From NCBI GenBank assembly GCA_903834835.1, contig CAILKO010000035.1, positions 248,539 to 312,538 of the forward strand: a DNA stretch of 64,000 bases. The letters are read 5' to 3'. The position numbers were made by a program, and so were the translations under genes. This document shows positions 1 through 64,000 of this stretch, piece after piece. Below the pieces are notes generated by a model. That model was not told where the DNA came from and did not search any database. It was given only the letters and a program-made list of their open reading frames with translations. This stretch comes from an uncultured Pseudomonadota bacterium (GTDB taxonomy: Bacteria > Pseudomonadota > Gammaproteobacteria > Burkholderiales > SG8-39). Positions within the stretch are counted from its first letter, which is position 1; each line of letters opens with the position of its first letter.

Positions 1-2
1 TT

Positions 3-923
3 GCCGCCGGCGCGCAATCCGGGGCGGCCGCCTATCCTTCGAAGTCCGTGCGCATCGTCATTCCCTTTCCGCCCGGCGGCACGGCCGATCTGCTCGCGCG
101 CCTGTTCGCCGACCACCTGGCGAACACCTACAAGATCACGACGATCCCGGAGAGCCGCCCGGGCGGCGGCACGGTGCCTTCCACCGCCGCGGTCGCGGCG
201 GCCGAACCGGACGGTTACACACTGCTCCTCGGCTCGCCCTCGCTTGCGACCTACAAGGTGTTTTTCAAGAACCCGTCGGTGGACACCGAGCGCGATCTCG
301 CGCCGATTTCGCTGATGATGGTGAGCCCTTACGTGCTCGCCGTGAGCGCTTCGGTGCCCGCGAAGACGCTCGGCGAAGTGATCGCCTACGCCAAGGCGAA
401 TCCGGGCAAGCTGAAGTACGGCGGCTACGGCAGCCAGTACCTCGCCACCGAGTTCTTCAAGCAGGTCGCCGGCGTGGACCTCTATCACATCGGCTACAAG
501 GGCGATGCGCCGGCCATCACCGCGCTGATGACAGACGAAATACAGTTCCTGCTTTCGGTGCCGCTCACGCTGAAGCCGCACGTGGACAGCGGCAAGGTGC
601 GCGCGCTCTCGAGCTCGATGACCACCATGCGTTCGCCCGGCATGCCGAGCGTGCCGAACACCACCGAGGCGGGGCTGCCCGGATTCGATGTGTCGATCGC
701 CTTCGGACTCGTCGCGCCCGCGCGCACGCCGATGGACATCCGCGCGAAGCTTGCCAACGACGTGGCGCAGTTCGTCAAGAAGCCGGACGTGGTCTCGAAG
801 TTCCAGCAAGCCGGATTCCAGCCCGTGAGCAGCACGCCCGATGAGTATGCGCGGATGCTCTCGACGGATATCCGGCGCTGGGTGGAGATCGCGAAGCGCC
901 TGCCACCGATCGACGCACAGTAA
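3..923 (+). CDS. Bug/TctC-type TTT substrate-binding protein, 5' end cut by window edge
   Basis: Periplasmic solute-binding protein of the Bug family, which captures small carboxylates or related ligands for tripartite tricarboxylate transporters. The reading frame is open from base 3 and already codes for mature-protein sequence (SVRIVIPFPPGG, the Bug signature), so the start and signal peptide lie upstream of the window; the GTG at 48 is internal. Further hallmarks are PDGYTLLLG and the loop NPGKLKYGGYGS. About 306 residues are visible, nearly a full mature domain. A thiolase-fold gene starts 30 bp downstream, so it probably heads an operon with the next two genes. No membrane partner is nearby and the ligand cannot be read from sequence. 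Confidence 0.9.
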   Translation, partial: AAGAQSGAAAYPSKSVRIVIPFPPGGTADLLARLFADHLANTYKITTIPESRPGGGTVPSTAAVAAAEPDGYTLLLGSPSLATYKVFFKNPSVDTERDLAPISLMMVSPYVLAVSASVPAKTLGEVIAYAKANPGKLKYGGYGSQYLATEFFKQVAGVDLYHIGYKGDAPAITALMTDEIQFLLSVPLTLKPHVDSGKVRALSSSMTTMRSPGMPSVPNTTEAGLPGFDVSIAFGLVAPARTPMDIRAKLANDVAQFVKKPDVVSKFQQAGFQPVSSTPDEYARMLSTDIRRWVEIAKRLPPIDAQ

Positions 924-953
924 GCCGGCGGGATTCGACAGGCGGAGCGGCCG

Positions 954-2081
954 GTGACCGATACGAATTGCGCGATCGCCGGCATCGGCGAAACCGCCTA
1001 TGTGCGCGGCGCGGGCGCGAGCACGGTGCGGCTCGCGGCCGAGTGCTCGCTGCGCGCGATCCGCGACGCCGGCCTCGTGCCGGCGGACATCGACGGCATC
1101 ATCCTCTACTGGTTGTTCGAACCGCTCGATGCGGTGGACGTGGCAATGAGCCTCGGCATTCCGCGCCTTTCATGGATGCTGAATGTCGCAGGCGGCGGCA
1201 ACAACGGCGCGGGCGTCGTGACCACCGCGACCGCGGCGATCAACGCGGGGCTCGCGACCAACGTGCTGTGCCTGCACGCGGTGAACCGCTTTTCCGCGCG
1301 GCCCGACCGCAGCGGCGGGCCGAACCTGCTCGCGCCCTTCGGCCAGATCGCGGCGCCGCAGATGTTCGCGCTCTGGGCGCAGCGCCACATGCACGAATAC
1401 GGCACCACCGCTGAGCAGCTGGGCGAGATCGCGGTGACCTTCCGCCGCCACGCCGGCATGAACGAGCGCGCGCTGATGCGCAAGCCCATCACGCTTGAAG
1501 ACTATCTCGCGAGCCCGATGATCACCACACCCTTCCGGCTGCTCGATTGCTGCCTGGAAACCGATGGCGGCGCGGCATGCGTGGTCACCAGCACCGCGCG
1601 TGCGAAGGATCTGCGGCATCGCCCGGTGCACATCCTGGGCGGCGTATGCAACGCCTGGGGTCCCGCGGCGAACGAAGGCAGGACGGCGGATGAATACACC
1701 TCGCTCGGCTCGCGCTACGCGGGTCCGCGGCTCTGGGAGGGCACCGGTCTGCGTCCCCAGGACATGGATTTCGCCCAGCTCTACGACTGCTTCACGTACA
1801 GCGTGATCGCGCAGCTCGAGGACCTCGGCTTCTGCGGCAAAGGCGAGGGCGGCGCCTACGTCGAGGGTGGGCGCATCGGCATGCAGGGGGAGCTGCCGCT
1901 CAATACTTCGGGCGGACATCTGTCGGAAGGCTATGTGCGCACGATGAACCTCTTGAACGAGGCGGTGCGCCAGCTGCGCCGCGACTACGCCGGCACGCCG
2001 CGCCAGGTGCGGGACGCGCAGCTGGGGCTCGTGACCAGCGCGCCGAATCCGGGCAGCGCGGTCATCCTCGCGCGCGGCTGA
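954..2081 (+). CDS. Thiolase-fold (SCP2/lipid-transfer type) protein lacking the nucleophilic Cys
   Basis: 375-residue thiolase-superfamily protein with a GTG start. The N-terminal half aligns with the thiolase core, but where a thiolase has its acyl-accepting Cys this protein has Asn83 in GGGNNGAG. The C-terminal half carries YDCFTYSV and the NTSGGHLSEG loop, where the thiolase GHP histidine is also lost. A DUF35 gene follows 4 bp after its stop. Known precedent: thiolase-fold proteins of the Ltp2 type that pair with DUF35 proteins act as retro-aldolases on CoA thioesters instead of thiolases. I infer a similar aldol-cleaving or acyl-binding role; the substrate is unknown. A true thiolase activity looks unlikely. 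Confidence 0.85.
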   Translation: MTDTNCAIAGIGETAYVRGAGASTVRLAAECSLRAIRDAGLVPADIDGIILYWLFEPLDAVDVAMSLGIPRLSWMLNVAGGGNNGAGVVTTATAAINAGLATNVLCLHAVNRFSARPDRSGGPNLLAPFGQIAAPQMFALWAQRHMHEYGTTAEQLGEIAVTFRRHAGMNERALMRKPITLEDYLASPMITTPFRLLDCCLETDGGAACVVTSTARAKDLRHRPVHILGGVCNAWGPAANEGRTADEYTSLGSRYAGPRLWEGTGLRPQDMDFAQLYDCFTYSVIAQLEDLGFCGKGEGGAYVEGGRIGMQGELPLNTSGGHLSEGYVRTMNLLNEAVRQLRRDYAGTPRQVRDAQLGLVTSAPNPGSAVILARG

Positions 2082-2085
2082 TGCG

Positions 2086-2496
2086 ATGAGCGCCGACGCC
2101 TACGCCCTTCCCCTGCCGCGCCCCGGCCCGGACGATGCGGCCTTCTGGGCCGGTTGCAGGCGGCACGAGCTGCTGATCCAGCGCTGCGACGGCTGCACCG
2201 CGCTGCGCTGGTGGAATGCGCCGATGTGCGGGCGCTGCAATGCGCTGGAGGCGACGCCCGTGCGGGCGAGCGGGCGGGGAACGATATTCAGCTACACCAC
2301 GACGCATCGCGCCTTCAGTCCGGCCTGGCAAGGGAAGGTGCCGTATACCGTGGTCGTGGTCGAACTGGAAGAAGGCCCGCGCATGACCAGCATGCTTGTG
2401 GAAGCGCCGGCCGCGCTGCGCATCGGCCAGCACGTGGAGGTTGTGTTCGAGGATGTGACCGGAGAAGTGACCCTGCCGAAGTTCAGGGTGATCTGA
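2086..2496 (+). CDS. DUF35 zinc-ribbon/OB-fold protein
   Basis: 136-residue protein of the DUF35 (rubredoxin-like zinc ribbon plus OB-fold) family. Four zinc-ligand cysteines are intact: Cys34/Cys37 in CDGC and Cys48/Cys51 in CGRC. The OB-fold part follows (GRGTIFSYTTTHRAF, then EGPRMTSMLV). It begins 4 bp after the thiolase-fold gene, so the two are almost certainly translated together and form a complex, as in known thiolase-fold/DUF35 acyl-CoA enzymes, where the DUF35 partner helps hold the CoA substrate. The specific reaction is not evident. Confidence 0.88.
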   Translation: MSADAYALPLPRPGPDDAAFWAGCRRHELLIQRCDGCTALRWWNAPMCGRCNALEATPVRASGRGTIFSYTTTHRAFSPAWQGKVPYTVVVVELEEGPRMTSMLVEAPAALRIGQHVEVVFEDVTGEVTLPKFRVI

Positions 2497-2553
2497 GCAC
2501 GGAATGAAACCTGCGGCGGATGTCCGCCGCGCGTCATACACCGGGGGGGACAT

Positions 2554-3549
2554 ATGAAGAAGCAGGAACAGCTTTGCGACCCGCGAGTCATGCTGCCCGC
2601 GGCGCTGGCGGCACTGTGCGCATTCGCACCGCTCGCAGCCGAGGCCCAGACCCCGGCCTGGCCTGCGCGCCAGATCACGCTGGTGGTGCCCTATGCCACG
2701 GGCGGGCCGACGGACACCACCGCGCGCCTGCTCTCCGAGCACCTGAAGAACGCCTGGGGCCAGGCTGTCGTCGTGGAGAACCGTCCCGGGGCGAATGCGG
2801 TGGTTGGCACCCAGGCCGTGGCGCGCGCCGCGCCGGACGGCTACACCATCCTCTTCGGCGGCGGATCGCTCTCGTCCTACAAGACGCTGCTGAAAAAGCC
2901 CGAGGTCGATGTCGAACGCGAGCTCGCGCCGATCTCGCTCGTGATCGTCGTTCCGGTGGTGGTCACCCTGAGTCCGCAGACACCGGTCTCGACGATGGCC
3001 GAATTCATCGCCTATGCCAAAGCGCGCCCCGGCAAGCTCAACTACGGCAGCGGCGGCGGCGGCAACACGCTCACCGCCGAGGCCTTCGCCCAGGCGGCGG
3101 GCATCGAACTCACGCGTGTGAATTACAAGGGCGAGTCGCAGGTTGCGCTCGCCGTCTCACGAGACGAAGTACAGGTGGCCTTCGTTTCCCCGCTGTCGGT
3201 GAAACCGCTGCTGCAGGCCGGCAAGGTCAAGGCGCTCGCGCTCTCCACCGCGAAGATCCGCTCGCGCGCGCTGCCCGAGGTGCCCACTTCGCTCGAAGCG
3301 GGCATCGCGGGCCTGGACATGCCCGCGTGGTTCGGCCTGCTCGCACCGGCCGGCACCCCGGACGAGATCCGGCGCAAGCTCTCGCGCGAGGTCGCGGTGT
3401 TCTCGGCGCGCGCGGACATCAGCAGCCGCCTCGGCCAGTTCGGCATGGAGCCGGTGAGCAATACGCCGGAGGAATTCACGCGCATGATGGCTGCGGAAGC
3501 CGCGAAGTATGCGCAGATCGCGCGCAGCGCGAAGATCGAACCCGAATGA
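2554..3549 (+). CDS. Bug/TctC-type TTT substrate-binding protein
   Basis: 331-residue secreted binding protein. A run GGGGGGA lies just upstream of the ATG. The N-terminus is an export signal ending near AAEAQTPAWP, followed by the Bug hallmarks ITLVVPYATGGPTD, VVENRPGANAVVG and PDGYTILFGGG. It resembles the Bug protein at the left edge in order and spacing of motifs (for example FKNPSVDTERDLAPISL there and LKKPEVDVERELAPISL here), so the two are probably paralogues. It sits between two thiolase-fold/DUF35 modules, which suggests that the ligand it captures is fed to those enzymes. No transporter membrane component is visible. Confidence 0.92.
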   Translation: MKKQEQLCDPRVMLPAALAALCAFAPLAAEAQTPAWPARQITLVVPYATGGPTDTTARLLSEHLKNAWGQAVVVENRPGANAVVGTQAVARAAPDGYTILFGGGSLSSYKTLLKKPEVDVERELAPISLVIVVPVVVTLSPQTPVSTMAEFIAYAKARPGKLNYGSGGGGNTLTAEAFAQAAGIELTRVNYKGESQVALAVSRDEVQVAFVSPLSVKPLLQAGKVKALALSTAKIRSRALPEVPTSLEAGIAGLDMPAWFGLLAPAGTPDEIRRKLSREVAVFSARADISSRLGQFGMEPVSNTPEEFTRMMAAEAAKYAQIARSAKIEPE

Positions 3550-3577
3550 GCCGGAATACACGGAAGAGGAGTTGCAG

Positions 3578-4744
3578 ATGAGCCTGAAGGACACCGCCAT
3601 CATCGCCCATGCGGAACTCAAGGTGATGGAGCGCAGCGACCGCGATGTGTGGCAGCTCGGCGCCGAAGTTCTGGAGCAGTTGCTCGATCGCAGCGGCCTG
3701 GAGAAGCGCGAGATCGACGGCCTTGCGATGGCAACCTCGAGCACCGGCGCGGGCAACATGTTCTGGCCGCAGGCCACTGCGGACATGCTCGGCCTCGAGC
3801 TCGATTACTGCGACGAAGTCATGATGGGTGGCTGCTCGCCGGTCGCCTGCGTGGCACGCGCGGCAGCGGCGATCAACGCCGGCCTGTGCACCACCGTGCT
3901 GATCCTCTACGCAGACACCGGCGTCGCCGAACCGAACGCGCACGACCGGAGCTACCGGCGCGAATGGACCGAGCCCTACGGCCTCATGGGTCCACCCGGC
4001 GGCTTCGGCCTGCTCACCCGGAGCTACGAGCAGCGCTATGGTCTGGACTACGCGCTGCTCGGCAAGCTCGCGGTGACCCAGCGTAACCACGCGCTGCTGA
4101 ATGACATGGCCTGCGAGAAACTGAGGAAACCCATCACGGTGGCGGACTATCTCGGTTCGCGCATGATTGCCGAGCCGATCCGGCTGCTCGACTGCGTGAT
4201 GCGCGCCGACGGCGCGGCCGGTCTGATTCTGACGAGCCGAAAGCGTGCCAAGGAAAAGGGCATCGCGCGCTACGTCGTGCCCACCGGCTACGCGGAGCGC
4301 GTGAACTACCGCGCGGGCGAGGCCTTTGCCGATCCGCTGGAGAGCGGCCACGTGGTGGCGGGCCCGCGTGCGCTCAAGCAGGCAGGCATCGCGATCGGAG
4401 ACATCGCCTCCTTCCATCCGTACGACGATTTTCTGATCGCGATGGTGCTGCAGATGGAGGCGCTCGGCTTCTGCAGGCCGGGCGAGGGCATGGCCTATGT
4501 GCGCGACACGAACTTTGCCTATGACGGCGATCTCCCGCTCAATACGGGCGGGGGACAGATTTCCGCAGGGCAGGCCGCCTGCTCGTCGGAGAACCTGGTC
4601 GAAGCGGTCGAGCAGCTCATGGGCGAGGCCGGCGCGCGCCAGGTGCGCGATACGCGCAATGCGCTCGTCACCGGCATCGGCTGGATCAACTATGGACGCA
4701 ACTGGGGTGCGAGCGCAGCCCTGGTGCTCGAGCCGGGAGCCTGA
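3578..4744 (+). CDS. Thiolase-fold (SCP2/lipid-transfer type) protein, nucleophile position retained
   Basis: 388-residue thiolase-superfamily protein. The frame is open further upstream, but ATG 3578 follows a clear GGAAGAGGAG ribosome-binding site and starts at the usual N-terminus. It is a distant paralogue of the protein at 954-2081. Here the nucleophile position is a cysteine (Cys86 in MMGGCSPVA), while the C-terminal loop reads NTGGGQISAGQ, so the GHP histidine is lost. It is followed after 1 bp by a DUF35-like partner. It may act on CoA thioesters as a condensing or retro-aldol enzyme, but substrate and direction cannot be told from sequence. Confidence 0.85.
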   Translation: MSLKDTAIIAHAELKVMERSDRDVWQLGAEVLEQLLDRSGLEKREIDGLAMATSSTGAGNMFWPQATADMLGLELDYCDEVMMGGCSPVACVARAAAAINAGLCTTVLILYADTGVAEPNAHDRSYRREWTEPYGLMGPPGGFGLLTRSYEQRYGLDYALLGKLAVTQRNHALLNDMACEKLRKPITVADYLGSRMIAEPIRLLDCVMRADGAAGLILTSRKRAKEKGIARYVVPTGYAERVNYRAGEAFADPLESGHVVAGPRALKQAGIAIGDIASFHPYDDFLIAMVLQMEALGFCRPGEGMAYVRDTNFAYDGDLPLNTGGGQISAGQAACSSENLVEAVEQLMGEAGARQVRDTRNALVTGIGWINYGRNWGASAALVLEPGA

Positions 4745-4745
4745 G

Positions 4746-5171
4746 ATGAACGCCGAACTGAACGACACCCTGGCCGTTGCGCGTGTGCTGAAACCGTATT
4801 CCTTCAGCCTGCCGTTCTGGGACGCCACGCGCGAGAAGAAACTGCTCATCCAGTACTGCCGCGCAAGCGGGCGCTACCAGCACCCGGTGAGACCGACCAG
4901 CATCTACACCGGCAGGCGGAGCGATCTCGAGTGGCGCGAAGTCTCCGGCCGGGGCACGCTCTACTCCTGGACGATCGCCGATCGCGGGCCGCCGGCTTTC
5001 CGCGGCCACGAGCCCTATGCGGTGGCGAGCGTGATGCTGGAAGAGGGGGCGCTGTTCATCGCCAACCTGGTGCACTGCAGCCGCGACGCGCTCCTGGAGG
5101 GCATGAAACTCGTGCCCAGCTGGCATCCGCTCGGCGACGGCCGGCATCTGCCCATGTTCCAGCCCGCCTGA
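4746..5171 (+). CDS. DUF35-like OB-fold protein with degenerate zinc ribbon
   Basis: 141-residue protein starting 1 bp after the thiolase-fold gene, so it is translationally coupled to it. The OB-fold part is recognisable (GRGTLYSWTIADRG, EPYAVASVMLEEGALFIANL). Where the family normally has CxxC...CxxC, only Cys38 remains; the stretch reads IQYCRASGRYQHPVRPTSIY, so zinc binding is probably lost. The partner thiolase-fold subunit at 3578-4744 keeps its Cys, the reverse of the first pair. The product most likely remains a structural or substrate-binding partner. A strong GC-rich hairpin follows the stop. Confidence 0.82.
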   Translation: MNAELNDTLAVARVLKPYSFSLPFWDATREKKLLIQYCRASGRYQHPVRPTSIYTGRRSDLEWREVSGRGTLYSWTIADRGPPAFRGHEPYAVASVMLEEGALFIANLVHCSRDALLEGMKLVPSWHPLGDGRHLPMFQPA

Positions 5172-5178
5172 GCGCGGC

Positions 5179-5211
5179 CCCCGCCCTCCTCCGGGGAGGA
5201 ACAGGGCGGGG
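5179..5211. terminator. GC-rich hairpin between convergent genes
   Basis: Inverted repeat CCCCGCCCT / AGGGCGGGG with an inner CCTCC/GGAGG stem. It lies 7 bp after the stop of the DUF35-like gene and faces the convergent aldolase gene. There is no T-run, so it is not a classical intrinsic terminator; it could stall polymerase or protect the 3' end. Confidence 0.45.
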
Positions 5212-5224
5212 TGCAGCATAGATG

Positions 5225-5240
5225 GTAACGTATACGTTAC
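5225..5240. repeat. Dispersed intergenic palindrome, copy 1
   Basis: Perfect 16-bp palindrome GTAACGTATACGTTAC in the gap between two convergent genes, 8 bp from the aldolase stop codon. It is AT-rich in a GC-rich genome and shares the GTAAC...GTTAC core with three other intergenic palindromes near 31.5, 47.0 and 62.5 kb. It is the most divergent of the four in its centre and flanks. Confidence 0.7.
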
Positions 5241-5248
5241 TAGTTATA

Positions 5249-6151
5249 TCACGCAGGCTTCTTTTTCGCCTTCACGGGCCGCGCGGACTTGCGCGCAGCC
5301 GGCCTTGCTGTCTTCCCGGCTTTCGAGGACTTCGCGGCGCTTGCGGCTTTTGCGGACTTTGCGGACTTTGCCGGCTTCGAGGCCTTCGACGGACGGTCGT
5401 CGTTGATCGAGGTCGTCATGCCGGAGCGCATCGCGTAGTACTCCCAGGAGCGGTTCAGTCCCACCGAGAGCTGGAGCGTCTTCACCTGGGTGTCGATCTC
5501 CTTGTCGGTGAGGTACTTGATGTTGCCCCGCCCGGTGGAGAGTCTCAGCATGTGCGCGTTCATCAGCAGTTCCGCGTTCACCTTGAGTGCGATGGACGTG
5601 AATACCGTGTTCTTCAGATCGAGCGTCGCGACGACCGTGCCGTGGCCGCGCATCAGACAGGCGCTGCCCTTGCCGAGGGCCTGCTGCAGCGAACGGCCGG
5701 ATTCGTTGTTCGTCACCATGAGCTCGCCGTCGTCCGGGAAGTCGTCGCGGATGTCCCAGATCGGAATCTCGCGCCCGAGCGACACGGAGGGCACGGCGAT
5801 CGGCCGGATGGAGTTTCCGCTCACCGAGAACGGCAGCAGCGGATAGGCGTGGTTGTGGCAGACCGACATGACATCCGGACGCGCCTTGAAGACCTCGCCG
5901 TGGATGAAGCGCTCGAAATACATCACGCGGCCGCGCGGGTCGATCGGGTTGCTGTCGAGGTCGTACTCCATGATGTCGGCAGCTTCGACGAGCAACGGCG
6001 CGCGCGAGCGCGCGAGCAGGTAGCGATCGGCCCGCTCCGGATGACGCACGCTGATGTGGCCGAAAACGTCGACCACGCCCTCGTTTGCAAGGATGCGGTT
6101 CGCGATCACCAGATCGTGTATGGTCTGCTTGAGCAATGCGCTGCCGGACAT
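5249..6151 (-). CDS. Class II aldolase/adducin-family protein with lysine-rich tail
   Basis: 300-residue protein. Residues from about 5 to 225 form the class II aldolase/adducin domain (zinc-dependent aldolases such as fuculose-phosphate aldolase, and decarboxylases of the same fold). The zinc-site signatures SVCHNHAYPL and MRGHGTVVA are present. The final 55 or so residues are an unusual Ala/Lys/Ser-rich repeat (KSAKSAKAAS, then ARKSARPVKAKKKP), like histone H1-type tails, which could bind nucleic acid or be disordered. The ATG has a strong GAGGAGG site upstream. The substrate is not recognisable; the gene stands alone between divergent and convergent neighbours. Confidence 0.87.
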   Translation of the reverse strand: MSGSALLKQTIHDLVIANRILANEGVVDVFGHISVRHPERADRYLLARSRAPLLVEAADIMEYDLDSNPIDPRGRVMYFERFIHGEVFKARPDVMSVCHNHAYPLLPFSVSGNSIRPIAVPSVSLGREIPIWDIRDDFPDDGELMVTNNESGRSLQQALGKGSACLMRGHGTVVATLDLKNTVFTSIALKVNAELLMNAHMLRLSTGRGNIKYLTDKEIDTQVKTLQLSVGLNRSWEYYAMRSGMTTSINDDRPSKASKPAKSAKSAKAASAAKSSKAGKTARPAARKSARPVKAKKKPA

Positions 6152-6319
6152 GCTTACCCCTCCTCAGGTTTTCGACGCCGCGCCCGCTGGCGGGGCATTC
6201 CGGGCCGATTCTATAGTTCTCCGACGCTGCCCACGCCCCGGGGCGTGCCGCGCGGCCTACCCACCCGCGCGGCCTTCGCATAAACTTTCGCCTCCCTTAC
6301 AGGAGACAACCGAATCGTG

Positions 6320-7315
6320 ATGATTTCCAAGCTGCTGCCGGCGCTCGCAATCGCCGCCGCCGTCACTGCCGCATACGCGCCGATCGCCGGCGCCCAGGCC
6401 CAAGACAACTGGCCGAACCGTCCGATCCGCATGATCATCCCTACCGCCGCCGGCGGCGGCAGCGACGTGCTCGGCCGACTGGTCGCGAACCACCTCAGCA
6501 CTGCCCTCGGCCAGCCCGTGGTGCCGGACAACCGGCCGGGTGCGGGCGGCATCGTCGGCGTGAGCGCGATCAAGGCCGCGCCGGCCGACGGCTACACCAT
6601 CGGCTTCTCGAACAGCAGCCAGGCGGTGCACTCGCCGCTGATGCAGGCGCCGGCACCCTACGACCCCACAAAGGATCTGGATGCGATCGCACCGGTGAAC
6701 AAGGTGCTCATCGTGCTGACCGCGCACACCTCGATGGCCTACCGGAACCTGCGCGAGCTCGTGGACTACGCGCGCGCAAACCCCGGCAAGCTCAGCTACG
6801 GCAGTCAGGGCTCGGGCACGCTCGGACACTTCTGGGTGGAGATGCTGAAAAGGCGGGAAAAGATCGACATCGTGCACGTGCCCTACAAGGGGGCCGGACC
6901 CGCGGCACAGGCGCTCATCGCGGGCGAGGTGCACATCAGCATTGCCGATCTGTTCGGCATCGGTGGCAACATCGACTCACCCCGTATGCGCATACTCGTT
7001 CAGTTGAGCGGACAGCGTTCGGCCCGTCTGCCGAATGTGGAGAGCGCGCGGGAAGCAGGCTACCCGGATCTCGCCTCTGATTTCTGGTTCGGTTTCATCG
7101 GCCCGCGCGGCATGCCGCCCGGGATCGTCAAGAGACTGAACGAGGAAATCAACCGGATCTCCGCGCTGCCGGATGTGCTGAGCCGCATCAACGCGGCCGG
7201 GAACGAGCGCATGGCGATCGACCCGGCAGCGTTCACGGCGCTCATCGCGGGCGAGCACAAGACCTATGTCCCGGTTTTCAAGGAACTGGGGCTGACGCCG
7301 GCTGCGGCAAAATAG
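6320..7315 (+). CDS. Bug/TctC-type TTT substrate-binding protein
   Basis: 331-residue secreted Bug protein. GTG 6317 and ATG 6320 are both in frame behind AGGAGA; the ATG is preferred. The signal peptide ends near AGAQAQDNWPNRP. Hallmarks are IRMIIPTAAGGGSDVLGR, PDNRPGAGGIVG, ADGYTIGFSNSSQAVH and DIVHVPYKGAGPAAQ. It is clearly related to the next two Bug genes (shared PYDPTKDLDAI-type and LRELVDYARANPGK segments), so the three look like a local family expansion. Ligand unknown. Confidence 0.92.
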   Translation: MISKLLPALAIAAAVTAAYAPIAGAQAQDNWPNRPIRMIIPTAAGGGSDVLGRLVANHLSTALGQPVVPDNRPGAGGIVGVSAIKAAPADGYTIGFSNSSQAVHSPLMQAPAPYDPTKDLDAIAPVNKVLIVLTAHTSMAYRNLRELVDYARANPGKLSYGSQGSGTLGHFWVEMLKRREKIDIVHVPYKGAGPAAQALIAGEVHISIADLFGIGGNIDSPRMRILVQLSGQRSARLPNVESAREAGYPDLASDFWFGFIGPRGMPPGIVKRLNEEINRISALPDVLSRINAAGNERMAIDPAAFTALIAGEHKTYVPVFKELGLTPAAAK

Positions 7316-7377
7316 CAGGGTTTCGCATTCAATGCGCGCGCCGATCCGCGCGCCCATTCCACCGAAAGGAGATGAAG

Positions 7378-8355
7378 ATGAATTTCAGCAAGATAACCTT
7401 GAGTCTGGCCGCGGCTGGAAGTCTGTGCGCCGCGCTGCCGGCATCCGCACAGGATGCTTTCCCGAACAAGCCGATCCGCATGGTCCTGCCAACCGGTGCC
7501 GGCAGCGGCAGCGACATCATGGGCCGCCAGATCGCGGCCATCGTGTCGCAGAGCATCGGCCAGAATCTGCTCCCGGACAATCGCCCGGGCGGCTCCGGTG
7601 CCGTCGGGCTGAACATCGTGCGCACTGCACCCGCTGACGGCTATACGATCGCGTTCACCAATGTGAGCCAGGTCGTGCATGCGCCGCTGCTCATGACCCC
7701 GCCGCCCTTCGATCCGGTACGCGACTTCGAAGCGGTCCAGATCACCTACAACGTGCTGCTCATGCTGAATGCGCATGTCTCCCAGCCGTACAAGACGTTG
7801 CGGGAACTCGTCGACTACGCCCGCGCGAACCCGAACAAGATCAGCTACGCGAGTGCGGGCACCGGCACCATCTCGCATCTCTGGATGGAGTTTCTCAAGA
7901 AGCGTCAGGGTCTGCAGATGACCCACATTCCCTACAAGGGTTCGGGCCCGGCCTGGCAGTCTCTGGTGGCCGGGGAGACGCATCTCAATGCAGCCGAGAC
8001 CGTCACCATGGGCGGACCCGCCGGCCATGCGAATACGCGCGTGCTGGTACTGCTCTCCGACCGGGCATCGGCGCGCCTGCCGAACGTGCAGACCGTGCGC
8101 GACGCCGGCTTTGCCGAGATGCGCACCGATTTCTGGCTGGGCTTCCTGACCACCAAGGGCACGCCGGCCCCGATCGTTAGAAAGCTGAACGAGGAAATCA
8201 ACAAGGCCATGGCAACGCCGAAGATGCGCGAACTCGTCGAGAAGGCCGGCGGCGAACTGCTCGTCAATGACCCGGCCGGGGCCGCCGCGATCCTCGCGAA
8301 CGACTACAAGACCTGGGTGCCGATCGTGAAGGAGCTCGGCGTCAAGGCGGAGTAG
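7378..8355 (+). CDS. Bug/TctC-type TTT substrate-binding protein, tandem paralogue 1
   Basis: 325-residue secreted Bug protein. ATG 7378 is chosen over ATG 7372 because AAAGGAG (7366-7371) sits 6 nt upstream of it. Signal peptide to about ALPASAQ, then DAFPNKPIRMVLPTGAGSGSD. It is strikingly similar to the next gene along its whole length (shared ADGYTIAFTNVSQVVHAPLL-type segment, HLWMEFLKKR, MTHIPYKGSGPAWQ, EMRTDFWLGF, NDYKTWVPI), so the two arose by recent duplication. A strong intrinsic terminator follows, so it is expressed separately from its copy. Confidence 0.92.
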   Translation: MNFSKITLSLAAAGSLCAALPASAQDAFPNKPIRMVLPTGAGSGSDIMGRQIAAIVSQSIGQNLLPDNRPGGSGAVGLNIVRTAPADGYTIAFTNVSQVVHAPLLMTPPPFDPVRDFEAVQITYNVLLMLNAHVSQPYKTLRELVDYARANPNKISYASAGTGTISHLWMEFLKKRQGLQMTHIPYKGSGPAWQSLVAGETHLNAAETVTMGGPAGHANTRVLVLLSDRASARLPNVQTVRDAGFAEMRTDFWLGFLTTKGTPAPIVRKLNEEINKAMATPKMRELVEKAGGELLVNDPAGAAAILANDYKTWVPIVKELGVKAE

Positions 8356-8379
8356 ACGTCCCGAATCGTGCATGCGACC

Positions 8380-8406
8380 AAGGGGGCTGCGGCCCCCTTT
8401 GTTTTT
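8380..8406 (+). terminator. Intrinsic terminator
   Basis: Stem AAGGGGGC/GCCCCCTT with loop TGCG, followed by TGTTTTT, 24 bp after the stop of the Bug gene. A textbook Rho-independent terminator, closely matching the one after the next Bug gene. Confidence 0.9.
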
Positions 8407-8495
8407 GCGCGATCGCCGGATCGTGGCGCTATCATCGTCCCGGGGAGGAGGCGCCCGTTGCGCCTCCCGGACGCCGTTCAAGGAGAGGTGGAGCC

Positions 8496-9470
8496 ATGAA
8501 GCATCGTCTTTCGATCGTTGCTGTGCTTTTTGCGACCGCCGCGTCGGCCGTGCTGCCGGCCCGTGCGCAGGAAGGTTTTCCGAACAAGCCGATCCGGCTG
8601 ATCATTCCGACCTCACCCGGCGGCGGCAGCGACATCATGGGTCGGCAGATCGCGGCCATCCTGTCGAACAATCTCGGGCAGCCGGTGGTGGTGGACAATC
8701 GCCCGGGCGCAACCGGCGCGGTGGGCCTCAACGCTACGCGCAACGCAGCGCCCGACGGTTACACGATCGCGTTCACCAACGTAAGCCAGGTGGTGCACGC
8801 ACCGCTGCTTTCGAGCCCGCCGCCCTTCGATCCGGTGCGCGATCTCGATGCGGTGCAGATGACCTACAACACCCTGCTCGCGCTGAATGCCCAGGCCTCG
8901 CAGCCCTACCGGACGCTGAAGGAACTGATCGACTACGCGCGCGCGAATCCGGGCAAGATCAATTACGCGAGCGCCGGGACGGGCACCGTCGCCCATCTGT
9001 GGATGGAGTTCCTGAAGAAACGCCACAACATCCAGATGACCCATATCCCGTACAAGGGTTCCGGACCGGCCTGGCAGGCGCTGGTCGCCGGGGAAGTGAA
9101 TCTCAACGTCGCCGAAACCGTGACCATGGGCAGCATCGCCGGCGCGCCGACGCGCGTGCTCGTGCAATTCGGCGAGCAGCGCTCGCCGAGACTGCCGAAC
9201 GTGCAGACCCTGCGCGAAGCGGGCTTCGCCGAAATGCGCACCGACTTCTGGCTTGGCTTCGTGACCGCGAAGGGAACGCCGGCACCGATCCTGAAAAAGC
9301 TCAACGATGAAATCAACAAGGCGATGGCGACCCCGCAGATGCGCGACCGTGTTGCGAGCGCAGGCGGCGATCTCGTGAACACCGATTCCGCCGGCGCGGC
9401 GGCGATCATCGCGAACGACTACAAGACCTGGGTGCCGATCATCAAGGAACTCGGTATCAAGGCGGAGTAG
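8496..9470 (+). CDS. Bug/TctC-type TTT substrate-binding protein, tandem paralogue 2
   Basis: 324-residue secreted Bug protein with AAGGAGAG before its ATG. Signal peptide to about LPARAQ, then EGFPNKPIRLIIPTSPGGGSD and VVDNRPGATGAVG. By eye roughly three quarters of residues match the preceding paralogue, including the C-terminal NDYKTWVPIIKELGIKAE. Differences cluster in the stretch after the conserved ETVTMG, which may alter ligand choice. Ends at its own intrinsic terminator. Confidence 0.93.
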   Translation: MKHRLSIVAVLFATAASAVLPARAQEGFPNKPIRLIIPTSPGGGSDIMGRQIAAILSNNLGQPVVVDNRPGATGAVGLNATRNAAPDGYTIAFTNVSQVVHAPLLSSPPPFDPVRDLDAVQMTYNTLLALNAQASQPYRTLKELIDYARANPGKINYASAGTGTVAHLWMEFLKKRHNIQMTHIPYKGSGPAWQALVAGEVNLNVAETVTMGSIAGAPTRVLVQFGEQRSPRLPNVQTLREAGFAEMRTDFWLGFVTAKGTPAPILKKLNDEINKAMATPQMRDRVASAGGDLVNTDSAGAAAIIANDYKTWVPIIKELGIKAE

Positions 9471-9493
9471 ACCTTACCGGTTCACTGAAGCAG

Positions 9494-9520
9494 AAAGGGG
9501 GCATCAGCCCCCTTTCCTTT
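9494..9520 (+). terminator. Intrinsic terminator
   Basis: Stem AAAGGGGGC/GCCCCCTTT with loop ATCA and a CCTTTT tail, 23 bp after the Bug stop. It is nearly the same stem as the terminator at 8380-8406, which indicates that the gene duplication included the 3' region. It may also serve the convergent Rieske gene. Confidence 0.88.
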
Positions 9521-9548
9521 TGCCGCATGCCCCGCCAGCGTATCCGGC

Positions 9549-10859
9549 CTACTTGGCCGGCACTGTCTCCAGCGTGACCGCCTCGACGCCCTCGCGGTTC
9601 TTGAGCACCGGGCTGTACTTGGACGCACCGCCCACACGGCCGGCGCTGTTTGCGGCACCCGGGATCGGCGAATCGTCCGCCTTCTTGCCCGAGGCACCGG
9701 CAAAGCGCGAACGGCCGGAGGCATCCTCGGTGTGCAGCACGATGTTCGCGGCCTTCGCCGGATCGCGGAACACGTTCATCGGATCCTCGCCGCGCGCCAC
9801 CTTCTCCATGTTCTCCTTCAGCAGGCGCCGGTAAAGCACGAGGCCCTTGTCCGACCGGCCGAGGATCTCCGTCGTGCGGTCGGCGATCGCGCCCTGCGTC
9901 GCCCACATTGCGATGTCCTGGCCGGAAGAGGCGTCCATCAGATCCCAGCGCGGCAGCCCTTTTTCATCGGGCCCGGGAACGGGCACATCGTAGTAGGGAA
10001 TCGGCTCGTTCTCCGGCACCTGCACGCCCGCCGCAGGGGCGTAGGTGTAGTACCAGAAGTGCAGGGTGTTGTGATCGTCCACCGGCACGCGCCACTGAAA
10101 ACCACCCACCTTCAGCAGGTGCGGAAACACCAGCGGATGGCCGTGCTTCCAGGCCGCGTGCGACTCGTCGTCGCCCTCGAGCACGCGCCGCTTGATGATG
10201 CCGTACTCGTAGACATCGAAGCCGATCTTGCGATGCGCGCGCGAGGCGCGTATGCGCTCCGGCTTTCCCAGCCTGCTCCAGACATAGTTCGAGAAATAGC
10301 CGTGCAGCCACTCCGCATGGACGGGGTCGACCGAGTTCTCCATGATCTGCAGCCAGTTGCAGGGGATCACACAGGCGCCGATGTCGCGATAGACGTTCTT
10401 CAGCCCCAGCAGGTCCCACTTCGGCAGCAGCGGCGCAGGTTCCGGCCCGAGGTAGGCGAACACGAGACCCCCGCAGGCCTCCACGCGATAGGCCTTGATG
10501 CGCACACGGTCGCGGAAGGTGGTGTCCGGGTCCTCGGCTTCCTCGTAGGGCTGCTGCAGGCAGCGGCCCTGCGCATCGAACAGCCAGCCGTGATACGCAC
10601 AGCGCAGGCCTTCCGCCTCGGGCACACCATAGAGCATGCTCGCCTGACGATGCGGGCAGCGCTCGGCCACCAGACCGAGATTGCCGGAGCGGTCGCGGTA
10701 CAGGACGAGATCCTCGCCGAGCACCCGGACCTTTTTCGTCGGGTTCTCGTCGAGCTGGGATAGCGCCGCGATCGGGTGCCAGTAGCGCCGCATCAGATCG
10801 CCCATCTGCGTCCCGGGCCCTACCCGGGTGAGCAGTTCGTTGTCCGCCTTGCTTAACAT
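9549..10859 (-). CDS. Rieske non-heme iron oxygenase, alpha subunit (phthalate-dioxygenase type)
   Basis: 436-residue aromatic-ring-hydroxylating or O-demethylating oxygenase component. The Rieske [2Fe-2S] centre is Cys68-X-His70 and Cys87-X2-His90 (CPHR, CAYHGW). The mononuclear iron site is NSVDPVHAEWLH with His181, His186 and the bridging Asp178. The layout matches the phthalate 4,5-dioxygenase family rather than the benzoate family. AGGAGGAG precedes the ATG. It needs an electron-transfer reductase, which is not next to it. The molybdenum hydroxylase gene upstream on the same strand ends 76 bp away and may be co-transcribed, suggesting catabolism of an aromatic or heterocyclic compound. 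Confidence 0.92.
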   Translation of the reverse strand: MLSKADNELLTRVGPGTQMGDLMRRYWHPIAALSQLDENPTKKVRVLGEDLVLYRDRSGNLGLVAERCPHRQASMLYGVPEAEGLRCAYHGWLFDAQGRCLQQPYEEAEDPDTTFRDRVRIKAYRVEACGGLVFAYLGPEPAPLLPKWDLLGLKNVYRDIGACVIPCNWLQIMENSVDPVHAEWLHGYFSNYVWSRLGKPERIRASRAHRKIGFDVYEYGIIKRRVLEGDDESHAAWKHGHPLVFPHLLKVGGFQWRVPVDDHNTLHFWYYTYAPAAGVQVPENEPIPYYDVPVPGPDEKGLPRWDLMDASSGQDIAMWATQGAIADRTTEILGRSDKGLVLYRRLLKENMEKVARGEDPMNVFRDPAKAANIVLHTEDASGRSRFAGASGKKADDSPIPGAANSAGRVGGASKYSPVLKNREGVEAVTLETVPAK

Positions 10860-10935
10860 GCCGGTCTCCTCCTGTGGATGCCCCCTGCGGGAATGCTAGC
10901 ACCGGGGAATGCGCACCCTCAATTCGATCTGCGAA

Positions 10936-13245
10936 TCAGACTGCCTGCAGCGCCTCCCAGACACGGCGCGGCGTAAGCGGCATATCGACATGCCTGACCC
11001 CGCGGGCGCGCAGCGCATCGAGCACGGCATTGGATACGCTGCTCAGCCCCCCCGAAGTCCCTGCCTCACCCACGCCCTTCACGCCGAGCAGATTGGTCGG
11101 CGTCAGGACCGGCCGGTCGAGCACCTCGAATTCCGGAAAGTCGTCCGCGCGCGGCAGGCAATAGTCCATGTAGCTGCCGGTCAGCAGCTGGCCGGTAAGC
11201 GGATCGTAAGCCGCGTGCTCGACCAGCACCTGGCCGACCCCTTGCGCGATGCCACCGTGCACCTGACCGTGGAGCAGCACCGGATTGATCACCCGGCCAC
11301 AGTCGTCCACGGCCGTATAGCGCAGGAGCGTCACCGCCCCGGTTTCCGGATCGACCTCGACCTCGGCCACGTGCGCGCCGCTCGGAAAGGTCTGCCGCGG
11401 CGTGATATCCCCGGCCGCGTCCAGCGGATGCGGCGATTCCCCCGCGTGCCGTCCGGCAAGTTCCAGCAGGCCGATACGCCGGTCGGTACCCTTCACGCAA
11501 AAGGCGCCTTCCGCGTATTCGATGTCGACCACCGCGGCCTCCAGCGCCGAGGCGGCGAGTTCCATGCCCTTCTGGATCGACTCGCGCGCGCCCGCGAGCA
11601 GCGAACTGCCATGCATGGCGGTCGAACGCGAGCCGATGGTGCCGAAGCCGACGAGCGCCGGCCCGTCCGGATCGCTTGCCCGCAGCACCACGCGTTCGGG
11701 TGCGATGCCGAGCGCTTCGGCGACGATTTCGGGAAACACGGTCTCATGACCCTGGCCGCTGCTGCCCGACATGGTGTGCAGCACGATGCCTTGCGCGGTG
11801 TAACGCAGCGCGGTCTGCTCTTTTGGCTGGGAGCCACCCGCCGAGGGCTCGACGAACAGGCTGAGCCCGATGCCACGCAGCCTGCCGCGCGCGGCGCTCG
11901 CCGCCTTGCGCGCGGGGTAGCCCGCCCAGTCGGCCCGCTCGAGCGCCGCGTCAAGCAGCCCCTCGAAATCGCCGCAGTCGTATTCGTTGGTCGGCGTCTT
12001 GTAGGGAAATGCGTCGGCCGGAATCAGGTTGCGCCGGCGCAGGCTCGCGCGCTCGATGCCGCTCGCCGCCGCGGCCTCGTCCACAAGGCGCTCGACCAGC
12101 AGCGCGATATCGGGACGCCCCGCGCCGCGATAGGCAGTCACCGGCGGGCAGTTCGTCATCGCCAGCCGGTGGTGGCCGCAGGCGAGCGGAATCCGGTACA
12201 CGCCCGTTACCGTCGCACGCATCATGACGGTGGCGATCATCGGTCCGGTATCGGAATGGAAGGCGCCCATGTCGCCGACGACCTCGATGCGTATCGCAAG
12301 GAACTGACCGTCCTTGTCGAGCGCGAGTTCGCCGCGCAGCGTGAGGCCGCGCCCGTGATGGTCCGAGAGCATGCTGTCCGAGCGCGACCCGACCCATTTC
12401 ACCGGCCGGCCGAGCTCGCGCGCCGCATGCATGACCATCACATGCTCGGGATAGGGCCCCGAGCGATTGCCGAAACCGCCGCCTACATCCTGCGCGTGCA
12501 CGCGGATCTTCTCCACCGGCAGACCTGCAAAGGGGGCGAGCCGGTCGCGCAGCACAGGCATGCCCTGATGCGGACTGTAGAGATCGAACACGCCCGCCTT
12601 TGCGTCCCAGGACGCGATGCAGGTCCGCGGTTCCATCGGGCTCGCGATCAGACGCTGGGACACGAGTTCCGTGCGCACGACCTTGTCCGCCTTTTCGAAG
12701 GCCGCGCCCACGGCAGCCGGATCGCCGAACGCGAATTCGAAGCACAGGTTGTCCGCGATTTCGTCGTGCAGGCGGATCGCCCCATTGCCGAGCGCGAGCT
12801 CCGGATCGATGACCACCGGCAGGTCCTCGTACTCCACCTCGATCAGCTCCAGCGCATCCTGCGCGAGCGCCGCGGTCTGTGCGACCACCATTGCCACCGC
12901 CTCACCGACGAACCGGACCCGGTCCGCAGGCAGCGCGTAGCGCTTCGGCACCTTGATCGGCTGGCCGTCGATGCCCGGCAGCTTGAACCCGGCGGGCTGG
13001 GCGAAATACCCGCAGCGCAGCGCATCTTCGCCGGTGTAGACGGCAAGCACACCGGGGGCGGCAAGCGCGCGCTCCGTCTTCACCGCGACCAGGCGCGCGT
13101 GCGCCCGGTCCGCGCGCAGGAATGCGGCATGCGCCTGATCCGGCAGATTGCGATCGGCCGTGTAACTGCCCTGGCCGGTGATCAGGCGGTCATCCTCGCG
13201 CCGGCCGGAATAAGGACGCTGATTCGCCGCGTGCGTCGTGCTCAT
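10936..13245 (-). CDS. Molybdenum hydroxylase large subunit (xanthine dehydrogenase/CoxL-like)
   Basis: 769-residue molybdopterin-cytosine-dinucleotide-binding subunit of the xanthine oxidase family. The frame extends 21 codons further upstream, but ATG 13245 has GGAGGAGCAAC before it and opens with MSTTHAANQRPYSGRREDD. The N-terminal a/b hammerhead (DRLITGQGSYTADRNLP) and the loop TAYRGAGRPD are clear. AYRGAGR is the form II sequence, not the AYRCSFR of true CO dehydrogenase. Such enzymes normally need FAD (CoxM) and 2Fe-2S (CoxS) subunits; neither gene is adjacent. It likely hydroxylates a heterocycle or aldehyde, perhaps together with the downstream Rieske oxygenase. Substrate unknown. Confidence 0.88.
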   Translation of the reverse strand: MSTTHAANQRPYSGRREDDRLITGQGSYTADRNLPDQAHAAFLRADRAHARLVAVKTERALAAPGVLAVYTGEDALRCGYFAQPAGFKLPGIDGQPIKVPKRYALPADRVRFVGEAVAMVVAQTAALAQDALELIEVEYEDLPVVIDPELALGNGAIRLHDEIADNLCFEFAFGDPAAVGAAFEKADKVVRTELVSQRLIASPMEPRTCIASWDAKAGVFDLYSPHQGMPVLRDRLAPFAGLPVEKIRVHAQDVGGGFGNRSGPYPEHVMVMHAARELGRPVKWVGSRSDSMLSDHHGRGLTLRGELALDKDGQFLAIRIEVVGDMGAFHSDTGPMIATVMMRATVTGVYRIPLACGHHRLAMTNCPPVTAYRGAGRPDIALLVERLVDEAAAASGIERASLRRRNLIPADAFPYKTPTNEYDCGDFEGLLDAALERADWAGYPARKAASAARGRLRGIGLSLFVEPSAGGSQPKEQTALRYTAQGIVLHTMSGSSGQGHETVFPEIVAEALGIAPERVVLRASDPDGPALVGFGTIGSRSTAMHGSSLLAGARESIQKGMELAASALEAAVVDIEYAEGAFCVKGTDRRIGLLELAGRHAGESPHPLDAAGDITPRQTFPSGAHVAEVEVDPETGAVTLLRYTAVDDCGRVINPVLLHGQVHGGIAQGVGQVLVEHAAYDPLTGQLLTGSYMDYCLPRADDFPEFEVLDRPVLTPTNLLGVKGVGEAGTSGGLSSVSNAVLDALRARGVRHVDMPLTPRRVWEALQAV

Positions 13246-13452
13246 GGGGTGTTGCTCCTCCTGGGTAAATTTCTGCCGCATCCGGACGCGTGTGCCGTGC
13301 AAGGGCACCGGGGTCCGGAGAAATTGTTAAGCTGCCGGGGTTGTCCGCGCACCGCGCAAGCGGCGCACAGGGAGATGGACTCGTCGTAAAAATGTTAGGT
13401 TCAGGCGTGTGCCCGAGTCAACGTTTTATCGCTTTAGGAGAGGAGACAGGCA

Positions 13453-14469
13453 ATGACTGCAACAGGGTACTGTGCCGCACGCGCAGGTTTCATGGCGCGC
13501 TGGGTCGTCATGACGACACTCACCGCACTCGTGGCCGGTAACGCCTGGTCGCAATCGACAGGTGCTTACCCGAACAAGCCGATCCGGCTCATCGTGCCCT
13601 TCGGCACCGGCGGTTTCGCCGACATCTCAGGGCGCCTCTACGCCCAGCACCTTGCCGCTGCCTGGGGCCAGTCGGTGGTGGTCGACAACCGGCCGGGCGG
13701 GGGCGGCATCCTCGCCACCGAAATCGCCGCCAAGTCGGCGCCCGACGGCTACACCCTCTATTTCGTGAGCGACGGGCCGCTCGTGATCAACCCCTTCATC
13801 TACAAGTCGCTGCCCTACGACCCGGTGAACGACTTCACGCCGATCGCGATGGTCGGCGCCACCACCCAGATGCTCGCGGTGAATCCCGAGAAGGTGAAGG
13901 CCACGACGCTGCGCGAGTTCATCGCCGAAGCGCGCTCGCGCGCCGCGAAGCCGATGACCTTTTCCTCCTCCGGCCTGGCGAGTCCTCACCAGCTCTACAT
14001 GGAGAACCTGAAATCGCTCACCGGCATCGAGCTCACCCACGTGCCTTACAAGGGCGGCGCCTTCGCGCTGCAGGCGCTCACCGCGGGCGAGGTGGATGCG
14101 GGCTTCGTGAATCACGAGCGCTCCGTGTCGCTCGCGAAGGCCGGCAAGCTTCGCCTCCTCGGGTTCGGCGGCGCGGCCCGCAGTGCGATTGCACCCGAGC
14201 TGCCGACCGTCGCGGAGCAGGGCTTCCCCGGCTTCCAGGCAAACCCCTGGATCGCGATCGTCGTGCCGCGCGCCACGCCCAGACCGATCGCGGACAAGCT
14301 CGAGACGGAAAGCGTGCGCATCGCGCGCGATCCCGCCTACCAGAAGCAGCTGTTCAACATCGGTGGCGACCCGCTGCCGATGGATGCCGCGGAATTCCGC
14401 GAACGCCTGCGCTCCGACCTGCAGATGTACGGCAAGCTCATCAAGAGCCTGAACATCCCGATGCAGTAG
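13453..14469 (+). CDS. Bug/TctC-type TTT substrate-binding protein
   Basis: 338-residue secreted Bug protein, divergent from the molybdenum hydroxylase. The ATG follows TTAGGAGAGGAGACAG. It has a long N-terminus with the hydrophobic segment MTTLTALVAGNAWSQ, then GAYPNKPIRLIVPFGTGGFADISGR and VVDNRPGGGGILATE. PDGYTLYFVSDGPLVINPF and ELTHVPYKGGAFALQ complete the family pattern. The divergent arrangement with the hydroxylase suggests a shared 207-bp regulatory region, but no operator could be picked out. Confidence 0.91.
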   Translation: MTATGYCAARAGFMARWVVMTTLTALVAGNAWSQSTGAYPNKPIRLIVPFGTGGFADISGRLYAQHLAAAWGQSVVVDNRPGGGGILATEIAAKSAPDGYTLYFVSDGPLVINPFIYKSLPYDPVNDFTPIAMVGATTQMLAVNPEKVKATTLREFIAEARSRAAKPMTFSSSGLASPHQLYMENLKSLTGIELTHVPYKGGAFALQALTAGEVDAGFVNHERSVSLAKAGKLRLLGFGGAARSAIAPELPTVAEQGFPGFQANPWIAIVVPRATPRPIADKLETESVRIARDPAYQKQLFNIGGDPLPMDAAEFRERLRSDLQMYGKLIKSLNIPMQ

Positions 14470-14595
14470 GTCCTTGCTGGCCCCGCGGCTGCGGCGATTG
14501 CTGCGCCGCGCAATCCATATATTTCGCAGCTGCGGTTGTACGGAACCCGAGGGCGCAGTCATACTGGTCGTGGAGACGGAACGGGGGAGGGGACC

Positions 14596-15207
14596 ATGGG
14601 CGCAACTGCCACCACGACAGCACTCGATCGATTCATCCGGGACGCAAGGACTGTTTTCTCGACCCACGCGGAGGAGGAAGCACGCTGGAACGCGTTGCGT
14701 CCTGTACTTGCTGCGCTGCTGTCGGACCCGGACGTAGTCGAAGCCTCGCACAGCTGGCCCGACTGCCGGTTCGTCAACAACCGCATCGAGAACCTGCTCT
14801 TCTACGAAGACCCCGACTACCGATTCGTGATCAATGCGCTGGTCACGAGCGCAACCGGGCTGAAGGGCGCGACGACGACGCTGATTCACGATCACGGTCC
14901 GATCTACACGCTCTTCGGAGTGCTCGACGGCCATCAGCAGGTGCAGCGCTATGAGCGGCTCGACGACGGCACCAGGCCGGAGCATGCGGAACTGCGCAAG
15001 ACCTTCGATTCGATGTGCGGGCCGGGCGACATCGACCTGGTCGGTCCGCACGAGATACACAGCGACGATACCCAGGGCGAGCGCTCGGTCGCGATCATCA
15101 TCCGCAGCGAGTGCAGCGAGAACATCGCTGCGGGCCGCTATCTGCCGGAGAAGAACGCCTGCTGGCAGGCGCCCGGACCGGTGCAGGTCAGGCGCGCGTT
15201 CTATTAG
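14596..15207 (+). CDS. Cupin-fold metal-dependent enzyme (cysteine-dioxygenase-like, COG5553 type)
   Basis: 203-residue double-stranded beta-helix protein. ATG 14596 follows GGGGGAGGGGA; the frame is open further upstream without a good start. The cupin metal site is suggested by His98-X-His100 (LIHDHGPIYTLFGVLDG), with GPHEIHS about 50 residues later supplying a third His. This is the pattern of predicted metal-dependent enzymes related to cysteine dioxygenase. It is flanked by two Bug binding proteins on the same strand, so it may process the ligand of one of them. Which thiol or carboxylate it uses cannot be read from sequence. Confidence 0.75.
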   Translation: MGATATTTALDRFIRDARTVFSTHAEEEARWNALRPVLAALLSDPDVVEASHSWPDCRFVNNRIENLLFYEDPDYRFVINALVTSATGLKGATTTLIHDHGPIYTLFGVLDGHQQVQRYERLDDGTRPEHAELRKTFDSMCGPGDIDLVGPHEIHSDDTQGERSVAIIIRSECSENIAAGRYLPEKNACWQAPGPVQVRRAFY

Positions 15208-15269
15208 CAGCGCCCGTCGGCCGTGCGGATCACCGCAGGTTTGAAACTTGAGGCAACAGGGGGACAGGA

Positions 15270-16271
15270 ATGACGAACACAACGATTCTGACCACAGCAG
15301 CTGTCGCAGCATCTCTTCTCGGCTCCCTTGCGGCGCTGCCTGTCGCGCATGCACAGGACGGCGCCTATCCCGCCCGCCCGGTGCGGATCGTGATTCCCTA
15401 CCCGGCGGGTGCGCCGATGGATGTCGTCGGTCGCCGCTATGCCGAGGCCATCGGCCGGCAGATGAAGGGCAGCTTCGTCGTCGACAACAAGCCCGGAGCG
15501 AACGGCACGATCGGTGCCGCTGAAGTCGCCCGGGCAAGCGGCGACGGGCATACGCTGCTGCTGACGATCGCCGATCCGCTGATCTCGGCGACCGCGCTGC
15601 TGAAATCGCTGCCCTACGACCCGGCCAGGGACTTCCGTTTCATCAGCAAGCTGATGATGTCGGGTGCCGTCTTCGTGGTCGGTGCCGGCCATAACGCCAA
15701 AACCCTGCAGGAGTTCATCGGCGAGGCGAAGAAGGCGGGGGGCCGGCTTGGCTATGGCTCCTACGGCCCCGGATCAAACACCCAGCTGATGATCGAGATG
15801 TTCGCAAAGCAGGCCGGCGTCAAGCTCACCGAAGTCACCTATCAGGGTGCTCCGCCGGCGCTGCAGGCGGTGCTGGCCGGTGACATCGCGCTCGCCGCGA
15901 GCAGCTCGGTGATCGTGATGCCTCACCTGAAAGCAGGCAAGATCCACGCGCTGGCGGTCACGGGTGACAAGCGTCAGTCCGTGCTGCCGACCGTGCCGAC
16001 ATTCCGCGAACTCGGTTTCGACCACTACGTGCTTACCCACGGGGTCTGGAACGGCGTCGTCGGTCCCGCCAGCCTCCCGCCGGCACTCGCCGAGCGGCTG
16101 GCGGATGCCGGCCGGGCCGCGCTGCGCGAGCCTGAAGTTCAGAAGTTCATCGAAGGCATCGGCCTCGACATCCTCACGACGTCGCCGGCCGAATTCGAAC
16201 GCCAGTACCGGGAAGAGCTTGCTGTGGTGCCGAAGGTAATCCGGGACGAGCTGAAGATCGCGCCGCAGTAG
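15270..16271 (+). CDS. Bug/TctC-type TTT substrate-binding protein
   Basis: 333-residue secreted Bug protein 62 bp after the cupin gene, so possibly in the same operon; CAGGGGGACAGG lies before the ATG. Signal peptide to about LPVAHAQ, then DGAYPARPVRIVIPYPAGAPMDVVGR and VVDNKPGANGTIG. The usual GG near the first loop is replaced by GAPMD. YGSYGPGSNTQLMIEMF and EVTYQGAPPALQ are the ligand-loop equivalents. The stop lies 27 bp from the convergent uvrD stop. Confidence 0.91.
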   Translation: MTNTTILTTAAVAASLLGSLAALPVAHAQDGAYPARPVRIVIPYPAGAPMDVVGRRYAEAIGRQMKGSFVVDNKPGANGTIGAAEVARASGDGHTLLLTIADPLISATALLKSLPYDPARDFRFISKLMMSGAVFVVGAGHNAKTLQEFIGEAKKAGGRLGYGSYGPGSNTQLMIEMFAKQAGVKLTEVTYQGAPPALQAVLAGDIALAASSSVIVMPHLKAGKIHALAVTGDKRQSVLPTVPTFRELGFDHYVLTHGVWNGVVGPASLPPALAERLADAGRAALREPEVQKFIEGIGLDILTTSPAEFERQYREELAVVPKVIRDELKIAPQ

Positions 16272-16298
16272 CGGGCAGCTGATTCGTCCCGTCCTTCT

Positions 16299-18638
16299 CT
16301 AGACCGTCTCCAGCTTCGCGACGCTTACCGCCAGCCACTTGAGCCCCTCGCGCCCGAAGTTCACCTGAACGCGCGCGTCGTTGCCCTGGCCTTCGGCGTC
16401 GACGATCACGCCCGCGCCGAATTTCGCGTGGCTGACGTTCTGGCCGATGCGGAATCCGCCCGCGCTGCCGCCCGTGCCGAAGCCGGTGGGCGCGCGCGCG
16501 GCCCCGGCGTAGACGGCATTGCGGGTGCTTCGCTGCGCGGCGTAGCCCCCGCCCGAGCCGCTCGTGTATGTCGTCTGGTTCGCAAAGCCCGTTCGACCGT
16601 ATCCTGCGCTGCCGTATCCGCCCTCACGAGAATCCCCCTTGAAACGCGGCGTGAGCCACTTCAGCAATTCCTCCGGGATTTCGTCCAGAAAGCGCGAGGC
16701 GAGGCTGAAGCGCGTCTGGCCATGCAGCATGCGGCTGCGCGCGAAGGTGAGATAGAGCCGCTTGCGCGCCCGCGTGATCGCCACATAGGCAAGGCGGCGC
16801 TCCTCCTCCAGGCCGTCGCGCTCGGCGACGCTCTGCTCGTGCGGGAAGAGGCCTTCCTCGAGGCCCGACATGAACACCGCCTCGAATTCCAGCCCCTTGG
16901 CGGAGTGGACCGTCATCATCTGCAATGCGTCCTGACCCTCGCCCGCCTGATGTTCCCCCGCTTCCAGCGCCGCGTGGGTCAGAAAGGCCGACAGCGGATC
17001 GATCGCCTGCGCAGCCTCGTCATCGCCCTGGCCGGAGACAAGACCCGTGGAATGATCCTCTTCGTCGAACGCAGCGGCAGCGGTGATCAGCTCGCCGAGG
17101 TTCTCGATCCGGTCGGCGCCCTCGCGCTCGGTCCGGTAATGCTCGATGAGACCGCTGCCTGCGACCACATGCTCCACCTGCTCGGCAAGCGGCAGTCCGG
17201 AGACTTGATCGCGCAGCTTCAGGATGAGGGTGCGAAAGCCGTCGAGCGAGGCGCGCGCGCGGCCCTCCAGCGCGTCCACCGCGTTCCAGAGCGTGCTGCC
17301 GCCCTGACGCGCCGCGTCCTGCAGCAGCTCCAGCGAGCGTGCGCCGATGCCGCGCGGCGGGTAATTCGCCACCCGGAGAAACGCGTTGTCGTCGGCCTCC
17401 GTTGCGGCGAGCCGCAGATAGGCCAGCGCGTGCTTGATTTCCGCACGCTCGAAAAAGCGCAGCCCCCCGTACACCCGGTAGGGAAGACCGCGGCTGAAAA
17501 GCGCATGCTCGATCACCCGCGACTGCGCGTTCGAGCGATAGAGGATGGCGACATTCGAAAGCTTCAGTCCGCCGTTCGCGAGCGACTGGATTTCATCCAC
17601 GATCCAGCGCGCCTCCTCGCCGTCAGATTCGCCCTCGTAGACACGCAGCGGCTCGCCCGAGCCCTCGGAGGTCCACAGGTTCTTGCCCAGCCGGTTCCGG
17701 TTGTTCGCGATCAGCGCATTCGCCGCTTCCAGAATGTGGCCGTGCGAGCGGTAGTTCTGCTCCAGGCGGATCACCGTCTGCACGCGAAAGTCGCGCTGGT
17801 AGTCGTCCATGTTGCCGACATTCGCGCCGCGGAAGGCGTAGATCGACTGGTCATCGTCGCCGACCGCAAAGAAGAACGGCGGACCGGCGAACGGCACCGG
17901 GGCCTCCGCGCCAGGCGCTGCCGCGCGCGCACCGGCGCCGAGCGCCTTGAGCCAACGGTACTGCAGACGGTTCGTATCCTGGAACTCATCCACCAGGATG
18001 TAACGGAACCGGCGCGCGTAGTGCTCGCGCAGCAGTTCATTGCGCGCGAGCAGCTCGTAGCTGCGAAGCAGTAGCTCAGCGAAATCGACCACGCCCTCCT
18101 TCTGGCACTGCTCGTCGTAGGCCGCGTAGAGATCCACAAGCCGACGCGACACCTCGTCGGCGATCTGCACGCTGCCCGCGCGCTCCCCGTCGTCCTTGCG
18201 CTGGTTGATGAAGTACTGCGTCTCGCGCGGCGGGTAGCGGTCTTCGTCGACGTTCAGCGATCGCGACAGACGCTTGATGAGCGCGAGCTGGTCCTGGGAA
18301 TCGAGGATCTGGAAGGTCTGCGGCAGGCCGGCCTCGCGATGGTGCGCGCGCAGCAGGCGGTTGGCGAGACCGTGGAAGGTGCCGATCCACATGCCGCGCG
18401 GATTCACCGGCAGCATCGCAGTGAGCCGCGTGAGCATCTCGCGCGCCGCCTTGTTGGTGAAGGTGACGCCAAGCACGCCCGAGGGCGCGACCTTGCCGTT
18501 CTGGATCAGCCAGGCGATGCGCGTGGTGAGCACGCGCGTCTTCCCGCTGCCTGCGCCCGCGAGGATCAGCGAATGCTGATCGGGCAGGGTGACAGCGGCA
18601 AGCTGCTCGGGATTGAGATGTTCGAGATGAAGAGACAC
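16299..18638 (-). CDS. uvrD: DNA helicase II, UvrD/PcrA type
   Basis: 779-residue superfamily 1A 3'-5' DNA helicase for nucleotide excision and mismatch repair and RNA polymerase backtracking. Walker A AGAGSGKT (27-34), TFTNKAAREM (Ia), VDEFQDTN (II), GDDDQSIYAFRGA (III), EQNYRS (IV), TVHSAKGLEFEAVF (V) and VAITRARKRLYL (VI) appear in order. The C-terminal end GQNVSHAKFGAGVIVDAEG is the Tudor-like domain of UvrD/PcrA that binds RNA polymerase. Start is GTG (18638); no Shine-Dalgarno is seen, and a TATAAT sequence lies 11 bp upstream, so the mRNA may be nearly leaderless. Full length for the family. Confidence 0.95.
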   Translation of the reverse strand: MSLHLEHLNPEQLAAVTLPDQHSLILAGAGSGKTRVLTTRIAWLIQNGKVAPSGVLGVTFTNKAAREMLTRLTAMLPVNPRGMWIGTFHGLANRLLRAHHREAGLPQTFQILDSQDQLALIKRLSRSLNVDEDRYPPRETQYFINQRKDDGERAGSVQIADEVSRRLVDLYAAYDEQCQKEGVVDFAELLLRSYELLARNELLREHYARRFRYILVDEFQDTNRLQYRWLKALGAGARAAAPGAEAPVPFAGPPFFFAVGDDDQSIYAFRGANVGNMDDYQRDFRVQTVIRLEQNYRSHGHILEAANALIANNRNRLGKNLWTSEGSGEPLRVYEGESDGEEARWIVDEIQSLANGGLKLSNVAILYRSNAQSRVIEHALFSRGLPYRVYGGLRFFERAEIKHALAYLRLAATEADDNAFLRVANYPPRGIGARSLELLQDAARQGGSTLWNAVDALEGRARASLDGFRTLILKLRDQVSGLPLAEQVEHVVAGSGLIEHYRTEREGADRIENLGELITAAAAFDEEDHSTGLVSGQGDDEAAQAIDPLSAFLTHAALEAGEHQAGEGQDALQMMTVHSAKGLEFEAVFMSGLEEGLFPHEQSVAERDGLEEERRLAYVAITRARKRLYLTFARSRMLHGQTRFSLASRFLDEIPEELLKWLTPRFKGDSREGGYGSAGYGRTGFANQTTYTSGSGGGYAAQRSTRNAVYAGAARAPTGFGTGGSAGGFRIGQNVSHAKFGAGVIVDAEGQGNDARVQVNFGREGLKWLAVSVAKLETV

Positions 18639-18649
18639 GGGATGCGGCG

Positions 18650-18655
18650 ATTATA
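18650..18655 (-). promoter_or_regulatory. Possible -10 box for uvrD
   Basis: Exact TATAAT on the minus strand, 11 bp before the uvrD GTG. A start site about 7 nt downstream would leave only a few untranslated bases. No convincing -35 box is visible at 17 bp spacing, so the call is tentative. Confidence 0.4.
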
Positions 18656-18683
18656 GGGGCGCGCTCCCGTGCCGGTCCGGAGC

Positions 18684-18719
18684 GTATCGGGGTGACACGC
18701 GCAGGCGTCACCCCGGTAT
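18684..18719 (-). terminator. Long hairpin downstream of Bug gene, upstream of uvrD
   Basis: Near-perfect inverted repeat with GGGGTGAC (18689-18696) and GTCACCCC (18707-18714) as core, extended outwards to about 12-13 pairs with wobble pairs, and a 10-nt loop. It begins 8 bp after the stop of the Bug gene read on this strand and precedes the uvrD promoter region. There is no U-tract, so factor-independent termination is uncertain. Confidence 0.4.
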
Positions 18720-18727
18720 CCGGATTG

Positions 18728-19702
18728 CTACTGCGGCTTGAACCCGGCGACTTTTGCCGCGTTCGCCCACATGGCGTCCTCCTCCAGCAGCTGGCGCATC
18801 AGCTCCTCGTTGCTGACAACGAGCGGCTTGCCGCCGTTCCCTACCAGGAGCTTCTCGACTTCTGCGCTGACCACCGCATCCTTGATGGCGGCGGAGAGTT
18901 TGGCCACGATCGGCGCCGGCACCCCGGGAGGCGACAAGACGGCTCCGATCACATACGCCTGCACGTTCGGGAAACCCGCCTCGGCGGTCGTCGGGACACT
19001 CGGCATCGAAGCAAGCCGCTGGTTGCCGGTCACCATCAGGACCTTCAGCTTGCCGCTCGTGAGCTGCGGCTGCACGGACTGCAACGTGCCGAAGGTCGCC
19101 TGGATCTCGTTCGTGACGAGCGCCTGGTTCATCTGCGGGGAGGCCTTGTACTCGATCTGCTGCATCTTGGCCCCCGCAACGCTCATGAAGAGGATCATGG
19201 GCAGCGCGCTGACCGCATTGGTCGCACCGTAGTTGTACTTGCCCGGGTTGGCCTTCACGAAATCGACGAGCTCCTTCGCCGTATTCGCGGGCGTGGAGGT
19301 GTTGGTCGTGAGCACGAACGCTCCGAGCCAGAACGACGAAATCGGCTGCATCGCCTTGAAGACGTCGAATGGAACATCCTTTACCAGCACCTTGCTGATG
19401 GTCGAGGGTGCGATATGCAGGATCGTATAGCCGTCCGGCGCAGACTGCTGCACATGGCTCGCGGCAACCAGGCCGCCCGCGCCGGGACGATTGTCGATCA
19501 AGATCGCGATCTTGCTGCGCTCCTGAACATGCTTGGCAAGCATGCGTGAATACACGTCCATCGTTCCGCCGGGCGAGAAACCCACCACGAGCCGCACCGG
19601 CTTGTTCGGAAACTCCTGGGCCTGCGCGATCTGCGCGACAGGCAGCAGGGTCGCGAGAGCTGCCACACCGGCGCCGAGGCGCCATACGGTCTTCTGGTCC
19701 AT
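18728..19702 (-). CDS. Bug/TctC-type TTT substrate-binding protein
   Basis: 324-residue secreted Bug protein. ATG 19702 is chosen because ATTGGAGGAAAG lies directly upstream and the product begins with a normal signal peptide (MDQKTVWRLGAGVAALATLL, cleaved near IAQAQ). EFPNKPVRLVVGFSPGGTMDVYSR and LIDNRPGAGGLVAAS are the family signatures. It is the only Bug gene of the nine on the minus strand. No membrane partner adjoins; ligand unknown. Confidence 0.91.
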   Translation of the reverse strand: MDQKTVWRLGAGVAALATLLPVAQIAQAQEFPNKPVRLVVGFSPGGTMDVYSRMLAKHVQERSKIAILIDNRPGAGGLVAASHVQQSAPDGYTILHIAPSTISKVLVKDVPFDVFKAMQPISSFWLGAFVLTTNTSTPANTAKELVDFVKANPGKYNYGATNAVSALPMILFMSVAGAKMQQIEYKASPQMNQALVTNEIQATFGTLQSVQPQLTSGKLKVLMVTGNQRLASMPSVPTTAEAGFPNVQAYVIGAVLSPPGVPAPIVAKLSAAIKDAVVSAEVEKLLVGNGGKPLVVSNEELMRQLLEEDAMWANAAKVAGFKPQ

Positions 19703-19778
19703 CCGCTTTCCTCCAATAGTCAAAGAACGAACAATTTCTGGCCGGTCCACACCGGGGTGCCGGACCTGCTGTCCTGCG

Positions 19779-20615
19779 TCAGGGCTTCAGCCGCTTTGCG
19801 AGCGCGTCCGCCTCGGCCTGGGAGGCAAGATTGCGGATCTGCACCCGGTAGACGAGCTTGCCATCGCGCTCGAGCGGCCGGATCTGCGCGGGGTATCCGC
19901 TGTTGCGCAGGTCATCATAGCGCTTCAGCGCGATCGCCTGATCCTCCGACTCGGCGAGCGTCAGGCTGATCCTGCCGCCGCGGCGCACGACGCCCGTGCC
20001 TGGCGCGATCTCGGTCTCGGCCGCCCACAGCTTGAGCTGGGCGGGATCCACGAACCCAACCGGCTGGGTCCGGCCCGCTTCGCGCCTGTAGAACTGCAAC
20101 GGCTTGTCCATCGTGACAGGCTGCTCCGTACCGGATGCGAGCTCGACCCGGCCTTCGATGAGGCAGACGATTTCGTTGTCGGTCTTCGAGCGCCCCCAGA
20201 AATCCGTGCCACGGATGCCGAGCGTCACCGTCGCGATCTTGAAATTGATGTCGCGCTTCGTGTGACGCACCAGCTTGTCCGAGGTGAAGCGGAACGCGCC
20301 CTCGAGCACCTCGACCGCCCCCTTCAGGAAGCCGCCCTTGGGCGGCGCGATGTCGAGCAGACGCAGCGACGCGTTCTCGCCCAGCTTGAGCAGACTGCCG
20401 TCGGCAAGCTTCACATAGAGTCTCGCGCCGACACCGGTGCGCAGTTCGTCGCGCGGCTTCAGCTCCATGCCGGGCGCGGCCGGTATCTTCATCCCGGAGC
20501 GCTCCACCCAGGCCGGCATCTGCACGCCTTCCACGACGGCGGCCGGCGCTGCAAACGCCAGACCCGCATACAGCGCGAACAGCAGCGCCAGAACATGACG
20601 TGCGTACCGGTTCAT
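19779..20615 (-). CDS. Secreted FecR-domain protein with C-terminal SPOR domain
   Basis: 278-residue protein with a signal peptide (MNRYARHVLALLFALYAGLAFA). Residues about 40-165 form a FecR-like beta domain (LKPRDELRTGVGARLYVKLADG, then SLLKLGENASLRL, VLEGAFRFTS, VTLGIRGTDFWG). The last 70 or so residues look like a SPOR peptidoglycan-binding repeat (AIALKRYDDLRNSGYPAQI, YRVQIRNLASQAEADALAKRL). This resembles the periplasmic FecR family found near cell-envelope or adenylate-cyclase systems, not the sigma-factor regulator FecR, since there is no transmembrane anti-sigma part. Likely a wall-associated envelope protein; exact role unknown. It diverges from leuS. Confidence 0.82.
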   Translation of the reverse strand: MNRYARHVLALLFALYAGLAFAAPAAVVEGVQMPAWVERSGMKIPAAPGMELKPRDELRTGVGARLYVKLADGSLLKLGENASLRLLDIAPPKGGFLKGAVEVLEGAFRFTSDKLVRHTKRDINFKIATVTLGIRGTDFWGRSKTDNEIVCLIEGRVELASGTEQPVTMDKPLQFYRREAGRTQPVGFVDPAQLKLWAAETEIAPGTGVVRRGGRISLTLAESEDQAIALKRYDDLRNSGYPAQIRPLERDGKLVYRVQIRNLASQAEADALAKRLKP

Positions 20616-20671
20616 GTGCTTCCCCTCGACATGTGTGTGGCACCCAGTTTACGCGAGCGCCCCGCTTATAA

Positions 20672-23334
<2,663 letters not shown>

Positions 23335-23335
<1 letters not shown>

Positions 23336-23826
23336 TGCGCATGATTCTGCGCCTGTGCACCGCAGTTCTCGTGCTCGCGCTCGCCGCCTGCGGCTTCCAG
23401 ATGCGCGGCGTCGCCGCACTGCCTTTCGACACCATCTTCCTCCCGAACACGGGCACCGGCGTCGGCCTGGATCTGAAGCGCAACATTCAGAATGGCAGCA
23501 GCACGCAGGTTGTGGAAGACGCGAAAAGTGCCCAGGCGAGGCTGGAGTTCATCGAGGAAACGCGCCAGAAGGACATTCTCTCTCTCACCGGAGCGGGCCG
23601 CGTGCGCGAGTTTCGCCTCGGCTACCGGCTCATCTACAGGGTGCGCGACCGCGAGGGCCGGGACTACGTGCCGCGCACCGTGCTGCAGCTCTACCGCGAC
23701 GTGACCTACAGCGATGCCGACGTGCTCGCCAAGCAGGAGGAGGAAGAAATCCTCTACCGCGACATGCGCGCGGACGCGGTGCGCCAGATCCTGCGTCGCC
23801 TGGCCGGCGCAAAAACCCCGGACTGA
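23335..23826 (+). CDS. lptE: LPS-assembly lipoprotein LptE
   Basis: 163-residue outer-membrane lipoprotein that plugs and assembles the LptD translocon for lipopolysaccharide export. The N-terminus is a type II signal with lipobox LAAC, then GFQMRGVAALPFDTIFLP, the usual LptE opening (CGFxLRG). The body is short mixed alpha/beta and poorly conserved, as usual. Its ATG shares one base with the leuS stop and holA follows 9 bp later, the standard leuS-lptE-holA order. Confidence 0.93.
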
Positions 23827-23835
23827 GCGCGCGCG

Positions 23836-24849
23836 ATGCAGCTCCGGCCCGAGCAGCTTGAAGCGCACCTCGGCAAGCAGCTCGCGCCCTTCTATACCCT
23901 GCACGGCGACGAACCGCTCATCGCGCTCGAATGCGCGGACACGATCCGCGCCGCGGCACGACGGCGCGGCTTCGACGAGCGCAAGGTATTCCAGGTAGAG
24001 CGCGGCTTTGACTGGAGCGAGTTGAAGCACGCGGGCGCGAGCCAGTCGCTGTTCGGCGGGCGCACCTTGCTCGAGCTGCGCATGCCGGGTGGCAAACCCG
24101 GCACCCAGGGCGCGGAGGCGATCAGCGAACTCTGCCGTCACGCCCCGCGCGGGGCGGAGCCCGATACCGTCATGCTCGTCACGCTCCCGCGCCTGGACCG
24201 GGCGGGCCAGAACTCTGCCTGGTTCAGTGCGCTGTCCGCGGCAGGGGCGCAGGTCGACATCTATCCGGTCGAGCGCGCGAAGCTGCCGGCGTGGATCGGC
24301 GAACGCCTGCAGCGCCAGAAGCAGCGCGCGGGGCGCGAGGTGCTCGAATTTCTCGCCGACCGCGTCGAGGGCAATCTGCTCGCCGCCCACCAGGAAATCC
24401 AGAAACTCGCGCTGCTCGCCCCCGAGGGTGAGCTCGACATGGCGCACGTGATCGATGCGGTAAGCAGCGTGGCGCGCTACGACGTCTACGACGCCTCGGC
24501 GGCGCTCCTGAAAGGCGATCTCGCGCGCTACGCGCGGGTCATCGACGGCCTGCGCGGCGAGGGCGAGCCGCCGACCTACCTGCTGTGGGTGATCACCGAG
24601 GACCTGCGCGCAATCGGCTCGATCCGCGCGGGCGTGGAGCGCGGCCAGCCCGTGGATGCGTTGCTGCGCGAGCACCGCATCTGGGGCCCGCGCCAGGCGT
24701 TGATCAAGGCTTCTCTGCGCCGCTTCGGCGCAGGGAAGATCGAGCGCGCCCTGCTGCACGCCGGTCTGATCGACCGGGCGATCAAGGGCCTTGCGCGCAA
24801 TCACGAGGCCTGGGACGAGTTCATCGCTCTCGGGCTTGCGCTTCGGTAG
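23836..24849 (+). CDS. holA: DNA polymerase III delta subunit
   Basis: 337-residue clamp-loader delta subunit, which opens the beta clamp. MQLRPEQLEAHLGKQLAPFY followed by LHGDEPLIALECADTIRAAA is the family opening, and SLFGGRTLLELRMPGGKPG marks the clamp-binding region. The middle AAA+ domain lacks a Walker A, as is normal for delta. The C-terminal collar domain (LLWVITEDLRAIGSIRAGV) is present. Full length; follows lptE by 9 bp. Confidence 0.95.
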   Translation: MQLRPEQLEAHLGKQLAPFYTLHGDEPLIALECADTIRAAARRRGFDERKVFQVERGFDWSELKHAGASQSLFGGRTLLELRMPGGKPGTQGAEAISELCRHAPRGAEPDTVMLVTLPRLDRAGQNSAWFSALSAAGAQVDIYPVERAKLPAWIGERLQRQKQRAGREVLEFLADRVEGNLLAAHQEIQKLALLAPEGELDMAHVIDAVSSVARYDVYDASAALLKGDLARYARVIDGLRGEGEPPTYLLWVITEDLRAIGSIRAGVERGQPVDALLREHRIWGPRQALIKASLRRFGAGKIERALLHAGLIDRAIKGLARNHEAWDEFIALGLALR

Positions 24850-24858
24850 AATCACGGC

Positions 24859-26160
24859 ATGAATCAAGTCGTTGAGCAGGAAAGAAAATCCGGCGAGGAA
24901 ACCGGCGCGGTGCGCGCCGCCATGCGCGTGCTGGGCGCGAATGCGCGCCGGGCGGCGCGTGCGCTCGCGCGGGCCGATACGGCGGCGAAGAATCTCGCAC
25001 TCGCCCGGATCGCCGCCCGCATCCGCGAAGCGAGCGCTGAACTCGTGGCCGCCAACGCGCGCGATCTCGCCCATGCACGCGAGTCCGGTCGCGACGCCGC
25101 CTTCGTCGACCGGCTGACGCTCGGCGCGAAATCCATCGAACAGATGGCTGCCGGACTGGAACAGGTTGCCCTGCTGCCCGATCCGGTCGGCGCGCTGTCA
25201 GAGCGCAACACACGGCCGAGCGGCATCGAGGTTGCGCGCATGCGCGTGCCGATCGGCGTCATCGGCATCATCTACGAATCGCGCCCCAACGTGACAGCCG
25301 ATGCCGCGGGGCTGTGCATCAAATCGGGCAACGCCTGCATCCTGCGCGGGGGCTCGGAAGCGATTCACTCCAACCAGGCCATCGCGCGCTGCGTGCGCGA
25401 CGGCCTGGCCGACGCCGGCCTGCCCGAGGATGCGGTGCAGGTGGTGGCCACGCCGGATCGCGCCGCGGTCGGCGAACTCATCACGATGCCGGAATTCGTC
25501 GACGTCATCGTGCCGCGCGGCGGCAAGGACCTGATCTCCCGCCTGATGCGCGAGTCGCGCATCCCGATGATCAAGCACCTCGATGGCGTGTGCCACGTCT
25601 ATATCGACGACAGCGCCGACCCGGAGATGGCCCTGCGCATCGCGGACAACGCCAAGACCCAGCGCTACGGCACCTGCAATACGATGGAAACCCTGCTCGT
25701 GGCCGAGGGCGTCGCGCCAGGACTGCTGCCGCGCATCGCTGCCACCTACCGCGCCAAGGGCGTCGAGATGCGCGGCGACGAGGCCACGCGCCGCCTGGTG
25801 GCGGATGCGAAGCCCGCAACGGAAGAAGACTATTACACCGAGTGGCTCGCCCCGGTGGTGTCGATTCGCGTCGTACCGGGACTCGATGCCGCGATCGAGC
25901 ACATCGCGAAGTACGGCTCCCAGCACACCGACGCGATCATCACCGAGGATCGCGCGCGCGCCGCGCGCTTTCTTCGTGAAGTGGATTCCGCCTCGGTAAT
26001 GGTGAACGCGTCCACGCGCTTTGCCGACGGCTTCGAGTTCGGCCTGGGCGCCGAGATCGGCATTTCCACCGACAAACTGCACGCCCGCGGGCCGGTCGGC
26101 CTGGAAGGGCTGACCTCGCAGAAGTTCATCGTCATCGGCCACGGCGAGGTGCGCAGCTAG
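24859..26160 (+). CDS. proA: Glutamate-5-semialdehyde dehydrogenase (gamma-glutamyl phosphate reductase)
   Basis: 433-residue NADPH-dependent enzyme of proline synthesis. It converts gamma-glutamyl phosphate to glutamate semialdehyde in the cytoplasm. Signatures are [34 protein letters not shown] and the catalytic cysteine in [14 protein letters not shown]; the C-terminus has [19 protein letters not shown]. It starts 9 bp after holA. ProB is not in the window. The first 25 residues are a slightly longer N-terminus than typical. Confidence 0.97.
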
Positions 26161-26205
26161 TGTCCTGCCGTGTGACGGCGCTGCACGCCGGCCATCGCTC
26201 CTGAA

Positions 26206-26847
26206 ATGGCGATCGGCATTTTCGGCGGCACCTTCGATCCGGTACACAACGCGCATCTCGCGATCGCGCGACGCGCGCTGGAAGCCCTCGCGCTCGATCG
26301 CCTGCGCTGGCTGCCGACGGGGCGCCCCGTGCATCGCGCCACACCGCTGACACCTGCCATGCATCGAATCGCCATGCTGGAACTCGCGCTCGCCGGCGAG
26401 GCCCGCTACGAGATCGACCAGCACGAGCTCGGCGCCGGCGCGACCGGCTACACCTGGGACACGCTCTGCGCGCTGCGCGGGGAGCTCGGCGTAACGCTGC
26501 CCATCGTATTTCTGATCGGCGCCGATCAGGCCGCCAAGTTCGACCAGTGGCACCGCTGGCGCGAGGTGCTCGATCTCGTGCATCTGGGCGTGTTCGCGCG
26601 CGCCGGGGAAGCCGCGCCGCTGCCCGCCGCCGTGCGCGCGGAGTTCGACGCGCGGCAGGTGTCCGCCGATGGCGGCTGGCACGCGCGCGCCGGCGGCGCG
26701 GTGATCCCGGTCGAATGGACGCCGCTCGCCATCTCCGCCACCGAATTGCGCGCGCGCCTCGCGCGCGGCGATACCGCGACCGGCTGGGTGCCCGCCGCGG
26801 TCCTCGATTACATCTCTCACCACCGTCTTTACCAGGAGCAGGCCTGA
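26206..26847 (+). CDS. nadD: Nicotinate-nucleotide adenylyltransferase
   Basis: 213-residue enzyme adding AMP to nicotinate mononucleotide in NAD synthesis. The nucleotidyltransferase signature GIFGGTFDPVHNAHL is at the N-terminus, FLIGADQAAKFDQWHRW is the NadD-specific middle, and ISATELRARLARGD is the C-terminal ISSTxxR-like motif. The gap to proA is 45 bp with no strong ribosome-binding site, so the start is chosen by homology alone. rsfS follows, the usual neighbour. Confidence 0.95.
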   Translation: MAIGIFGGTFDPVHNAHLAIARRALEALALDRLRWLPTGRPVHRATPLTPAMHRIAMLELALAGEARYEIDQHELGAGATGYTWDTLCALRGELGVTLPIVFLIGADQAAKFDQWHRWREVLDLVHLGVFARAGEAAPLPAAVRAEFDARQVSADGGWHARAGGAVIPVEWTPLAISATELRARLARGDTATGWVPAAVLDYISHHRLYQEQA

Positions 26848-26851
26848 ACGC

Positions 26852-27376
26852 ATGGATATACGCATAAAGCAGCGCGCCGTCGTCGAGGCGCTGGAGGACG
26901 TCAAGGGACGCGACATCGTGGTGTTCAACACCGAAGCGATGCCGTCCATGTTCGAACGCGTGATCATCGCGAGCGGCGAGTCGAGTCGTCAGGTGAAGGC
27001 GCTTGCCGACCGGGTCTGCGAGCGCATCAAGGGCCTGGGCTCGCGAGTGCTCGGCGTGGAAGGCGATTCGAACGCAGACTGGGTGCTGGTCGACCTGGGC
27101 GAGATCGTGGTCCACATCATGCACCACGCGGCACGCGCGCATTACAACCTGGAGGAACTCTGGGGCGTGAAGCCGGTGAAGGTGAAGGCCGCCGCACCGG
27201 CGAAGAAGGCTGCCGTGAAGAAAAAGCCGGCGAAGGCCGCACCGGCGGCCAGGCGCGCCGCTGCGAAGAAGCCCGCGCGCGCCGGCGTGAAGACTCGCGC
27301 GACGAAAAAGGCGCCTGCGGCGAAGAAAGCACCCGCCAGGCGCAAGCGCGCGCCGGCGCGCAAATCGGACGCCTGA
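26852..27376 (+). CDS. rsfS: Ribosomal silencing factor RsfS with lysine/alanine-rich extension
   Basis: 174-residue protein. The first 105 or so residues are a normal RsfS, which binds L14 and blocks 30S-50S joining in poor nutrient conditions (KGRDIVVFNTEAMPSMFERVIIASG, GDSNADWVLVDLGEIVVHIM). The rest, from about residue 108, is a histone H1-like tail of Lys/Ala/Pro (KKAAVKKKPAKAAPAARRAA, then ATKKAPAAKKAPARRKRAPA). Typical RsfS proteins stop near 105-120, so the extension is notable and could add RNA affinity. It lies 4 bp after nadD and before rlmH. Confidence 0.95.
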   Translation: MDIRIKQRAVVEALEDVKGRDIVVFNTEAMPSMFERVIIASGESSRQVKALADRVCERIKGLGSRVLGVEGDSNADWVLVDLGEIVVHIMHHAARAHYNLEELWGVKPVKVKAAAPAKKAAVKKKPAKAAPAARRAAAKKPARAGVKTRATKKAPAAKKAPARRKRAPARKSDA

Positions 27377-27395
27377 GCGGACGGCGCGCGGCGCG

Positions 27396-27869
27396 ATGGA
27401 ACGGCTGCATCTCATCGCGGTCGCCGCGCGGCTCCCTGCCTGGGTCGAAGCCGGCTGCCAGGACTATCTCGAGCGCCTGCCGCGCGAGTACACGCTGCAC
27501 CGCGTGCAGGTGAAGCCCGAATCCCGCACCCAGGGCCTCACGGTCGAGAAAATGCTGGAGCAGGAGGCACGGCGCATCACGGCGGCGCTGCCGACCGGCG
27601 CGCGCATCGTGGCGCTCGACGAGCGCGGGCGCGATCTCACCACCGCACAGTTCGCACGCGAGCTCAGGCGCTGGCTGGACGCCGGAACCCCGACCGCCTT
27701 CCTCGTCGGCGGACCGGACGGCCTCGATGGCGGCCTGAAAGCACGTGCCGACAGCATGCTGCGCCTGTCCTCGCTCACGCTGCCGCATGCGCTTGCGCAA
27801 CTGCTGCTCCTCGAACAGCTCTACCGCGCCGCCTCGCTGATGGCGGGACACCCCTACCACCGCGCCTGA
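27396..27869 (+). CDS. rlmH: 23S rRNA (pseudouridine-1915-N3)-methyltransferase
   Basis: 157-residue SPOUT-class methyltransferase that modifies pseudouridine 1915 of 23S rRNA on the 70S ribosome. FLVGGPDGLDGG is the trefoil-knot SAM-binding loop, LSSLTLPHALAQLLLLEQLY follows, and HPYHRA is the conserved C-terminal end. Normal length. It lies in the order nadD-rsfS-rlmH-maf. Confidence 0.97.
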   Translation: MERLHLIAVAARLPAWVEAGCQDYLERLPREYTLHRVQVKPESRTQGLTVEKMLEQEARRITAALPTGARIVALDERGRDLTTAQFARELRRWLDAGTPTAFLVGGPDGLDGGLKARADSMLRLSSLTLPHALAQLLLLEQLYRAASLMAGHPYHRA

Positions 27870-27903
27870 GGCGCCTCGCCCCATGCAGAACCCCGGCGGA
27901 ACC

Positions 27904-28512
27904 ATGAACGACCTCGTCTACCTCGCCTCGCGCAGCCCGCGCCGGCGCGAACTGCTGATCCAGATCGGCGTGATATTCCAGTTGCTGAACTTCCGCGGCC
28001 CGCCGCGCGAAGACGCCGAGATCGACGAGGCCGTGCTGCCGGGTGAATCAGGTCGGGACTACGCCGGGCGCGTCGCGCGGGCAAAGGCCGAATTCGGCTG
28101 GAAGCTCGTCGCCGAACGGCGCCTTCCGGCGCTGCCGGTGCTCGCGGCCGATACGACCGTAGTCGCGCAAGGGCGCATTCTCGGCAAGCCCGTTGATCGC
28201 GAGGATGCGGCCGCAATGCTTGCCTCGCTCTCCGGTCGCAGCCACCTCGTGCTGACCGCGGTGGCGCTGCGCCATGCAGGCGGCATGGAGTTCGCGCTAT
28301 CGGAGAGCGAAGTGCACTTCAGGGAAATCGGTCCGGAGGAGATCAACAACTACGTGGCAAGCGGCGACGCGGACGACAAGGCCGGCGCCTACGGCATCCA
28401 GGGGATGGCCGCGCGCTTCATTCCGGAAATTCGCGGCAGCTATTCCGGCATCATGGGTCTGCCGCTCTATGAAACGGCAACCCTGCTGTCTAGACTCGAC
28501 ACCTCGCGATAA
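27904..28512 (+). CDS. maf: Maf-family nucleoside triphosphate pyrophosphatase (dTTP/UTP type)
   Basis: 202-residue house-cleaning enzyme hydrolysing non-canonical or excess nucleoside triphosphates. It starts with LASRSPRRRELL, has AADTTVVAQGRILGKP with the catalytic Asp, and QGMAARFIPEIRGSYSGIMG at the C-terminus, typical of the YhdE (dTTP/UTP) branch. The frame is also open from ATG 27883, which would add seven residues (MQNPGGT); ATG 27904 gives the usual N-terminus. It lies 34 bp after rlmH and 11 bp before rng. Confidence 0.95.
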   Translation: MNDLVYLASRSPRRRELLIQIGVIFQLLNFRGPPREDAEIDEAVLPGESGRDYAGRVARAKAEFGWKLVAERRLPALPVLAADTTVVAQGRILGKPVDREDAAAMLASLSGRSHLVLTAVALRHAGGMEFALSESEVHFREIGPEEINNYVASGDADDKAGAYGIQGMAARFIPEIRGSYSGIMGLPLYETATLLSRLDTSR

Positions 28513-28523
28513 CCGGCCATCCG

Positions 28524-30011
28524 ATGACCACCGAACACATCCTGATCAACGTCACGCCGCAGGAGACCCGCGTGGCGGTGCTCGCCTCGGGCGTGGTGCA
28601 GGAACTGCTGGTCGAGCGCACCGCGAACCGCGGCATCGTCAGCAACATCTGCATGGGCCGGGTGGTACGCGTGCTCCCCGGCATGCAGTCCGCCTTCATC
28701 GACATCGGCCTGGAGCGCGCGGCCTTCCTGCATGTGGCCGACATCTTCGAATACCGGAAGGCGACCGGAGACATTCCGGCGAACGGGGGCGCGGCGGGCG
28801 GCGCGAAACCGATCGAGAAGCTGCTCGCCGAAGGCCAGCCGCTGATGGTCCAGGTGGTGAAGGATCCGATCGGCACCAAGGGCGCGCGACTCTCCACCCA
28901 GATCTCGATCGCTGGACGGCTGCTCGTTCATCTGCCGCAGGAGTCGCATATCGGCATCTCGCAGCGCATCGAGGACGAGGCCGAGCGCGCGGCGCTGCGC
29001 GAGAAACTGAAGGAACTGATTCCGCCGGACGAGAAGGGCGGCTTCATCCTGCGCACGCTCGCCGAGGGCGCGGACGACGAAGAGCTGCGCGCCGACATCG
29101 AATACCTGCGCCGGCTGTGGCGCAATATCCGCGATCGCGCGGCGAGCCAGCAGGCACCCGCGCTGCTGCACCAGGATCTGTCACTCGCCCAGCGCGTGCT
29201 GCGCGACATGGTTTCGGACGACACCGGACGCGTGCTGATCGACTCGCGCGAGAACTTCCAGCTGCTCTCGGCCTTCGCGCAGAACTACACGCCCCAGGTG
29301 CTGCCGCGTCTGGAGCATTACACCGGCGAGCGGCCGCTGTTCGATCTCTACAGCGTGGAGACGGAGATCGAAAAGGCGCTCGAGCGCCGGGTGGACCTCA
29401 AATCCGGCGGTTACCTCATCCTCGACCAGACCGAGGCGCTCACGACGGTGGACGTGAATACGGGCGGCTTCGTCGGCCAGCGCAATTTCGACGATACGGT
29501 GTTCAAGACCAATCTGGAGGCGGCCCAGGCGATCGCACGCCAGCTCAGGCTGCGCAACCTCGGCGGCATCATCGTGGTGGACTTCATCGACATGGAGAAT
29601 CTGCAGCATCGCGCGGCGGTGCTGGAGGAGTTCCGGCGCACGCTCGCGCGCGATCGCACGCGCATGACGGTGAGCGGCTTCACCCAGCTCGGCCTCGTGG
29701 AGATGACGCGCAAACGCACGCGCGAATCGCTTGCCCATGTGCTCTGCGAGCCCTGTCCCACCTGCGGCGGGCGCGGCGAGGTGAAGACCGCGCGCACCGT
29801 CTGCTACGAGATCCTGCGCGAGATCCTGCGGGAGCACCGCGCCTTCAACGCGAAGGAGTACCGCGTGCTCGCTGCGGCGCGCGTCGCCGAGCTGCTGCTG
29901 GAGGAGGAATCCGCCTCGCTCGCGATGCTGTCGGATTTCATCCAGAGGCCGGTATCGGTGCAGGTCGAGTCCGGCTACAACCCGGAGCAGTTCGACATCG
30001 TGCTGCTCTAG
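28524..30011 (+). CDS. rng: Ribonuclease G
   Basis: 495-residue RNase E/G-family endoribonuclease for 16S rRNA 5'-end maturation and mRNA turnover. The S1 domain occupies about residues 35-130 (GRVVRVLPGMQSAFIDIGLE). The catalytic region has TVDVNTGGFVG and IIVVDFIDME with the metal-binding aspartates. The zinc-link CEPCPTCGGRGEVK follows. Length matches RNase G, without the long RNase E scaffold. It ends the block leuS-rng and its stop overlaps the convergent ybiB stop by 4 bp. Confidence 0.96.
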   Translation: MTTEHILINVTPQETRVAVLASGVVQELLVERTANRGIVSNICMGRVVRVLPGMQSAFIDIGLERAAFLHVADIFEYRKATGDIPANGGAAGGAKPIEKLLAEGQPLMVQVVKDPIGTKGARLSTQISIAGRLLVHLPQESHIGISQRIEDEAERAALREKLKELIPPDEKGGFILRTLAEGADDEELRADIEYLRRLWRNIRDRAASQQAPALLHQDLSLAQRVLRDMVSDDTGRVLIDSRENFQLLSAFAQNYTPQVLPRLEHYTGERPLFDLYSVETEIEKALERRVDLKSGGYLILDQTEALTTVDVNTGGFVGQRNFDDTVFKTNLEAAQAIARQLRLRNLGGIIVVDFIDMENLQHRAAVLEEFRRTLARDRTRMTVSGFTQLGLVEMTRKRTRESLAHVLCEPCPTCGGRGEVKTARTVCYEILREILREHRAFNAKEYRVLAAARVAELLLEEESASLAMLSDFIQRPVSVQVESGYNPEQFDIVLL

Positions 30012-30961
30012 GCCGATCCCGTCCGGGCCAGCGCCGTACGGCAGGTCGCGACCTGGAAGGCGATCGTCGGCGGCACCGCGTGCCGGCCCTCGAGGGTTTG
30101 CGCGATCCAGGCTGCGGTCGACACAGCATCCATCGCAGGCAGACCGGCCGTATCGAAATCCGCGCCGATGCCGGTGTCGCTGCGCGTTGCGCCGCCGCGC
30201 GCAACATGCAGCAGCTCCAGCTCGCGGCGCGGATGTGCCACCGCCTCGCCCTCGGCCCCGCGCAGCAGCAATACCGAGGCGTCCGGCTGGCGGATGAAAT
30301 AGTCGCGCATGCGCACGAGGTACTCCGGGTGCGTCACGCTCACGAGACGCAAGGCGGGACCGCGAAACGGATTCAACATTTTCACCAGCGTATGCCCGGA
30401 ACTGCGCACCCCGAGCTGCCAGCGGAGCGCGAGCAGGGCGCCGATCGCCGGCGCCAATGTGTCGATGTTGATGAAGGCGAGCTTCCGGTCCGCGAGCTGT
30501 CGGAGCGCTTCCGCCGCATCGCTCGCAGGCGCGATGCCCATCGCCCCGAACACTGCGCGCGTAGTCACCCGTCCCGGATCGGTGGCCACGCCGTGCACGA
30601 GCACCGGGATGCCCGAGCGCGCGAGCTCGAGCGCGAGCAGCGGCACGAGATTCGGCAGGCGGCGCGCGCCGTTGTAGCTCGGGATCACCACGGGAACGCC
30701 GGCCGCAGGAAGATCCAGATGCGGATACGAGGCTTCGGCCGCCGCGAGGAAGCCGTCCAGCTCGTCGAAGGATTCACCCTTCACGCGCAGCGCGAGGAGC
30801 AGCGCGCCGAGCTGCAGGTCGCTCAGCTCGCGCGCGAGCATCGCGGCGAACAGGCGCTCGGCATCGGCACGCGACAGATCGCGCGAGCCCTTCGGTCCGC
30901 GACCGATTTCCTTGATGAAGGCGGGCGCGTCGGGAAACCCGATCTTAAAAGGCTGTTGCAT
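30008..30961 (-). CDS. ybiB: YbiB-like protein of the TrpD2/anthranilate-phosphoribosyltransferase fold
   Basis: 317-residue protein with the type III phosphoribosyltransferase fold (N-terminal helical domain DLSRADAERLFAAMLARELSDLQLGALLLAL, then VVIPSYNGARRLPNLVPLL). It resembles YbiB/TrpD2, reported as a nucleic-acid-binding protein linked to the SOS response and not as a tryptophan enzyme. The substrate loop differs from TrpD, consistent with that. It is convergent with rng. The assignment is by overall pattern. Confidence 0.82.
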   Translation of the reverse strand: MQQPFKIGFPDAPAFIKEIGRGPKGSRDLSRADAERLFAAMLARELSDLQLGALLLALRVKGESFDELDGFLAAAEASYPHLDLPAAGVPVVIPSYNGARRLPNLVPLLALELARSGIPVLVHGVATDPGRVTTRAVFGAMGIAPASDAAEALRQLADRKLAFINIDTLAPAIGALLALRWQLGVRSSGHTLVKMLNPFRGPALRLVSVTHPEYLVRMRDYFIRQPDASVLLLRGAEGEAVAHPRRELELLHVARGGATRSDTGIGADFDTAGLPAMDAVSTAAWIAQTLEGRHAVPPTIAFQVATCRTALARTGSA

Positions 30962-31053
30962 GGCTAGGCTGCGCTTCGCTCACTGTGGTTCACACCGAGG
31001 ATGCACAGGGCGCGGTGGAACCGTCAAGCGCGGGCGGACCTAGAATCCGGCGC

Positions 31054-31461
31054 ATGAGCCTGCGCACCTACCGCATCGGCAGTCCGCGCGAACCCGGCGA
31101 GGGCCTGCGCCTGGGCACCGTGCGCTACCTGCCGCGCGGGGTGCGCAAAGCCGACTACGCGCGGCGCGACTACTTCGATATCTGGCTGCCCGCGCTCGCC
31201 CCCAGCCGTGAACTGTTCGCCTGGGCGCTGAAGGGCGACGGACTCGCGCGCAACCCGGAGCGCTTCTTCGCGCGCTACGCACGCGAGATGCGCACCGACA
31301 CCGACGCGCGCCAGACTCTCATCCTCGTTGCCGCGCTCGGTGCGCGGACCGACATTTCCGTCGGCTGCTACTGCGCGGACGAAGCGCGCTGCCATCGGTC
31401 AGAATTGTTCCGGCTGCTGCAACGCGCACAGGGGGAACAAAACGACGGGCTGAAGACATAG
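31054..31461 (+). CDS. DUF488-family protein
   Basis: 135-residue protein of the DUF488 family (unknown function, possibly nucleotide or SAM-related). Signatures include RDYFDIWLPALAPSRELFAW, NPERFFARYAREM and the C-terminal VGCYCADEARCHRSELFRLL with its cysteine/histidine cluster. ATG 31054 is the likely start; the frame is open upstream from 30985. The TAG stop lies inside the left arm of a long palindrome (copy 2). Confidence 0.85.
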   Translation: MSLRTYRIGSPREPGEGLRLGTVRYLPRGVRKADYARRDYFDIWLPALAPSRELFAWALKGDGLARNPERFFARYAREMRTDTDARQTLILVAALGARTDISVGCYCADEARCHRSELFRLLQRAQGEQNDGLKT

Positions 31462-31491
31462 ATAGTAACGTAAATGTTACTATCTATGTCT
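31454..31491. repeat. Dispersed intergenic palindrome, copy 2 (longest)
   Basis: Perfect 16-bp arms AGACATAGATAGTAAC and GTTACTATCTATGTCT around the 6-bp spacer GTAAAT. The left arm contains the TAG stop of the DUF488 gene. The inner 28 bp are identical, in reverse orientation, to copy 4 near 62.5 kb. It lies 136 bp upstream of a Bug gene, so it could act as a terminator, an operator, or a dispersed repeat. Confidence 0.85.
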
Positions 31492-31626
31492 GTTGTCGTA
31501 CCAGGATCGACCCCCGTGACTCGACTGTGCCTCCCGGCGCTCTCACCAGGGAGCACTGGTACCATGCCCGCTTCCACCAGACAGCCCCCGGCATCCGCTG
31601 CCGCCCAGACCCGGAGCAGAATCACC

Positions 31627-32583
31627 ATGAAACCCACACTCATCGCCGCCGCACTCGCGCTCGCCGCGACCGCAGCCACCGCTCAGGAGTATCCGACCCG
31701 CCAGATCACCATCGTCGTGCCCACCGCCCCGGCGTCGGTTGCGGATCTGCTCGGGCGCGCGCTCGCCGCGCGTCTCGCATCGCGTATGAACCAGCCGGTC
31801 GTGGTGGACAACCGCGTCGGGGCCTCGGGCAACATCGGCATCGCCTTTGTCTCCAAGGCGCCGGCAGATGGCTATACGCTGCTCCTCACCGCGAACACGA
31901 TGGTGATGTCGCCGCTGCTGCAGAAGAACGTGGGCTACGATCCGTCGAAGGACTTCGCGCCGATCGGCCGGCTAGCCACCACCACGCTCGCGCTGGTGGC
32001 GCATCCCTCCGTCGCGGCAAATACGGTCGCGGAGTTCGTCGCGCTCGCCAAAGCCAAGCCGAAATCGCTGAACTACGCCACGCCCGGCAATGGCACACCC
32101 CAGCACCTTGCGATGGAGCACTTCAAGCAGCTCGCGGGCGGCATCGACATCACCCACGTGCCCTTCGCGCAGAGTTCCACGGCGATGACGGACCTCGTCG
32201 CGGGCCGCGTTGAGAGCGGCTTCGTGTCGCTCACCCAGGCGCTCGGCTTCGTGAGCGGCGGCAAGCTGAAGGTGCTGGCGATTGCAGGCGACCGGCGCGC
32301 CGCCGCGCTGCCGAACGTGCCGTCCTTCGCCGAGCTCGGACTCGATGCGCTGGACAATCCCTGGGTCGGGCTGCTCGCGCCCGCGGGCACGCCCGCCGCG
32401 GCAGTCAACCGGCTCAGCCGGGAAGTGACCGCTGCGCTCGCGGCCGCGGACATCCAGGAATCGATGGCGAAATCCGGCATGACGATCTCCGTCAATACGC
32501 CAGCGGAATTCGCCAGACAGATTCAGTCGGATCTCGCGCGCTGGCAGAAGGTGATCACCGCGGCCGGCATCAAGGCCGATTGA
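31627..32583 (+). CDS. Bug/TctC-type TTT substrate-binding protein
   Basis: 318-residue secreted Bug protein. The frame is open from 31474 but ATG 31627 begins a clean signal peptide (MKPTLIAAALALAATAATAQ), followed by EYPTRQITIVVPTAPASVADLLGR and VVDNRVGASGNIG. The usual GG of the first loop is replaced by APASV. It stands apart from the main Bug cluster, next to housekeeping genes, and its upstream region holds palindrome copy 2. Ligand unknown. Confidence 0.9.
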   Translation: MKPTLIAAALALAATAATAQEYPTRQITIVVPTAPASVADLLGRALAARLASRMNQPVVVDNRVGASGNIGIAFVSKAPADGYTLLLTANTMVMSPLLQKNVGYDPSKDFAPIGRLATTTLALVAHPSVAANTVAEFVALAKAKPKSLNYATPGNGTPQHLAMEHFKQLAGGIDITHVPFAQSSTAMTDLVAGRVESGFVSLTQALGFVSGGKLKVLAIAGDRRAAALPNVPSFAELGLDALDNPWVGLLAPAGTPAAAVNRLSREVTAALAAADIQESMAKSGMTISVNTPAEFARQIQSDLARWQKVITAAGIKAD

Positions 32584-32731
32584 TCCGCTCATCGCAATCG
32601 CCATGGGGCGCTTCTCGCCTTCGAGTTTCCGCCGTCCACCATCCGCATCCATGCAGTCTCGCCGGGCGTGATCCGGAAAGCTTCCGGCGGTCTGGTCTGA
32701 GGCCGAACATCCATCCATCGGGAACACCGCC

Positions 32732-33313
32732 ATGAGCCTGTCCACACCTGCCGCCCGGCGCCATATCCACAGCCGCCGCATCGCCTTTCAGGGCTACGAA
32801 CGAGAGGACGGCCTTTACGATATCGAGGCGACGATCGTCGACGACAAGCCGATCGCGGTGGAGTTCCCCAAGCGCGGGCGGATCGAGGCCGGCGTGCCGC
32901 TGCACGACATGCAGATGCGCGTGACGATCGACGCGCACTACACCGTGCGCGACATCGAGGTGAATACCGATGCCGCACCGCAGGCGCCGTGCTACACGGT
33001 GGCCGAAGCCTACAAGGCGCTGATCGGCGCCAACCTCGCGCGCGGCTTTCGTCGGGCAGTGGAGGCCGCGGTCGGCGGCACGCGCGGCTGCACCCATCTG
33101 CGCGAGCTGCTGATGCCGCTCGCCTCGGCCGCGTTCCAGACGCTCTCCGGCAAGCCGGAGAACATGCGTCGCTTCGCGCCTGCTGAAATCGATCCCGATG
33201 CGCCGCTGCCCTTTTTCATCGATGCCTGCAAGGCCTGGTCGCGCGAGGGTGAGGCGGTGCGCGAGTTCTATCCGATGTATTACAGGAAACGCGAGGCGCC
33301 TGAAGGCGCCTAG
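32732..33313 (+). CDS. DUF2889-family protein
   Basis: 193-residue protein matching DUF2889, a family of unknown function common in Burkholderiales. Typical features are RRIAFQGYEREDGLYDIEAT, VPLHDMQMRVTID and the C-terminal GCTHLRELLMPLASAAFQTL; the cysteine and histidine there could bind metal. Its stop overlaps the convergent nasA stop by 4 bp, and no other gene is co-oriented close by. The 148 bp upstream show nothing clear. Confidence 0.82.
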   Translation: MSLSTPAARRHIHSRRIAFQGYEREDGLYDIEATIVDDKPIAVEFPKRGRIEAGVPLHDMQMRVTIDAHYTVRDIEVNTDAAPQAPCYTVAEAYKALIGANLARGFRRAVEAAVGGTRGCTHLRELLMPLASAAFQTLSGKPENMRRFAPAEIDPDAPLPFFIDACKAWSREGEAVREFYPMYYRKREAPEGA

Positions 33314-36033
33314 ACCCGGGCCTCGGCCAGGGCCTGCGCTTTCAGCAGCGCGCGCAGTTCAGGCAGACAGGAGCCGCAGTTGGTACCGCAGCGCAGGCGC
33401 GCGCCGAGCGCCTCCGTGCTGTGCGCGCCTTCGGCAATCGCGCGCAGGATCTGCCGGCTGCCGACCGCATGGCAACTGCAGACGATCGCGCCGGGATCGT
33501 CCACCGGCCTCGCCGGACGTCCCGCCACCAGCGACATGCGGTCCGGCACATCGGCTGCCTCTGCGATCAGCCCGGTGAGCCAGGCGCGTGCGCCCAGCGC
33601 CTCCGGCGTCGGCGCGACATAGACGCAGGCCTCGATACGGCCCTCGACGAGCCAGGCCGCGCGGTACAGGCCGTGTTCGGCATCGCTCGCCTCGATCCAG
33701 TCCGCACCCCGGGGCGCGCCGAGGAGCGTGCGCGCCCAGGCCGACCACTCGCCGCCCGGCACCCTCCGACCCCGACCCGCGAATTCGACACGCGCATGGG
33801 CGAGCCCCGTGACCGCTGCGCGCGCGCCTTCGATACGCGCCCACCAGGCGAGCACACCGAGCCGCTCGTGCGGCAGTTCTGCGCGGGTAAGCGCGAATCC
33901 GTACCAGTCGACCGCGAAGGGCTCGACCTGGACGGGCGTGTGCTTGAACTCCGGTTCGCCCGAGATCGGGTCCGCGACCGGGTTCACCAGCGCACCGATG
34001 CGCGCGTCCGAGGCATTGCGGTCAGTCCAGTGGATCGGTGCAAACACCTGGCCGCGCAGGAGGTCCGTCGTGGTCCGTACGCGCAACACCGCACTGCCCC
34101 AGCGCGTTGCGAGACGCGCGAGCCGGCCTTCCCTCAGCCCGCAGGCGAGCGCATCGCGCGGATGAAGTTCGAGCTCTGGTTCCGGCCGGTGCGCGGCGAG
34201 GCGCGGCGACTTGCCGCTGCGCGACATGGTGTGCCACTGGTCGCGCAGGCGCCCGGTGTTGAGCACGAAGGGATAGTCATCGTCGGGCGACTGAATCGGT
34301 GCGCGCGGCAGCACGGGAATCAGCTTCGCGCGTGCGTCGGCATGGAAGTAGCGACCATCCTCGAACAGTCGCGCGGTGCCGGTCCCCGCGCGTCGCACCG
34401 GCCACTGCACAGGGGCGAGCGCGTCGTAGCCTGCCGCGTCCAGCCCGGCGAGACCGGACAGATCAAAAGCGCGCGGCAGCCTGTCCTGCTTCCACGCGGA
34501 GAGCCCCGCGTGCTCGCGGAAAATCTCGTGGGCCGACTCGTAGGGGAAGCCCGTCGCGTAACCCATGTGGCGCGCGAGTTGCGTCACGATCCACCAGTCC
34601 GGCCGCGCCTCGCCCGGCGGCGCGGCAAATGCACGCTGGCGCGAAATGCGCCGCTCGCTGTTGGTGACCGTGCCGTCCTTCTCGCTCCATGCGGCGGCCG
34701 GCAGAAGCACATGGGCCGCGCGCGTGGTGTCGGTCTGCGCCATGACTTCCGAGACCACCACGAAGGGACAGCGCGCGAGCGCCTCGCGCACGCGGTCGGC
34801 GTCCGGCAGCGAGACCACGGGGTTGGTGGCCATGATCCACAGCGCCTTCACACGTCCCGCATGCACCGCCTCGAACAGATCTACCGCCTTCAGCCCGGGG
34901 CGGGCGGCAATCGCGGGACTGCCCCAGTAGGCCTGCACCATCTCACCCTGGGCCGCATCGCCGAAATCGAAATGCGCGGCGAGCGTCGTTGCCATGCCGC
35001 CCACTTCGCGCCCGCCCATCGCATTCGGCTGGCCGGTGATCGAGAACGGGCCGGCGCCGGGCTTGCCGATACGACCGGTCAGCAGATGGCAGTTGATGAT
35101 TGCGTTTACCTTGTCGGTGCCGCTGGAGGACTGGTTCACCCCCTGCGAAAACGCGGTGATGCTGCGCGCAGTGGCGCCGTAGAGCGTGTAGAAGGCGCGC
35201 AGATCGTCCACCGCAAGGCCACAGGCACGCGCCACGTGGTCGATGCTGCCGGTCGTGAACTCCGCCACCTCGACCGCGCGCGCGGCACCGCTTGCGTGTG
35301 CCTCGAGAAAGGCCTCATCCCAGAGGCCCTCGCGATGCAGCCATGCAAGCAGACCGTTGAACAGCCACACGTCGCTGCCCGGCCGGATCGGCAGGTGCAG
35401 ATCGGCGAGCTCGCAGCCCGGCGTGCGGCGCGGATCGATGACCACGAGCTTCATCTCCGGGCGCGCCGCGCGCGCAGCGAGGATGCGCTGATAGAGCACC
35501 GGATGACACCAGGCGAGATTGGAGCCGACCAGCACGATGAGGTCCGCGAGTTCCAGATCCTCGTAGGCGAGCGGCACCGCGTCGGCGCCGAAGGCGCGCT
35601 TGTGACCGGCCACGGCGGAGGCCATGCACAGCCGGGAATTGGTGTCGATATTGCCGGTGCCGAACCAGCCCTTCACGAGCTTGTTCGCGACGTAGTAGTC
35701 CTCGGTCAGCAGCTGCCCCGAGACATAGAGTGCGACCGACTCCGGCCCGTGCTCGCGCATCGTTGCGGCAAAGCGCGCCGCGACCTGTCCGAGCGCCTCT
35801 TCCCAGCCCGCGGGTCGCATTGCGCCGCCCGCGTCGCGCAGCATGGGCTGCAGCAGGCGGCCCCGCAGGTCGAGCGTCTCGCCTAGCGCCGCGCCCTTCA
35901 CGCAGAGCCTGCCGTGGTTCGCCGGGTGTTCGGGGTCGCCCTCGACCTTCGTGCTGCCGTCGGCGAGCGGCGTGGCCAGCACGCCGCAGCCTACGCCGCA
36001 GTAGGGGCAGGTCGTGCGGACGGTTTCAGGCAT
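33310..36033 (-). CDS. nasA: Assimilatory nitrate reductase, catalytic subunit
   Basis: 907-residue cytoplasmic molybdenum enzyme reducing nitrate to nitrite. The [4Fe-4S] site is Cys9, Cys12, Cys16 and Cys44 (TCPYCGVGC, GRLCVKG). Mo-bis-MGD domains follow, with the molybdopterin dinucleotide-binding C-domain near RLRDQWHTMSRSGKSPRL. The last 60 residues are a BFD-like [2Fe-2S] domain (VCSCHAVGSRQI, CGTNCGSCLPEL), typical of NasA/NasC that take electrons from a flavoprotein. It is the last gene of the nirB operon, 32 bp after the NirD-flavoprotein fusion, its likely electron donor. Confidence 0.94.
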   Translation of the reverse strand: MPETVRTTCPYCGVGCGVLATPLADGSTKVEGDPEHPANHGRLCVKGAALGETLDLRGRLLQPMLRDAGGAMRPAGWEEALGQVAARFAATMREHGPESVALYVSGQLLTEDYYVANKLVKGWFGTGNIDTNSRLCMASAVAGHKRAFGADAVPLAYEDLELADLIVLVGSNLAWCHPVLYQRILAARAARPEMKLVVIDPRRTPGCELADLHLPIRPGSDVWLFNGLLAWLHREGLWDEAFLEAHASGAARAVEVAEFTTGSIDHVARACGLAVDDLRAFYTLYGATARSITAFSQGVNQSSSGTDKVNAIINCHLLTGRIGKPGAGPFSITGQPNAMGGREVGGMATTLAAHFDFGDAAQGEMVQAYWGSPAIAARPGLKAVDLFEAVHAGRVKALWIMATNPVVSLPDADRVREALARCPFVVVSEVMAQTDTTRAAHVLLPAAAWSEKDGTVTNSERRISRQRAFAAPPGEARPDWWIVTQLARHMGYATGFPYESAHEIFREHAGLSAWKQDRLPRAFDLSGLAGLDAAGYDALAPVQWPVRRAGTGTARLFEDGRYFHADARAKLIPVLPRAPIQSPDDDYPFVLNTGRLRDQWHTMSRSGKSPRLAAHRPEPELELHPRDALACGLREGRLARLATRWGSAVLRVRTTTDLLRGQVFAPIHWTDRNASDARIGALVNPVADPISGEPEFKHTPVQVEPFAVDWYGFALTRAELPHERLGVLAWWARIEGARAAVTGLAHARVEFAGRGRRVPGGEWSAWARTLLGAPRGADWIEASDAEHGLYRAAWLVEGRIEACVYVAPTPEALGARAWLTGLIAEAADVPDRMSLVAGRPARPVDDPGAIVCSCHAVGSRQILRAIAEGAHSTEALGARLRCGTNCGSCLPELRALLKAQALAEARV

Positions 36034-36065
36034 GCCCGACTCCGGAGCGCGTTCGCGCGCGATGC

Positions 36066-37664
36066 TCAGGCGGCCTGCTCGTCGGCATAGCGCTTGCCGA
36101 ACAGCAGCCGCTCGCCGTAGCGCCCGACGTCGGCGCCCTGCTGCATGAGCTCCAGATACCAGGCGCTGTCGCGCCCGTCGCCGAAGCTGAGCGCACCCTG
36201 CAGACGGCCCTCACGCACCACGAGCTTGCGGTACACCGCACCGGCTGCGTCGCGATACACCAGTTCGCGGGCACCCTCCTTGGCCGACAGATCGCCCGCA
36301 GAGAACAGATCCACGCCATTCACCTTGAGCGTGGTCGATGCGATCGATCCGCGATAGCTTGCAATGCCGCGTCCGGCCAGGTGATTGGCGCAGACGCGCG
36401 CCTGCTCGAAGATCGGCGCCACGAGCCCGTAGGTGGTGCCACGATGCTGCACGCACTCGCCGACCGCATAGATGCGCGGATCGAAGCTCTGCAACGTGTC
36501 GTTCACGCGCAGGCCGCGTCCGCAGGGCAGGCCGGCCGCGCGCGCAAGCCGCGCGTTCGGAACGATGCCCGTGGCGATCACGACCAGCGTCGCCGGAATT
36601 TCCTCGCCGCTCGCGAGGCGCACGGCGCGCACGCCGCCGGTACGCTCGCCGAGCAGCGCCTCCACCTCGACGCCGAGGCGCAAGGCAAGGCCATGGGATT
36701 CGAGCCGCGTCGCAAGGAGGGTCGAGGCCACATCGTCCAGCGCCCGCTCCATGAGGCGCGGCTTCACGTGGACCAGGGTCACCGCCATGCCGCGTCGCAG
36801 AAGTCCGTGCGCGGCTTCGATCCCGAGCACACCGCCACCGATCACGACCGCCTCGCGCTCGTTGGCGGCGGCCTCGAGCATGCGGCCGACATCGTCGAGA
36901 TCGCGGAAGTTCAGCACGCCGCGCAAGTCGCAGCCGGCGAGCGGCGGCATATAGGGCTCCGAGCCGGTGGCAAGCAGCAGACGGTCGTAGCGGGCTTCAA
37001 GGCCCGATGCCGCACGCACCATGCGACGCGCGCGGTCGATCGCAACCACCGGATCGCCCGCATGCAGACGGATGCCGCGCGCTGCAAACCATTCGGCGCC
37101 GTGGCCGGCGAGATCGGCGCGGGTCTTGTCGCCGGCGAGCAGCGAAGAGAGCAGCACGCGGTTGTAGCCCGGCTCCTGCTCGGCGGAGAACAGCGTGATG
37201 TCGTAGCGTTCCGGCGCGAGACGCAGCAATTCTTCCAGCGTGCGCAGCGCGGCGAGTCCGCCGCCCACCACCACGAGCTGCGGACGCGCGGGCGCGCCGG
37301 CTGTATCCGCACTGATCTCGATGCGGCCGTCCACGAGTCGCACCGCATAGGTCGCCACCGCGATCTCGGGTTCCTCGATGCACCGGCCCGTCGCGAGACT
37401 GAAATGCTGCTTGTAGACCGGCGAAGCGACGACCGGCTCGCCCTGCAGATCGCCCAGAATGCCGCGCGCGAGCACGTACGCGCCGGAATAGGGGTCGCGA
37501 TTGCCGAGCGCATGGACGCGCCCGTCTGCGAGACGGAAGACCGCGACCTGGTCGCCCCCGAGGAGTGCCGCGACGCCGGTGTCGACCGGAATATCATCCA
37601 GCGCGCAGACCGGCGTCCAGCTGCCGGCCGCCGGGAAGGACGCGGGAACTGCGGCGGCGCTCAT
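36066..37664 (-). CDS. NirD-like domain fused to FAD/NAD(P) oxidoreductase
   Basis: 532-residue fusion. Residues about 15-120 are a NirD (nitrite reductase small subunit) Rieske-fold domain, without the iron-sulfur ligands, as is normal for NirD (WTPVCALDDIPVDTG, SPVYKQHFSLATGRC). From about 128 to the end is a complete FAD-dependent pyridine-nucleotide reductase, with the FAD loop VVVGGGLA (131-138) and the NAD(P)H loop VVIGGGVLGIEAA (273-285). This second part duplicates the N-terminal domains of NirB next door. It overlaps nirB by 4 bp (ATGA). Likely dual role: NirD subunit for NirB, plus electron supply to NasA, as NasB does elsewhere. Stand-alone NirD would be the usual form. Confidence 0.88.
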   Translation of the reverse strand: MSAAAVPASFPAAGSWTPVCALDDIPVDTGVAALLGGDQVAVFRLADGRVHALGNRDPYSGAYVLARGILGDLQGEPVVASPVYKQHFSLATGRCIEEPEIAVATYAVRLVDGRIEISADTAGAPARPQLVVVGGGLAALRTLEELLRLAPERYDITLFSAEQEPGYNRVLLSSLLAGDKTRADLAGHGAEWFAARGIRLHAGDPVVAIDRARRMVRAASGLEARYDRLLLATGSEPYMPPLAGCDLRGVLNFRDLDDVGRMLEAAANEREAVVIGGGVLGIEAAHGLLRRGMAVTLVHVKPRLMERALDDVASTLLATRLESHGLALRLGVEVEALLGERTGGVRAVRLASGEEIPATLVVIATGIVPNARLARAAGLPCGRGLRVNDTLQSFDPRIYAVGECVQHRGTTYGLVAPIFEQARVCANHLAGRGIASYRGSIASTTLKVNGVDLFSAGDLSAKEGARELVYRDAAGAVYRKLVVREGRLQGALSFGDGRDSAWYLELMQQGADVGRYGERLLFGKRYADEQAA

Positions 37665-40204
37665 GCCTCGGCCTTTTCAGCCTGCCCGGTCACCTCGGGC
37701 GTCGCCCCGCGTTCCAGCGGACGCGCCGGCCGGCGCTGGCCGCGTTCGGCCACCCAGATGATGTTCGCGTCCGGCGCATCGCTGTTCACGAAATGCCGGA
37801 ATCGTTTCAGGACGGCGGGATCCTCGATCGCCTGCTTCCACTCGCAGGCATAGCCTTCGACCAGACGCTGCATGTGGGCTTCCAGTTCGACGCCGATGCC
37901 GAGCGCATCGTCGACGACCACGCGCTTCACGTAATCGAGTCCGCCCTCCAGATTGTCCAGCCAGGTGCTGGTGCGCTGCAGGCGGTCGGCGGTGCGGATG
38001 TAGAACATCAGAAACCGGTCGATCAGGCGGAGCAGGCTTGCATCGTCGAGATCGATCGCGAGCAGATCGGCATGGCGCGGCTTCATGCCGCCGTTGCCGC
38101 AGACATAGAGGTTCCAGCCGCGCTCGGTGGCGATCACGCCGACGTCCTTGCCCTGGGCTTCGGCGCATTCGCGCGTGCAGCCCGAGACCGCCATCTTCAG
38201 CTTGTGGGGCGCGCGCAGCCCGCGGTAGCGCTCCTCGAGCAGGATGGCCATCGACACGGAATCCTGCACACCGTAGCGGCACCAGGTGCTGCCGACGCAG
38301 GATTTCACGGTGCGCAGCGCCTTGCCGTAGGCATGCCCGGATTCGAAGCCCGCCGTGACGAGCTCGCGCCAGATCGCCGGCAGTTCCTCCAGGCGCGCCC
38401 CGAGCAGATCGATGCGCTGCCCGCCCGTGATCTTGGTGTAGAGCCGGTACTTCCTCGCGATCTCGCCGATCACGATGAGCTTCTCCGGCGTGATCTCGCC
38501 GCCCGGGATGCGCGGGATCACGGAGTAGGTGCCGTCCTTCTGCATGTTTGCGAGGAAGCGGTCGTTGGTGTCCTGCAGCGGCAGATGCGCGGGCTTCAGC
38601 ACATGCTCCGCCCAGCACGAGGCGAGTATCGAGGCGATCGCCGGCTTGCAGATGTCGCAGCCGCGCCCCCGGCCGTGGCGCGCGAGCGCGGCTTCGAAGG
38701 TCTTGAGCTCGCCCACCCGCACCATGTGGAACAGCTCCTGGCGCGTCTGCGCAAAGTGCTCGCAGAGCTGGTTCTTCACTTCCACGCCCTGCTTCTTCAG
38801 TTCGGCATCGAGGATCTGCTTCACGAGGCTCGCGCAGCCGCCGCAGCTGGTCGCCGCGCGCGTCTCCTTCTTCAGCCCGGCGAGACTCGTGCTGCCGGCC
38901 GCGATCGCTTCGCACAGCGCGCCCTTGCTCACGTTATTGCAGGAGCAGACCGTTGCCGCGGCGGGCAGCGCGTCGACACCCAGCCCCCCGGCAGCACCCG
39001 GGACCGAGGGCAGGATAAGACCCTCGGGCGACTGCGGCAGATCGATGCCGTTCAGCGCAAGCTGCAGCAGGCTGCCATAGGCTTCTGCATCGCCGACGAG
39101 GATCGCACCGAGGAGTCTCCTGCGGTCGGCGGACACCACGAGCTTCTTGTACTGGCCCTTCGCTTCGTCGGAATAGACGTAATTGAGCGCGCCCGGCGTC
39201 GTGCCCTGGGCATCGCCGATCGAGGCGACTTCCACGCCGAGCAGCTTCAGCTTGGTGCTCATGTCGGCGCCGCGGAAGCTGGCCGTGGCATCGCCCGCGA
39301 TGCGCCGCGCCGCGACCTCGGCCATCTGATAGCCCGGCGCAACCAGTCCGTAGACCCTGCCGTCCCAGAGCGCGCATTCACCGATCGCCAGGATCGCGGG
39401 GTCGGAGCTCAGGCAGGCCTCGTCGACCGCGATGCCGCCGCGCTCGCCCACCACGAGACCGGCCGCGCGCGCGAGCTCGTCCCGCGGCCGGATGCCGGCC
39501 GAGAACACGATCAGGTCCGTTTCCAGGCTGCCGCCGTCGGCAAACAGCATGCGGTGGCGCAGCGCCTCGCCCGCCACGATTTCGCGCGTGTTGCGACCGG
39601 TATGCACGCGCACGCCGAGCGCCTCGATCTCGCGGCGCAGCAGCCGCGCACCGCCGTCATCGAGCTGCACCGCCATGAGCCGCGGCGCGAACTCCACTAC
39701 ATGGGTCTCGAGACCAAGGTCTCGCAAAGCCTTCGCGGCTTCCAGCCCGAGCAGCCCGCCGCCGATCACCACGCCCGTCTTCGAGCGGCCTGCGGCCTCG
39801 CGGATCGCCACCAGATCCTCGATGGTGCGGTAGACATGACAATCGGCCCGGTCGCGCCCCGGAATCGGCGGGACGAAGGGCGCCGATCCGGTCGCCAGCA
39901 CGAGCGCGTCGTAGGGCAGCGTTTCGCCGGCCGAGGTCGTCACTGTGCGCTGCTCGCGGTTGATCGCGACGACGCGCTCGTTCAGCCTGAGGCTGAACCC
40001 CGGTTGGTCGAAGAAGCCGGCCGGGACGAGATCGAGATCCGCCGCCGACTTGCCGGAAAAGAACGCGGAAAGCTGGACGCGGTCATAGGCCGGGCGCGGC
40101 TCTTCGCAGAATACCGTGACATCGACAGGGCCCCCTGCCAGCGCCGCGTAGCGCTCCAGGAACCGCTGGCCGACCATGCCATTGCCGATGCAGACAAGCT
40201 TCAT
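37661..40204 (-). CDS. nirB: NAD(P)H nitrite reductase, large subunit
   Basis: 847-residue cytoplasmic siroheme enzyme reducing nitrite to ammonium. The order is FAD (MKLVCIGNGMVGQRFLERYA), NAD(P)H (VVIGGGLLGLEAAKAL), a BFD-like [2Fe-2S] domain (VCSCNNVSKGAL, TSCGGCASLVKQIL), then the ferredoxin-nitrite reductase half domain and the siroheme/[4Fe-4S] site (CVGSTWCRYG, then SGCTRECAEAQGKD). Full length. First gene of the operon; a sigma-54-type -24/-12 element lies 38 bp upstream of its ATG, fitting nitrogen control. Confidence 0.96.
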   Translation of the reverse strand: MKLVCIGNGMVGQRFLERYAALAGGPVDVTVFCEEPRPAYDRVQLSAFFSGKSAADLDLVPAGFFDQPGFSLRLNERVVAINREQRTVTTSAGETLPYDALVLATGSAPFVPPIPGRDRADCHVYRTIEDLVAIREAAGRSKTGVVIGGGLLGLEAAKALRDLGLETHVVEFAPRLMAVQLDDGGARLLRREIEALGVRVHTGRNTREIVAGEALRHRMLFADGGSLETDLIVFSAGIRPRDELARAAGLVVGERGGIAVDEACLSSDPAILAIGECALWDGRVYGLVAPGYQMAEVAARRIAGDATASFRGADMSTKLKLLGVEVASIGDAQGTTPGALNYVYSDEAKGQYKKLVVSADRRRLLGAILVGDAEAYGSLLQLALNGIDLPQSPEGLILPSVPGAAGGLGVDALPAAATVCSCNNVSKGALCEAIAAGSTSLAGLKKETRAATSCGGCASLVKQILDAELKKQGVEVKNQLCEHFAQTRQELFHMVRVGELKTFEAALARHGRGRGCDICKPAIASILASCWAEHVLKPAHLPLQDTNDRFLANMQKDGTYSVIPRIPGGEITPEKLIVIGEIARKYRLYTKITGGQRIDLLGARLEELPAIWRELVTAGFESGHAYGKALRTVKSCVGSTWCRYGVQDSVSMAILLEERYRGLRAPHKLKMAVSGCTRECAEAQGKDVGVIATERGWNLYVCGNGGMKPRHADLLAIDLDDASLLRLIDRFLMFYIRTADRLQRTSTWLDNLEGGLDYVKRVVVDDALGIGVELEAHMQRLVEGYACEWKQAIEDPAVLKRFRHFVNSDAPDANIIWVAERGQRRPARPLERGATPEVTGQAEKAEA

Positions 40205-40241
40205 GAGGGGGTGACACCCGGAGCGTGGACAGGCTCACCAC

Positions 40242-40256
40242 GCAATTCGGGTGCCA
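40242..40256 (-). promoter_or_regulatory. Sigma-54-type promoter (-24/-12) for nirB operon
   Basis: Minus-strand TGGCACCCGAATTGC, matching TGGCACG-N4-TTGC at every key position (-24 GG, -12 GC, 10-bp spacing) except the base after TGGCAC. Predicted start is about 26 nt before the nirB ATG. Sigma-54 control with NtrC is the usual arrangement for nitrate assimilation. Confidence 0.75.
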
Positions 40257-40310
40257 GCCCGCGATGCGCCCGCTGCCCGCCGCTGCCCGCCGCAGGGTCG
40301 CCGCCTCGTA

Positions 40311-40327
40311 TGCACCATCTTGGGGCG
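40311..40327 (-). promoter_or_regulatory. Candidate NtrC enhancer site
   Basis: TGCACC-ATCTT-GGGGCG compared with the NtrC consensus TGCACC-N5-GGTGCA: the first half is perfect, the second matches four of six, and the spacing is exact. It lies about 55-70 bp upstream of the -24 element, where a sigma-54 activator would bind. Suggestive only. Confidence 0.4.
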
Positions 40328-40366
40328 CGCCGTGCGCCCCCGGTGCACACGGCGCACCGCGCCGGG

Positions 40367-41995
40367 CTAGGCGTCCGGCAGCCGGTAGTCCCGGAACTGC
40401 TCGCGCAGCCGGTTCTTCAACATCTTGCCGGTGGCGCCGAGCGGAATGCTTTCGACAAAGGCGACGTCATCCGGCGTCCACCAGTTCGCGACCTTGCCCT
40501 CGTACCACGCGAGCATCTGCTCGCGATCGAGTTCGGCACCGGGTTTTTTCTGCACCACGAGCAGCGGGCGCTCGTCCCACTTCGGATGCTTCACCGCGAT
40601 GCAGGCGGCCATCGCCACCGCGGGGTGCCCCATCGCAATATTCTCGAGGTCGATCGAGCCGATCCACTCGCCACCGGACTTGATCACGTCCTTGGAACGA
40701 TCGGTGATCTGCATGTAGCCGTCCGCGTCGATGTTCGCCACGTCGCCCGTGGGGAACCAGCCTTCCTCGAGCGGGTCGCCGCCCTCGTTCTTGAAATAGG
40801 AATGCAGGATCGCCGGACCGCGCACCAGCAGGTCGCCCGAACTCTTGCCATCCCAGGGCAGTTCCCGGCCCTCCGGATCGACGACCTTCATGTCGACGCC
40901 GAATACCACGCGTCCCTGACGCGCCTGCACCGCATTGCGCGCCGCCGCGCTGCCCGCGAGGTGCCTGGCCTTGAAGGTCGCGACCGTGCCGACCGGACTC
41001 ATCTCGGTCATCCCCCAGGCATGCAGCACCTGCACGCCGTAGCCGTCCTGGAATGCGTGGATCATCGCGGGCGGGCAGGCCGAACCGCCGATCACCGTGC
41101 GGTTCATGCTGGAGAAACGCAGCTTCTGGCTCTCGACATGGGCGAGCAGCCCCTGCCAGACCGTGGGCACGCCCGCCGAGAGCGTGACCTGCTCCGACTC
41201 GAACAGTTCGTAGAGCGATTTTCCGTCCAGCCCCGGGCCGGGATAGACCAGCTTCGAGCCGACCATGCAGGCGGCATAGGGCAGACCCCAGGCATTCACA
41301 TGAAACATCGGCACCACCGGCAGCAGCACGTCGCGCGCCGAGAGGTTCAGCGAATCGGGCAGTGCGATCGAGTAGGTATGCAGCAGCGTGGAGCGATGGC
41401 TGTAGAGCACGCCCTTGGGATTGCCGGTCGTGCCGGAGGTGTAGCAGATCGACGAAGCATGCTCTTCGGAAAACACCGGCCACTCATAGGCGTCCGACGC
41501 ACCGGCAATCAGGTCTTCGTAGCAGACGAGTCCCGGGATTCCGTGATCAGCCGGCAGGTGCGCCGCGTCGGTCATTGCGACGAAGATCTTCGCCGTCCTC
41601 GTGCGCCCCGCGATTGCCTTGATGATCGGCAGGAAGGACAGGTCGAAGAAGATCGCCTTGTCTTCGGCGTGGTCCGCGATATAGACGATCTGGTCCGGAT
41701 GCAGGCGCGGATTGACCGTGTGCAGCACCGCGCCCGAGCCGGACACGGCGAAATAGAGCTCCATGTGCCGATAGCCGTTCCACGCAATGGTGCCGACGGC
41801 GTCGCTGTCCCGGATCCCCAGGCGCGCAAGCGCGTTCGCCATCTGCCGGGCGCGCCGGTGGCAATCGCGGTAGGTATAGCGATGGATATCGCCTTCCACG
41901 CGGCGCGACACGATTTCGGTGTCCCCGTGATGCCGGTCCGCGTGACGGATCAGCGAAGAGATCAGCAGGGGCATCTGCATCATCAGGCCGTTCAT
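40367..41995 (-). CDS. Fatty-acid/aryl CoA ligase (AMP-binding family)
   Basis: 542-residue acyl-adenylate/acyl-CoA synthetase of the medium/long-chain type. The P-loop is YTSGTTGNPKGVLYSHRS; WGMTEMSPVG is the A5 motif and GWFPTGDVANIDADGYMQITDRSKDVIKSGGEWI runs through A7-A8 (shown in part: TGDVANIDADGY). The C-terminal lysine lies in PLGATGKMLKNRLR. It likely activates a carboxylate to its CoA thioester in the cytoplasm. It follows the amidohydrolase and AhpD-like genes on the same strand, which suggests a small catabolic operon. Substrate unknown. Confidence 0.9.
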   Translation of the reverse strand: MNGLMMQMPLLISSLIRHADRHHGDTEIVSRRVEGDIHRYTYRDCHRRARQMANALARLGIRDSDAVGTIAWNGYRHMELYFAVSGSGAVLHTVNPRLHPDQIVYIADHAEDKAIFFDLSFLPIIKAIAGRTRTAKIFVAMTDAAHLPADHGIPGLVCYEDLIAGASDAYEWPVFSEEHASSICYTSGTTGNPKGVLYSHRSTLLHTYSIALPDSLNLSARDVLLPVVPMFHVNAWGLPYAACMVGSKLVYPGPGLDGKSLYELFESEQVTLSAGVPTVWQGLLAHVESQKLRFSSMNRTVIGGSACPPAMIHAFQDGYGVQVLHAWGMTEMSPVGTVATFKARHLAGSAAARNAVQARQGRVVFGVDMKVVDPEGRELPWDGKSSGDLLVRGPAILHSYFKNEGGDPLEEGWFPTGDVANIDADGYMQITDRSKDVIKSGGEWIGSIDLENIAMGHPAVAMAACIAVKHPKWDERPLLVVQKKPGAELDREQMLAWYEGKVANWWTPDDVAFVESIPLGATGKMLKNRLREQFRDYRLPDA

Positions 41996-42053
41996 GGTCT
42001 TTCCTTCCTTGCGTATAGGTGGTTATGGTGCGGCGGCTGCGCCGGCGCGGGGT

Positions 42054-43052
42054 TCACTGCAGGCCGAACCATGCGCTCGCGTTCCTCCAGGCCACCCGCT
42101 CGGCCGCGGCGGGGCTCAGACTCGCGAGCAGCCCGTCGCGGATGTTGCGCAGCGTGGCCTCGTAATCGTCCCAGCTCTGCACGTCGTCGATGCCGGCCAT
42201 GAAGCGCCCGGGATGATCCTCGATCAGCGCCCGCCAGTCTTCGCGCAGCGCGCCATCGAAGATCGTACGATCGAGAATTCGCCCCTTCAGCTGGGGCGGA
42301 CTGCGATAGGAAAGATCGCAGACCACGTTCGGATGGGCCTCGAGCAGCGCGCGGATCTGCGCCGCGCTCGCGATGTTCCCCGCATGCAGCAGGATGATGC
42401 GCGCCTCCCGGTTCGAGGCTGCGAGCCGCTGGAACTCGGCCGCGGTATCCGCATCCCACTGCGCGTGCAGCGCGAGCGGCCGCCCATACTTCGCGGCGAG
42501 CGCCGCCAGCGCGCGCAGACCGGAACCGTCGGCGCGGATCTTGAATCGCACGACGGGACTCGCCGCGCTCTGCATCGCGTTCACATGGAGTTCGCCGATC
42601 ACGCGCGAATCGCCATCGCGCAGATCCGCTTCCACCTCGCGCAGCAAGCTCTGGAACTCCGCGGATTCCGGACTCTCGAGCGCCTGCGGTCCGCCGCGCT
42701 GTCGCAGACGCAGCCAGGCCGAGGTACCGGTCGCGCGGATGTAGCGCGCCCCGAGCACGCGCGCGACTGCCGCATCGCGCGCCGGACCGCCGAGCGCAAG
42801 CGCACCACCCGCCCAGCGGATGTTCAGACGGTCCATCGCCTGCAGGACCTGCGCCGGGTCCATGTAGGACATTACGTGGAAATGTGCGTCCGCGAAGGGC
42901 AGCGCACGCGCCGCCTCCGGGCCGATCGGCGCACCGCCGGACGGTGCACTGGCGGACGGTGCGCTGCCGGATTGCGCCAAGCAGAGGCTCGCCAGCAGCA
43001 TGCCCGAGGCGAGGATCAGCGCCGCCCGCGCACCGCTTCGCCATCGCCGCAT
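42054..43052 (-). CDS. Secreted amidohydrolase-family TIM-barrel protein
   Basis: 332-residue protein with a signal peptide (RSGARAALILASGMLLASLC, cut near LAQ) followed by a low-complexity Ser/Ala linker. The barrel begins LPFADAHFHVMSYMDP, the metal-binding HxH equivalent, and continues with GRPLALHAQWDADTA, ILLHAGNIAS and FMAGIDDVQSWDD, the order of metal ligands in amidohydrolase-2-type enzymes. A start at 43052 is supported by the signal peptide; upstream the frame is open but non-coding in character. The exported location is unusual for this family. Reaction unknown. Confidence 0.78.
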   Translation of the reverse strand: MRRWRSGARAALILASGMLLASLCLAQSGSAPSASAPSGGAPIGPEAARALPFADAHFHVMSYMDPAQVLQAMDRLNIRWAGGALALGGPARDAAVARVLGARYIRATGTSAWLRLRQRGGPQALESPESAEFQSLLREVEADLRDGDSRVIGELHVNAMQSAASPVVRFKIRADGSGLRALAALAAKYGRPLALHAQWDADTAAEFQRLAASNREARIILLHAGNIASAAQIRALLEAHPNVVCDLSYRSPPQLKGRILDRTIFDGALREDWRALIEDHPGRFMAGIDDVQSWDDYEATLRNIRDGLLASLSPAAAERVAWRNASAWFGLQ

Positions 43053-43090
43053 GCCGTCGCCTCCCGCCGGCCTCGTCCGCTCCGCCGACG

Positions 43091-43675
43091 CTACTTCGTG
43101 CGCGGCAGACGTCCCAGCAGATGGAACTCCTCGTTCGGCCTGAGCGAGGTGACTGCCGCAAGCCGGTTCGAGAGGGCGAAGAAGCCCGCGATCGCGCCAA
43201 TGTCCCAGATGTCCTCTTCGGAGAAGCCCTCGGCCTTCAGTCGGTCGCGGTCCGTCTCCTCCAGCCTGCCGGGCGCCTCTGCAACCTTCACCGCAAAATC
43301 CAGCATCGCGCGTTGACGCGCCGGGAGACCCGCTTCCCGGTAGTTGATGGACACGCGGTCGGCGATCAGAGGATCCTTGGCGCGGATGCGCAGGATCGCG
43401 CCGTGCGCGACCACGCAATAGGGACAGTCGTTCACCGCGGAGGTGGCGACAACGATCATTTCCCGTTCGGCCTTCGTGAGCCCGCCCGACTTTTCCATCA
43501 GCGCATCGTGATAGGTGAAAAAGGCGCGGAATTCCTCCGGCCGGTGCGCCAGCACGAGGAAGATATTCGGCACGAAGCCGGATTTCTCCTGCACTTCCAG
43601 GATGCGGCTGCGGATGTCCTCGGGCAGCGATTCGAGGGCCGGGACGGGGTAGCGGCTGACGGCGTTGTCTGACAT
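43091..43675 (-). CDS. AhpD/carboxymuconolactone-decarboxylase-family peroxidase-related protein
   Basis: 194-residue protein with the all-helical AhpD fold. The redox motif is SAVNDCPYCVVAHGAILR: Cys-X2-Cys followed by His three residues later, as in alkylhydroperoxidase-like enzymes. LESLPEDIRSRILEVQEKSG and PNIFLVLAHRPE match the peroxidase-related branch. ATG 43675 is the likely start. It lies upstream of the amidohydrolase and CoA ligase genes on the same strand and could protect or take part in that pathway. Peroxidase activity is inferred from the motif. Confidence 0.87.
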   Translation of the reverse strand: MSDNAVSRYPVPALESLPEDIRSRILEVQEKSGFVPNIFLVLAHRPEEFRAFFTYHDALMEKSGGLTKAEREMIVVATSAVNDCPYCVVAHGAILRIRAKDPLIADRVSINYREAGLPARQRAMLDFAVKVAEAPGRLEETDRDRLKAEGFSEEDIWDIGAIAGFFALSNRLAAVTSLRPNEEFHLLGRLPRTK

Positions 43676-43772
43676 GGTTTTATTTCTCGTATTGTCTGTG
43701 GGACTTGATCGTGTGGCCGCCTGCGAGATTCCGCACATCGCGGCCGACCGGAACAGGCGGCGGCAAGTGCTG

Positions 43773-46103
43773 CTACTTCTCCTCCATCACCCACACGCCG
43801 CGCCAGTCGGCGCCCGGTGAATGCGCGCTCAGATGTTCGCAGCGCGTCACGTAGAGCTTCGCGGTCTTGTCCGCGGGGTTGATGGCGAGGACCTTCTCGA
43901 ACAGGGCGCGCGCGCCGGCAAAGTCGCCGCTGCGGTACTTGCCCAGACCGTCGCGGAAATGCCCGAGCGCATCGGAGAGATTCGGGTAGCTTTGGGGCGT
44001 GTGGTAATCAAGAATTTCGTAGACACCGACCGGCTCGGTCTTCCCCTTGACCACCACGAGGTCGATCTCTCGCGCGCGGTAGGTACCACGCAGCTTGCCC
44101 CAGGTGTGCTCGCTCACGAGGATATGGGCGCCGTATTGCTTGCAGGCGGACTCCAGTCGCGAGGCGAGGTTCACGCCGTCCCCGATCATGGTGTAGTCCA
44201 TGCGCTTCTTCGAGCCGATGTTCCCCGACACCACCATGTCCGTGTTCAGGCCGATGCCGATGTCGATGGCATCCTTGCCTTCGGTCGCGCGCTCCAGGTT
44301 CCAGCGGCCGAGCTCACGGATCATCGCGATGGATGCGCGCACCGAGCGGTCCACGTCGTCGTCGTGCGCCACCGGCATGCCAAAGCCCGCCATGATCGCA
44401 TCGCCGATGAACTTGTCGAGCATCCCGCCTTCCTGCTGGATGCAGTCGACCATCAGCGTGAAGTATTCGTTCAGCATCGCGACCGTGCCCTGCGGACCGA
44501 GTTTCTCCGAGTGCGTGGTGAACCCGCGGATATCGGAGAACAGCACCGTCGCCTCGACCGACTGGCCACCCAGCATCTCGGCGCCTGCCGCGACGAGCTT
44601 GTCGGCGATGCCCGGATCCATGTAGCGCGACATCGTGGACTTGAGGCGCTTCTCGCTGGAAATATCCTCGATCATGATCATCGAGCCGAGACGCTTGTGC
44701 TCGGCGCTCGCAAGCGGCAGCACCGTCACGTTGGAGGAGATCTTCTCGCCCTTCAGGACGAGCTCCGCGTCCATGAAGACCTCCTGCCTGCCGGTCTCAC
44801 CCACCTGTTTCAGTTTTTCCAGCACCCACTCGTTGTCGCCGCCGAAGTAGTCCTTCGCCGGCTTTTGCAGCAGCTCGGCCGCACTTGCCCGCAGGATCCG
44901 CAGCCCGGCGGCATTGCAGGTGACGATTTTCCCGGCCTCGTCCAGTGTCACCACGCCGTTCGACATCGATTCGAGCATCGAATCGCTGTAGTTCTTCATG
45001 TTCTGCACGTCGGCGAAGAGCTTCGCGTTCTCGAGCGCGATCGAGATCTGGGCGGTGAAGGCGCGCAGGCGGGATTCGTCCTCGGCCGTGAACGGACCGC
45101 CGCGCTTGTTCAGCACCTGGGTCACGCCGATCACCTTGCCGAGCTTGTTGATGATCGGCACGCACAGGATCGAGCGCGTGAAATAGCCCGTGCGCTTGTC
45201 GAAGGAGGGATTGAAGCGCAGGTCGGCGTAGGCGTAGGGGATGTTGATCGATTTGCCGGACGTGAATACCGCTCCCGCGATACCCAGATGGTTGGGCAGG
45301 CGGATCTGCATCGATTCCAGCCCCTGTCCGACCTCGGACCAGAGCTCGTTCGTCTTCTCGTCGTTCAGGAAGAGGGTGGAACGGTCGGCATTCAGCAGGC
45401 GCGTCGCTTCGCCCATCACGCGTTGCAGCAGCGAGCCGAGCTTGATGTCGGCCGTGACCTCCGAGACGATCTCGACGAACTCCATCTCCTGCGCGCGCAC
45501 CGCCTTCATGCGCTCGATGAACACCGCCCCCTGCAGCGCGACCGTGCCCTGGGTGGTCATCGCCTCCAGGATGTCGAGATCCTCTTCGTTGAACTCGCCC
45601 TTCCTCTTGTTCAGCGACTGGGCGACGCCGATGATCTCGCCCTTCACGGTCTTGATCGGTACGCACAGGATGTTGCGCGTGACGAAACCGGTCTGCTCGT
45701 CGATGCTCTTGTTGAAGCGTGGATCGCCGTAGGGATCCGAGATGATCAGCGGCTCGCCGCTCGTGAACACGTGGCCCGCGATGCCGCTCGTATTGACGAG
45801 CCGTATCTCGCGCTTGATGTGACCCTGGGCGACGCGCGAATAGAGCTCGTTCGTGAGCGGGTCGTTCAGGAACAGGGAGCCGCGTTCGGCGTCGATCTCG
45901 ATCGTGGTCATCTCGACCAGGGTGTGCAGCACGTCGTCGAGGCTGTCGAAGGCCGCCATGCGGCGCGACACCTCGAGCAGCAGTTCGACAAGACGCAGCC
46001 GCTTGCCGCGCGGCGTGTGTTTGACGCCCGCCTTCGCACCCTCCGCGCGCGTAACGAGCGGGCGGACGTTGCTCGAGGGCAGACTCGACTTTTCAGCGCT
46101 CAT
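43773..46103 (-). CDS. GAF-GAF-PAS class III adenylyl cyclase
   Basis: 776-residue cytoplasmic signalling enzyme without membrane segments. GAF domains lie at about 40-200 and 205-365 (both with LFLNDxxTNEL and NILCVPI/SILCVPI segments, so they are internal duplicates), a PAS domain at 375-485, the cyclase domain at about 510-700, and TPR-like helices at the end. Metal aspartates are Asp524 (VLFSDIRGFT) and Asp568 (DKFIGDAIMAGFG). Lys564 and Thr638 favour ATP over GTP, so the product is likely cAMP; Asn645 and Arg649 complete the site. ATG 46103 is chosen though no good ribosome-binding site is visible. The GAF ligand is unknown. Confidence 0.9.
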   Translation of the reverse strand: MSAEKSSLPSSNVRPLVTRAEGAKAGVKHTPRGKRLRLVELLLEVSRRMAAFDSLDDVLHTLVEMTTIEIDAERGSLFLNDPLTNELYSRVAQGHIKREIRLVNTSGIAGHVFTSGEPLIISDPYGDPRFNKSIDEQTGFVTRNILCVPIKTVKGEIIGVAQSLNKRKGEFNEEDLDILEAMTTQGTVALQGAVFIERMKAVRAQEMEFVEIVSEVTADIKLGSLLQRVMGEATRLLNADRSTLFLNDEKTNELWSEVGQGLESMQIRLPNHLGIAGAVFTSGKSINIPYAYADLRFNPSFDKRTGYFTRSILCVPIINKLGKVIGVTQVLNKRGGPFTAEDESRLRAFTAQISIALENAKLFADVQNMKNYSDSMLESMSNGVVTLDEAGKIVTCNAAGLRILRASAAELLQKPAKDYFGGDNEWVLEKLKQVGETGRQEVFMDAELVLKGEKISSNVTVLPLASAEHKRLGSMIMIEDISSEKRLKSTMSRYMDPGIADKLVAAGAEMLGGQSVEATVLFSDIRGFTTHSEKLGPQGTVAMLNEYFTLMVDCIQQEGGMLDKFIGDAIMAGFGMPVAHDDDVDRSVRASIAMIRELGRWNLERATEGKDAIDIGIGLNTDMVVSGNIGSKKRMDYTMIGDGVNLASRLESACKQYGAHILVSEHTWGKLRGTYRAREIDLVVVKGKTEPVGVYEILDYHTPQSYPNLSDALGHFRDGLGKYRSGDFAGARALFEKVLAINPADKTAKLYVTRCEHLSAHSPGADWRGVWVMEEK

Positions 46104-46239
46104 GCAATGCGCCCCGATGAAGTGGACGGCGCGGACCGGGCGTGTAATCCGGATTCCGCATGCCTTGTGTATCCGTTGCTTGCCGCCGGCAGAGGACTTT
46201 CGTCTCTCGAAACCGCCTCTGCGGCATGGTGAATCGATT

Positions 46240-46902
46240 CTAGCCGGAAGCCTGCAGCTTCTCGCGCAATTCGCGCGCCGTCTCCTGCAGCTGCGCGACC
46301 TCCGCGCGATCCTGGGCGCGGGCCGCTGCGAGCGCAGCCTCGCGTCCGGCCGCCTCGCGCTCCAGTTCCTCGCGCAGCGCGGCCGCGGTGGCGCGCAGCT
46401 GGGCGAGTTCGTCCTGCGCAAAGGAGGTCGCGGCCTGCACCGCCTGATCGCGCATCGCGTGCTCGGCTTCCATCTGCTCGCGCAGCGCCGCCGCCGCCGC
46501 GCGCAACTGGACGATCTCGTCCTGGCTTTCGATATGCGCCTCGCGCACGAGGTCATCCCGCCGCGCGCCCTCGAGCTCCAGTTCGTCGCGCAGCGCCGTG
46601 ATCGTGCCCTTCAGCTGTGCGATCTCGCCGTGCGCCTCGGCAAGCGCCGCGGCCACTGCACGCTGCGTGTCGCCATGTGCAAGTTCGAGCTCGTCTCGCA
46701 GCGCACCGGCTGTGGCGCGCAGCTGGACGGCCTCCGCACCGGCCTCCGAGATCGCCTGCCGCACTGCCGCGTCGGCTGCCGACTTTGCGAGCTCGAGCTC
46801 GTCTCGCAGCGCGCCCGCGAGATTCTTCAGCGCCTGCACCTCGAGGCGCAGCGAGCCGAGTTCCTCAGCCTGCTCAGAATCGGTACTGCCGTCGGCATGC
46901 AT
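46240..46902 (-). CDS. Coiled-coil protein built of 36-residue tandem repeats
   Basis: 220-residue protein, almost wholly helical, with no signal peptide or membrane segment. From about residue 20 it consists of six copies of a 36-residue unit with the pattern AQLRATAxALRDELEL followed by an Ala/Glu-rich 20-residue spacer; the last copy is partial (AQLQETARELREKLQASG). The repeats are regular with no insertions. It ends 136 bp before the adenylyl cyclase ATG, on the same strand, so the two may be co-transcribed. I do not recognise the family; a scaffold or filament-like protein is plausible. Confidence 0.75.
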   Translation of the reverse strand: MHADGSTDSEQAEELGSLRLEVQALKNLAGALRDELELAKSAADAAVRQAISEAGAEAVQLRATAGALRDELELAHGDTQRAVAAALAEAHGEIAQLKGTITALRDELELEGARRDDLVREAHIESQDEIVQLRAAAAALREQMEAEHAMRDQAVQAATSFAQDELAQLRATAAALREELEREAAGREAALAAARAQDRAEVAQLQETARELREKLQASG

Positions 46903-46999
46903 GATCGGGACGCGGCGCGCGCTTCAGCAATCGGGGCGCCTATTCTATCCAGCGCACCGCAAGGCCCCCTGGAGGACGCCTGGATGTGAAAAGCGCCAC

Positions 47000-47023
47000 A
47001 ATAGTAACATTTATGTTACTATT
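47000..47023. repeat. Dispersed intergenic palindrome, copy 3
   Basis: Perfect 11-bp arms AATAGTAACAT and ATGTTACTATT around TT. It lies between the stop of the isochorismatase-fold gene (40 bp away) and the start of the coiled-coil gene (98 bp away), both on the minus strand. Same GTAAC-N6-GTTAC core as the other copies. Confidence 0.8.
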
Positions 47024-47063
47024 TATCCGGAATCGGGCGGTTTTCGTCCTCACCCGCTTCGAT

Positions 47064-47729
47064 TCATGCCGCCGCGCACAGTGCGGCGAAGGGGGCCGTC
47101 CAGCCCACGATCGCCCCCTGGGCGCGGATCATCTCGATCGTCGCGCGCTTGAATTCCGGGAAGTAGCTCTCGGTCGCGTCCTCCACGAGCAGGCACTCGT
47201 AGCCGCGATCGTTCGCCTCGCGCATCGTGGTCTGCACGCAGACCTCGGTCGTCACGCCGGCGAAGAGGAGGTGGGTGATGCCCTTCAGGCGAAGGATGTC
47301 GCCGAGCGCCGTGGCGTAGAACGCACCCTTGCCGGGCTTCACGATTTCGATCTCGCCCGCAACGGGCGCGAGGCCGGGCACGAACGCGGCGCCCGCTTCG
47401 CCATCGATCAGGATGCGACCCATCGGACCCGCATCCCCGATACGCAGCCTCGGGTTGCCGCGCAGGCGCTTCGCAGGCGGACAGTCCGAGAGATCGGCGC
47501 GATGCGCCTCCCGCGTATGAACGACGAGCATGCCGCGTGCGCGGCACCACTCGAGCAGTGCATGCACGGTCGGCACGATCGCCCCGAGCAGCGCCACGTT
47601 GTTGCCGAGCGTCTCGCCGAAGCCGCCGGGCTCCACGAAATCGCGCTGCATGTCGATGCAGACGAGCGCGGTCCTTGACGGGTCGAATTCCCATGCGAAG
47701 GGCGCGGCCTCGATGCGGCTGACGGTCAT
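47064..47729 (-). CDS. Isochorismatase-fold cysteine hydrolase, candidate triuret hydrolase
   Basis: 221-residue cytoplasmic amidohydrolase of the isochorismatase superfamily. The catalytic triad Asp26 (CIDMQRDF), Lys131 (VKPGKGAF) and Cys164 ([10 protein letters not shown]) is intact. It is a paralogue of biuH (49345-50070), sharing [14 protein letters not shown], and ends the same operon, overlapping the ABC ATPase gene by 4 bp. Known: triuret hydrolase (TrtA) and biuret hydrolase (BiuH) are related members of this family and can be co-located. I infer that this is the triuret enzyme, releasing carboxybiuret and ammonia. An ureidoacrylate-type amidase is the main alternative. Confidence 0.7.
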
Positions 47730-49345
47730 GCGGGCTCCTCCTGGTGTTCGGCGCCGTGCCCGGCCATGCAGCGACCGATGACATCGATGTCCGCGCTGGC
47801 AGTGGCGGTCTCGTGCACGAGACGGCCTTCCGAGATCACGACGAGCCGGTCGGAGAGCTCGAGCAGTTCATCGAGGTCCTCGGACACGAGCAGCACCGCC
47901 GCACCGGCCGCGCGCGCCGCGAGGATGCGCGCATGGATCTCGGCCACTGCGGCAAAATCGAGACCGAATACCGGATTCGCGACGATCAGCACCGAGACCG
48001 GCCAGGACAGTTCGCGCGCGAGCACCGCGCGCTGCACGTTGCCGCCGGAGAGCGTGCCGATCGCGGCCCCCGGGCCGCGCGTCTTCACGCCGAATTCGCC
48101 GATCCAGCGCGCCGCCTGCGCAAGCATCGCGCCGCGCCGCAGCCAGAACCCGGAGGCGAGCGGGGCGAGATCGAAATTGCGGAAGGCCATGTTCTCGGCC
48201 ACGCTCATGCGCGGCACGCAGGCGTTGCGCAAGGGCTCCTCCGGCAGGCTGTAGACCCGGTGACGGCGCATCTCGGCGCGCGTCGCGCGATAGGGCGTGC
48301 CGTCGACGCGGATCTCGCCCGAGCGCGGCGCGCGCTGGCCGACCAGCGCCTGGACAAGCTCGCGCTGGCCGTTACCGGAGACCCCGGCTATCCCGAGTAT
48401 TTCCCCCGGACGCACCGCGAGCGACACGCGATTCACCGCAGGCTGGCCGATGTCGCTCTCCACGACGAGTTCGTTCAGCACCAGGCGCGGCGCGGCATCG
48501 GTCCCCTGAGCGCGCGGCAGTGACGCTTGCACCGCGTCGTCATCCTGCGAACGGCCCTGGGGCAGCTCGCGCTCGCCCACCATCATCCCCGCCATCTGCG
48601 CCGGCGTGAGCGCCGCAACGCGGCCCGATCCGGCGAGGCGTCCGCGGCGCAGCACCGACACCTCGTCCGCAAAACCTGTGACCTCGCGGAACTTGTGCGT
48701 AATCATGAGGACGGTCACCTGCCCGGCGCGCGCGAGCCCTTTCACCATGCCGAGGACTTCATCCGCCTCCGCCGGCGTGAGCACCGAGGTCGGCTCATCC
48801 AGGATCATGAAGCGTCGCTGCAGGTAGAGCTGCTTCAGGATCTCGACCTTCTGCTTCTCGCCCACCGCGAGCTGCGACACAGGTCGATCGAGCGGCACGC
48901 GGAAGGGCACCGTGTCCATGAAGGCCGCGAGCCGCGCGCGCTCCTTCGACCAGTCCAGCACGGCCGGCACGTCGCCGCGCGACATGACGAGGTTCTCGGC
49001 CACCGTCATGCTCGGCACCAGCGTGAAGTGCTGGTAGACCATGCCGATGCCGAGCGAGTGCGCATCATGCGGTGAGCGGATCGCCTGTTCGTGGCCGTCG
49101 ACCTGGATCTGGCCGCTATCGGGCGGATGAAAGCCTACGATGCACTTCACGAGGGTGCTTTTGCCGGCGCCGTTCTCGCCAAGCAGGGCGTGAAGGGAGC
49201 CCGGCGCGACGCGGATCGACACCTCCTCGAGCGCGGTGAATGCGCCGAAACGCTTCGTCATGCCCGTGATCTCGAGCCCCAGCGCATGATCCGGCAGCAC
49301 CGGCTGCGCCGGCTTCATGCGCATCATGATGCCTTCTTCGGCCAT
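47726..49345 (-). CDS. ABC transporter ATP-binding protein, BMP/nucleoside type (two ATPase domains)
   Basis: 539-residue cytoplasmic ATPase with two nucleotide-binding domains, as in BMP-family (nucleoside/simple-sugar type) importers. Domain 1 has Walker [10 protein letters not shown], the signature [14 protein letters not shown] and Walker [12 protein letters not shown]. Domain 2 has the usual weak P-loop ([10 protein letters not shown]), signature [15 protein letters not shown] and [12 protein letters not shown]. Its ATG shares a base with the biuH stop, and its stop overlaps the isochorismatase-fold gene. It works with the two permeases and BMP-type binding protein of this operon. Ligand inferred to be a ureido compound such as biuret or triuret. 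Confidence 0.92.
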
Positions 49346-50070
49346 CAGGCGCGCTCCGCTTCGGGCATGTCGGAGAGCGTCGCGCCGAGCACGCCCGAAT
49401 CGGCCACCGCACCGAATACACCGCCCTGCATGGTGACCATCTTCAGCGCTGCGGCGTGGTTGCCCGCATCCGTTGCAGCGGTGCAGTCCGAGAGAATCAG
49501 GCACTCGAAGCCGCGGTCGTTCGCCTCCCGCATCGTCGTGTGCACGCACACGTCGGTCGTGATGCCTGTCAGCACCAGATTGCGAATCCCGCGCGTACGC
49601 AGGATGAGCTCCAGGTCGGTGGCGCAGAACGAGCCCTTGCCGGGCTTGTCGAGTACGACTTCGCCGGGAAGCGGGGCGAGCTCCGGGATGATCTCCCAGC
49701 CCGGCTCGCCGCGCACGAGAATGCGGCCGCAGGGGCCGGGGTCGCCGATACCGATGCCAGCTGCGCCGATGCGGCGCGAGCGCCAGCGCTTGTTGTCGGG
49801 CAGGTCAGAGAGATCCGGGCGATGACCTTCGCGCGTGTGGATGATCGGAAAGCCGCGCGCCCGCATGAGCCCGAGCAGGCGGCGCAGGGGCGCCACCGGT
49901 GCGCGCGTGAGCGAGATGTCGTAGCCCATCTTGTCGACATAACCGCCGGGCCCGCAGAAATCGGTCTGCATGTCGATCACCATGAGCGCCGTGTTGGCCG
50001 GGCGCAGGTCGCCGTCCCAGGGCCAGGGGTAGGGATCTGCGGCAAGGTAGCGAGCCGGGACACCGGTCAT
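49345..50070 (-). CDS. biuH: Biuret hydrolase (isochorismatase-fold)
   Basis: 241-residue cytoplasmic cysteine hydrolase converting biuret to allophanate and ammonia. The whole protein has the BiuH pattern: [10 protein letters not shown] at the N-terminus, [20 protein letters not shown] with Asp33, [34 protein letters not shown] with Lys142, and [18 protein letters not shown] with Cys175. It overlaps the permease gene by 4 bp and the ATPase gene by 1 bp, deep in operon B. The product allophanate is the substrate of AtzF from operon A. Confidence 0.9.
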
Positions 50071-50987
50071 CGGACGATGCTCAGTTCGCCCGGCGCACCC
50101 GCGAGCGTGCGGGTCGGCGAGCAGGTGGCCAGCATGATCGCGAGGGTCAGCACGTAGGGCGCCGCGTTATAGAGGTAGTAGCCGGAGGTGATGCCCACGG
50201 ATTGCAGCGCCGGGCCGAGCGAGCCCGCGCCGCCGAACATCAGCGCGGCATAGAAGCAGTACACCGGGTTCCAGCGCGCGAAGATGACGAGCGCGACTGC
50301 CATGAGTCCCTGTCCGCTCGAGAGTCCCTCGGTCCAGCTGCCCGGGTAATAAAGCGACAGAAAGGAACCACCGACGCCCGCGAGCAAGCCGCCTGCCGCC
50401 GTGGCGAGCGTGCGCACGAGGTTCACGTTGTAGCCCATGGCACGCGCCGCATCGGAGCTGTCGCCGACCATGCGCAACACCAGGCCCCAGCGCGTGTTGC
50501 ACAACGCCCAGGCGAGCGCGAAGGCGAGCGCGATGCCGATCAGCAGCAGCGGACTCACCTGCAGCGCCGCCTGCACCTGCGGCAGCTCGCTCCAGCCGCC
50601 GAGCGAAAAGGCCGGAAGGTTGGGCGCCTTCGGCTGGATATAGGGTTTGCCGAGAAAGAACGCGAAGCCGGTGCCGAACAGCATGAGCCCGATGCCGACC
50701 GCGATGTCGTTCACGCGCGCGAGATTGCAGATGAGCCCGTGCAGCAGACCGAGCGCAAGGCCGGCAAATCCCGCGGCAAGCACGCCGAGCCAGGGATTGC
50801 CGCTTGCGAGCGAGACGGCATAACCCGCCATCGCGCCCATCACCATGATGCCTTCCAGCCCGAGGTTGATGCGCCCGCTCTTTTCAGTGATGCATTCGCC
50901 GAGGCTGACGAAGAGGAAGGGTGTACTGACGCGCAGCGCACCGCCGAGCACGCCCAGGGGCACGCCCCACCAGCCGAGGTCGGTCAT
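50067..50987 (-). CDS. ABC transporter permease, BMP/nucleoside type
   Basis: 306-residue inner-membrane permease with about eight hydrophobic segments (for example [40 protein letters not shown]). [20 protein letters not shown] and the cytoplasmic-loop motif [15 protein letters not shown] are typical of the second permease of these importers. ATG 50987 gives the normal N-terminus; an upstream extension is cysteine-rich and unlikely. It pairs with the permease at 51001-52074. Confidence 0.93.
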
Positions 50988-51000
50988 CGCCCGTTCCCGT

Positions 51001-52074
51001 TCATGCGCCCGCCTCCGCGCCGCGGAACAGGCGCATCCGTCCGTACAGCGTTTCACTCGCGAGGATCAGCAGGAAGGCCATGCCCTGCAATACAAGCACG
51101 GTCGCATCGGGCAGATCCAGACGCCGCTGCAGCATGCCGCCGGAGGCCGAGATGCCGCCTAGCAGCACCGCCACCGGCACGATGGCGAGCGGATTCTGGC
51201 GCGCGATGAACGCGACGAGGATGCCGGCGTAGCCGTAGCCGGCCATCAGCGAGGCATTGGCACTGCCGTGCACCGCCGCGACTTCCACCATGCCGGCGAG
51301 GCCCGAGGCCGCGCCACCGAAGAAACAGGCGCCGAGCACGAGTGCGCCGACGGGTAGCCCCGCGAGCCGCGCAGCGCGCGCATTGCCGCCGACCACACGC
51401 AAGGCGAAGCCCCAGGTCGTGTGCCGCACCAGCAGATAGGCGAGCACGCAGGCGGCGACGCCGAATATGAGACCCCAGTGCACATCCATGCCCGGGATGC
51501 TTCCGATCATGTTGGCCGTGCCGATCGGATCGGTGGAGGGCTTGTTCAGACTCGCCGGGTCGCGCAACGGCCCCTCGACGAGATGGTTGAACAGGGCCGC
51601 CGCGATATAGGTCAGCAGCAGGCTGGAGATGGTTTCATTCACGCCGCGGTATTGGCGCAGCGCCCCCGCCAGCAGTATCCACAGGCCGCCCGCGAGCATG
51701 CCGGCGCCGGCCATGGCGAGCTTCACGCCCGCCGGCGAGGCCTCACCGAGCAGATGCCCGGTGACCGCCGCAGCGAGGCCGCCCAGCGCGAGCGCGCCCT
51801 CGCTGCCGATCACCATCAGACCGGCCTGCGCGGGAATCGCCACGCAGAGCGCGGTAAGGATGAGCGGGGCTGCGCGCGAGAGCGTGTTCTGCCACGAAAA
51901 TGCGCTCGCGAAGCCGCCCTGCCAGATGAGTCCGTAGACGGCGAGCGGATCCTGCCCGAGCATGGCGATGAAAAGGCCGAACAGCAGCATCGCCGCGACG
52001 AGCGCTCCGACCGGAATCAGCAGCGCCTCGGCGGCTGGCCCGAGCGGACCCCGGCCTGTGGACGGCCCGTTCAT
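51001..52074 (-). CDS. ABC transporter permease, BMP/nucleoside type
   Basis: 357-residue inner-membrane permease with nine to ten hydrophobic helices. SRAAPLILTALCVAIPAQAGL and MVIGSEGALALGGLAAA, and VVGGNARAARLAGLPV, are family features. It starts 3 bp after the binding-protein stop and is followed by the second permease. Together they form the channel for the ligand delivered by the BMP-type binding protein. Confidence 0.93.
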   Translation of the reverse strand: MNGPSTGRGPLGPAAEALLIPVGALVAAMLLFGLFIAMLGQDPLAVYGLIWQGGFASAFSWQNTLSRAAPLILTALCVAIPAQAGLMVIGSEGALALGGLAAAVTGHLLGEASPAGVKLAMAGAGMLAGGLWILLAGALRQYRGVNETISSLLLTYIAAALFNHLVEGPLRDPASLNKPSTDPIGTANMIGSIPGMDVHWGLIFGVAACVLAYLLVRHTTWGFALRVVGGNARAARLAGLPVGALVLGACFFGGAASGLAGMVEVAAVHGSANASLMAGYGYAGILVAFIARQNPLAIVPVAVLLGGISASGGMLQRRLDLPDATVLVLQGMAFLLILASETLYGRMRLFRGAEAGA

Positions 52075-52077
52075 CGG

Positions 52078-53190
52078 CTAGACCTTGCCGACCACGCCCT
52101 CGACGAGATAGTTCATCTGCTCGAGCACCGGATCGGTCTGTTTCAGCGCGGCGCCGGCCGCGATGACCTCCTTGCCGGTGTTGTCCTTCAGCGGCCCCTT
52201 GAAGATCACGTAGTCGCCCTTCAGCATCGCGGCCTTGGTCGCATCCGCCTTCTTCTTCGCCGCATCGGGGACGGCCTTGCCATAGGCCGACATCTTCACA
52301 AAGCCTTCCTTCAACCCGCCGCGCACGAAATTCTTGAACGGCGCGCCCGAGAGCGCGTCCTTCACATGCTGCTGGTACACCGTGAGCCAGTTCCACTCCG
52401 CGCCGGTGAGATAGCCCTTGGGCGCGAGCGCCGCCTGGTTGGCGTGATAGCCGCAGGAATAGATGCCGCGCTTTTCCGCAGTCTCCACCACGACCTTCGG
52501 ACTGTCCACGTGGCAGGTGATCACGTCCACGCCCTGATCGACCATGCTGTTCACCGCCTCGGCTTCCTTCACCGGCAGCGACCAGTCCCCGGTCACGATG
52601 AGCTGGCAGGTGATCTTCGGGTCCACGCTGCGCGCACCCATGAGGAAGGCATTGCAGTTGCGCAGCACCTGCGGTATAGGCTTCGCGGCAATGAAGCCGA
52701 TCTTCTTCGATTTGCTCACGTGCGCCGCGACGATGCCGTTCAGGTACTGGCATTCGTCGATGTAGCCGAAGTAGCTGCCGGTGTTCTTGGGGTGCTTGCC
52801 CTCGGTCCACATGCCGCCGCAATGCGCGAAGCGCACCTTCGGATATTTCTCCGCCATCTTCAGCATGTGCGGGTCGAAATAGCCGAAGGAGGTCGGGAAC
52901 AGCAGCGTCGCGCCGTCCTGCTCGATCATCGAGGCCATGGTCTTCTGCACGTCGGTCGTCTCGGGCACCTTCTCCTGCTCGACCACCTTGATGCCCGGCA
53001 GCTTCTTGAGCGCGGCGGCGGCCTGGGCCTGAGCCTGGTTGTAGCCGTAGTCGTCGCGCGGTCCGACATAGATCACCCCCACCGTGAGCTTGGTCTGGGC
53101 CCAGGCCCAGCCCGGGATGAGGGACAGCGCGGATGCCCCGGAGATGACGCGCAGCGCGTCGCGGCGTGTGTAACTGCGTTTCGATGCCAT
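52078..53190 (-). CDS. BMP-family ABC transporter substrate-binding protein
   Basis: 370-residue periplasmic binding protein of the basic membrane protein (BmpA/PnrA-like) family. The N-terminus has a twin-arginine motif (YTRRDALRVISG), so Tat export is possible. KLTVGVIYVGPRDDYGYNQAQ and FDPHMLKMAEKYPKVRFAHC are typical of the fold, and ADCIT-like NSMVDQGVDVITCHVDSPKV follows. ATG 53190 has GGGAGCTCAC upstream. Family members bind nucleosides or purines; here operon context suggests biuret, triuret or a related compound. Confidence 0.92.
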   Translation of the reverse strand: MASKRSYTRRDALRVISGASALSLIPGWAWAQTKLTVGVIYVGPRDDYGYNQAQAQAAAALKKLPGIKVVEQEKVPETTDVQKTMASMIEQDGATLLFPTSFGYFDPHMLKMAEKYPKVRFAHCGGMWTEGKHPKNTGSYFGYIDECQYLNGIVAAHVSKSKKIGFIAAKPIPQVLRNCNAFLMGARSVDPKITCQLIVTGDWSLPVKEAEAVNSMVDQGVDVITCHVDSPKVVVETAEKRGIYSCGYHANQAALAPKGYLTGAEWNWLTVYQQHVKDALSGAPFKNFVRGGLKEGFVKMSAYGKAVPDAAKKKADATKAAMLKGDYVIFKGPLKDNTGKEVIAAGAALKQTDPVLEQMNYLVEGVVGKV

Positions 53191-53234
53191 GTGAGCTCCC
53201 TGTTGTGTTGGACCGGATGGGCTGTAGCGGCGGG

Positions 53235-54098
53235 CTAGAAGTGGTACTCGGCCCGCAGCATCGGCGTCTTCGCGAACGAACCGGCGTTGCCGGGCAGGCT
53301 CGCGTCGTTGCCGAACTTGTTCTTCCAGTACTGATAGGCCACCCCGAGTTTCAGGGTGCCCTTCGGCCCGCCGAACATGGGACCGGCGTCGTACATGAGC
53401 TTGGCCGTGACGTTGGTCTCGGCCTTGGTCTGCCCGCCGAACTCGTCCTTGCCCTTGGAGCCGATGAACATTGCGAGACCTTCGAACGAGAGTCCGGAGC
53501 CGCCGATCGGCAGACCCCATATGGCCTCGAACATCGGGTGGACCTTGTAGCTGTAGCGCGAGACACCCGTGGGCGCATTGCTTTCCTTCAACAGCAGCAC
53601 GCTCAGGTTCAGCATCCCGGGCACGTCCATCATGAAGGTCGGCCCGAACACGAACATGCGCTTCTTCGAGGCGTAGCCGTCGTTCTTGGTGTTGAAGTCG
53701 AAGCCGAAGGTTCCGCCCACGCCCTTCACCGCGCCGAACTTGTAGGCCTGGCCGGTCACCTTGCTGAAGTCCACCGTGTTGCGGTACACGGCATAGACCT
53801 CCTGCGCGCCCTCGGCGCCGCCGGCTGCCAGGTCATTCTTGTCCGACAGAAGCAGATCGGCCGCCACGACCTGGGTGCCGTACTTGTAGCCGCCCACATG
53901 GGTGAAGCCGAAGATGTTCTTGCCGATGTCGGTGCGGCCGAACGGCTCCGCGAAGCGGCTGCCGGTGCTCCAGCTGATCGAGGTGTCGCTCCATTCCTCG
54001 GCGGCGGCCGGGGCGGTCGCGGCGATCATGGCTGCGCCGACCAGCACGGCGCGCACGGTGGAGCGGTTCGCAGAGTTGTGTGTTCTTGAAATCGGCAT
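53235..54098 (-). CDS. Tsx-like outer-membrane channel protein
   Basis: 287-residue protein with a signal peptide (RAVLVGAAMIAATAPAAA) and a beta-barrel profile ending in aromatic residues (MLRAEYHF). It resembles nucleoside-specific channel (Tsx/OmpK-like) proteins of this length (SRFAEPFGRTDIGKNIFGF, then alternating hydrophobic strands). It is the first gene of operon B; ATG 54098 has GGGGAA upstream, and a TTG at 54137 is an unlikely alternative. A sigma-54 promoter lies 67 bp before the ATG. Role inferred: passage of the ureido substrate through the outer membrane. Confidence 0.78.
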   Translation of the reverse strand: MPISRTHNSANRSTVRAVLVGAAMIAATAPAAAEEWSDTSISWSTGSRFAEPFGRTDIGKNIFGFTHVGGYKYGTQVVAADLLLSDKNDLAAGGAEGAQEVYAVYRNTVDFSKVTGQAYKFGAVKGVGGTFGFDFNTKNDGYASKKRMFVFGPTFMMDVPGMLNLSVLLLKESNAPTGVSRYSYKVHPMFEAIWGLPIGGSGLSFEGLAMFIGSKGKDEFGGQTKAETNVTAKLMYDAGPMFGGPKGTLKLGVAYQYWKNKFGNDASLPGNAGSFAKTPMLRAEYHF

Positions 54099-54164
54099 TC
54101 TCAGGTTCCCCAGTAAGGTTCGAGTCGCGCCCGGCAACTCTCTCCCTCCCCGGGTGATACCTAC

Positions 54165-54179
54165 GCATAGAACGTGCCA
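54165..54179 (-). promoter_or_regulatory. Sigma-54-type promoter (-24/-12) for operon B
   Basis: Minus-strand TGGCACGTTCTATGC, matching TGGCACG-N4-TTGC at all but one position with exact GG-GC spacing. Predicted start is about 55 nt before the Tsx-like ATG. A perfect NtrC half-site GGTGCA (54331-54336) lies about 150 bp upstream. Confidence 0.75.
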
Positions 54180-54257
54180 AACCCGGCGCCCGCTGCACGG
54201 CAGTTTCCGGAGCGGACCGGATCGAGAGTATTCCCCCTGCGCCCGCGATCCTTGTTC

Positions 54258-54283
54258 TTCTAGTAGACCATCTGGTATACAAG
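54258..54283 (-). promoter_or_regulatory. Tandem GntR-type operator, operon B
   Basis: Minus strand: two TNGTNTACNA units, TTGTATACCA and TGGTCTACTA, separated by GA. The 26-bp site matches the one upstream of atzF at 19 of 26 bases in the same orientation. It lies 79 bp upstream of the -24 element and 77 bp from the gntR stop. The likely ligand-responsive regulator is GntR at 54360-55079. Confidence 0.65.
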
Positions 54284-54359
54284 TTAGTACACAGGGAATG
54301 CCCCGTCCCCGCGCACGCGCGTCCCCAAACGGTGCACGGATTTCGCCGGGTTGCGGCGG

Positions 54360-55079
54360 CTAGCGGGTGCCGCGCGGGCGCGAGCGCGCTTCGAACAGCG
54401 TGCTGAGGGTGATCTTGCGCACCTCGATCTTGCTCTGCTCGATATGGGCGCGCAGCAGCATCGCGGCCTGGTCCGCCTTGTAGTGCATCACCGCGCGCAG
54501 GATCTTGGCGTGTTCGAAGTAGGTCGCAGAGATGCGGTCGGAACGGGTGAAGTCCAGGCGGCGCACCACGCGGATCCGCTCGGTGACATCGGCATGCACG
54601 CGCGAGATTTCCGCATTGCCCGCAGCGCGCACCAGCGAGGCGTGGAACTCCTCGTCCAGCGCCCCGACCTCGCGCGGATTCTCCAGCCGGCCGGAGACCG
54701 GCACCAGCCATGTCGCCCGCAGCCGGTCGAGCTCGGCATCGCTACCCCGGCTGCGTGCGCAGAGCCGCGCAACGCTCGCGAGCTCGAGCGTGATGCGCAG
54801 GTCGTACAGATCGTCCAGTTTGGCGAAATCGAGCGGCCGGACGTACCAGCCGGATTTCGCCGCCACATCGAGAAAGCCCTCGTCGCGCAGCCGGAAGAGT
54901 GCCTGACGTACCGGCGTGCGACTCACGCCGAAGCGCAGTCCGATCTCTGCCTCCGACAGGCGGTCGCCCGGCACGACGCGGAAATCGTTCATCTCGGCCT
55001 TCAGCCGCTGGTAGATGCGATCGGCGAGATTCGAGCGTGCGCCCGGAGCGCCACGCGTGGTCGTGCGTGCTGTCACCAT
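54360..55079 (-). CDS. GntR/FadR-subfamily transcriptional regulator
   Basis: 239-residue regulator. The N-terminal winged helix-turn-helix (residues about 15-85) reads LADRIYQRLKAEMNDFRVVP, then LSEAEIGLRFGVSRTPVRQA. The C-terminal FCD ligand domain (90-225) has LDEEFHASLVRAAGN and EHAKILRAV, with the metal-binding histidines. It is the last gene of operon A, 57 bp after atzH, so it is likely autoregulated. Two matching tandem GntR-like operators in the two promoter regions suggest that it controls operons A and B, with a ureido compound as inducer. Confidence 0.9.
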   Translation of the reverse strand: MVTARTTTRGAPGARSNLADRIYQRLKAEMNDFRVVPGDRLSEAEIGLRFGVSRTPVRQALFRLRDEGFLDVAAKSGWYVRPLDFAKLDDLYDLRITLELASVARLCARSRGSDAELDRLRATWLVPVSGRLENPREVGALDEEFHASLVRAAGNAEISRVHADVTERIRVVRRLDFTRSDRISATYFEHAKILRAVMHYKADQAAMLLRAHIEQSKIEVRKITLSTLFEARSRPRGTR

Positions 55080-55136
55080 GGGTTCATTGTATGCAGGACG
55101 GGGTGCGAGACCGTCGCCGTGTCTCCGTCCGTCGCA

Positions 55137-55517
55137 TCAGCCACCCGCGATCAGGCTGACGTGCGCGGCGACCACGCGCCAACCCTCGGGAAAGCGCACC
55201 CAGGTCTGGCTCTGACGACCGGTGAGCGGGTTGCCCGAGCGGTGGAACTCAGTCATCGCGGTCGCAAAGTCGGTGCCATAGGTGGTGATCACGATGCGGC
55301 GCAGCGCGCGCGCAAGGCCGGCGGGCGAGCGCGCGGCCCGGAATGCGCGTATCGCCTCGATACCGACGAGATTCTCGCCCGTGCCATAGCGCACCGTGAA
55401 TTCGGAGGTCCAGAACAGCTCGTCGAGCACTTCGACGCGGTTGTTCACCAGCGCATCCTCATAGCGCTCGAATACCGCGCTCATCTCCGCAAGCACTTCG
55501 GGGCGGTTGATCTCCAT
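55137..55517 (-). CDS. atzH: AtzH-like protein (SnoaL-like fold)
   Basis: 126-residue small cytoplasmic protein of the DUF3225/AtzH-like group with the NTF2/SnoaL fold ([26 protein letters not shown], split here as [13 protein letters not shown] and VLDELFW; then [20 protein letters not shown]). AtzH is reported to decarboxylate and hydrolyse 1,3-dicarboxyurea to allophanate, joining AtzEG to AtzF. It lies between atzE and gntR, the classic neighbourhood. HpxZ of purine-degradation clusters is the same family and an alternative name. Confidence 0.85.
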
Positions 55518-55573
55518 GTTCGGTACGACAGGCTCCTCGGACAGGGTTGACGGCAGGCGACGCGCGGCCCGTC

Positions 55574-57031
55574 TCAGAGACGCGCGAGCGGCGCGCTCGC
55601 CACGCCGCCTGCTTCCAGCACCGCGGCCACGCGCATGACGAGATCCTCGCGCCAGGGGGCGGCGATGACTTGCACGCCGACGGGCAGCGCGGCTCCGGAT
55701 TCGTCCGGTTCGGGCCAGACCGGCACTGCGCAGACCGGCAGGCCGATGCAGGAAATCGGCTGCGTCAGCAGACCGGTGTTCGGCCGGGTCGGCAGACGCG
55801 CGCCGTTGATCTCCATGGTTTCGCTGCCGATCGGCGTCGCAGGATGCGGCGTGGCGGGCGCGATCAGCACATCCACGCCCTCGAGTACCTGCGCCACCTC
55901 GCGTGCGAAGCGCAGCCTCGCGCGCTGCGCCTGGTTCACCCAGGCTGCCGGCAACAGCGCGCCGGCGATGAAGCGATCGCGCGACAGCGGTTCGAAGTCC
56001 GCAGCCCGCGCACGCAGGTCCGGCAGGTGCAGTGCGCCGCCCTCCGAATTCCCGATCAGGAAGGCGGCGGCCCGCGCGCGGACAGCGCCCTGCAGCGTGA
56101 GGCGGCGCTCCGTGCCGAGCGCGCGCGCCACGCGCGACACCGCGGCGCGCGCCTGCGGACCGGCGTTGTCGGAAAACCAGCCGTCCAGCACCGCGATCCG
56201 CAGGCCTCGAACCCCGCCCGAGAGCTGGGGCATCAGCGGTTCCGCAGGCCGGCTTGCGCAGGCGGCATCGTGCGGGTCATGGCCCTGCATGGCGTCATAG
56301 GCGAGCGCGAGGTCGGTGACGCTGCGCGCCAGCGGACCGAGTACATCCAGGCTGTGGACGAATGGGTAGGACCCGGTGCGCGGCAGTCGGCCGTAGGTCG
56401 GCTTGAGCCCGAATACGCCGCAAAGCGAGGCCGGCACGCGGATGGAACCGTTGGTGTCGGAGCCGAGCGTGAGCGGCACCTGGCCGGCGGCGAGCGCGGC
56501 GCCGGACCCGCCCGAGGATCCGCCCGCAATACGCGTCGTGTCGTGCGGGTTGCGCACCGGCCCATAGTGCGTGTTCTCCGTCGTGAAGCCGTAGGCGTAC
56601 TCATCCATGTTGAGCGCGCCCACGAGCACCGCGCCTGCGGCTTCGAGCCGCTGCACCAGCAACGCGTCGGCGCGCGCGGGCGCATTCGAGAGTCCGATGA
56701 TCGAGCCGGCGCGGGTCGGTATGCCCGCGATGTCGAACAGGTTCTTCACAGCGAAGGGCACGCCGAGCAGGGGCAAAGCACGCAAGGCCGTCGCCGCTTC
56801 GCCTTCTGCACCAAGCGCCGCATCCAGGCTGCGCGCCCGCGCCATCGCGCGCTCCGCAAGCACGTCGGTGAATGCGTTGACGGTGCTGTCGGTGCCCGCG
56901 ATGCGCGCGAGGCTTGCGCCGACGATTTCGCCAACACGGGCCTCACCTTCGCGCACCGCGCGCGCCACGCCCGAGGCGCTCGCGCCGTGCCAGTCGCGCC
57001 CGCTTTTTGCTCCGCCTGCGATGGCGTTCAT
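55574..57031 (-). CDS. atzE: 1-Carboxybiuret hydrolase subunit AtzE (amidase-signature)
   Basis: 485-residue amidase-signature hydrolase, catalytic subunit of the AtzE-AtzG complex. The Ser-cisSer-Lys triad is Lys96 ([14 protein letters not shown]), Ser172 (GGSSGGSG) and Ser196 (TNGSIRVPA). TEDTHYG-like [19 protein letters not shown] is typical of AtzE. ATG 57031 overlaps the atzG stop by 4 bp (ATGA), so subunits are made together. It removes ammonia from carboxybiuret to give 1,3-dicarboxyurea. HpxY is the related enzyme of purine clusters. Confidence 0.9.
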
Positions 57032-57234
57032 GTTGCGCTGCTCCGTGGCGTTACGGGCAGGAAACCGGCGGCGGATTCGTCCTCCGGCCTGAGCGTCTGC
57101 ATGTTCACCAGATCGGCATAACCCGCGGCGAGCGCAAAGTAGGCGAGCACGCCGGGACGATGTTCCGGCGCGATCGGCAGTGCGAGCGCTGCGGCCGCGG
57201 CATCGACATAGGCTTCGATCTCTTCGGGCGTCAT
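57028..57234 (-). CDS. atzG: AtzG-like small subunit of the AtzE complex
   Basis: 68-residue helical protein of the DUF4089/AtzG-like family (MTPEEIEAYVDAAAAALALP, then PGVLAYFALAAGYADLVNM). AtzG is needed for stability and activity of AtzE in known heterotetramers. It sits directly before atzE with a 4-bp overlap, the diagnostic arrangement. It is easily missed because of its size. Confidence 0.9.
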   Translation of the reverse strand: MTPEEIEAYVDAAAAALALPIAPEHRPGVLAYFALAAGYADLVNMQTLRPEDESAAGFLPVTPRSSAT

Positions 57235-57279
57235 TCCGGTCCTCCGGTTGCGCAGGCTGCATGTCGGCGCGGATGCATG

Positions 57280-58098
57280 CTAGCGCCGGACCTCGCGCTG
57301 GAATATTTCCAGGCTGCGTTTCTTGGTATGCACGAATCCGGGCTCGGACAGCGTCGCGACGGTACGCGGGCGCGGGTCCTCATAAGGAATGATCTCCGCG
57401 ATCCTGGTCGGCCGCTTGGTGAGCAGCAGGATGCTGTCGGCCAGATACACCGCCTCCTCGAGATCGTGCGACACGAGCAGCATGGTGGTCCCGGTCTGGA
57501 TGAACACCTCCTGCAGCTTCTCGCGGATGAAAAGCGTCATCTCGTAGTCGAGCGCGGAGAAGGGTTCGTCCAGAAACACCACCTCGGGTCGCGGCGCGAG
57601 TGCGCGCATGATCGAGGCCGTCTGCTGCTGGCCGCCCGAGAGTTCGTAGGGGTAACGCTTCAGATCGAAGCGCACATCGAAGGACGCCACCAGTTCTTCC
57701 ATCCGGCGGTCCACCTCGGCCTTCGACTTCCGCTCGAGGACCAGCGGGTAGGCGATGTTGTCGATGGTGCGCATCCAGGGGAACATCGCCTCGCGGTAGT
57801 TCTGAAACACGTAGCCGATGCGCGTTTCAGCGAGCGACTTGCCGTCGAACAGGATCTCGCCCCCGTCGATCGGGATCAGCCCGGCAATCATGTTGATGAG
57901 GGTCGATTTCCCGCAGCCGTTCGGACCGAACACCGAGACGATCCTGCCCTTGGGAATATCGAGATCGAAGTCCTCGTACAGCGGCCACCCGGCGAAATAC
58001 TTGGTCAGACCGCGGATGGTGATGTGGGTCCCCGGCGGGCCGGGGACGAAAGGGCGGGCGGGTACATCCGCCACCACGGCTGCGTTCTGCGGTCTCAT
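57280..58098 (-). CDS. ABC transporter ATP-binding protein, NitT/TauT type
   Basis: 272-residue ATPase of the nitrate/taurine/urea-like importer group. Walker A is GPNGCGKST, the signature LSGGQQQTASIMRAL, Walker B VVFLDEPFSALDYE, and the switch His lies in LLVSHDLEEAVYLAD. ATG 58098 follows CAGGGAGTG. It energises the permease and binding protein encoded just upstream and lies 45 bp before atzG in operon A. Confidence 0.93.
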   Translation of the reverse strand: MRPQNAAVVADVPARPFVPGPPGTHITIRGLTKYFAGWPLYEDFDLDIPKGRIVSVFGPNGCGKSTLINMIAGLIPIDGGEILFDGKSLAETRIGYVFQNYREAMFPWMRTIDNIAYPLVLERKSKAEVDRRMEELVASFDVRFDLKRYPYELSGGQQQTASIMRALAPRPEVVFLDEPFSALDYEMTLFIREKLQEVFIQTGTTMLLVSHDLEEAVYLADSILLLTKRPTRIAEIIPYEDPRPRTVATLSEPGFVHTKKRSLEIFQREVRR

Positions 58099-58138
58099 GC
58101 GGGGCACTCCCTGTTCCGGTCGCGGGCAGCGCGGGGAC

Positions 58139-58981
58139 TCATCGGCCGCTCCAGTGGACGATGCGCTTCTCGGCAACCAGGAAAAGCACGTTCAGCGCAT
58201 ACCCGAGCGCACCGGCCGACAGGATCGCGGCGTACATGCTTTTCACGTTCAGCACCTGCTGGGCGTCGATGATGCGATGCCCCAGACCGTTGTCCGATCC
58301 GATGAACATCTCGGCCACGATCACGATGACGAGCGCCATCGAGACCGCGGATCGCAGACCGACAAAGGTGGGCTGCAGACTCTCCCAGATCAGCACGTCC
58401 TTGAATATCTGCCAGCGCGAAGCGCCCATCACCCGTGCCGCCATCACGCGTTGCTTGCGCGCGTTGATCACGCCGTAAGCGCTGTTGAAGACCACGATCA
58501 GCAAGGCGCCAAACGCTGCGATCGCCACTTTGTTGACGTTCGATACGCCGAAGATCAGCAGAAACAGCGGAATCAGCGCCGAGGACGGAGTGGAACGAAA
58601 GAAATCGATCAGGAATTCCACGCTGCGGTAGGCGCGCTCGTTGCTGCCGAGCAGCACGCCGATCGGCACGCCGGCCACGGCTGCAATCATGAAAGCCTGC
58701 AGCGTGCGCCACAGCGTGACCGCGAAGTCGCCGAGCAAGGGGCCTCCGGCAAGGCCCGTTACCAGCGTGTACAGGGTTGCGGACGGCGTCGGCAGCAGCA
58801 CCACCTTCACCAGGCCGAAGCGCACGACGAGGTCCCAGATGATGAACAGCAGCACCGGACCCACCGCCGGCAGCATCCGGCCCCAGGGCAGGCGCCGGCG
58901 CGGCACAGACGCCGGCGAGCGCCCCCCCTGTTCCCAGGGACTTGCGCCGGATGGCGACGTTTCCGGGACGGCGTCGTTCAT
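58139..58981 (-). CDS. ABC transporter permease, NitT/TauT type
   Basis: 280-residue inner-membrane permease with about six helices (MLPAVGPVLLFIIWDLVVRF at the start). The EAA-like loop VMAARVMGASRWQIFKDVLI matches the family. It starts 3 bp after the binding-protein stop. The first 40 residues are a charged Pro/Ser-rich cytoplasmic lead. The ligand is presumably a ureido compound. Confidence 0.93.
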   Translation of the reverse strand: MNDAVPETSPSGASPWEQGGRSPASVPRRRLPWGRMLPAVGPVLLFIIWDLVVRFGLVKVVLLPTPSATLYTLVTGLAGGPLLGDFAVTLWRTLQAFMIAAVAGVPIGVLLGSNERAYRSVEFLIDFFRSTPSSALIPLFLLIFGVSNVNKVAIAAFGALLIVVFNSAYGVINARKQRVMAARVMGASRWQIFKDVLIWESLQPTFVGLRSAVSMALVIVIVAEMFIGSDNGLGHRIIDAQQVLNVKSMYAAILSAGALGYALNVLFLVAEKRIVHWSGR

Positions 58982-58984
58982 CGC

Positions 58985-60025
58985 TCAACCCTTGTAGAGC
59001 AGCGGTTCGACCAGCACACGCTTCTCGAAAATGCCCTTCTCGTGAAACAGGTCGTAGAACTTCTGGAAGTGCGCGATATCGCTCGCCTTGAACTGGGTGC
59101 TGAACAGGTAGTCCGACATGGGCACTTCGGCGGTAAGCGCGCCTTCGATCGCGGTATAGCCTTTCAGGAAGGGACGTGCCTCGGCCGGCTTCGTCTTCAC
59201 CAGTTCGACGCCCTTCGCGTAGGCGGCGATGTAGCGCTTCGTCTCCGAGGGGTACTTCTGGATGAAGGCCGAAGTCAGGCTCGCCGCACCGCCATGCCAC
59301 GGTGCAAGCGGATCGCCCAGAATGTATTTCGCGACGACACCGACTTCGAGTGTGCGCGTGGTACCGCTCAGGCGGCCGACGGTTCCGGTCGGCTCGAGCG
59401 TGTAGGCGGCGTCGATCTGGCCGGCCGCAACAGCTGCCACATGCTGGCCGAGCGGCAGCTCGGTGATGCTCAGCGTGCCGGCTCCGGCGCGTTCCAGCAT
59501 CACACGTGCGAGCATCACGTTCTGGATTCCAGGGCCCGAAGCCACGCGTTTGCCCTTGAGATCTGCGAGCGTCTTGACCGGGCTGTCTTTCGCGACAATG
59601 AATTCGTCCAGCACGAATTTCGCGTTGGTTGGATTGGTGCAGATGATCTTGAACAGGCCCGGCTGCGCGATTTCTCCGATCGCGAGCACGGCTGATGCCG
59701 TTCCGTTGGAGCTGCCCTCCGCACGTCCCGAGAGCATCGCTTCCATCACTTGCTGCGCGCTCGCGAACTTGAGCGGCTCAACATCCAGACCGGCCTCCTT
59801 GAAGTAGCCCTTCTCGAGCGCCGCAAAGAATGGCAGGCCGGAGGCCACGGGCCAGAATCCGATGCGTATCTTCGGTCCGGTCTGGGCGCGCAGGATGCCG
59901 GGTGCGGCAAGCAGCGACCCTGCGGCCACGCCTCCGGCAGCGTTCAGCAGTTTCCTGCGCGCGGGATTCGCCGGCGCCGTAGGGTCCGCTTCAGTGGGAG
60001 TTTGCTTGTCCTTGGATGGGCTCAC
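58985..60025 (-). CDS. ABC transporter substrate-binding protein, NitT/TauT type
   Basis: 346-residue periplasmic binding protein (SsuA/THI5-like fold). GTG start with AAGGAGA upstream. The long N-terminus carries a twin-arginine-like ARRKLLNAAGGVAAGSLLAA, so Tat export is possible. KIRIGFWPVASGLPFFAALE and GYFKEAGLDVEPLKF are typical openings of the family. It lies 30 bp after atzF in operon A. Ligand inferred from context. Confidence 0.92.
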   Translation of the reverse strand: MSPSKDKQTPTEADPTAPANPARRKLLNAAGGVAAGSLLAAPGILRAQTGPKIRIGFWPVASGLPFFAALEKGYFKEAGLDVEPLKFASAQQVMEAMLSGRAEGSSNGTASAVLAIGEIAQPGLFKIICTNPTNAKFVLDEFIVAKDSPVKTLADLKGKRVASGPGIQNVMLARVMLERAGAGTLSITELPLGQHVAAVAAGQIDAAYTLEPTGTVGRLSGTTRTLEVGVVAKYILGDPLAPWHGGAASLTSAFIQKYPSETKRYIAAYAKGVELVKTKPAEARPFLKGYTAIEGALTAEVPMSDYLFSTQFKASDIAHFQKFYDLFHEKGIFEKRVLVEPLLYKG

Positions 60026-60055
60026 GTCGATCTCCTTTTGCTGGGTTTCGGAATG

Positions 60056-61909
60056 TCAGGGTCGGGATGCTGCGGTAACGGATGCGGCGACCTGGAGCGC
60101 CGTCAGATAGGCACGCCAGCCGCCATAGCGGCTCACATCGGCCGCGCCCTCGAGCGCATGCGCTTCGCACAGGAAGCCGTGCACCTGTCGCCCGTCGGCA
60201 AGTTCCACGCTTCCGAGACCGAGTGGCGGCGGGATCAGCGCGAGAAAGGATCCCACCTCCCTCAAGGGCATCTCCCAGATTTCGAGCTCGATGGCACTGC
60301 CGCCTTCGCGCGTGCGCACCAGACCGGGCTTCGGCGGCACGGTGCCGGGGAGCGCGTAGAGACGATAGTGCGCGCCTGTGCGCGCGGTCTCGAGCAGACG
60401 CGCGCCGCGTTCGGTGAGCTGATAGTTGAGCGGCATGCCGGACAGATGCGCGCCGACGACGGCGATCGGCATACCCGCCAGAGCTTCCGGTGTGCGCAGC
60501 CTCAGGCCGTGCGGCGGCGGACCGTAGCGGGCGGCGGACGCGCCGAGGGCGAGCCCGGCATGCGCCTGCCAGGCGGCGCCGAGCCGTGCAAGCGCCGCGT
60601 CGTACCCCGCCGGCGCAATGAGCGTAATGCCGAAGGGAAGCTGACCGGGTTCGCGCGCTGCGGGCAGAGCCAGCGCACACCAGCCAAGCAGATTGACGAA
60701 GTTCGTATAGGTTCCCAGGGCGCTGTTGGCCGCGATCGGATCCGCGGCCACATCGGCAAAGCTGGGATGACCGGGCGCACTCGGCACCATGAGAACGTCT
60801 GCTTCGTCCCACACCGCTGCCGCTACGCGCTTGAGCGCGCGCAGCCGGTACTGCGCTTCGAACGCATCGGTCGCGCTGTACTGTTCGGCGGCGGAGATCA
60901 CATGCTTTACCACTGGATCGATCGCCTCGGGCGCAGCCTCGAACCAGGGTCGCACCGCGCTATGGCGCTCGGCGACCCAGGGACCTTCGTAGAGCAGATC
61001 GCCCGTCCGGTAAAGCGGCGTGAAATCCACCGGGTGGATGACCTGCCCCATCGAGCGCGCGAGATCGAGCGCCTGCTTCCAGGCGGAGGCGTAGGCGCCG
61101 CCCGGCGCGAAGCGCGGTTCGCGCGGCACGCCGATGCGCAAGGCGCGCTCGGGCCAGTGCGCCGGCCCGGGATGCCAGTCACTGTAGGCATCGGACGCAT
61201 CCGGTCCTTCGATCGTGGCGAGTACGTGTGCGGCATCGTCGACCGTAAGCGCGAAGACCGACACGCAATCGAGACTGCGACAAGCTGGCAGCACACCGCT
61301 TGTGCCAACACGCCCGCGCGTGGGTTTGAGCCCGACGATCTGATTGAAAGCCGCCGGGATGCGACCCGATCCCGCAGTGTCGGTTCCCAACGCAAAGGGC
61401 ACGAGCCCGGCCGCGACGGCGACCGCCGAGCCTGAGCTGGACCCGCCGCTGACATGGGCCGCACTGAATACGGAGCTCGGCTGCCCGTAGGGTGAACGCG
61501 TGCCGACCAGGCCGGTCGCGAACTGGTCGAGATTGGTCTTGCCGATCCAGATCGCCCCGGCGGCCTCGAGCCGCGACACCACGCCGGCCGAAACGCGCGG
61601 AACCGAAACGAGCTCCCGACACGCGGCCGTCGTCGGCACACCGGCGATGTCGATGTTGTCCTTGACCGCGTAGGGCACGCCGTAGAGCGGCAGCCGTTGC
61701 AGCAGCGCTTCCCGGTCGGTGATGCCGTCGGCGAGCGCGCCGAGCCGCGCGAGCTGGCGCGCGAGGGCGTCGTCACCCGCAAGGTAGATCCAGACGGCAT
61801 CGGGTCCCTCCTCACGCGCCCGGCGCAGGCAGTCCGCGAGCAGCTCCCGGGGATCCGCACCCTCGCGATAGGCCTGCAGCCAGTCCGCAACGGTAAGCGG
61901 CCGCGTCAT
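60056..61909 (-). CDS. atzF: Allophanate hydrolase AtzF
   Basis: 617-residue amidase-signature enzyme converting allophanate to ammonia and CO2, the last step of urea, biuret and triazine nitrogen release. The triad is Lys83 (AVKDNIDIAGVPTT), Ser157 (SGGSSSGS) and Ser181 (TDTAGSGRIPA). The C-terminal 170 residues form the second allophanate-hydrolase domain (MPIAVVGAHLSGMPLNYQLT, then YRLYALPG). Start ATG 61909 gives the AtzF-type length; upstream sequence is regulatory. It is the first gene of operon A and serves products of both operons. Confidence 0.94.
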   Translation of the reverse strand: MTRPLTVADWLQAYREGADPRELLADCLRRAREEGPDAVWIYLAGDDALARQLARLGALADGITDREALLQRLPLYGVPYAVKDNIDIAGVPTTAACRELVSVPRVSAGVVSRLEAAGAIWIGKTNLDQFATGLVGTRSPYGQPSSVFSAAHVSGGSSSGSAVAVAAGLVPFALGTDTAGSGRIPAAFNQIVGLKPTRGRVGTSGVLPACRSLDCVSVFALTVDDAAHVLATIEGPDASDAYSDWHPGPAHWPERALRIGVPREPRFAPGGAYASAWKQALDLARSMGQVIHPVDFTPLYRTGDLLYEGPWVAERHSAVRPWFEAAPEAIDPVVKHVISAAEQYSATDAFEAQYRLRALKRVAAAVWDEADVLMVPSAPGHPSFADVAADPIAANSALGTYTNFVNLLGWCALALPAAREPGQLPFGITLIAPAGYDAALARLGAAWQAHAGLALGASAARYGPPPHGLRLRTPEALAGMPIAVVGAHLSGMPLNYQLTERGARLLETARTGAHYRLYALPGTVPPKPGLVRTREGGSAIELEIWEMPLREVGSFLALIPPPLGLGSVELADGRQVHGFLCEAHALEGAADVSRYGGWRAYLTALQVAASVTAASRP

Positions 61910-61960
61910 CGGGCTCGTGCTCCGGATTTGTCGGAATCGCAGGTCTTCACGCTTCGCACC

Positions 61961-61986
61961 ATCTAGTATCCTAGTTGGTAGACAAG
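61961..61986 (-). promoter_or_regulatory. Tandem GntR-type operator, operon A
   Basis: Minus strand: TTGTCTACCA then AC then TAGGATACTA; the first is a full TNGTNTACNA match, the second has one mismatch. It overlaps the -12 box and runs through the predicted start site of the atzF promoter, a classic repressor position. It matches the operon B site at 19 of 26 bases. Confidence 0.65.
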
Positions 61987-62000
61987 CAGGACACGTGCCA
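61986..62000 (-). promoter_or_regulatory. Sigma-54-type promoter (-24/-12) for operon A
   Basis: Minus-strand TGGCACGTGTCCTGC, matching TGGCACG-N4-TTGC at all but one position with exact spacing. Predicted start is about 65 nt before the atzF ATG. A perfect NtrC half-site TGCACC (62088-62093) lies about 90 bp upstream. The 292-bp gap from atzF to the next gene is otherwise featureless. Confidence 0.75.
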
Positions 62001-62201
62001 GCCGGCAAGCCCGGCACGCAAGCCCATGATTCGGAAAGACGCGCGGGCCGTTGCGGGATCCGGAGGCCGGCGCGGGACAGGACAGCATGCACCGTCGCGG
62101 CCCGTCGCGTGCCAGGCTGGTGCGCGCGCCAGCCAGCCACGAGCAATCCGGGCCCAAAGCTGTTACAAGTTCATCGACCCATCGAACGGAGCCGGATCGC
62201 C

Positions 62202-62465
62202 ATGAACCCCGAGAAAATCAGCGTGCGCACCGAAACCGGCCAGAACCTGGAAGTCGTGGTGCTGACGAAAACCGCGAACGGCATTCAGGTCGTCATCGGC
62301 GAGGGCGTGCACAACATGAAATGCGACCTCGCCCCGACCCGTAACGGCATGGCCTACGTCGGCAGCATCCGCGGTCGTGAAGTCGTCTACGAGCGCAGCC
62401 GCGCGCAGGTGCAGGCGGACCTGGATCGCGCGAATCCGGCGTTGCGGCTGCCGCGCGGACGATGA
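62202..62465 (+). CDS. Small hypothetical protein
   Basis: 87-residue protein, no signal peptide or membrane segment. It is rich in beta-forming stretches (ISVRTETGQNLEVVVLTKT, IQVVIGEGVHNMKCDL, then GMAYVGSIRGREVVYERS), suggesting a small barrel. The frame is open upstream from 61917, but ATG 62202 gives the compact domain and matches the regulatory content of the upstream region. It is divergent from atzF. I do not recognise a function; its sequence looks constrained. Palindrome copy 4 lies 22 bp after its stop. Confidence 0.7.
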   Translation: MNPEKISVRTETGQNLEVVVLTKTANGIQVVIGEGVHNMKCDLAPTRNGMAYVGSIRGREVVYERSRAQVQADLDRANPALRLPRGR

Positions 62466-62486
62466 GCGCGTGGTGATGAACAATCA

Positions 62487-62514
62487 TAGATAGTAACATT
62501 TACGTTACTATCTA
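62487..62514. repeat. Dispersed intergenic palindrome, copy 4
   Basis: Perfect 11-bp arms TAGATAGTAAC and GTTACTATCTA around ATTTAC. Its reverse complement is identical over 28 bp to copy 2 at 31.5 kb. It lies between two convergent genes, and its right arm contains the stop codon of the DUF423 gene. Confidence 0.85.
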
Positions 62515-62928
62515 ATCCATCGAAGGCCGATTTTCCTCCCCGCGGCCTGCCCGCACCACTCCCATCGCAAGGGCGACCCACCCCCCGATGAAGGCGATGC
62601 CGCCGAGCGGCGTGACCATGCCTGTGGCGCGCGGCGCCCCGAGGGCGAGCGCGTAGAGGCTGCCGGAGAACAGCACGATGCCCGTAGCGAGCAGCCAGCC
62701 GGCCGTGGCGAGCCAGCCGCCCGGTGCGGCCGTTTGCCGGCAGACGAGACCGACCGCGAGCAGGCCGAGCGCATGCCAGAAGTGATACTGCACGCCGGTC
62801 TGATAGAGGGCGATGGCCTCCGGTGCAAGGCGCTCGCGCAGGCCGTGCGCGCCGAAGGCGCCGATCGCCACGGCCAGGGCGGCGAACGCGGCGCCGAGGA
62901 TGAGAAAGGTCTTTGCCCGACCGATCAC
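62512..62928 (-). CDS. DUF423-family small membrane protein
   Basis: 138-residue inner-membrane protein of the DUF423 (YgdD-like) family with four hydrophobic helices. FLILGAAFAALAVAIGAFGA followed by HGLRERLAPEAIALYQTGVQ and YHFWHALGLLAVG are diagnostic. The GTG start overlaps the metH stop by 4 bp, so it is translated with metH. Function unknown. Its last codon and stop lie in palindrome copy 4. Confidence 0.92.
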   Translation of the reverse strand: MIGRAKTFLILGAAFAALAVAIGAFGAHGLRERLAPEAIALYQTGVQYHFWHALGLLAVGLVCRQTAAPGGWLATAGWLLATGIVLFSGSLYALALGAPRATGMVTPLGGIAFIGGWVALAMGVVRAGRGEENRPSMD

Positions 62929-64000
62929 CGGCGCGCCGGATCCCAGGCGAGGTAGGGCGCGAGCCAGCGCTCGGCCTCGTCCTTCGACATCCCCTTGCGC
63001 TTCGCGTAGTCGGCGACCTGATCTTCGCCCAGTTTGCCGACTGCGAAATAGGCCGACTCGGGATGCGAGAAGTAGAACCCCGAGACGGAGGACGCGGGCA
63101 GCATGGCGTAGGACTCGGTGAGCGTCATCCCGGTGTTCTTCTCTGCCTCGAGCAGCGCGAAGAGCGCGCCCTTCTCGGTGTGATCCGGGCAGGCCGGATA
63201 GCCGGGCGCCGGACGGATGCCGCGGTACTTCTCCGCGACGAGATCGTCGTTGTCGAGTTTCTCGTCCGCCGCGTAGCCCCAGAACTCGCGTCGCACGCGC
63301 GCATGCAGATGTTCGGCAAAGGCCTCGGCCAGACGGTCAGCCAGCACCTTCAGCATGATCGCGTTGTAGTCGTCGTGCTTCGCCTCGAACTCCGCGACCT
63401 TCTCATCGATCCGCCCGCCTGCCGTGACCGCGAAGGCTCCGATCCAGTCTTCGACACCGCTTTCTCGCGGCGCGATGAAGTCCGCGAGGCACAGGTTGGC
63501 GCGTCCGGTCGGCTTGTGGTTCTGCTGGCGCAGGTTGTGCCAGGTCATCAGCGGCGTCTTCCCGCCCTGCGGATCGTAGATGTCGATGTCGTCGCTGTTC
63601 ACGCTGAGCGCCGGGAAGATGCCGCACACGCCGTTCGCGACCAGCCATTTTTCGCGGACGATGCGATCGAGCATGGCGCGGCCCTCTGCAAACACTTTCC
63701 GCGCTGCATCGCCGACCACGGGATCCTTGAGAATCCCGGGATAGGAACCCGAGAGCTCCCAGGCCTGAAAGAACGGGCCCCAGTCGATAAAGGAAACCAG
63801 TTCCTCGAGCGGATAGTCGCGCAGCACGATGAGACCGGTCCGCTTCGGACGTGGCGGCGTGTAACGCGCCCAGTCGGTGGCCTGGCCAAGCTTTCTCGCC
63901 TCGGCGATCGGGTGCAGCGGACCCGGGCCCTGCTTCTGCGCATGCTGGGCGCGCAGCTTCGCATAGTCGGCCGCAACCTCCGCCGCATAGGCGGCGCGCG
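62925..64000 (-). CDS. metH: Cobalamin-dependent methionine synthase, C-terminal part
   Basis: About 358 residues of MetH are visible; the N-terminal homocysteine, folate and cobalamin domains lie beyond the right edge. The visible part is the SAM-binding activation domain that reductively remethylates inactive cobalamin: RDYPLEELVSFIDWGPFFQA, FPALSVNSDDIDIY, DDYNAIMLKVLADRLAEAFA, and the hallmark RGIRPAPGYPACPDHTEK. The frame is open to the window end. Co-transcribed with the DUF423 gene. Confidence 0.95.
   Translation of the reverse strand, partial: RAAYAAEVAADYAKLRAQHAQKQGPGPLHPIAEARKLGQATDWARYTPPRPKRTGLIVLRDYPLEELVSFIDWGPFFQAWELSGSYPGILKDPVVGDAARKVFAEGRAMLDRIVREKWLVANGVCGIFPALSVNSDDIDIYDPQGGKTPLMTWHNLRQQNHKPTGRANLCLADFIAPRESGVEDWIGAFAVTAGGRIDEKVAEFEAKHDDYNAIMLKVLADRLAEAFAEHLHARVRREFWGYAADEKLDNDDLVAEKYRGIRPAPGYPACPDHTEKGALFALLEAEKNTGMTLTESYAMLPASSVSGFYFSHPESAYFAVGKLGEDQVADYAKRKGMSKDEAERWLAPYLAWDPARR

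Follow-up and report, generated by a model that had tools for sequence, protein, structure and literature searches.

The window analysed here, a stretch of 64,000 nucleotides, carries 15 co-directional genes on the minus strand between positions 47064 and 61909 (Table 1). Catalytic residues are intact in the enzymes of this island, TrtA, BiuH, AtzG, AtzE, AtzH and AtzF, which are accompanied by two ABC importers, a GntR regulator and a conserved protein with no family match. The first-pass annotation had listed biuH, a second isochorismatase-fold hydrolase, atzG-atzE, atzH and atzF as a complete locus. Profile matches, structure matches and catalytic residues confirm that all these enzyme genes are present and intact; the description is extended here to the importers, the regulator and the conserved protein, which had been omitted.

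Table 1 Genes and putative promoter elements of the island, from high to low coordinates.
Feature	Coordinates	Strand	Evidence
sigma-54-like -24/-12 element TGGCACGTGTCCTGCT before atzF	61985..62000	-	11/12 consensus positions; 91 bp before atzF start
atzF, allophanate hydrolase, both domains	60056..61909	-	NCBIfam TIGR02713 741 bits, cut-off 511; 4GYR 547 bits
ABC importer substrate-binding protein, NMT1/SsuA type	58985..60025	-	Pfam NMT1 67 bits, cut-off 20.5
ABC importer permease	58139..58981	-	Pfam BPD_transp_1 79 bits
ABC importer ATPase	57280..58176	-	Pfam ABC_tran 104 bits
atzG, small partner subunit	57028..57234	-	Pfam PF13318 AtzG-like 49.7 bits, cut-off 24
atzE, predicted 1-carboxybiuret amidohydrolase	55574..57031	-	6C62 AtzE 537 bits; 59% identical to pADP-1 AtzE
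atzH, predicted AtzE-partner type decarboxylase (Tyr22, Arg46, Arg66, Leu53)	55137..55517	-	Pfam AtzH-like 197 bits; 64% identical to pADP-1 AtzH
gntR, FCD-type transcriptional regulator	54360..55079	-	Pfam GntR + FCD
sigma-54-like -24/-12 element TGGCACGTTCTATGCG before second operon	54164..54179	-	10/12 consensus positions; 81 bp before 53235-54098 gene
conserved protein	53235..54098	-	54% identity, 268 bits to pADP-1 L113:4380-5162
BMP/PnrA-type substrate-binding protein	52078..53190	-	Pfam Bmp 148 bits; 38% identical to pADP-1 BMP-type protein
BMP-type importer permease 1	51001..52074	-	Pfam BPD_transp_2 104 bits
BMP-type importer permease 2	50067..50987	-	Pfam BPD_transp_2 125 bits
biuH, biuret hydrolase	49345..50070	-	NCBIfam NF050097 (BiuH) 412 bits, cut-off 370; 6AZO 388 bits, 72% identical
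BMP-type importer ATPase, two ABC domains	47726..49345	-	Pfam ABC_tran, 2 stretches
trtA, predicted triuret hydrolase	47064..47729	-	6XIX 314 bits, 67% identical to 6XIX; residues 6/6

The best solved-structure match of the trtA product is the triuret hydrolase 6XIX, with biuret hydrolases at 178-204 bits; against NCBIfam NF050097 (BiuH), the protein scores 247 bits, under the cut-off of 370. It features an intact Asp-Lys-Cys triad, E72, K132 and Q202, and all six TrtA-diagnostic residues (F35, N41, A134, E160, Y187 and I205), which derive from a single TrtA study and the alignment in it (PMC7948467). The signature is present in 42 of 43 TrtA-side rows, 6XIX and the window included (the exception is L083), and may also cover related specificities, because these rows span down to 55% identity. 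BiuH has the six residues expected of biuret hydrolases (Y, Y, S, D, T and V; 6/6) and an intact D/K/C triad. The residue data support the view that the second isochorismatase-fold hydrolase is of the triuret-hydrolase type.

In the first operon, an AtzG-like partner directly precedes AtzE, the atzG stop overlapping the atzE start (ATGA). AtzE contains a Lys-Ser-Ser triad (K96, S173 and S196), and AtzF a Lys83-Ser157-Ser181 triad; the AtzF match to TIGR02713 spans profile positions 2-562 of 563, covering the amidase and C-terminal domains. The AtzE tree places the window protein in an eight-row clade made up entirely of AtzEs of trtA loci (SH-aLRT 99). Although the window AtzE groups in this way, Klebsiella HpxY also adjoins trtA-locus rows, and the tree by itself therefore does not fix the substrate. 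AtzH, a DUF3225 protein, has 9/9 of the pocket residues described in PMC6219798, namely Tyr22, Arg46 and seven others. Numbering follows that paper, in which Tyr22 corresponds to residue 19 of the pADP-1 protein.

The substrate-binding protein of the first importer scores 93 bits against the NCBIfam SsuA family, below the cut-off of 163.5, and its gene also occurs in other triuret islands. The ATPase of this importer reaches up to 176 bits in NCBIfam, where all of the 25 matches listed are below their cut-offs. In other triuret islands, homologues of BMP-type permease 1 are mostly 56-79% identical, and gntR homologues recur. The conserved protein has homologues in several triuret loci, and the pADP-1 homologue adjoins the gene of a BMP-type binding protein. 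Since searches of Pfam and NCBIfam gave no match and those of solved structures no credible one, a role as a Tsx-like outer-membrane channel is offered only as a guess.

Sigma-54-like elements precede both operons. Across the window, such matches are not above chance (19 found versus 26 expected), and the two putative elements stand out only by their position and by conservation before the BMP-type gene. Among TrtA loci, an element of this kind was found before 44 of 80 BMP-type genes (0.95 expected), a count that leaves out the window, two duplicate loci and genes cut by the locus end. Taken together, the elements at both operons and those of the relatives fit a control by nitrogen limitation.

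The lack of AtzD in the first-pass annotation holds when the whole genome is searched for PF09663: no match was found, and the same search was positive in 3/3 control genomes whose loci had shown AtzD. Because the genome is 88.9% complete, this absence is provisional. It fits the earlier proposal that triuret or biuret is the natural feed. The window holds a complete triuret-pathway gene set; by prediction, the encoded proteins take up triuret and biuret and break both down to ammonia and CO2, and nitrogen limitation most likely controls the genes. We infer substrates, importer cargo and regulation from the sequence, and assign this reading a probability of about 0.8.

In the proposed pathway, TrtA would convert triuret to carboxybiuret and NH3, AtzEG would take the next NH3 off carboxybiuret to yield 1,3-dicarboxyurea, AtzH (Arg66 type) would decarboxylate the latter to allophanate, and AtzF would split allophanate into NH3 and CO2. 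BiuH may scavenge biuret that is imported or that arises from carboxybiuret by spontaneous loss of CO2, a reaction with a half-life of about 20 min in vitro (PMC7948467). The two branches from carboxybiuret that had been proposed both have their genes in the window, with one amendment. The AtzH of the island is of the AtzE-partner type, which makes AtzEG-AtzH the most likely enzymatic branch, and since neither a lone-type AtzH nor a cupin was recognised at the locus, the biuret available to BiuH is left to spontaneous decarboxylation or import.

The layout is not unusual: in Comamonadaceae, triuret islands with a closely similar arrangement are common. In a sample of 250 genomes of the order, which are related to one another, AtzE was found in 18 of the 25 genomes with TrtA (those with a match of at least 63% identity) versus 14 of the 225 others, and AtzF in 25/25 versus 42/225. 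Genes atzGEH follow trtA at once and on the same strand in 8 loci of this sample (L063, L068, L071, L075, L076, L097, L098 and L101) and in named Alphaproteobacteria (L142, L185, L197 and L202). Loci with AtzEGH and AtzF also exist in genomes without TrtA, and the module can therefore serve another substrate. A new finding is that islands use exchangeable modules for the step that follows carboxybiuret: AtzGEH in some, a single AtzH-family protein in others, and in still others a cupin, which is a candidate replacement enzyme in rhizobia.

The two settings of AtzH differ at residue 66. Arginine occupies this position in 95/95 copies directly behind AtzE and in 0/44 copies directly behind TrtA. 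It is also present in 60 copies that have no recognised AtzE directly before them, and thus in all 155 copies outside the lone class (95 + 46 + 14). The 53 lone proteins have at least eight different residues in its place. These counts rest on 208 of 215 copies, short matches (up to 90 residues) and duplicate sequences having been removed, and AtzE was scored only at 45% identity or more, within 600 bp and on the same strand. L138 and L182 have Arg66 and no recognised full AtzE; both lie at contig edges and were not counted as lone. L349 likewise lies at a contig edge. The named loci are the best 80 of at least 570 by likeness to TrtA and are not a random set; two family samples were centred on genomes known for the lone type, residue 66 of the new members being unseen beforehand. 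G900 and G119 are present in both new samples (L282/L337 and L284/L339), identical AtzH sequences being counted once. In the class/phylum sample, 3 of 46 stretches gave no AtzH match, and L244 seems to duplicate L067. A broader rule, by which copies without AtzE lack Arg66, did not hold for 7 of 10 copies in this sample and was narrowed to copies directly behind trtA.

Residue 66 is thus likely to distinguish two versions of AtzH. The window protein sits behind atzE and carries Arg66, in contrast to what a putative TrtB of the lone type would show, a position directly behind trtA without atzE and a residue other than Arg. Being of the Arg66, Leu53 type, the window AtzH most likely serves the AtzEG branch. 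We tentatively extend this to the whole AtzH/HpxZ family, in a proposal to which we give somewhat less than an even chance. Beside an AtzE-type amidase, Arg66 proteins would decarboxylate substrates with a second carboxylate (dicarboxyurea or N-carboxyoxamate), and non-Arg66 proteins, alone behind trtA, would be carboxybiuret decarboxylases feeding BiuH. Triuret islands would swap AtzGEH, lone AtzH and cupin, and the herbicide-era atzGEH of pADP-1 would have been drawn from natural triuret islands. We infer that lone AtzH is TrtB.

Part of the evidence favours other explanations of the AtzH pattern. The covariation of Arg66 with AtzE may reflect no more than two old lineages carried in different operons, and be uninformative on substrate. 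Context labels change 4 times on the AtzH tree, with one independent pair only on well-supported branches, and a single lone clade is not rejected (AU test, p 0.145), so that repeated loss of Arg66 fails as a tree-proven event. Moreover, Arg66Ala and Arg66Lys variants were made and are absent from the five that PMC6219798 lists as impaired; a need for Arg66 on dicarboxyurea does not follow from that list, which counts against the simplest reading of the residue. On the other hand, docking in the same paper puts residue 66 in the substrate pocket, and the contrast between invariance outside the lone class and the many replacements within it is as expected after loss of constraint. The AtzH proteins of L108, L162 and L174, which have no atzE at the locus, fall among AtzE-type sequences in the tree and lie before the BMP-type gene, as atzH does in AtzE-type islands, yet have Leu at residue 66. 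We consider the lineage explanation possible, at rather less than one chance in two. It is unlikely that the window AtzH also, or mainly, has TrtB activity, decarboxylating carboxybiuret to biuret, with BiuH taking most of the flux and AtzEG forming a side branch. Catalytic Tyr22 and Arg46 are common to both types, lone AtzH-family proteins directly behind trtA amount to 44 distinct cases, and the islands of L162 and L174 have atzH without recognised atzGE; against this, the window protein retains both Arg66 and Leu53, and the three loci without atzE have Leu instead.

Alternatively, two neighbouring systems might be present, the second operon (BMP importer, BiuH and TrtA) acting on triuret and biuret and the atzGEH of the first, with its own importer, on oxalurate or another ureide, as in hpxXYZ. 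NCBIfam labels the window AtzH as HpxZ (200 bits, cut-off 135), Klebsiella hpxXYZ is homologous, with an AtzE homologue at 51-52%, and many AtzEGH loci of the order lack trtA; because HpxZ proteins also carry Arg66, this residue alone cannot separate the two readings. The first operon, however, is headed by AtzF, an allophanate user. The locus showed no HpxW, the enzyme of the oxamate step, and the sole PF01019 protein of the genome, encoded elsewhere, is 29-30% identical to HpxW references. The clade of the window AtzE and the 8 loci of the order in which atzGEH directly follows trtA argue in the same direction, and an oxalurate system is disfavoured as improbable. Even less probable is that the second hydrolase is some other amidase of the isochorismatase family, and a guanylurea hydrolase in particular is rejected. 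The family does hold several specificities, and guanylurea hydrolases are reported in PMC9800807 to be up to 65% identical to other members. At the six diagnostic positions, the pMET-2 cysteine hydrolase, which we take to be the guanylurea hydrolase, shows Y, M, A, D, G and I, and its residues 132 and 202 are altered, in contrast to F, N, A, E, Y and I with intact E72, K132 and Q202 in the window protein.

If the triuret reading is correct, atzGEH gains a natural, pre-herbicide job, the processing of carboxybiuret from triuret, and DUF3225/AtzH, a little-studied family, a one-residue prediction open to bench test. Triuret is a fertilizer impurity, and residue 66 together with the neighbouring gene would tell the route of a genome, which is relevant to fertilizer and soil nitrogen work. 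In its treatment of gene history, PMC6219798 suggests that atzGEH may pre-date the cyanuric acid operon and leaves their earlier role open.

Among known systems, a triuret pathway trtA-biuH-trtB-atzF is described in Herbaspirillum sp. BH-1 (PMC7948467) and, according to PMC12625717, in floodplain ammonia oxidizers. As described there, it shares AtzF and a BMP-type importer with the window, and its TrtA and BiuH show the residue signatures seen here; PMC12625717 also mentions a GntR regulator gene on contigs with biuH. In contrast to these accounts, the window features atzGEH in a neighbouring operon and a second importer, and no lone decarboxylase gene was recognised behind trtA. The hpxWXYZ cluster of Enterobacteriaceae encodes a homologous small subunit, an amidase and HpxZ with Arg66, but has HpxW in place of AtzF, and no TrtA or BiuH match was found in the Klebsiella stretch. 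The atzRSTUVW / atzDGEHF genes of pADP-1 from Pseudomonas sp. ADP, as reported in PMC6219798 and PMC6834077, share atzG-atzE-atzH-atzF with the window (AtzF 51% identical, AtzE and AtzH as in Table 1), and pADP-1 also has a homologue of the conserved protein and a BMP-type importer. The plasmid differs in carrying atzD and a LysR gene where the window has trtA, biuH and gntR, and its importer proteins are only 34-40% identical. The order found in the window, allophanate hydrolase, ABC, atzGEH, and ABC plus amidases, is that of the betaproteobacterial clusters in Fig 6C/S3 of PMC6219798. The account of these clusters leaves the substrate open and names neither amidases nor pathway, whereas the amidases of the window are, by their diagnostic residues, probably TrtA and BiuH.

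The island comprises 15 genes, and the stop codon of atzG overlaps the start of atzE. Family models, matches to solved enzymes and catalytic residues bore out the gene calls and coordinates of the first-pass annotation for this region. Each enzyme passes the cut-off of its family model or scores best against the solved enzyme; only the second point has an exception, AtzH, whose top structure match is the uncharacterized protein 2RCD (166 bits), followed by AtzH 6BJT (151 bits). Catalytic residues are all present. The conserved protein encoded between gntR and the BMP-type importer has no family match. Two neighbouring genes are included in the table. No formamidase (FmdA) gene was recognised in the window; such a gene is inserted ahead of biuH or trtA in the triuret islands of L121, L125, L129 and many other named loci.

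Features of the triuret island, its surroundings and compared loci (L numbers)
Feature	Location	Strand	Remark
Island	47064-61909	minus	atzF; 3-gene NMT1/SsuA-type ABC importer; atzG-atzE; atzH; gntR; conserved protein; BMP-type binding protein and two permeases; biuH; BMP-type importer ATPase; trtA
trtA	47064-47729	minus
biuH	49345-50070	minus
Conserved protein	53235-54098	minus
atzH	55137-55517	minus
atzE	55574-57031	minus
atzG	57028-57234	minus
atzF	60056-61909	minus
Sigma-54-type element	91 bp before atzF		11/12 consensus positions
Sigma-54-type element	81 bp before first gene of second operon		10/12 consensus positions
Gene just past trtA	43773-46406	minus	two GAF domains, PAS, adenylate/guanylate cyclase domain
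Gene upstream of island	62925-63827	minus	stand-alone vitamin B12-dependent methionine synthase activation domain, or tail of larger gene
Cupin behind trtA	L121:12662-13015
Cupin behind trtA	L125:12722-13006
Cupin behind trtA	L131, L155, L170, L177, L187, L189-L191, L193, L195, L196, L198-L201, L205

Six positions that tell triuret from biuret hydrolases are listed in PMC7948467. The trtA product features all six TrtA residues (F35, N41, A134, E160, Y187 and I205) and is 67% identical to the solved TrtA; the biuH product has the full BiuH set and 72% identity to the solved BiuH. Because relatives with identity as low as 55% share the six TrtA residues, these discriminate TrtA from BiuH more reliably than from a sister enzyme not yet described. 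The cysteine hydrolase of pMET-2, taken for the guanylurea hydrolase described in PMC9800807, departs from TrtA at most of the six positions as well as at two residues that bind substrate. TrtA-type proteins in L084, L087, L105:4533 and L106:6194 are 57-62% identical to the window TrtA and keep the six residues; their genes adjoin atzF in L084 and L087, and are second copies near an atzF match in L105 and L106. A further relative, L083:10001-10645, has Ala in place of the catalytic Cys and diagnostic residues W, H, A, D, Y and Q, and is possibly non-catalytic.

The absence of AtzD, claimed from the window, held provisionally when the search was extended to its genome (88.9% complete, 74 contigs): PF09663 gave no matches, and was positive in all three control genomes in which AtzD had been seen earlier. 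The genome also has a urease alpha subunit gene at another location. The sole PF01019 protein shows just 29-30% identity to HpxW references, so there is no clear sign of the partner that an oxalurate system would need.

In a sample of 250 genomes of the same order, 25 carried a TrtA match of at least 63% identity. AtzE is present in 18 of these versus 14 of the 225 others (Fisher p 1e-13, a guide only, as the genomes are related), and AtzF in 25/25 versus 42/225. Genes atzGEH directly follow trtA on the same strand in eight loci of this sample. The window order, with atzE, the BMP-type gene, biuH and trtA following each other on a single strand, recurs in 17 of the 80 named loci that best match TrtA, in genera including Variovorax, Hydrogenophaga, Caenimonas, Ramlibacter and Polaromonas. 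Among the 17, atzF is visible before atzE in four, most stretches stopping short of that position; gntR usually lies behind trtA, unlike in the window, where it lies behind atzH; and no homologue of the conserved protein gene was recognised. The gene arrangement is already in print, as PMC6219798 describes clusters in Betaproteobacteria that combine an allophanate hydrolase, an ABC transporter, atzGEH, further ABC genes and "amidase enzymes", and gives no substrate. Our literature search, partly limited to excerpts, found no reading of such an arrangement as a triuret island; PMC7948467 mentions AtzEG as an alternative carboxybiuret route. The triuret island is genuine, of a frequent type and coherent in function. 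It is ordinary in kind, a version of the published pathway in which AtzGEH occupies the carboxybiuret step.

Loci with atzF and atzE, and neither trtA nor biuH in the stretch, were also seen (L059, L061, L065, L066, L070, L072, L094, L095 and L100); for L072, L095 and L100, trtA lies on a different contig of the same genome. An Acidithiobacillus caldus plasmid (L120:306-12006) carries one run of xanthine dehydrogenase, ureidoglycolate lyase, ring-opening amidohydrolase, atzGEH homologues and a gamma-glutamyltransferase/HpxW-type gene, which looks like a purine-to-oxalurate cluster. In two different genomes (L067, G062:C29; L244, G418:C33), an hpx-like cluster sits on a contig of identical length, 27,595 bases; contamination common to both, or a contig assigned to the wrong bin, is the likely reason.

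For the carboxybiuret step, islands carry alternative modules: AtzE, a lone AtzH-family gene or a cupin. In 56 named TrtA loci the stretch extends at least 8 kb ahead of trtA and 3 kb past it; among these, AtzE is found in 22, an AtzH-family gene without AtzE in 14, a cupin in 15 and none of them in 5; the cupin never occurs together with AtzE or an AtzH-family gene. Lone AtzH-family genes mostly lie within about 100 bases behind trtA, and the cupin lies at the equivalent position in Rhizobium 3841 (L121) and in Sulfitobacter. The cupin is a candidate non-homologous carboxybiuret decarboxylase. Taxonomy partly confounds module choice, since the cupins here are alphaproteobacterial; other Alphaproteobacteria carry atzGEH (L142, L185, L197, L202) or a lone AtzH (L146, L168, L171). 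In 16 of the 80 best named loci, mostly of Rhizobiales and Rhodobacterales, a cupin lies directly behind trtA and neither AtzE nor AtzH was recognised.

One pocket residue of AtzH tracks the partner gene. In the AtzH tree, 20 of 25 lone copies fall outside the AtzE-partner clade (SH-aLRT 92). PMC6219798 names nine pocket residues, among which Arg66 is the clean difference, being present in 56/56 discovery-set proteins with AtzE at the locus and in 0/20 lone copies outside the clade. Arg96 is variable too among lone copies; the other seven residues are shared by both types, Phe94 being Tyr in 3/56 proteins with AtzE. Among lone copies inside the clade, residue 66 is Leu in L108, L162 and L174; L138 and L182, at contig edges, have Arg66. 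In class and phylum samples of new genomes, Arg66 is found in 33/33 AtzH with AtzE within 6 kb (one of them, L244, apparently duplicates a locus of the discovery set). Ten copies have no AtzE within 6 kb: three lone ones in triuret-type islands feature Cys (behind trtA in two cases, the third island having no trtA in the stretch), and seven elsewhere feature Arg. In the families of genomes G178 and G119, Arg66 occurs in 15/15 AtzH with AtzE, and the residue is non-Arg in 28/29 at trtA without AtzE (the exception, L349, is at a contig edge); of 47 copies with neither gene, 45 have Arg, and L338 and L339, behind a formamidase gene, have Cys.

When distinct AtzH sequences were pooled and grouped according to which gene immediately precedes atzH, Arg66 was found in 95/95 behind AtzE, 0/44 behind TrtA, 0/5 behind AtzF within trtA loci, 0/2 behind formamidase, 14/16 behind an ABC ATPase (the exceptions being L162 and L174) and 46/46 with the preceding gene unassigned. 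New genomes alone, excluding the discovery set, gave 44/44 behind AtzE versus 0/28 behind TrtA. Leu53 tracks the partner less strictly (Leu in 95/95 behind AtzE, non-Leu in 31/44 behind TrtA). Arg66 AtzH-family genes also adjoin an amidase 30-35% identical to AtzE (L276, L279, L301, L314, L328-L334, L354-L359), probably representing another partner enzyme and pathway.

The AtzEG product, dicarboxyurea, would present two carboxylates to AtzH, and the TrtA product, carboxybiuret, one. Arg is conserved in contexts that predict a substrate with two carboxylates and variously replaced in those that predict one, a pattern that fits a specificity difference between AtzH types. Against this reading, Arg66Ala and Arg66Lys were made in PMC6219798, and neither is among the five variants listed there as impaired. 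Independent switches are also few: the AtzH tree shows four context changes, with one independent pair on well-supported branches. A single clade of lone AtzH is left possible by the AU test (p 0.145); it appeared in 0/200 trees of a bootstrap that had not settled, and well-supported branches force at least two context changes. Having both Arg66 and Leu53, the window AtzH is placed on the AtzEG branch by sequence, which would leave biuret formation to spontaneous decarboxylation. The island, ordinary in kind, has yet led to a sharp, testable rule for the AtzH family.

Nitrogen-limitation control of the island is likely, given its sigma-54-type -24/-12 elements and the sigma-54 dependence of the pADP-1 operons (PMC6834077). 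Elements matching at least 10 of 12 consensus positions no more than 250 bp before the gene precede 44 of 80 BMP-type genes in TrtA loci versus 0.95 expected, as judged by stretches drawn at random from those loci. Corresponding counts are 3/35 for AtzF starts (0.5 expected), 2/106 for TrtA (1.95) and 2/34 for AtzE (0.55). Across the whole window, matches are not above chance.

The pADP-1 AtzE belongs to a 14-row clade (SH-aLRT 100) in which 12 rows represent trtA loci and the other two AtzD loci, and the plasmid carries a homologue (54% identity) of the island's conserved protein; AtzGEH of the herbicide plasmid may therefore stem from triuret islands. In contrast, the BMP-type importer of pADP-1 is only distantly similar to that of the window (34-40% identity), and does not appear to have been acquired recently from triuret islands.
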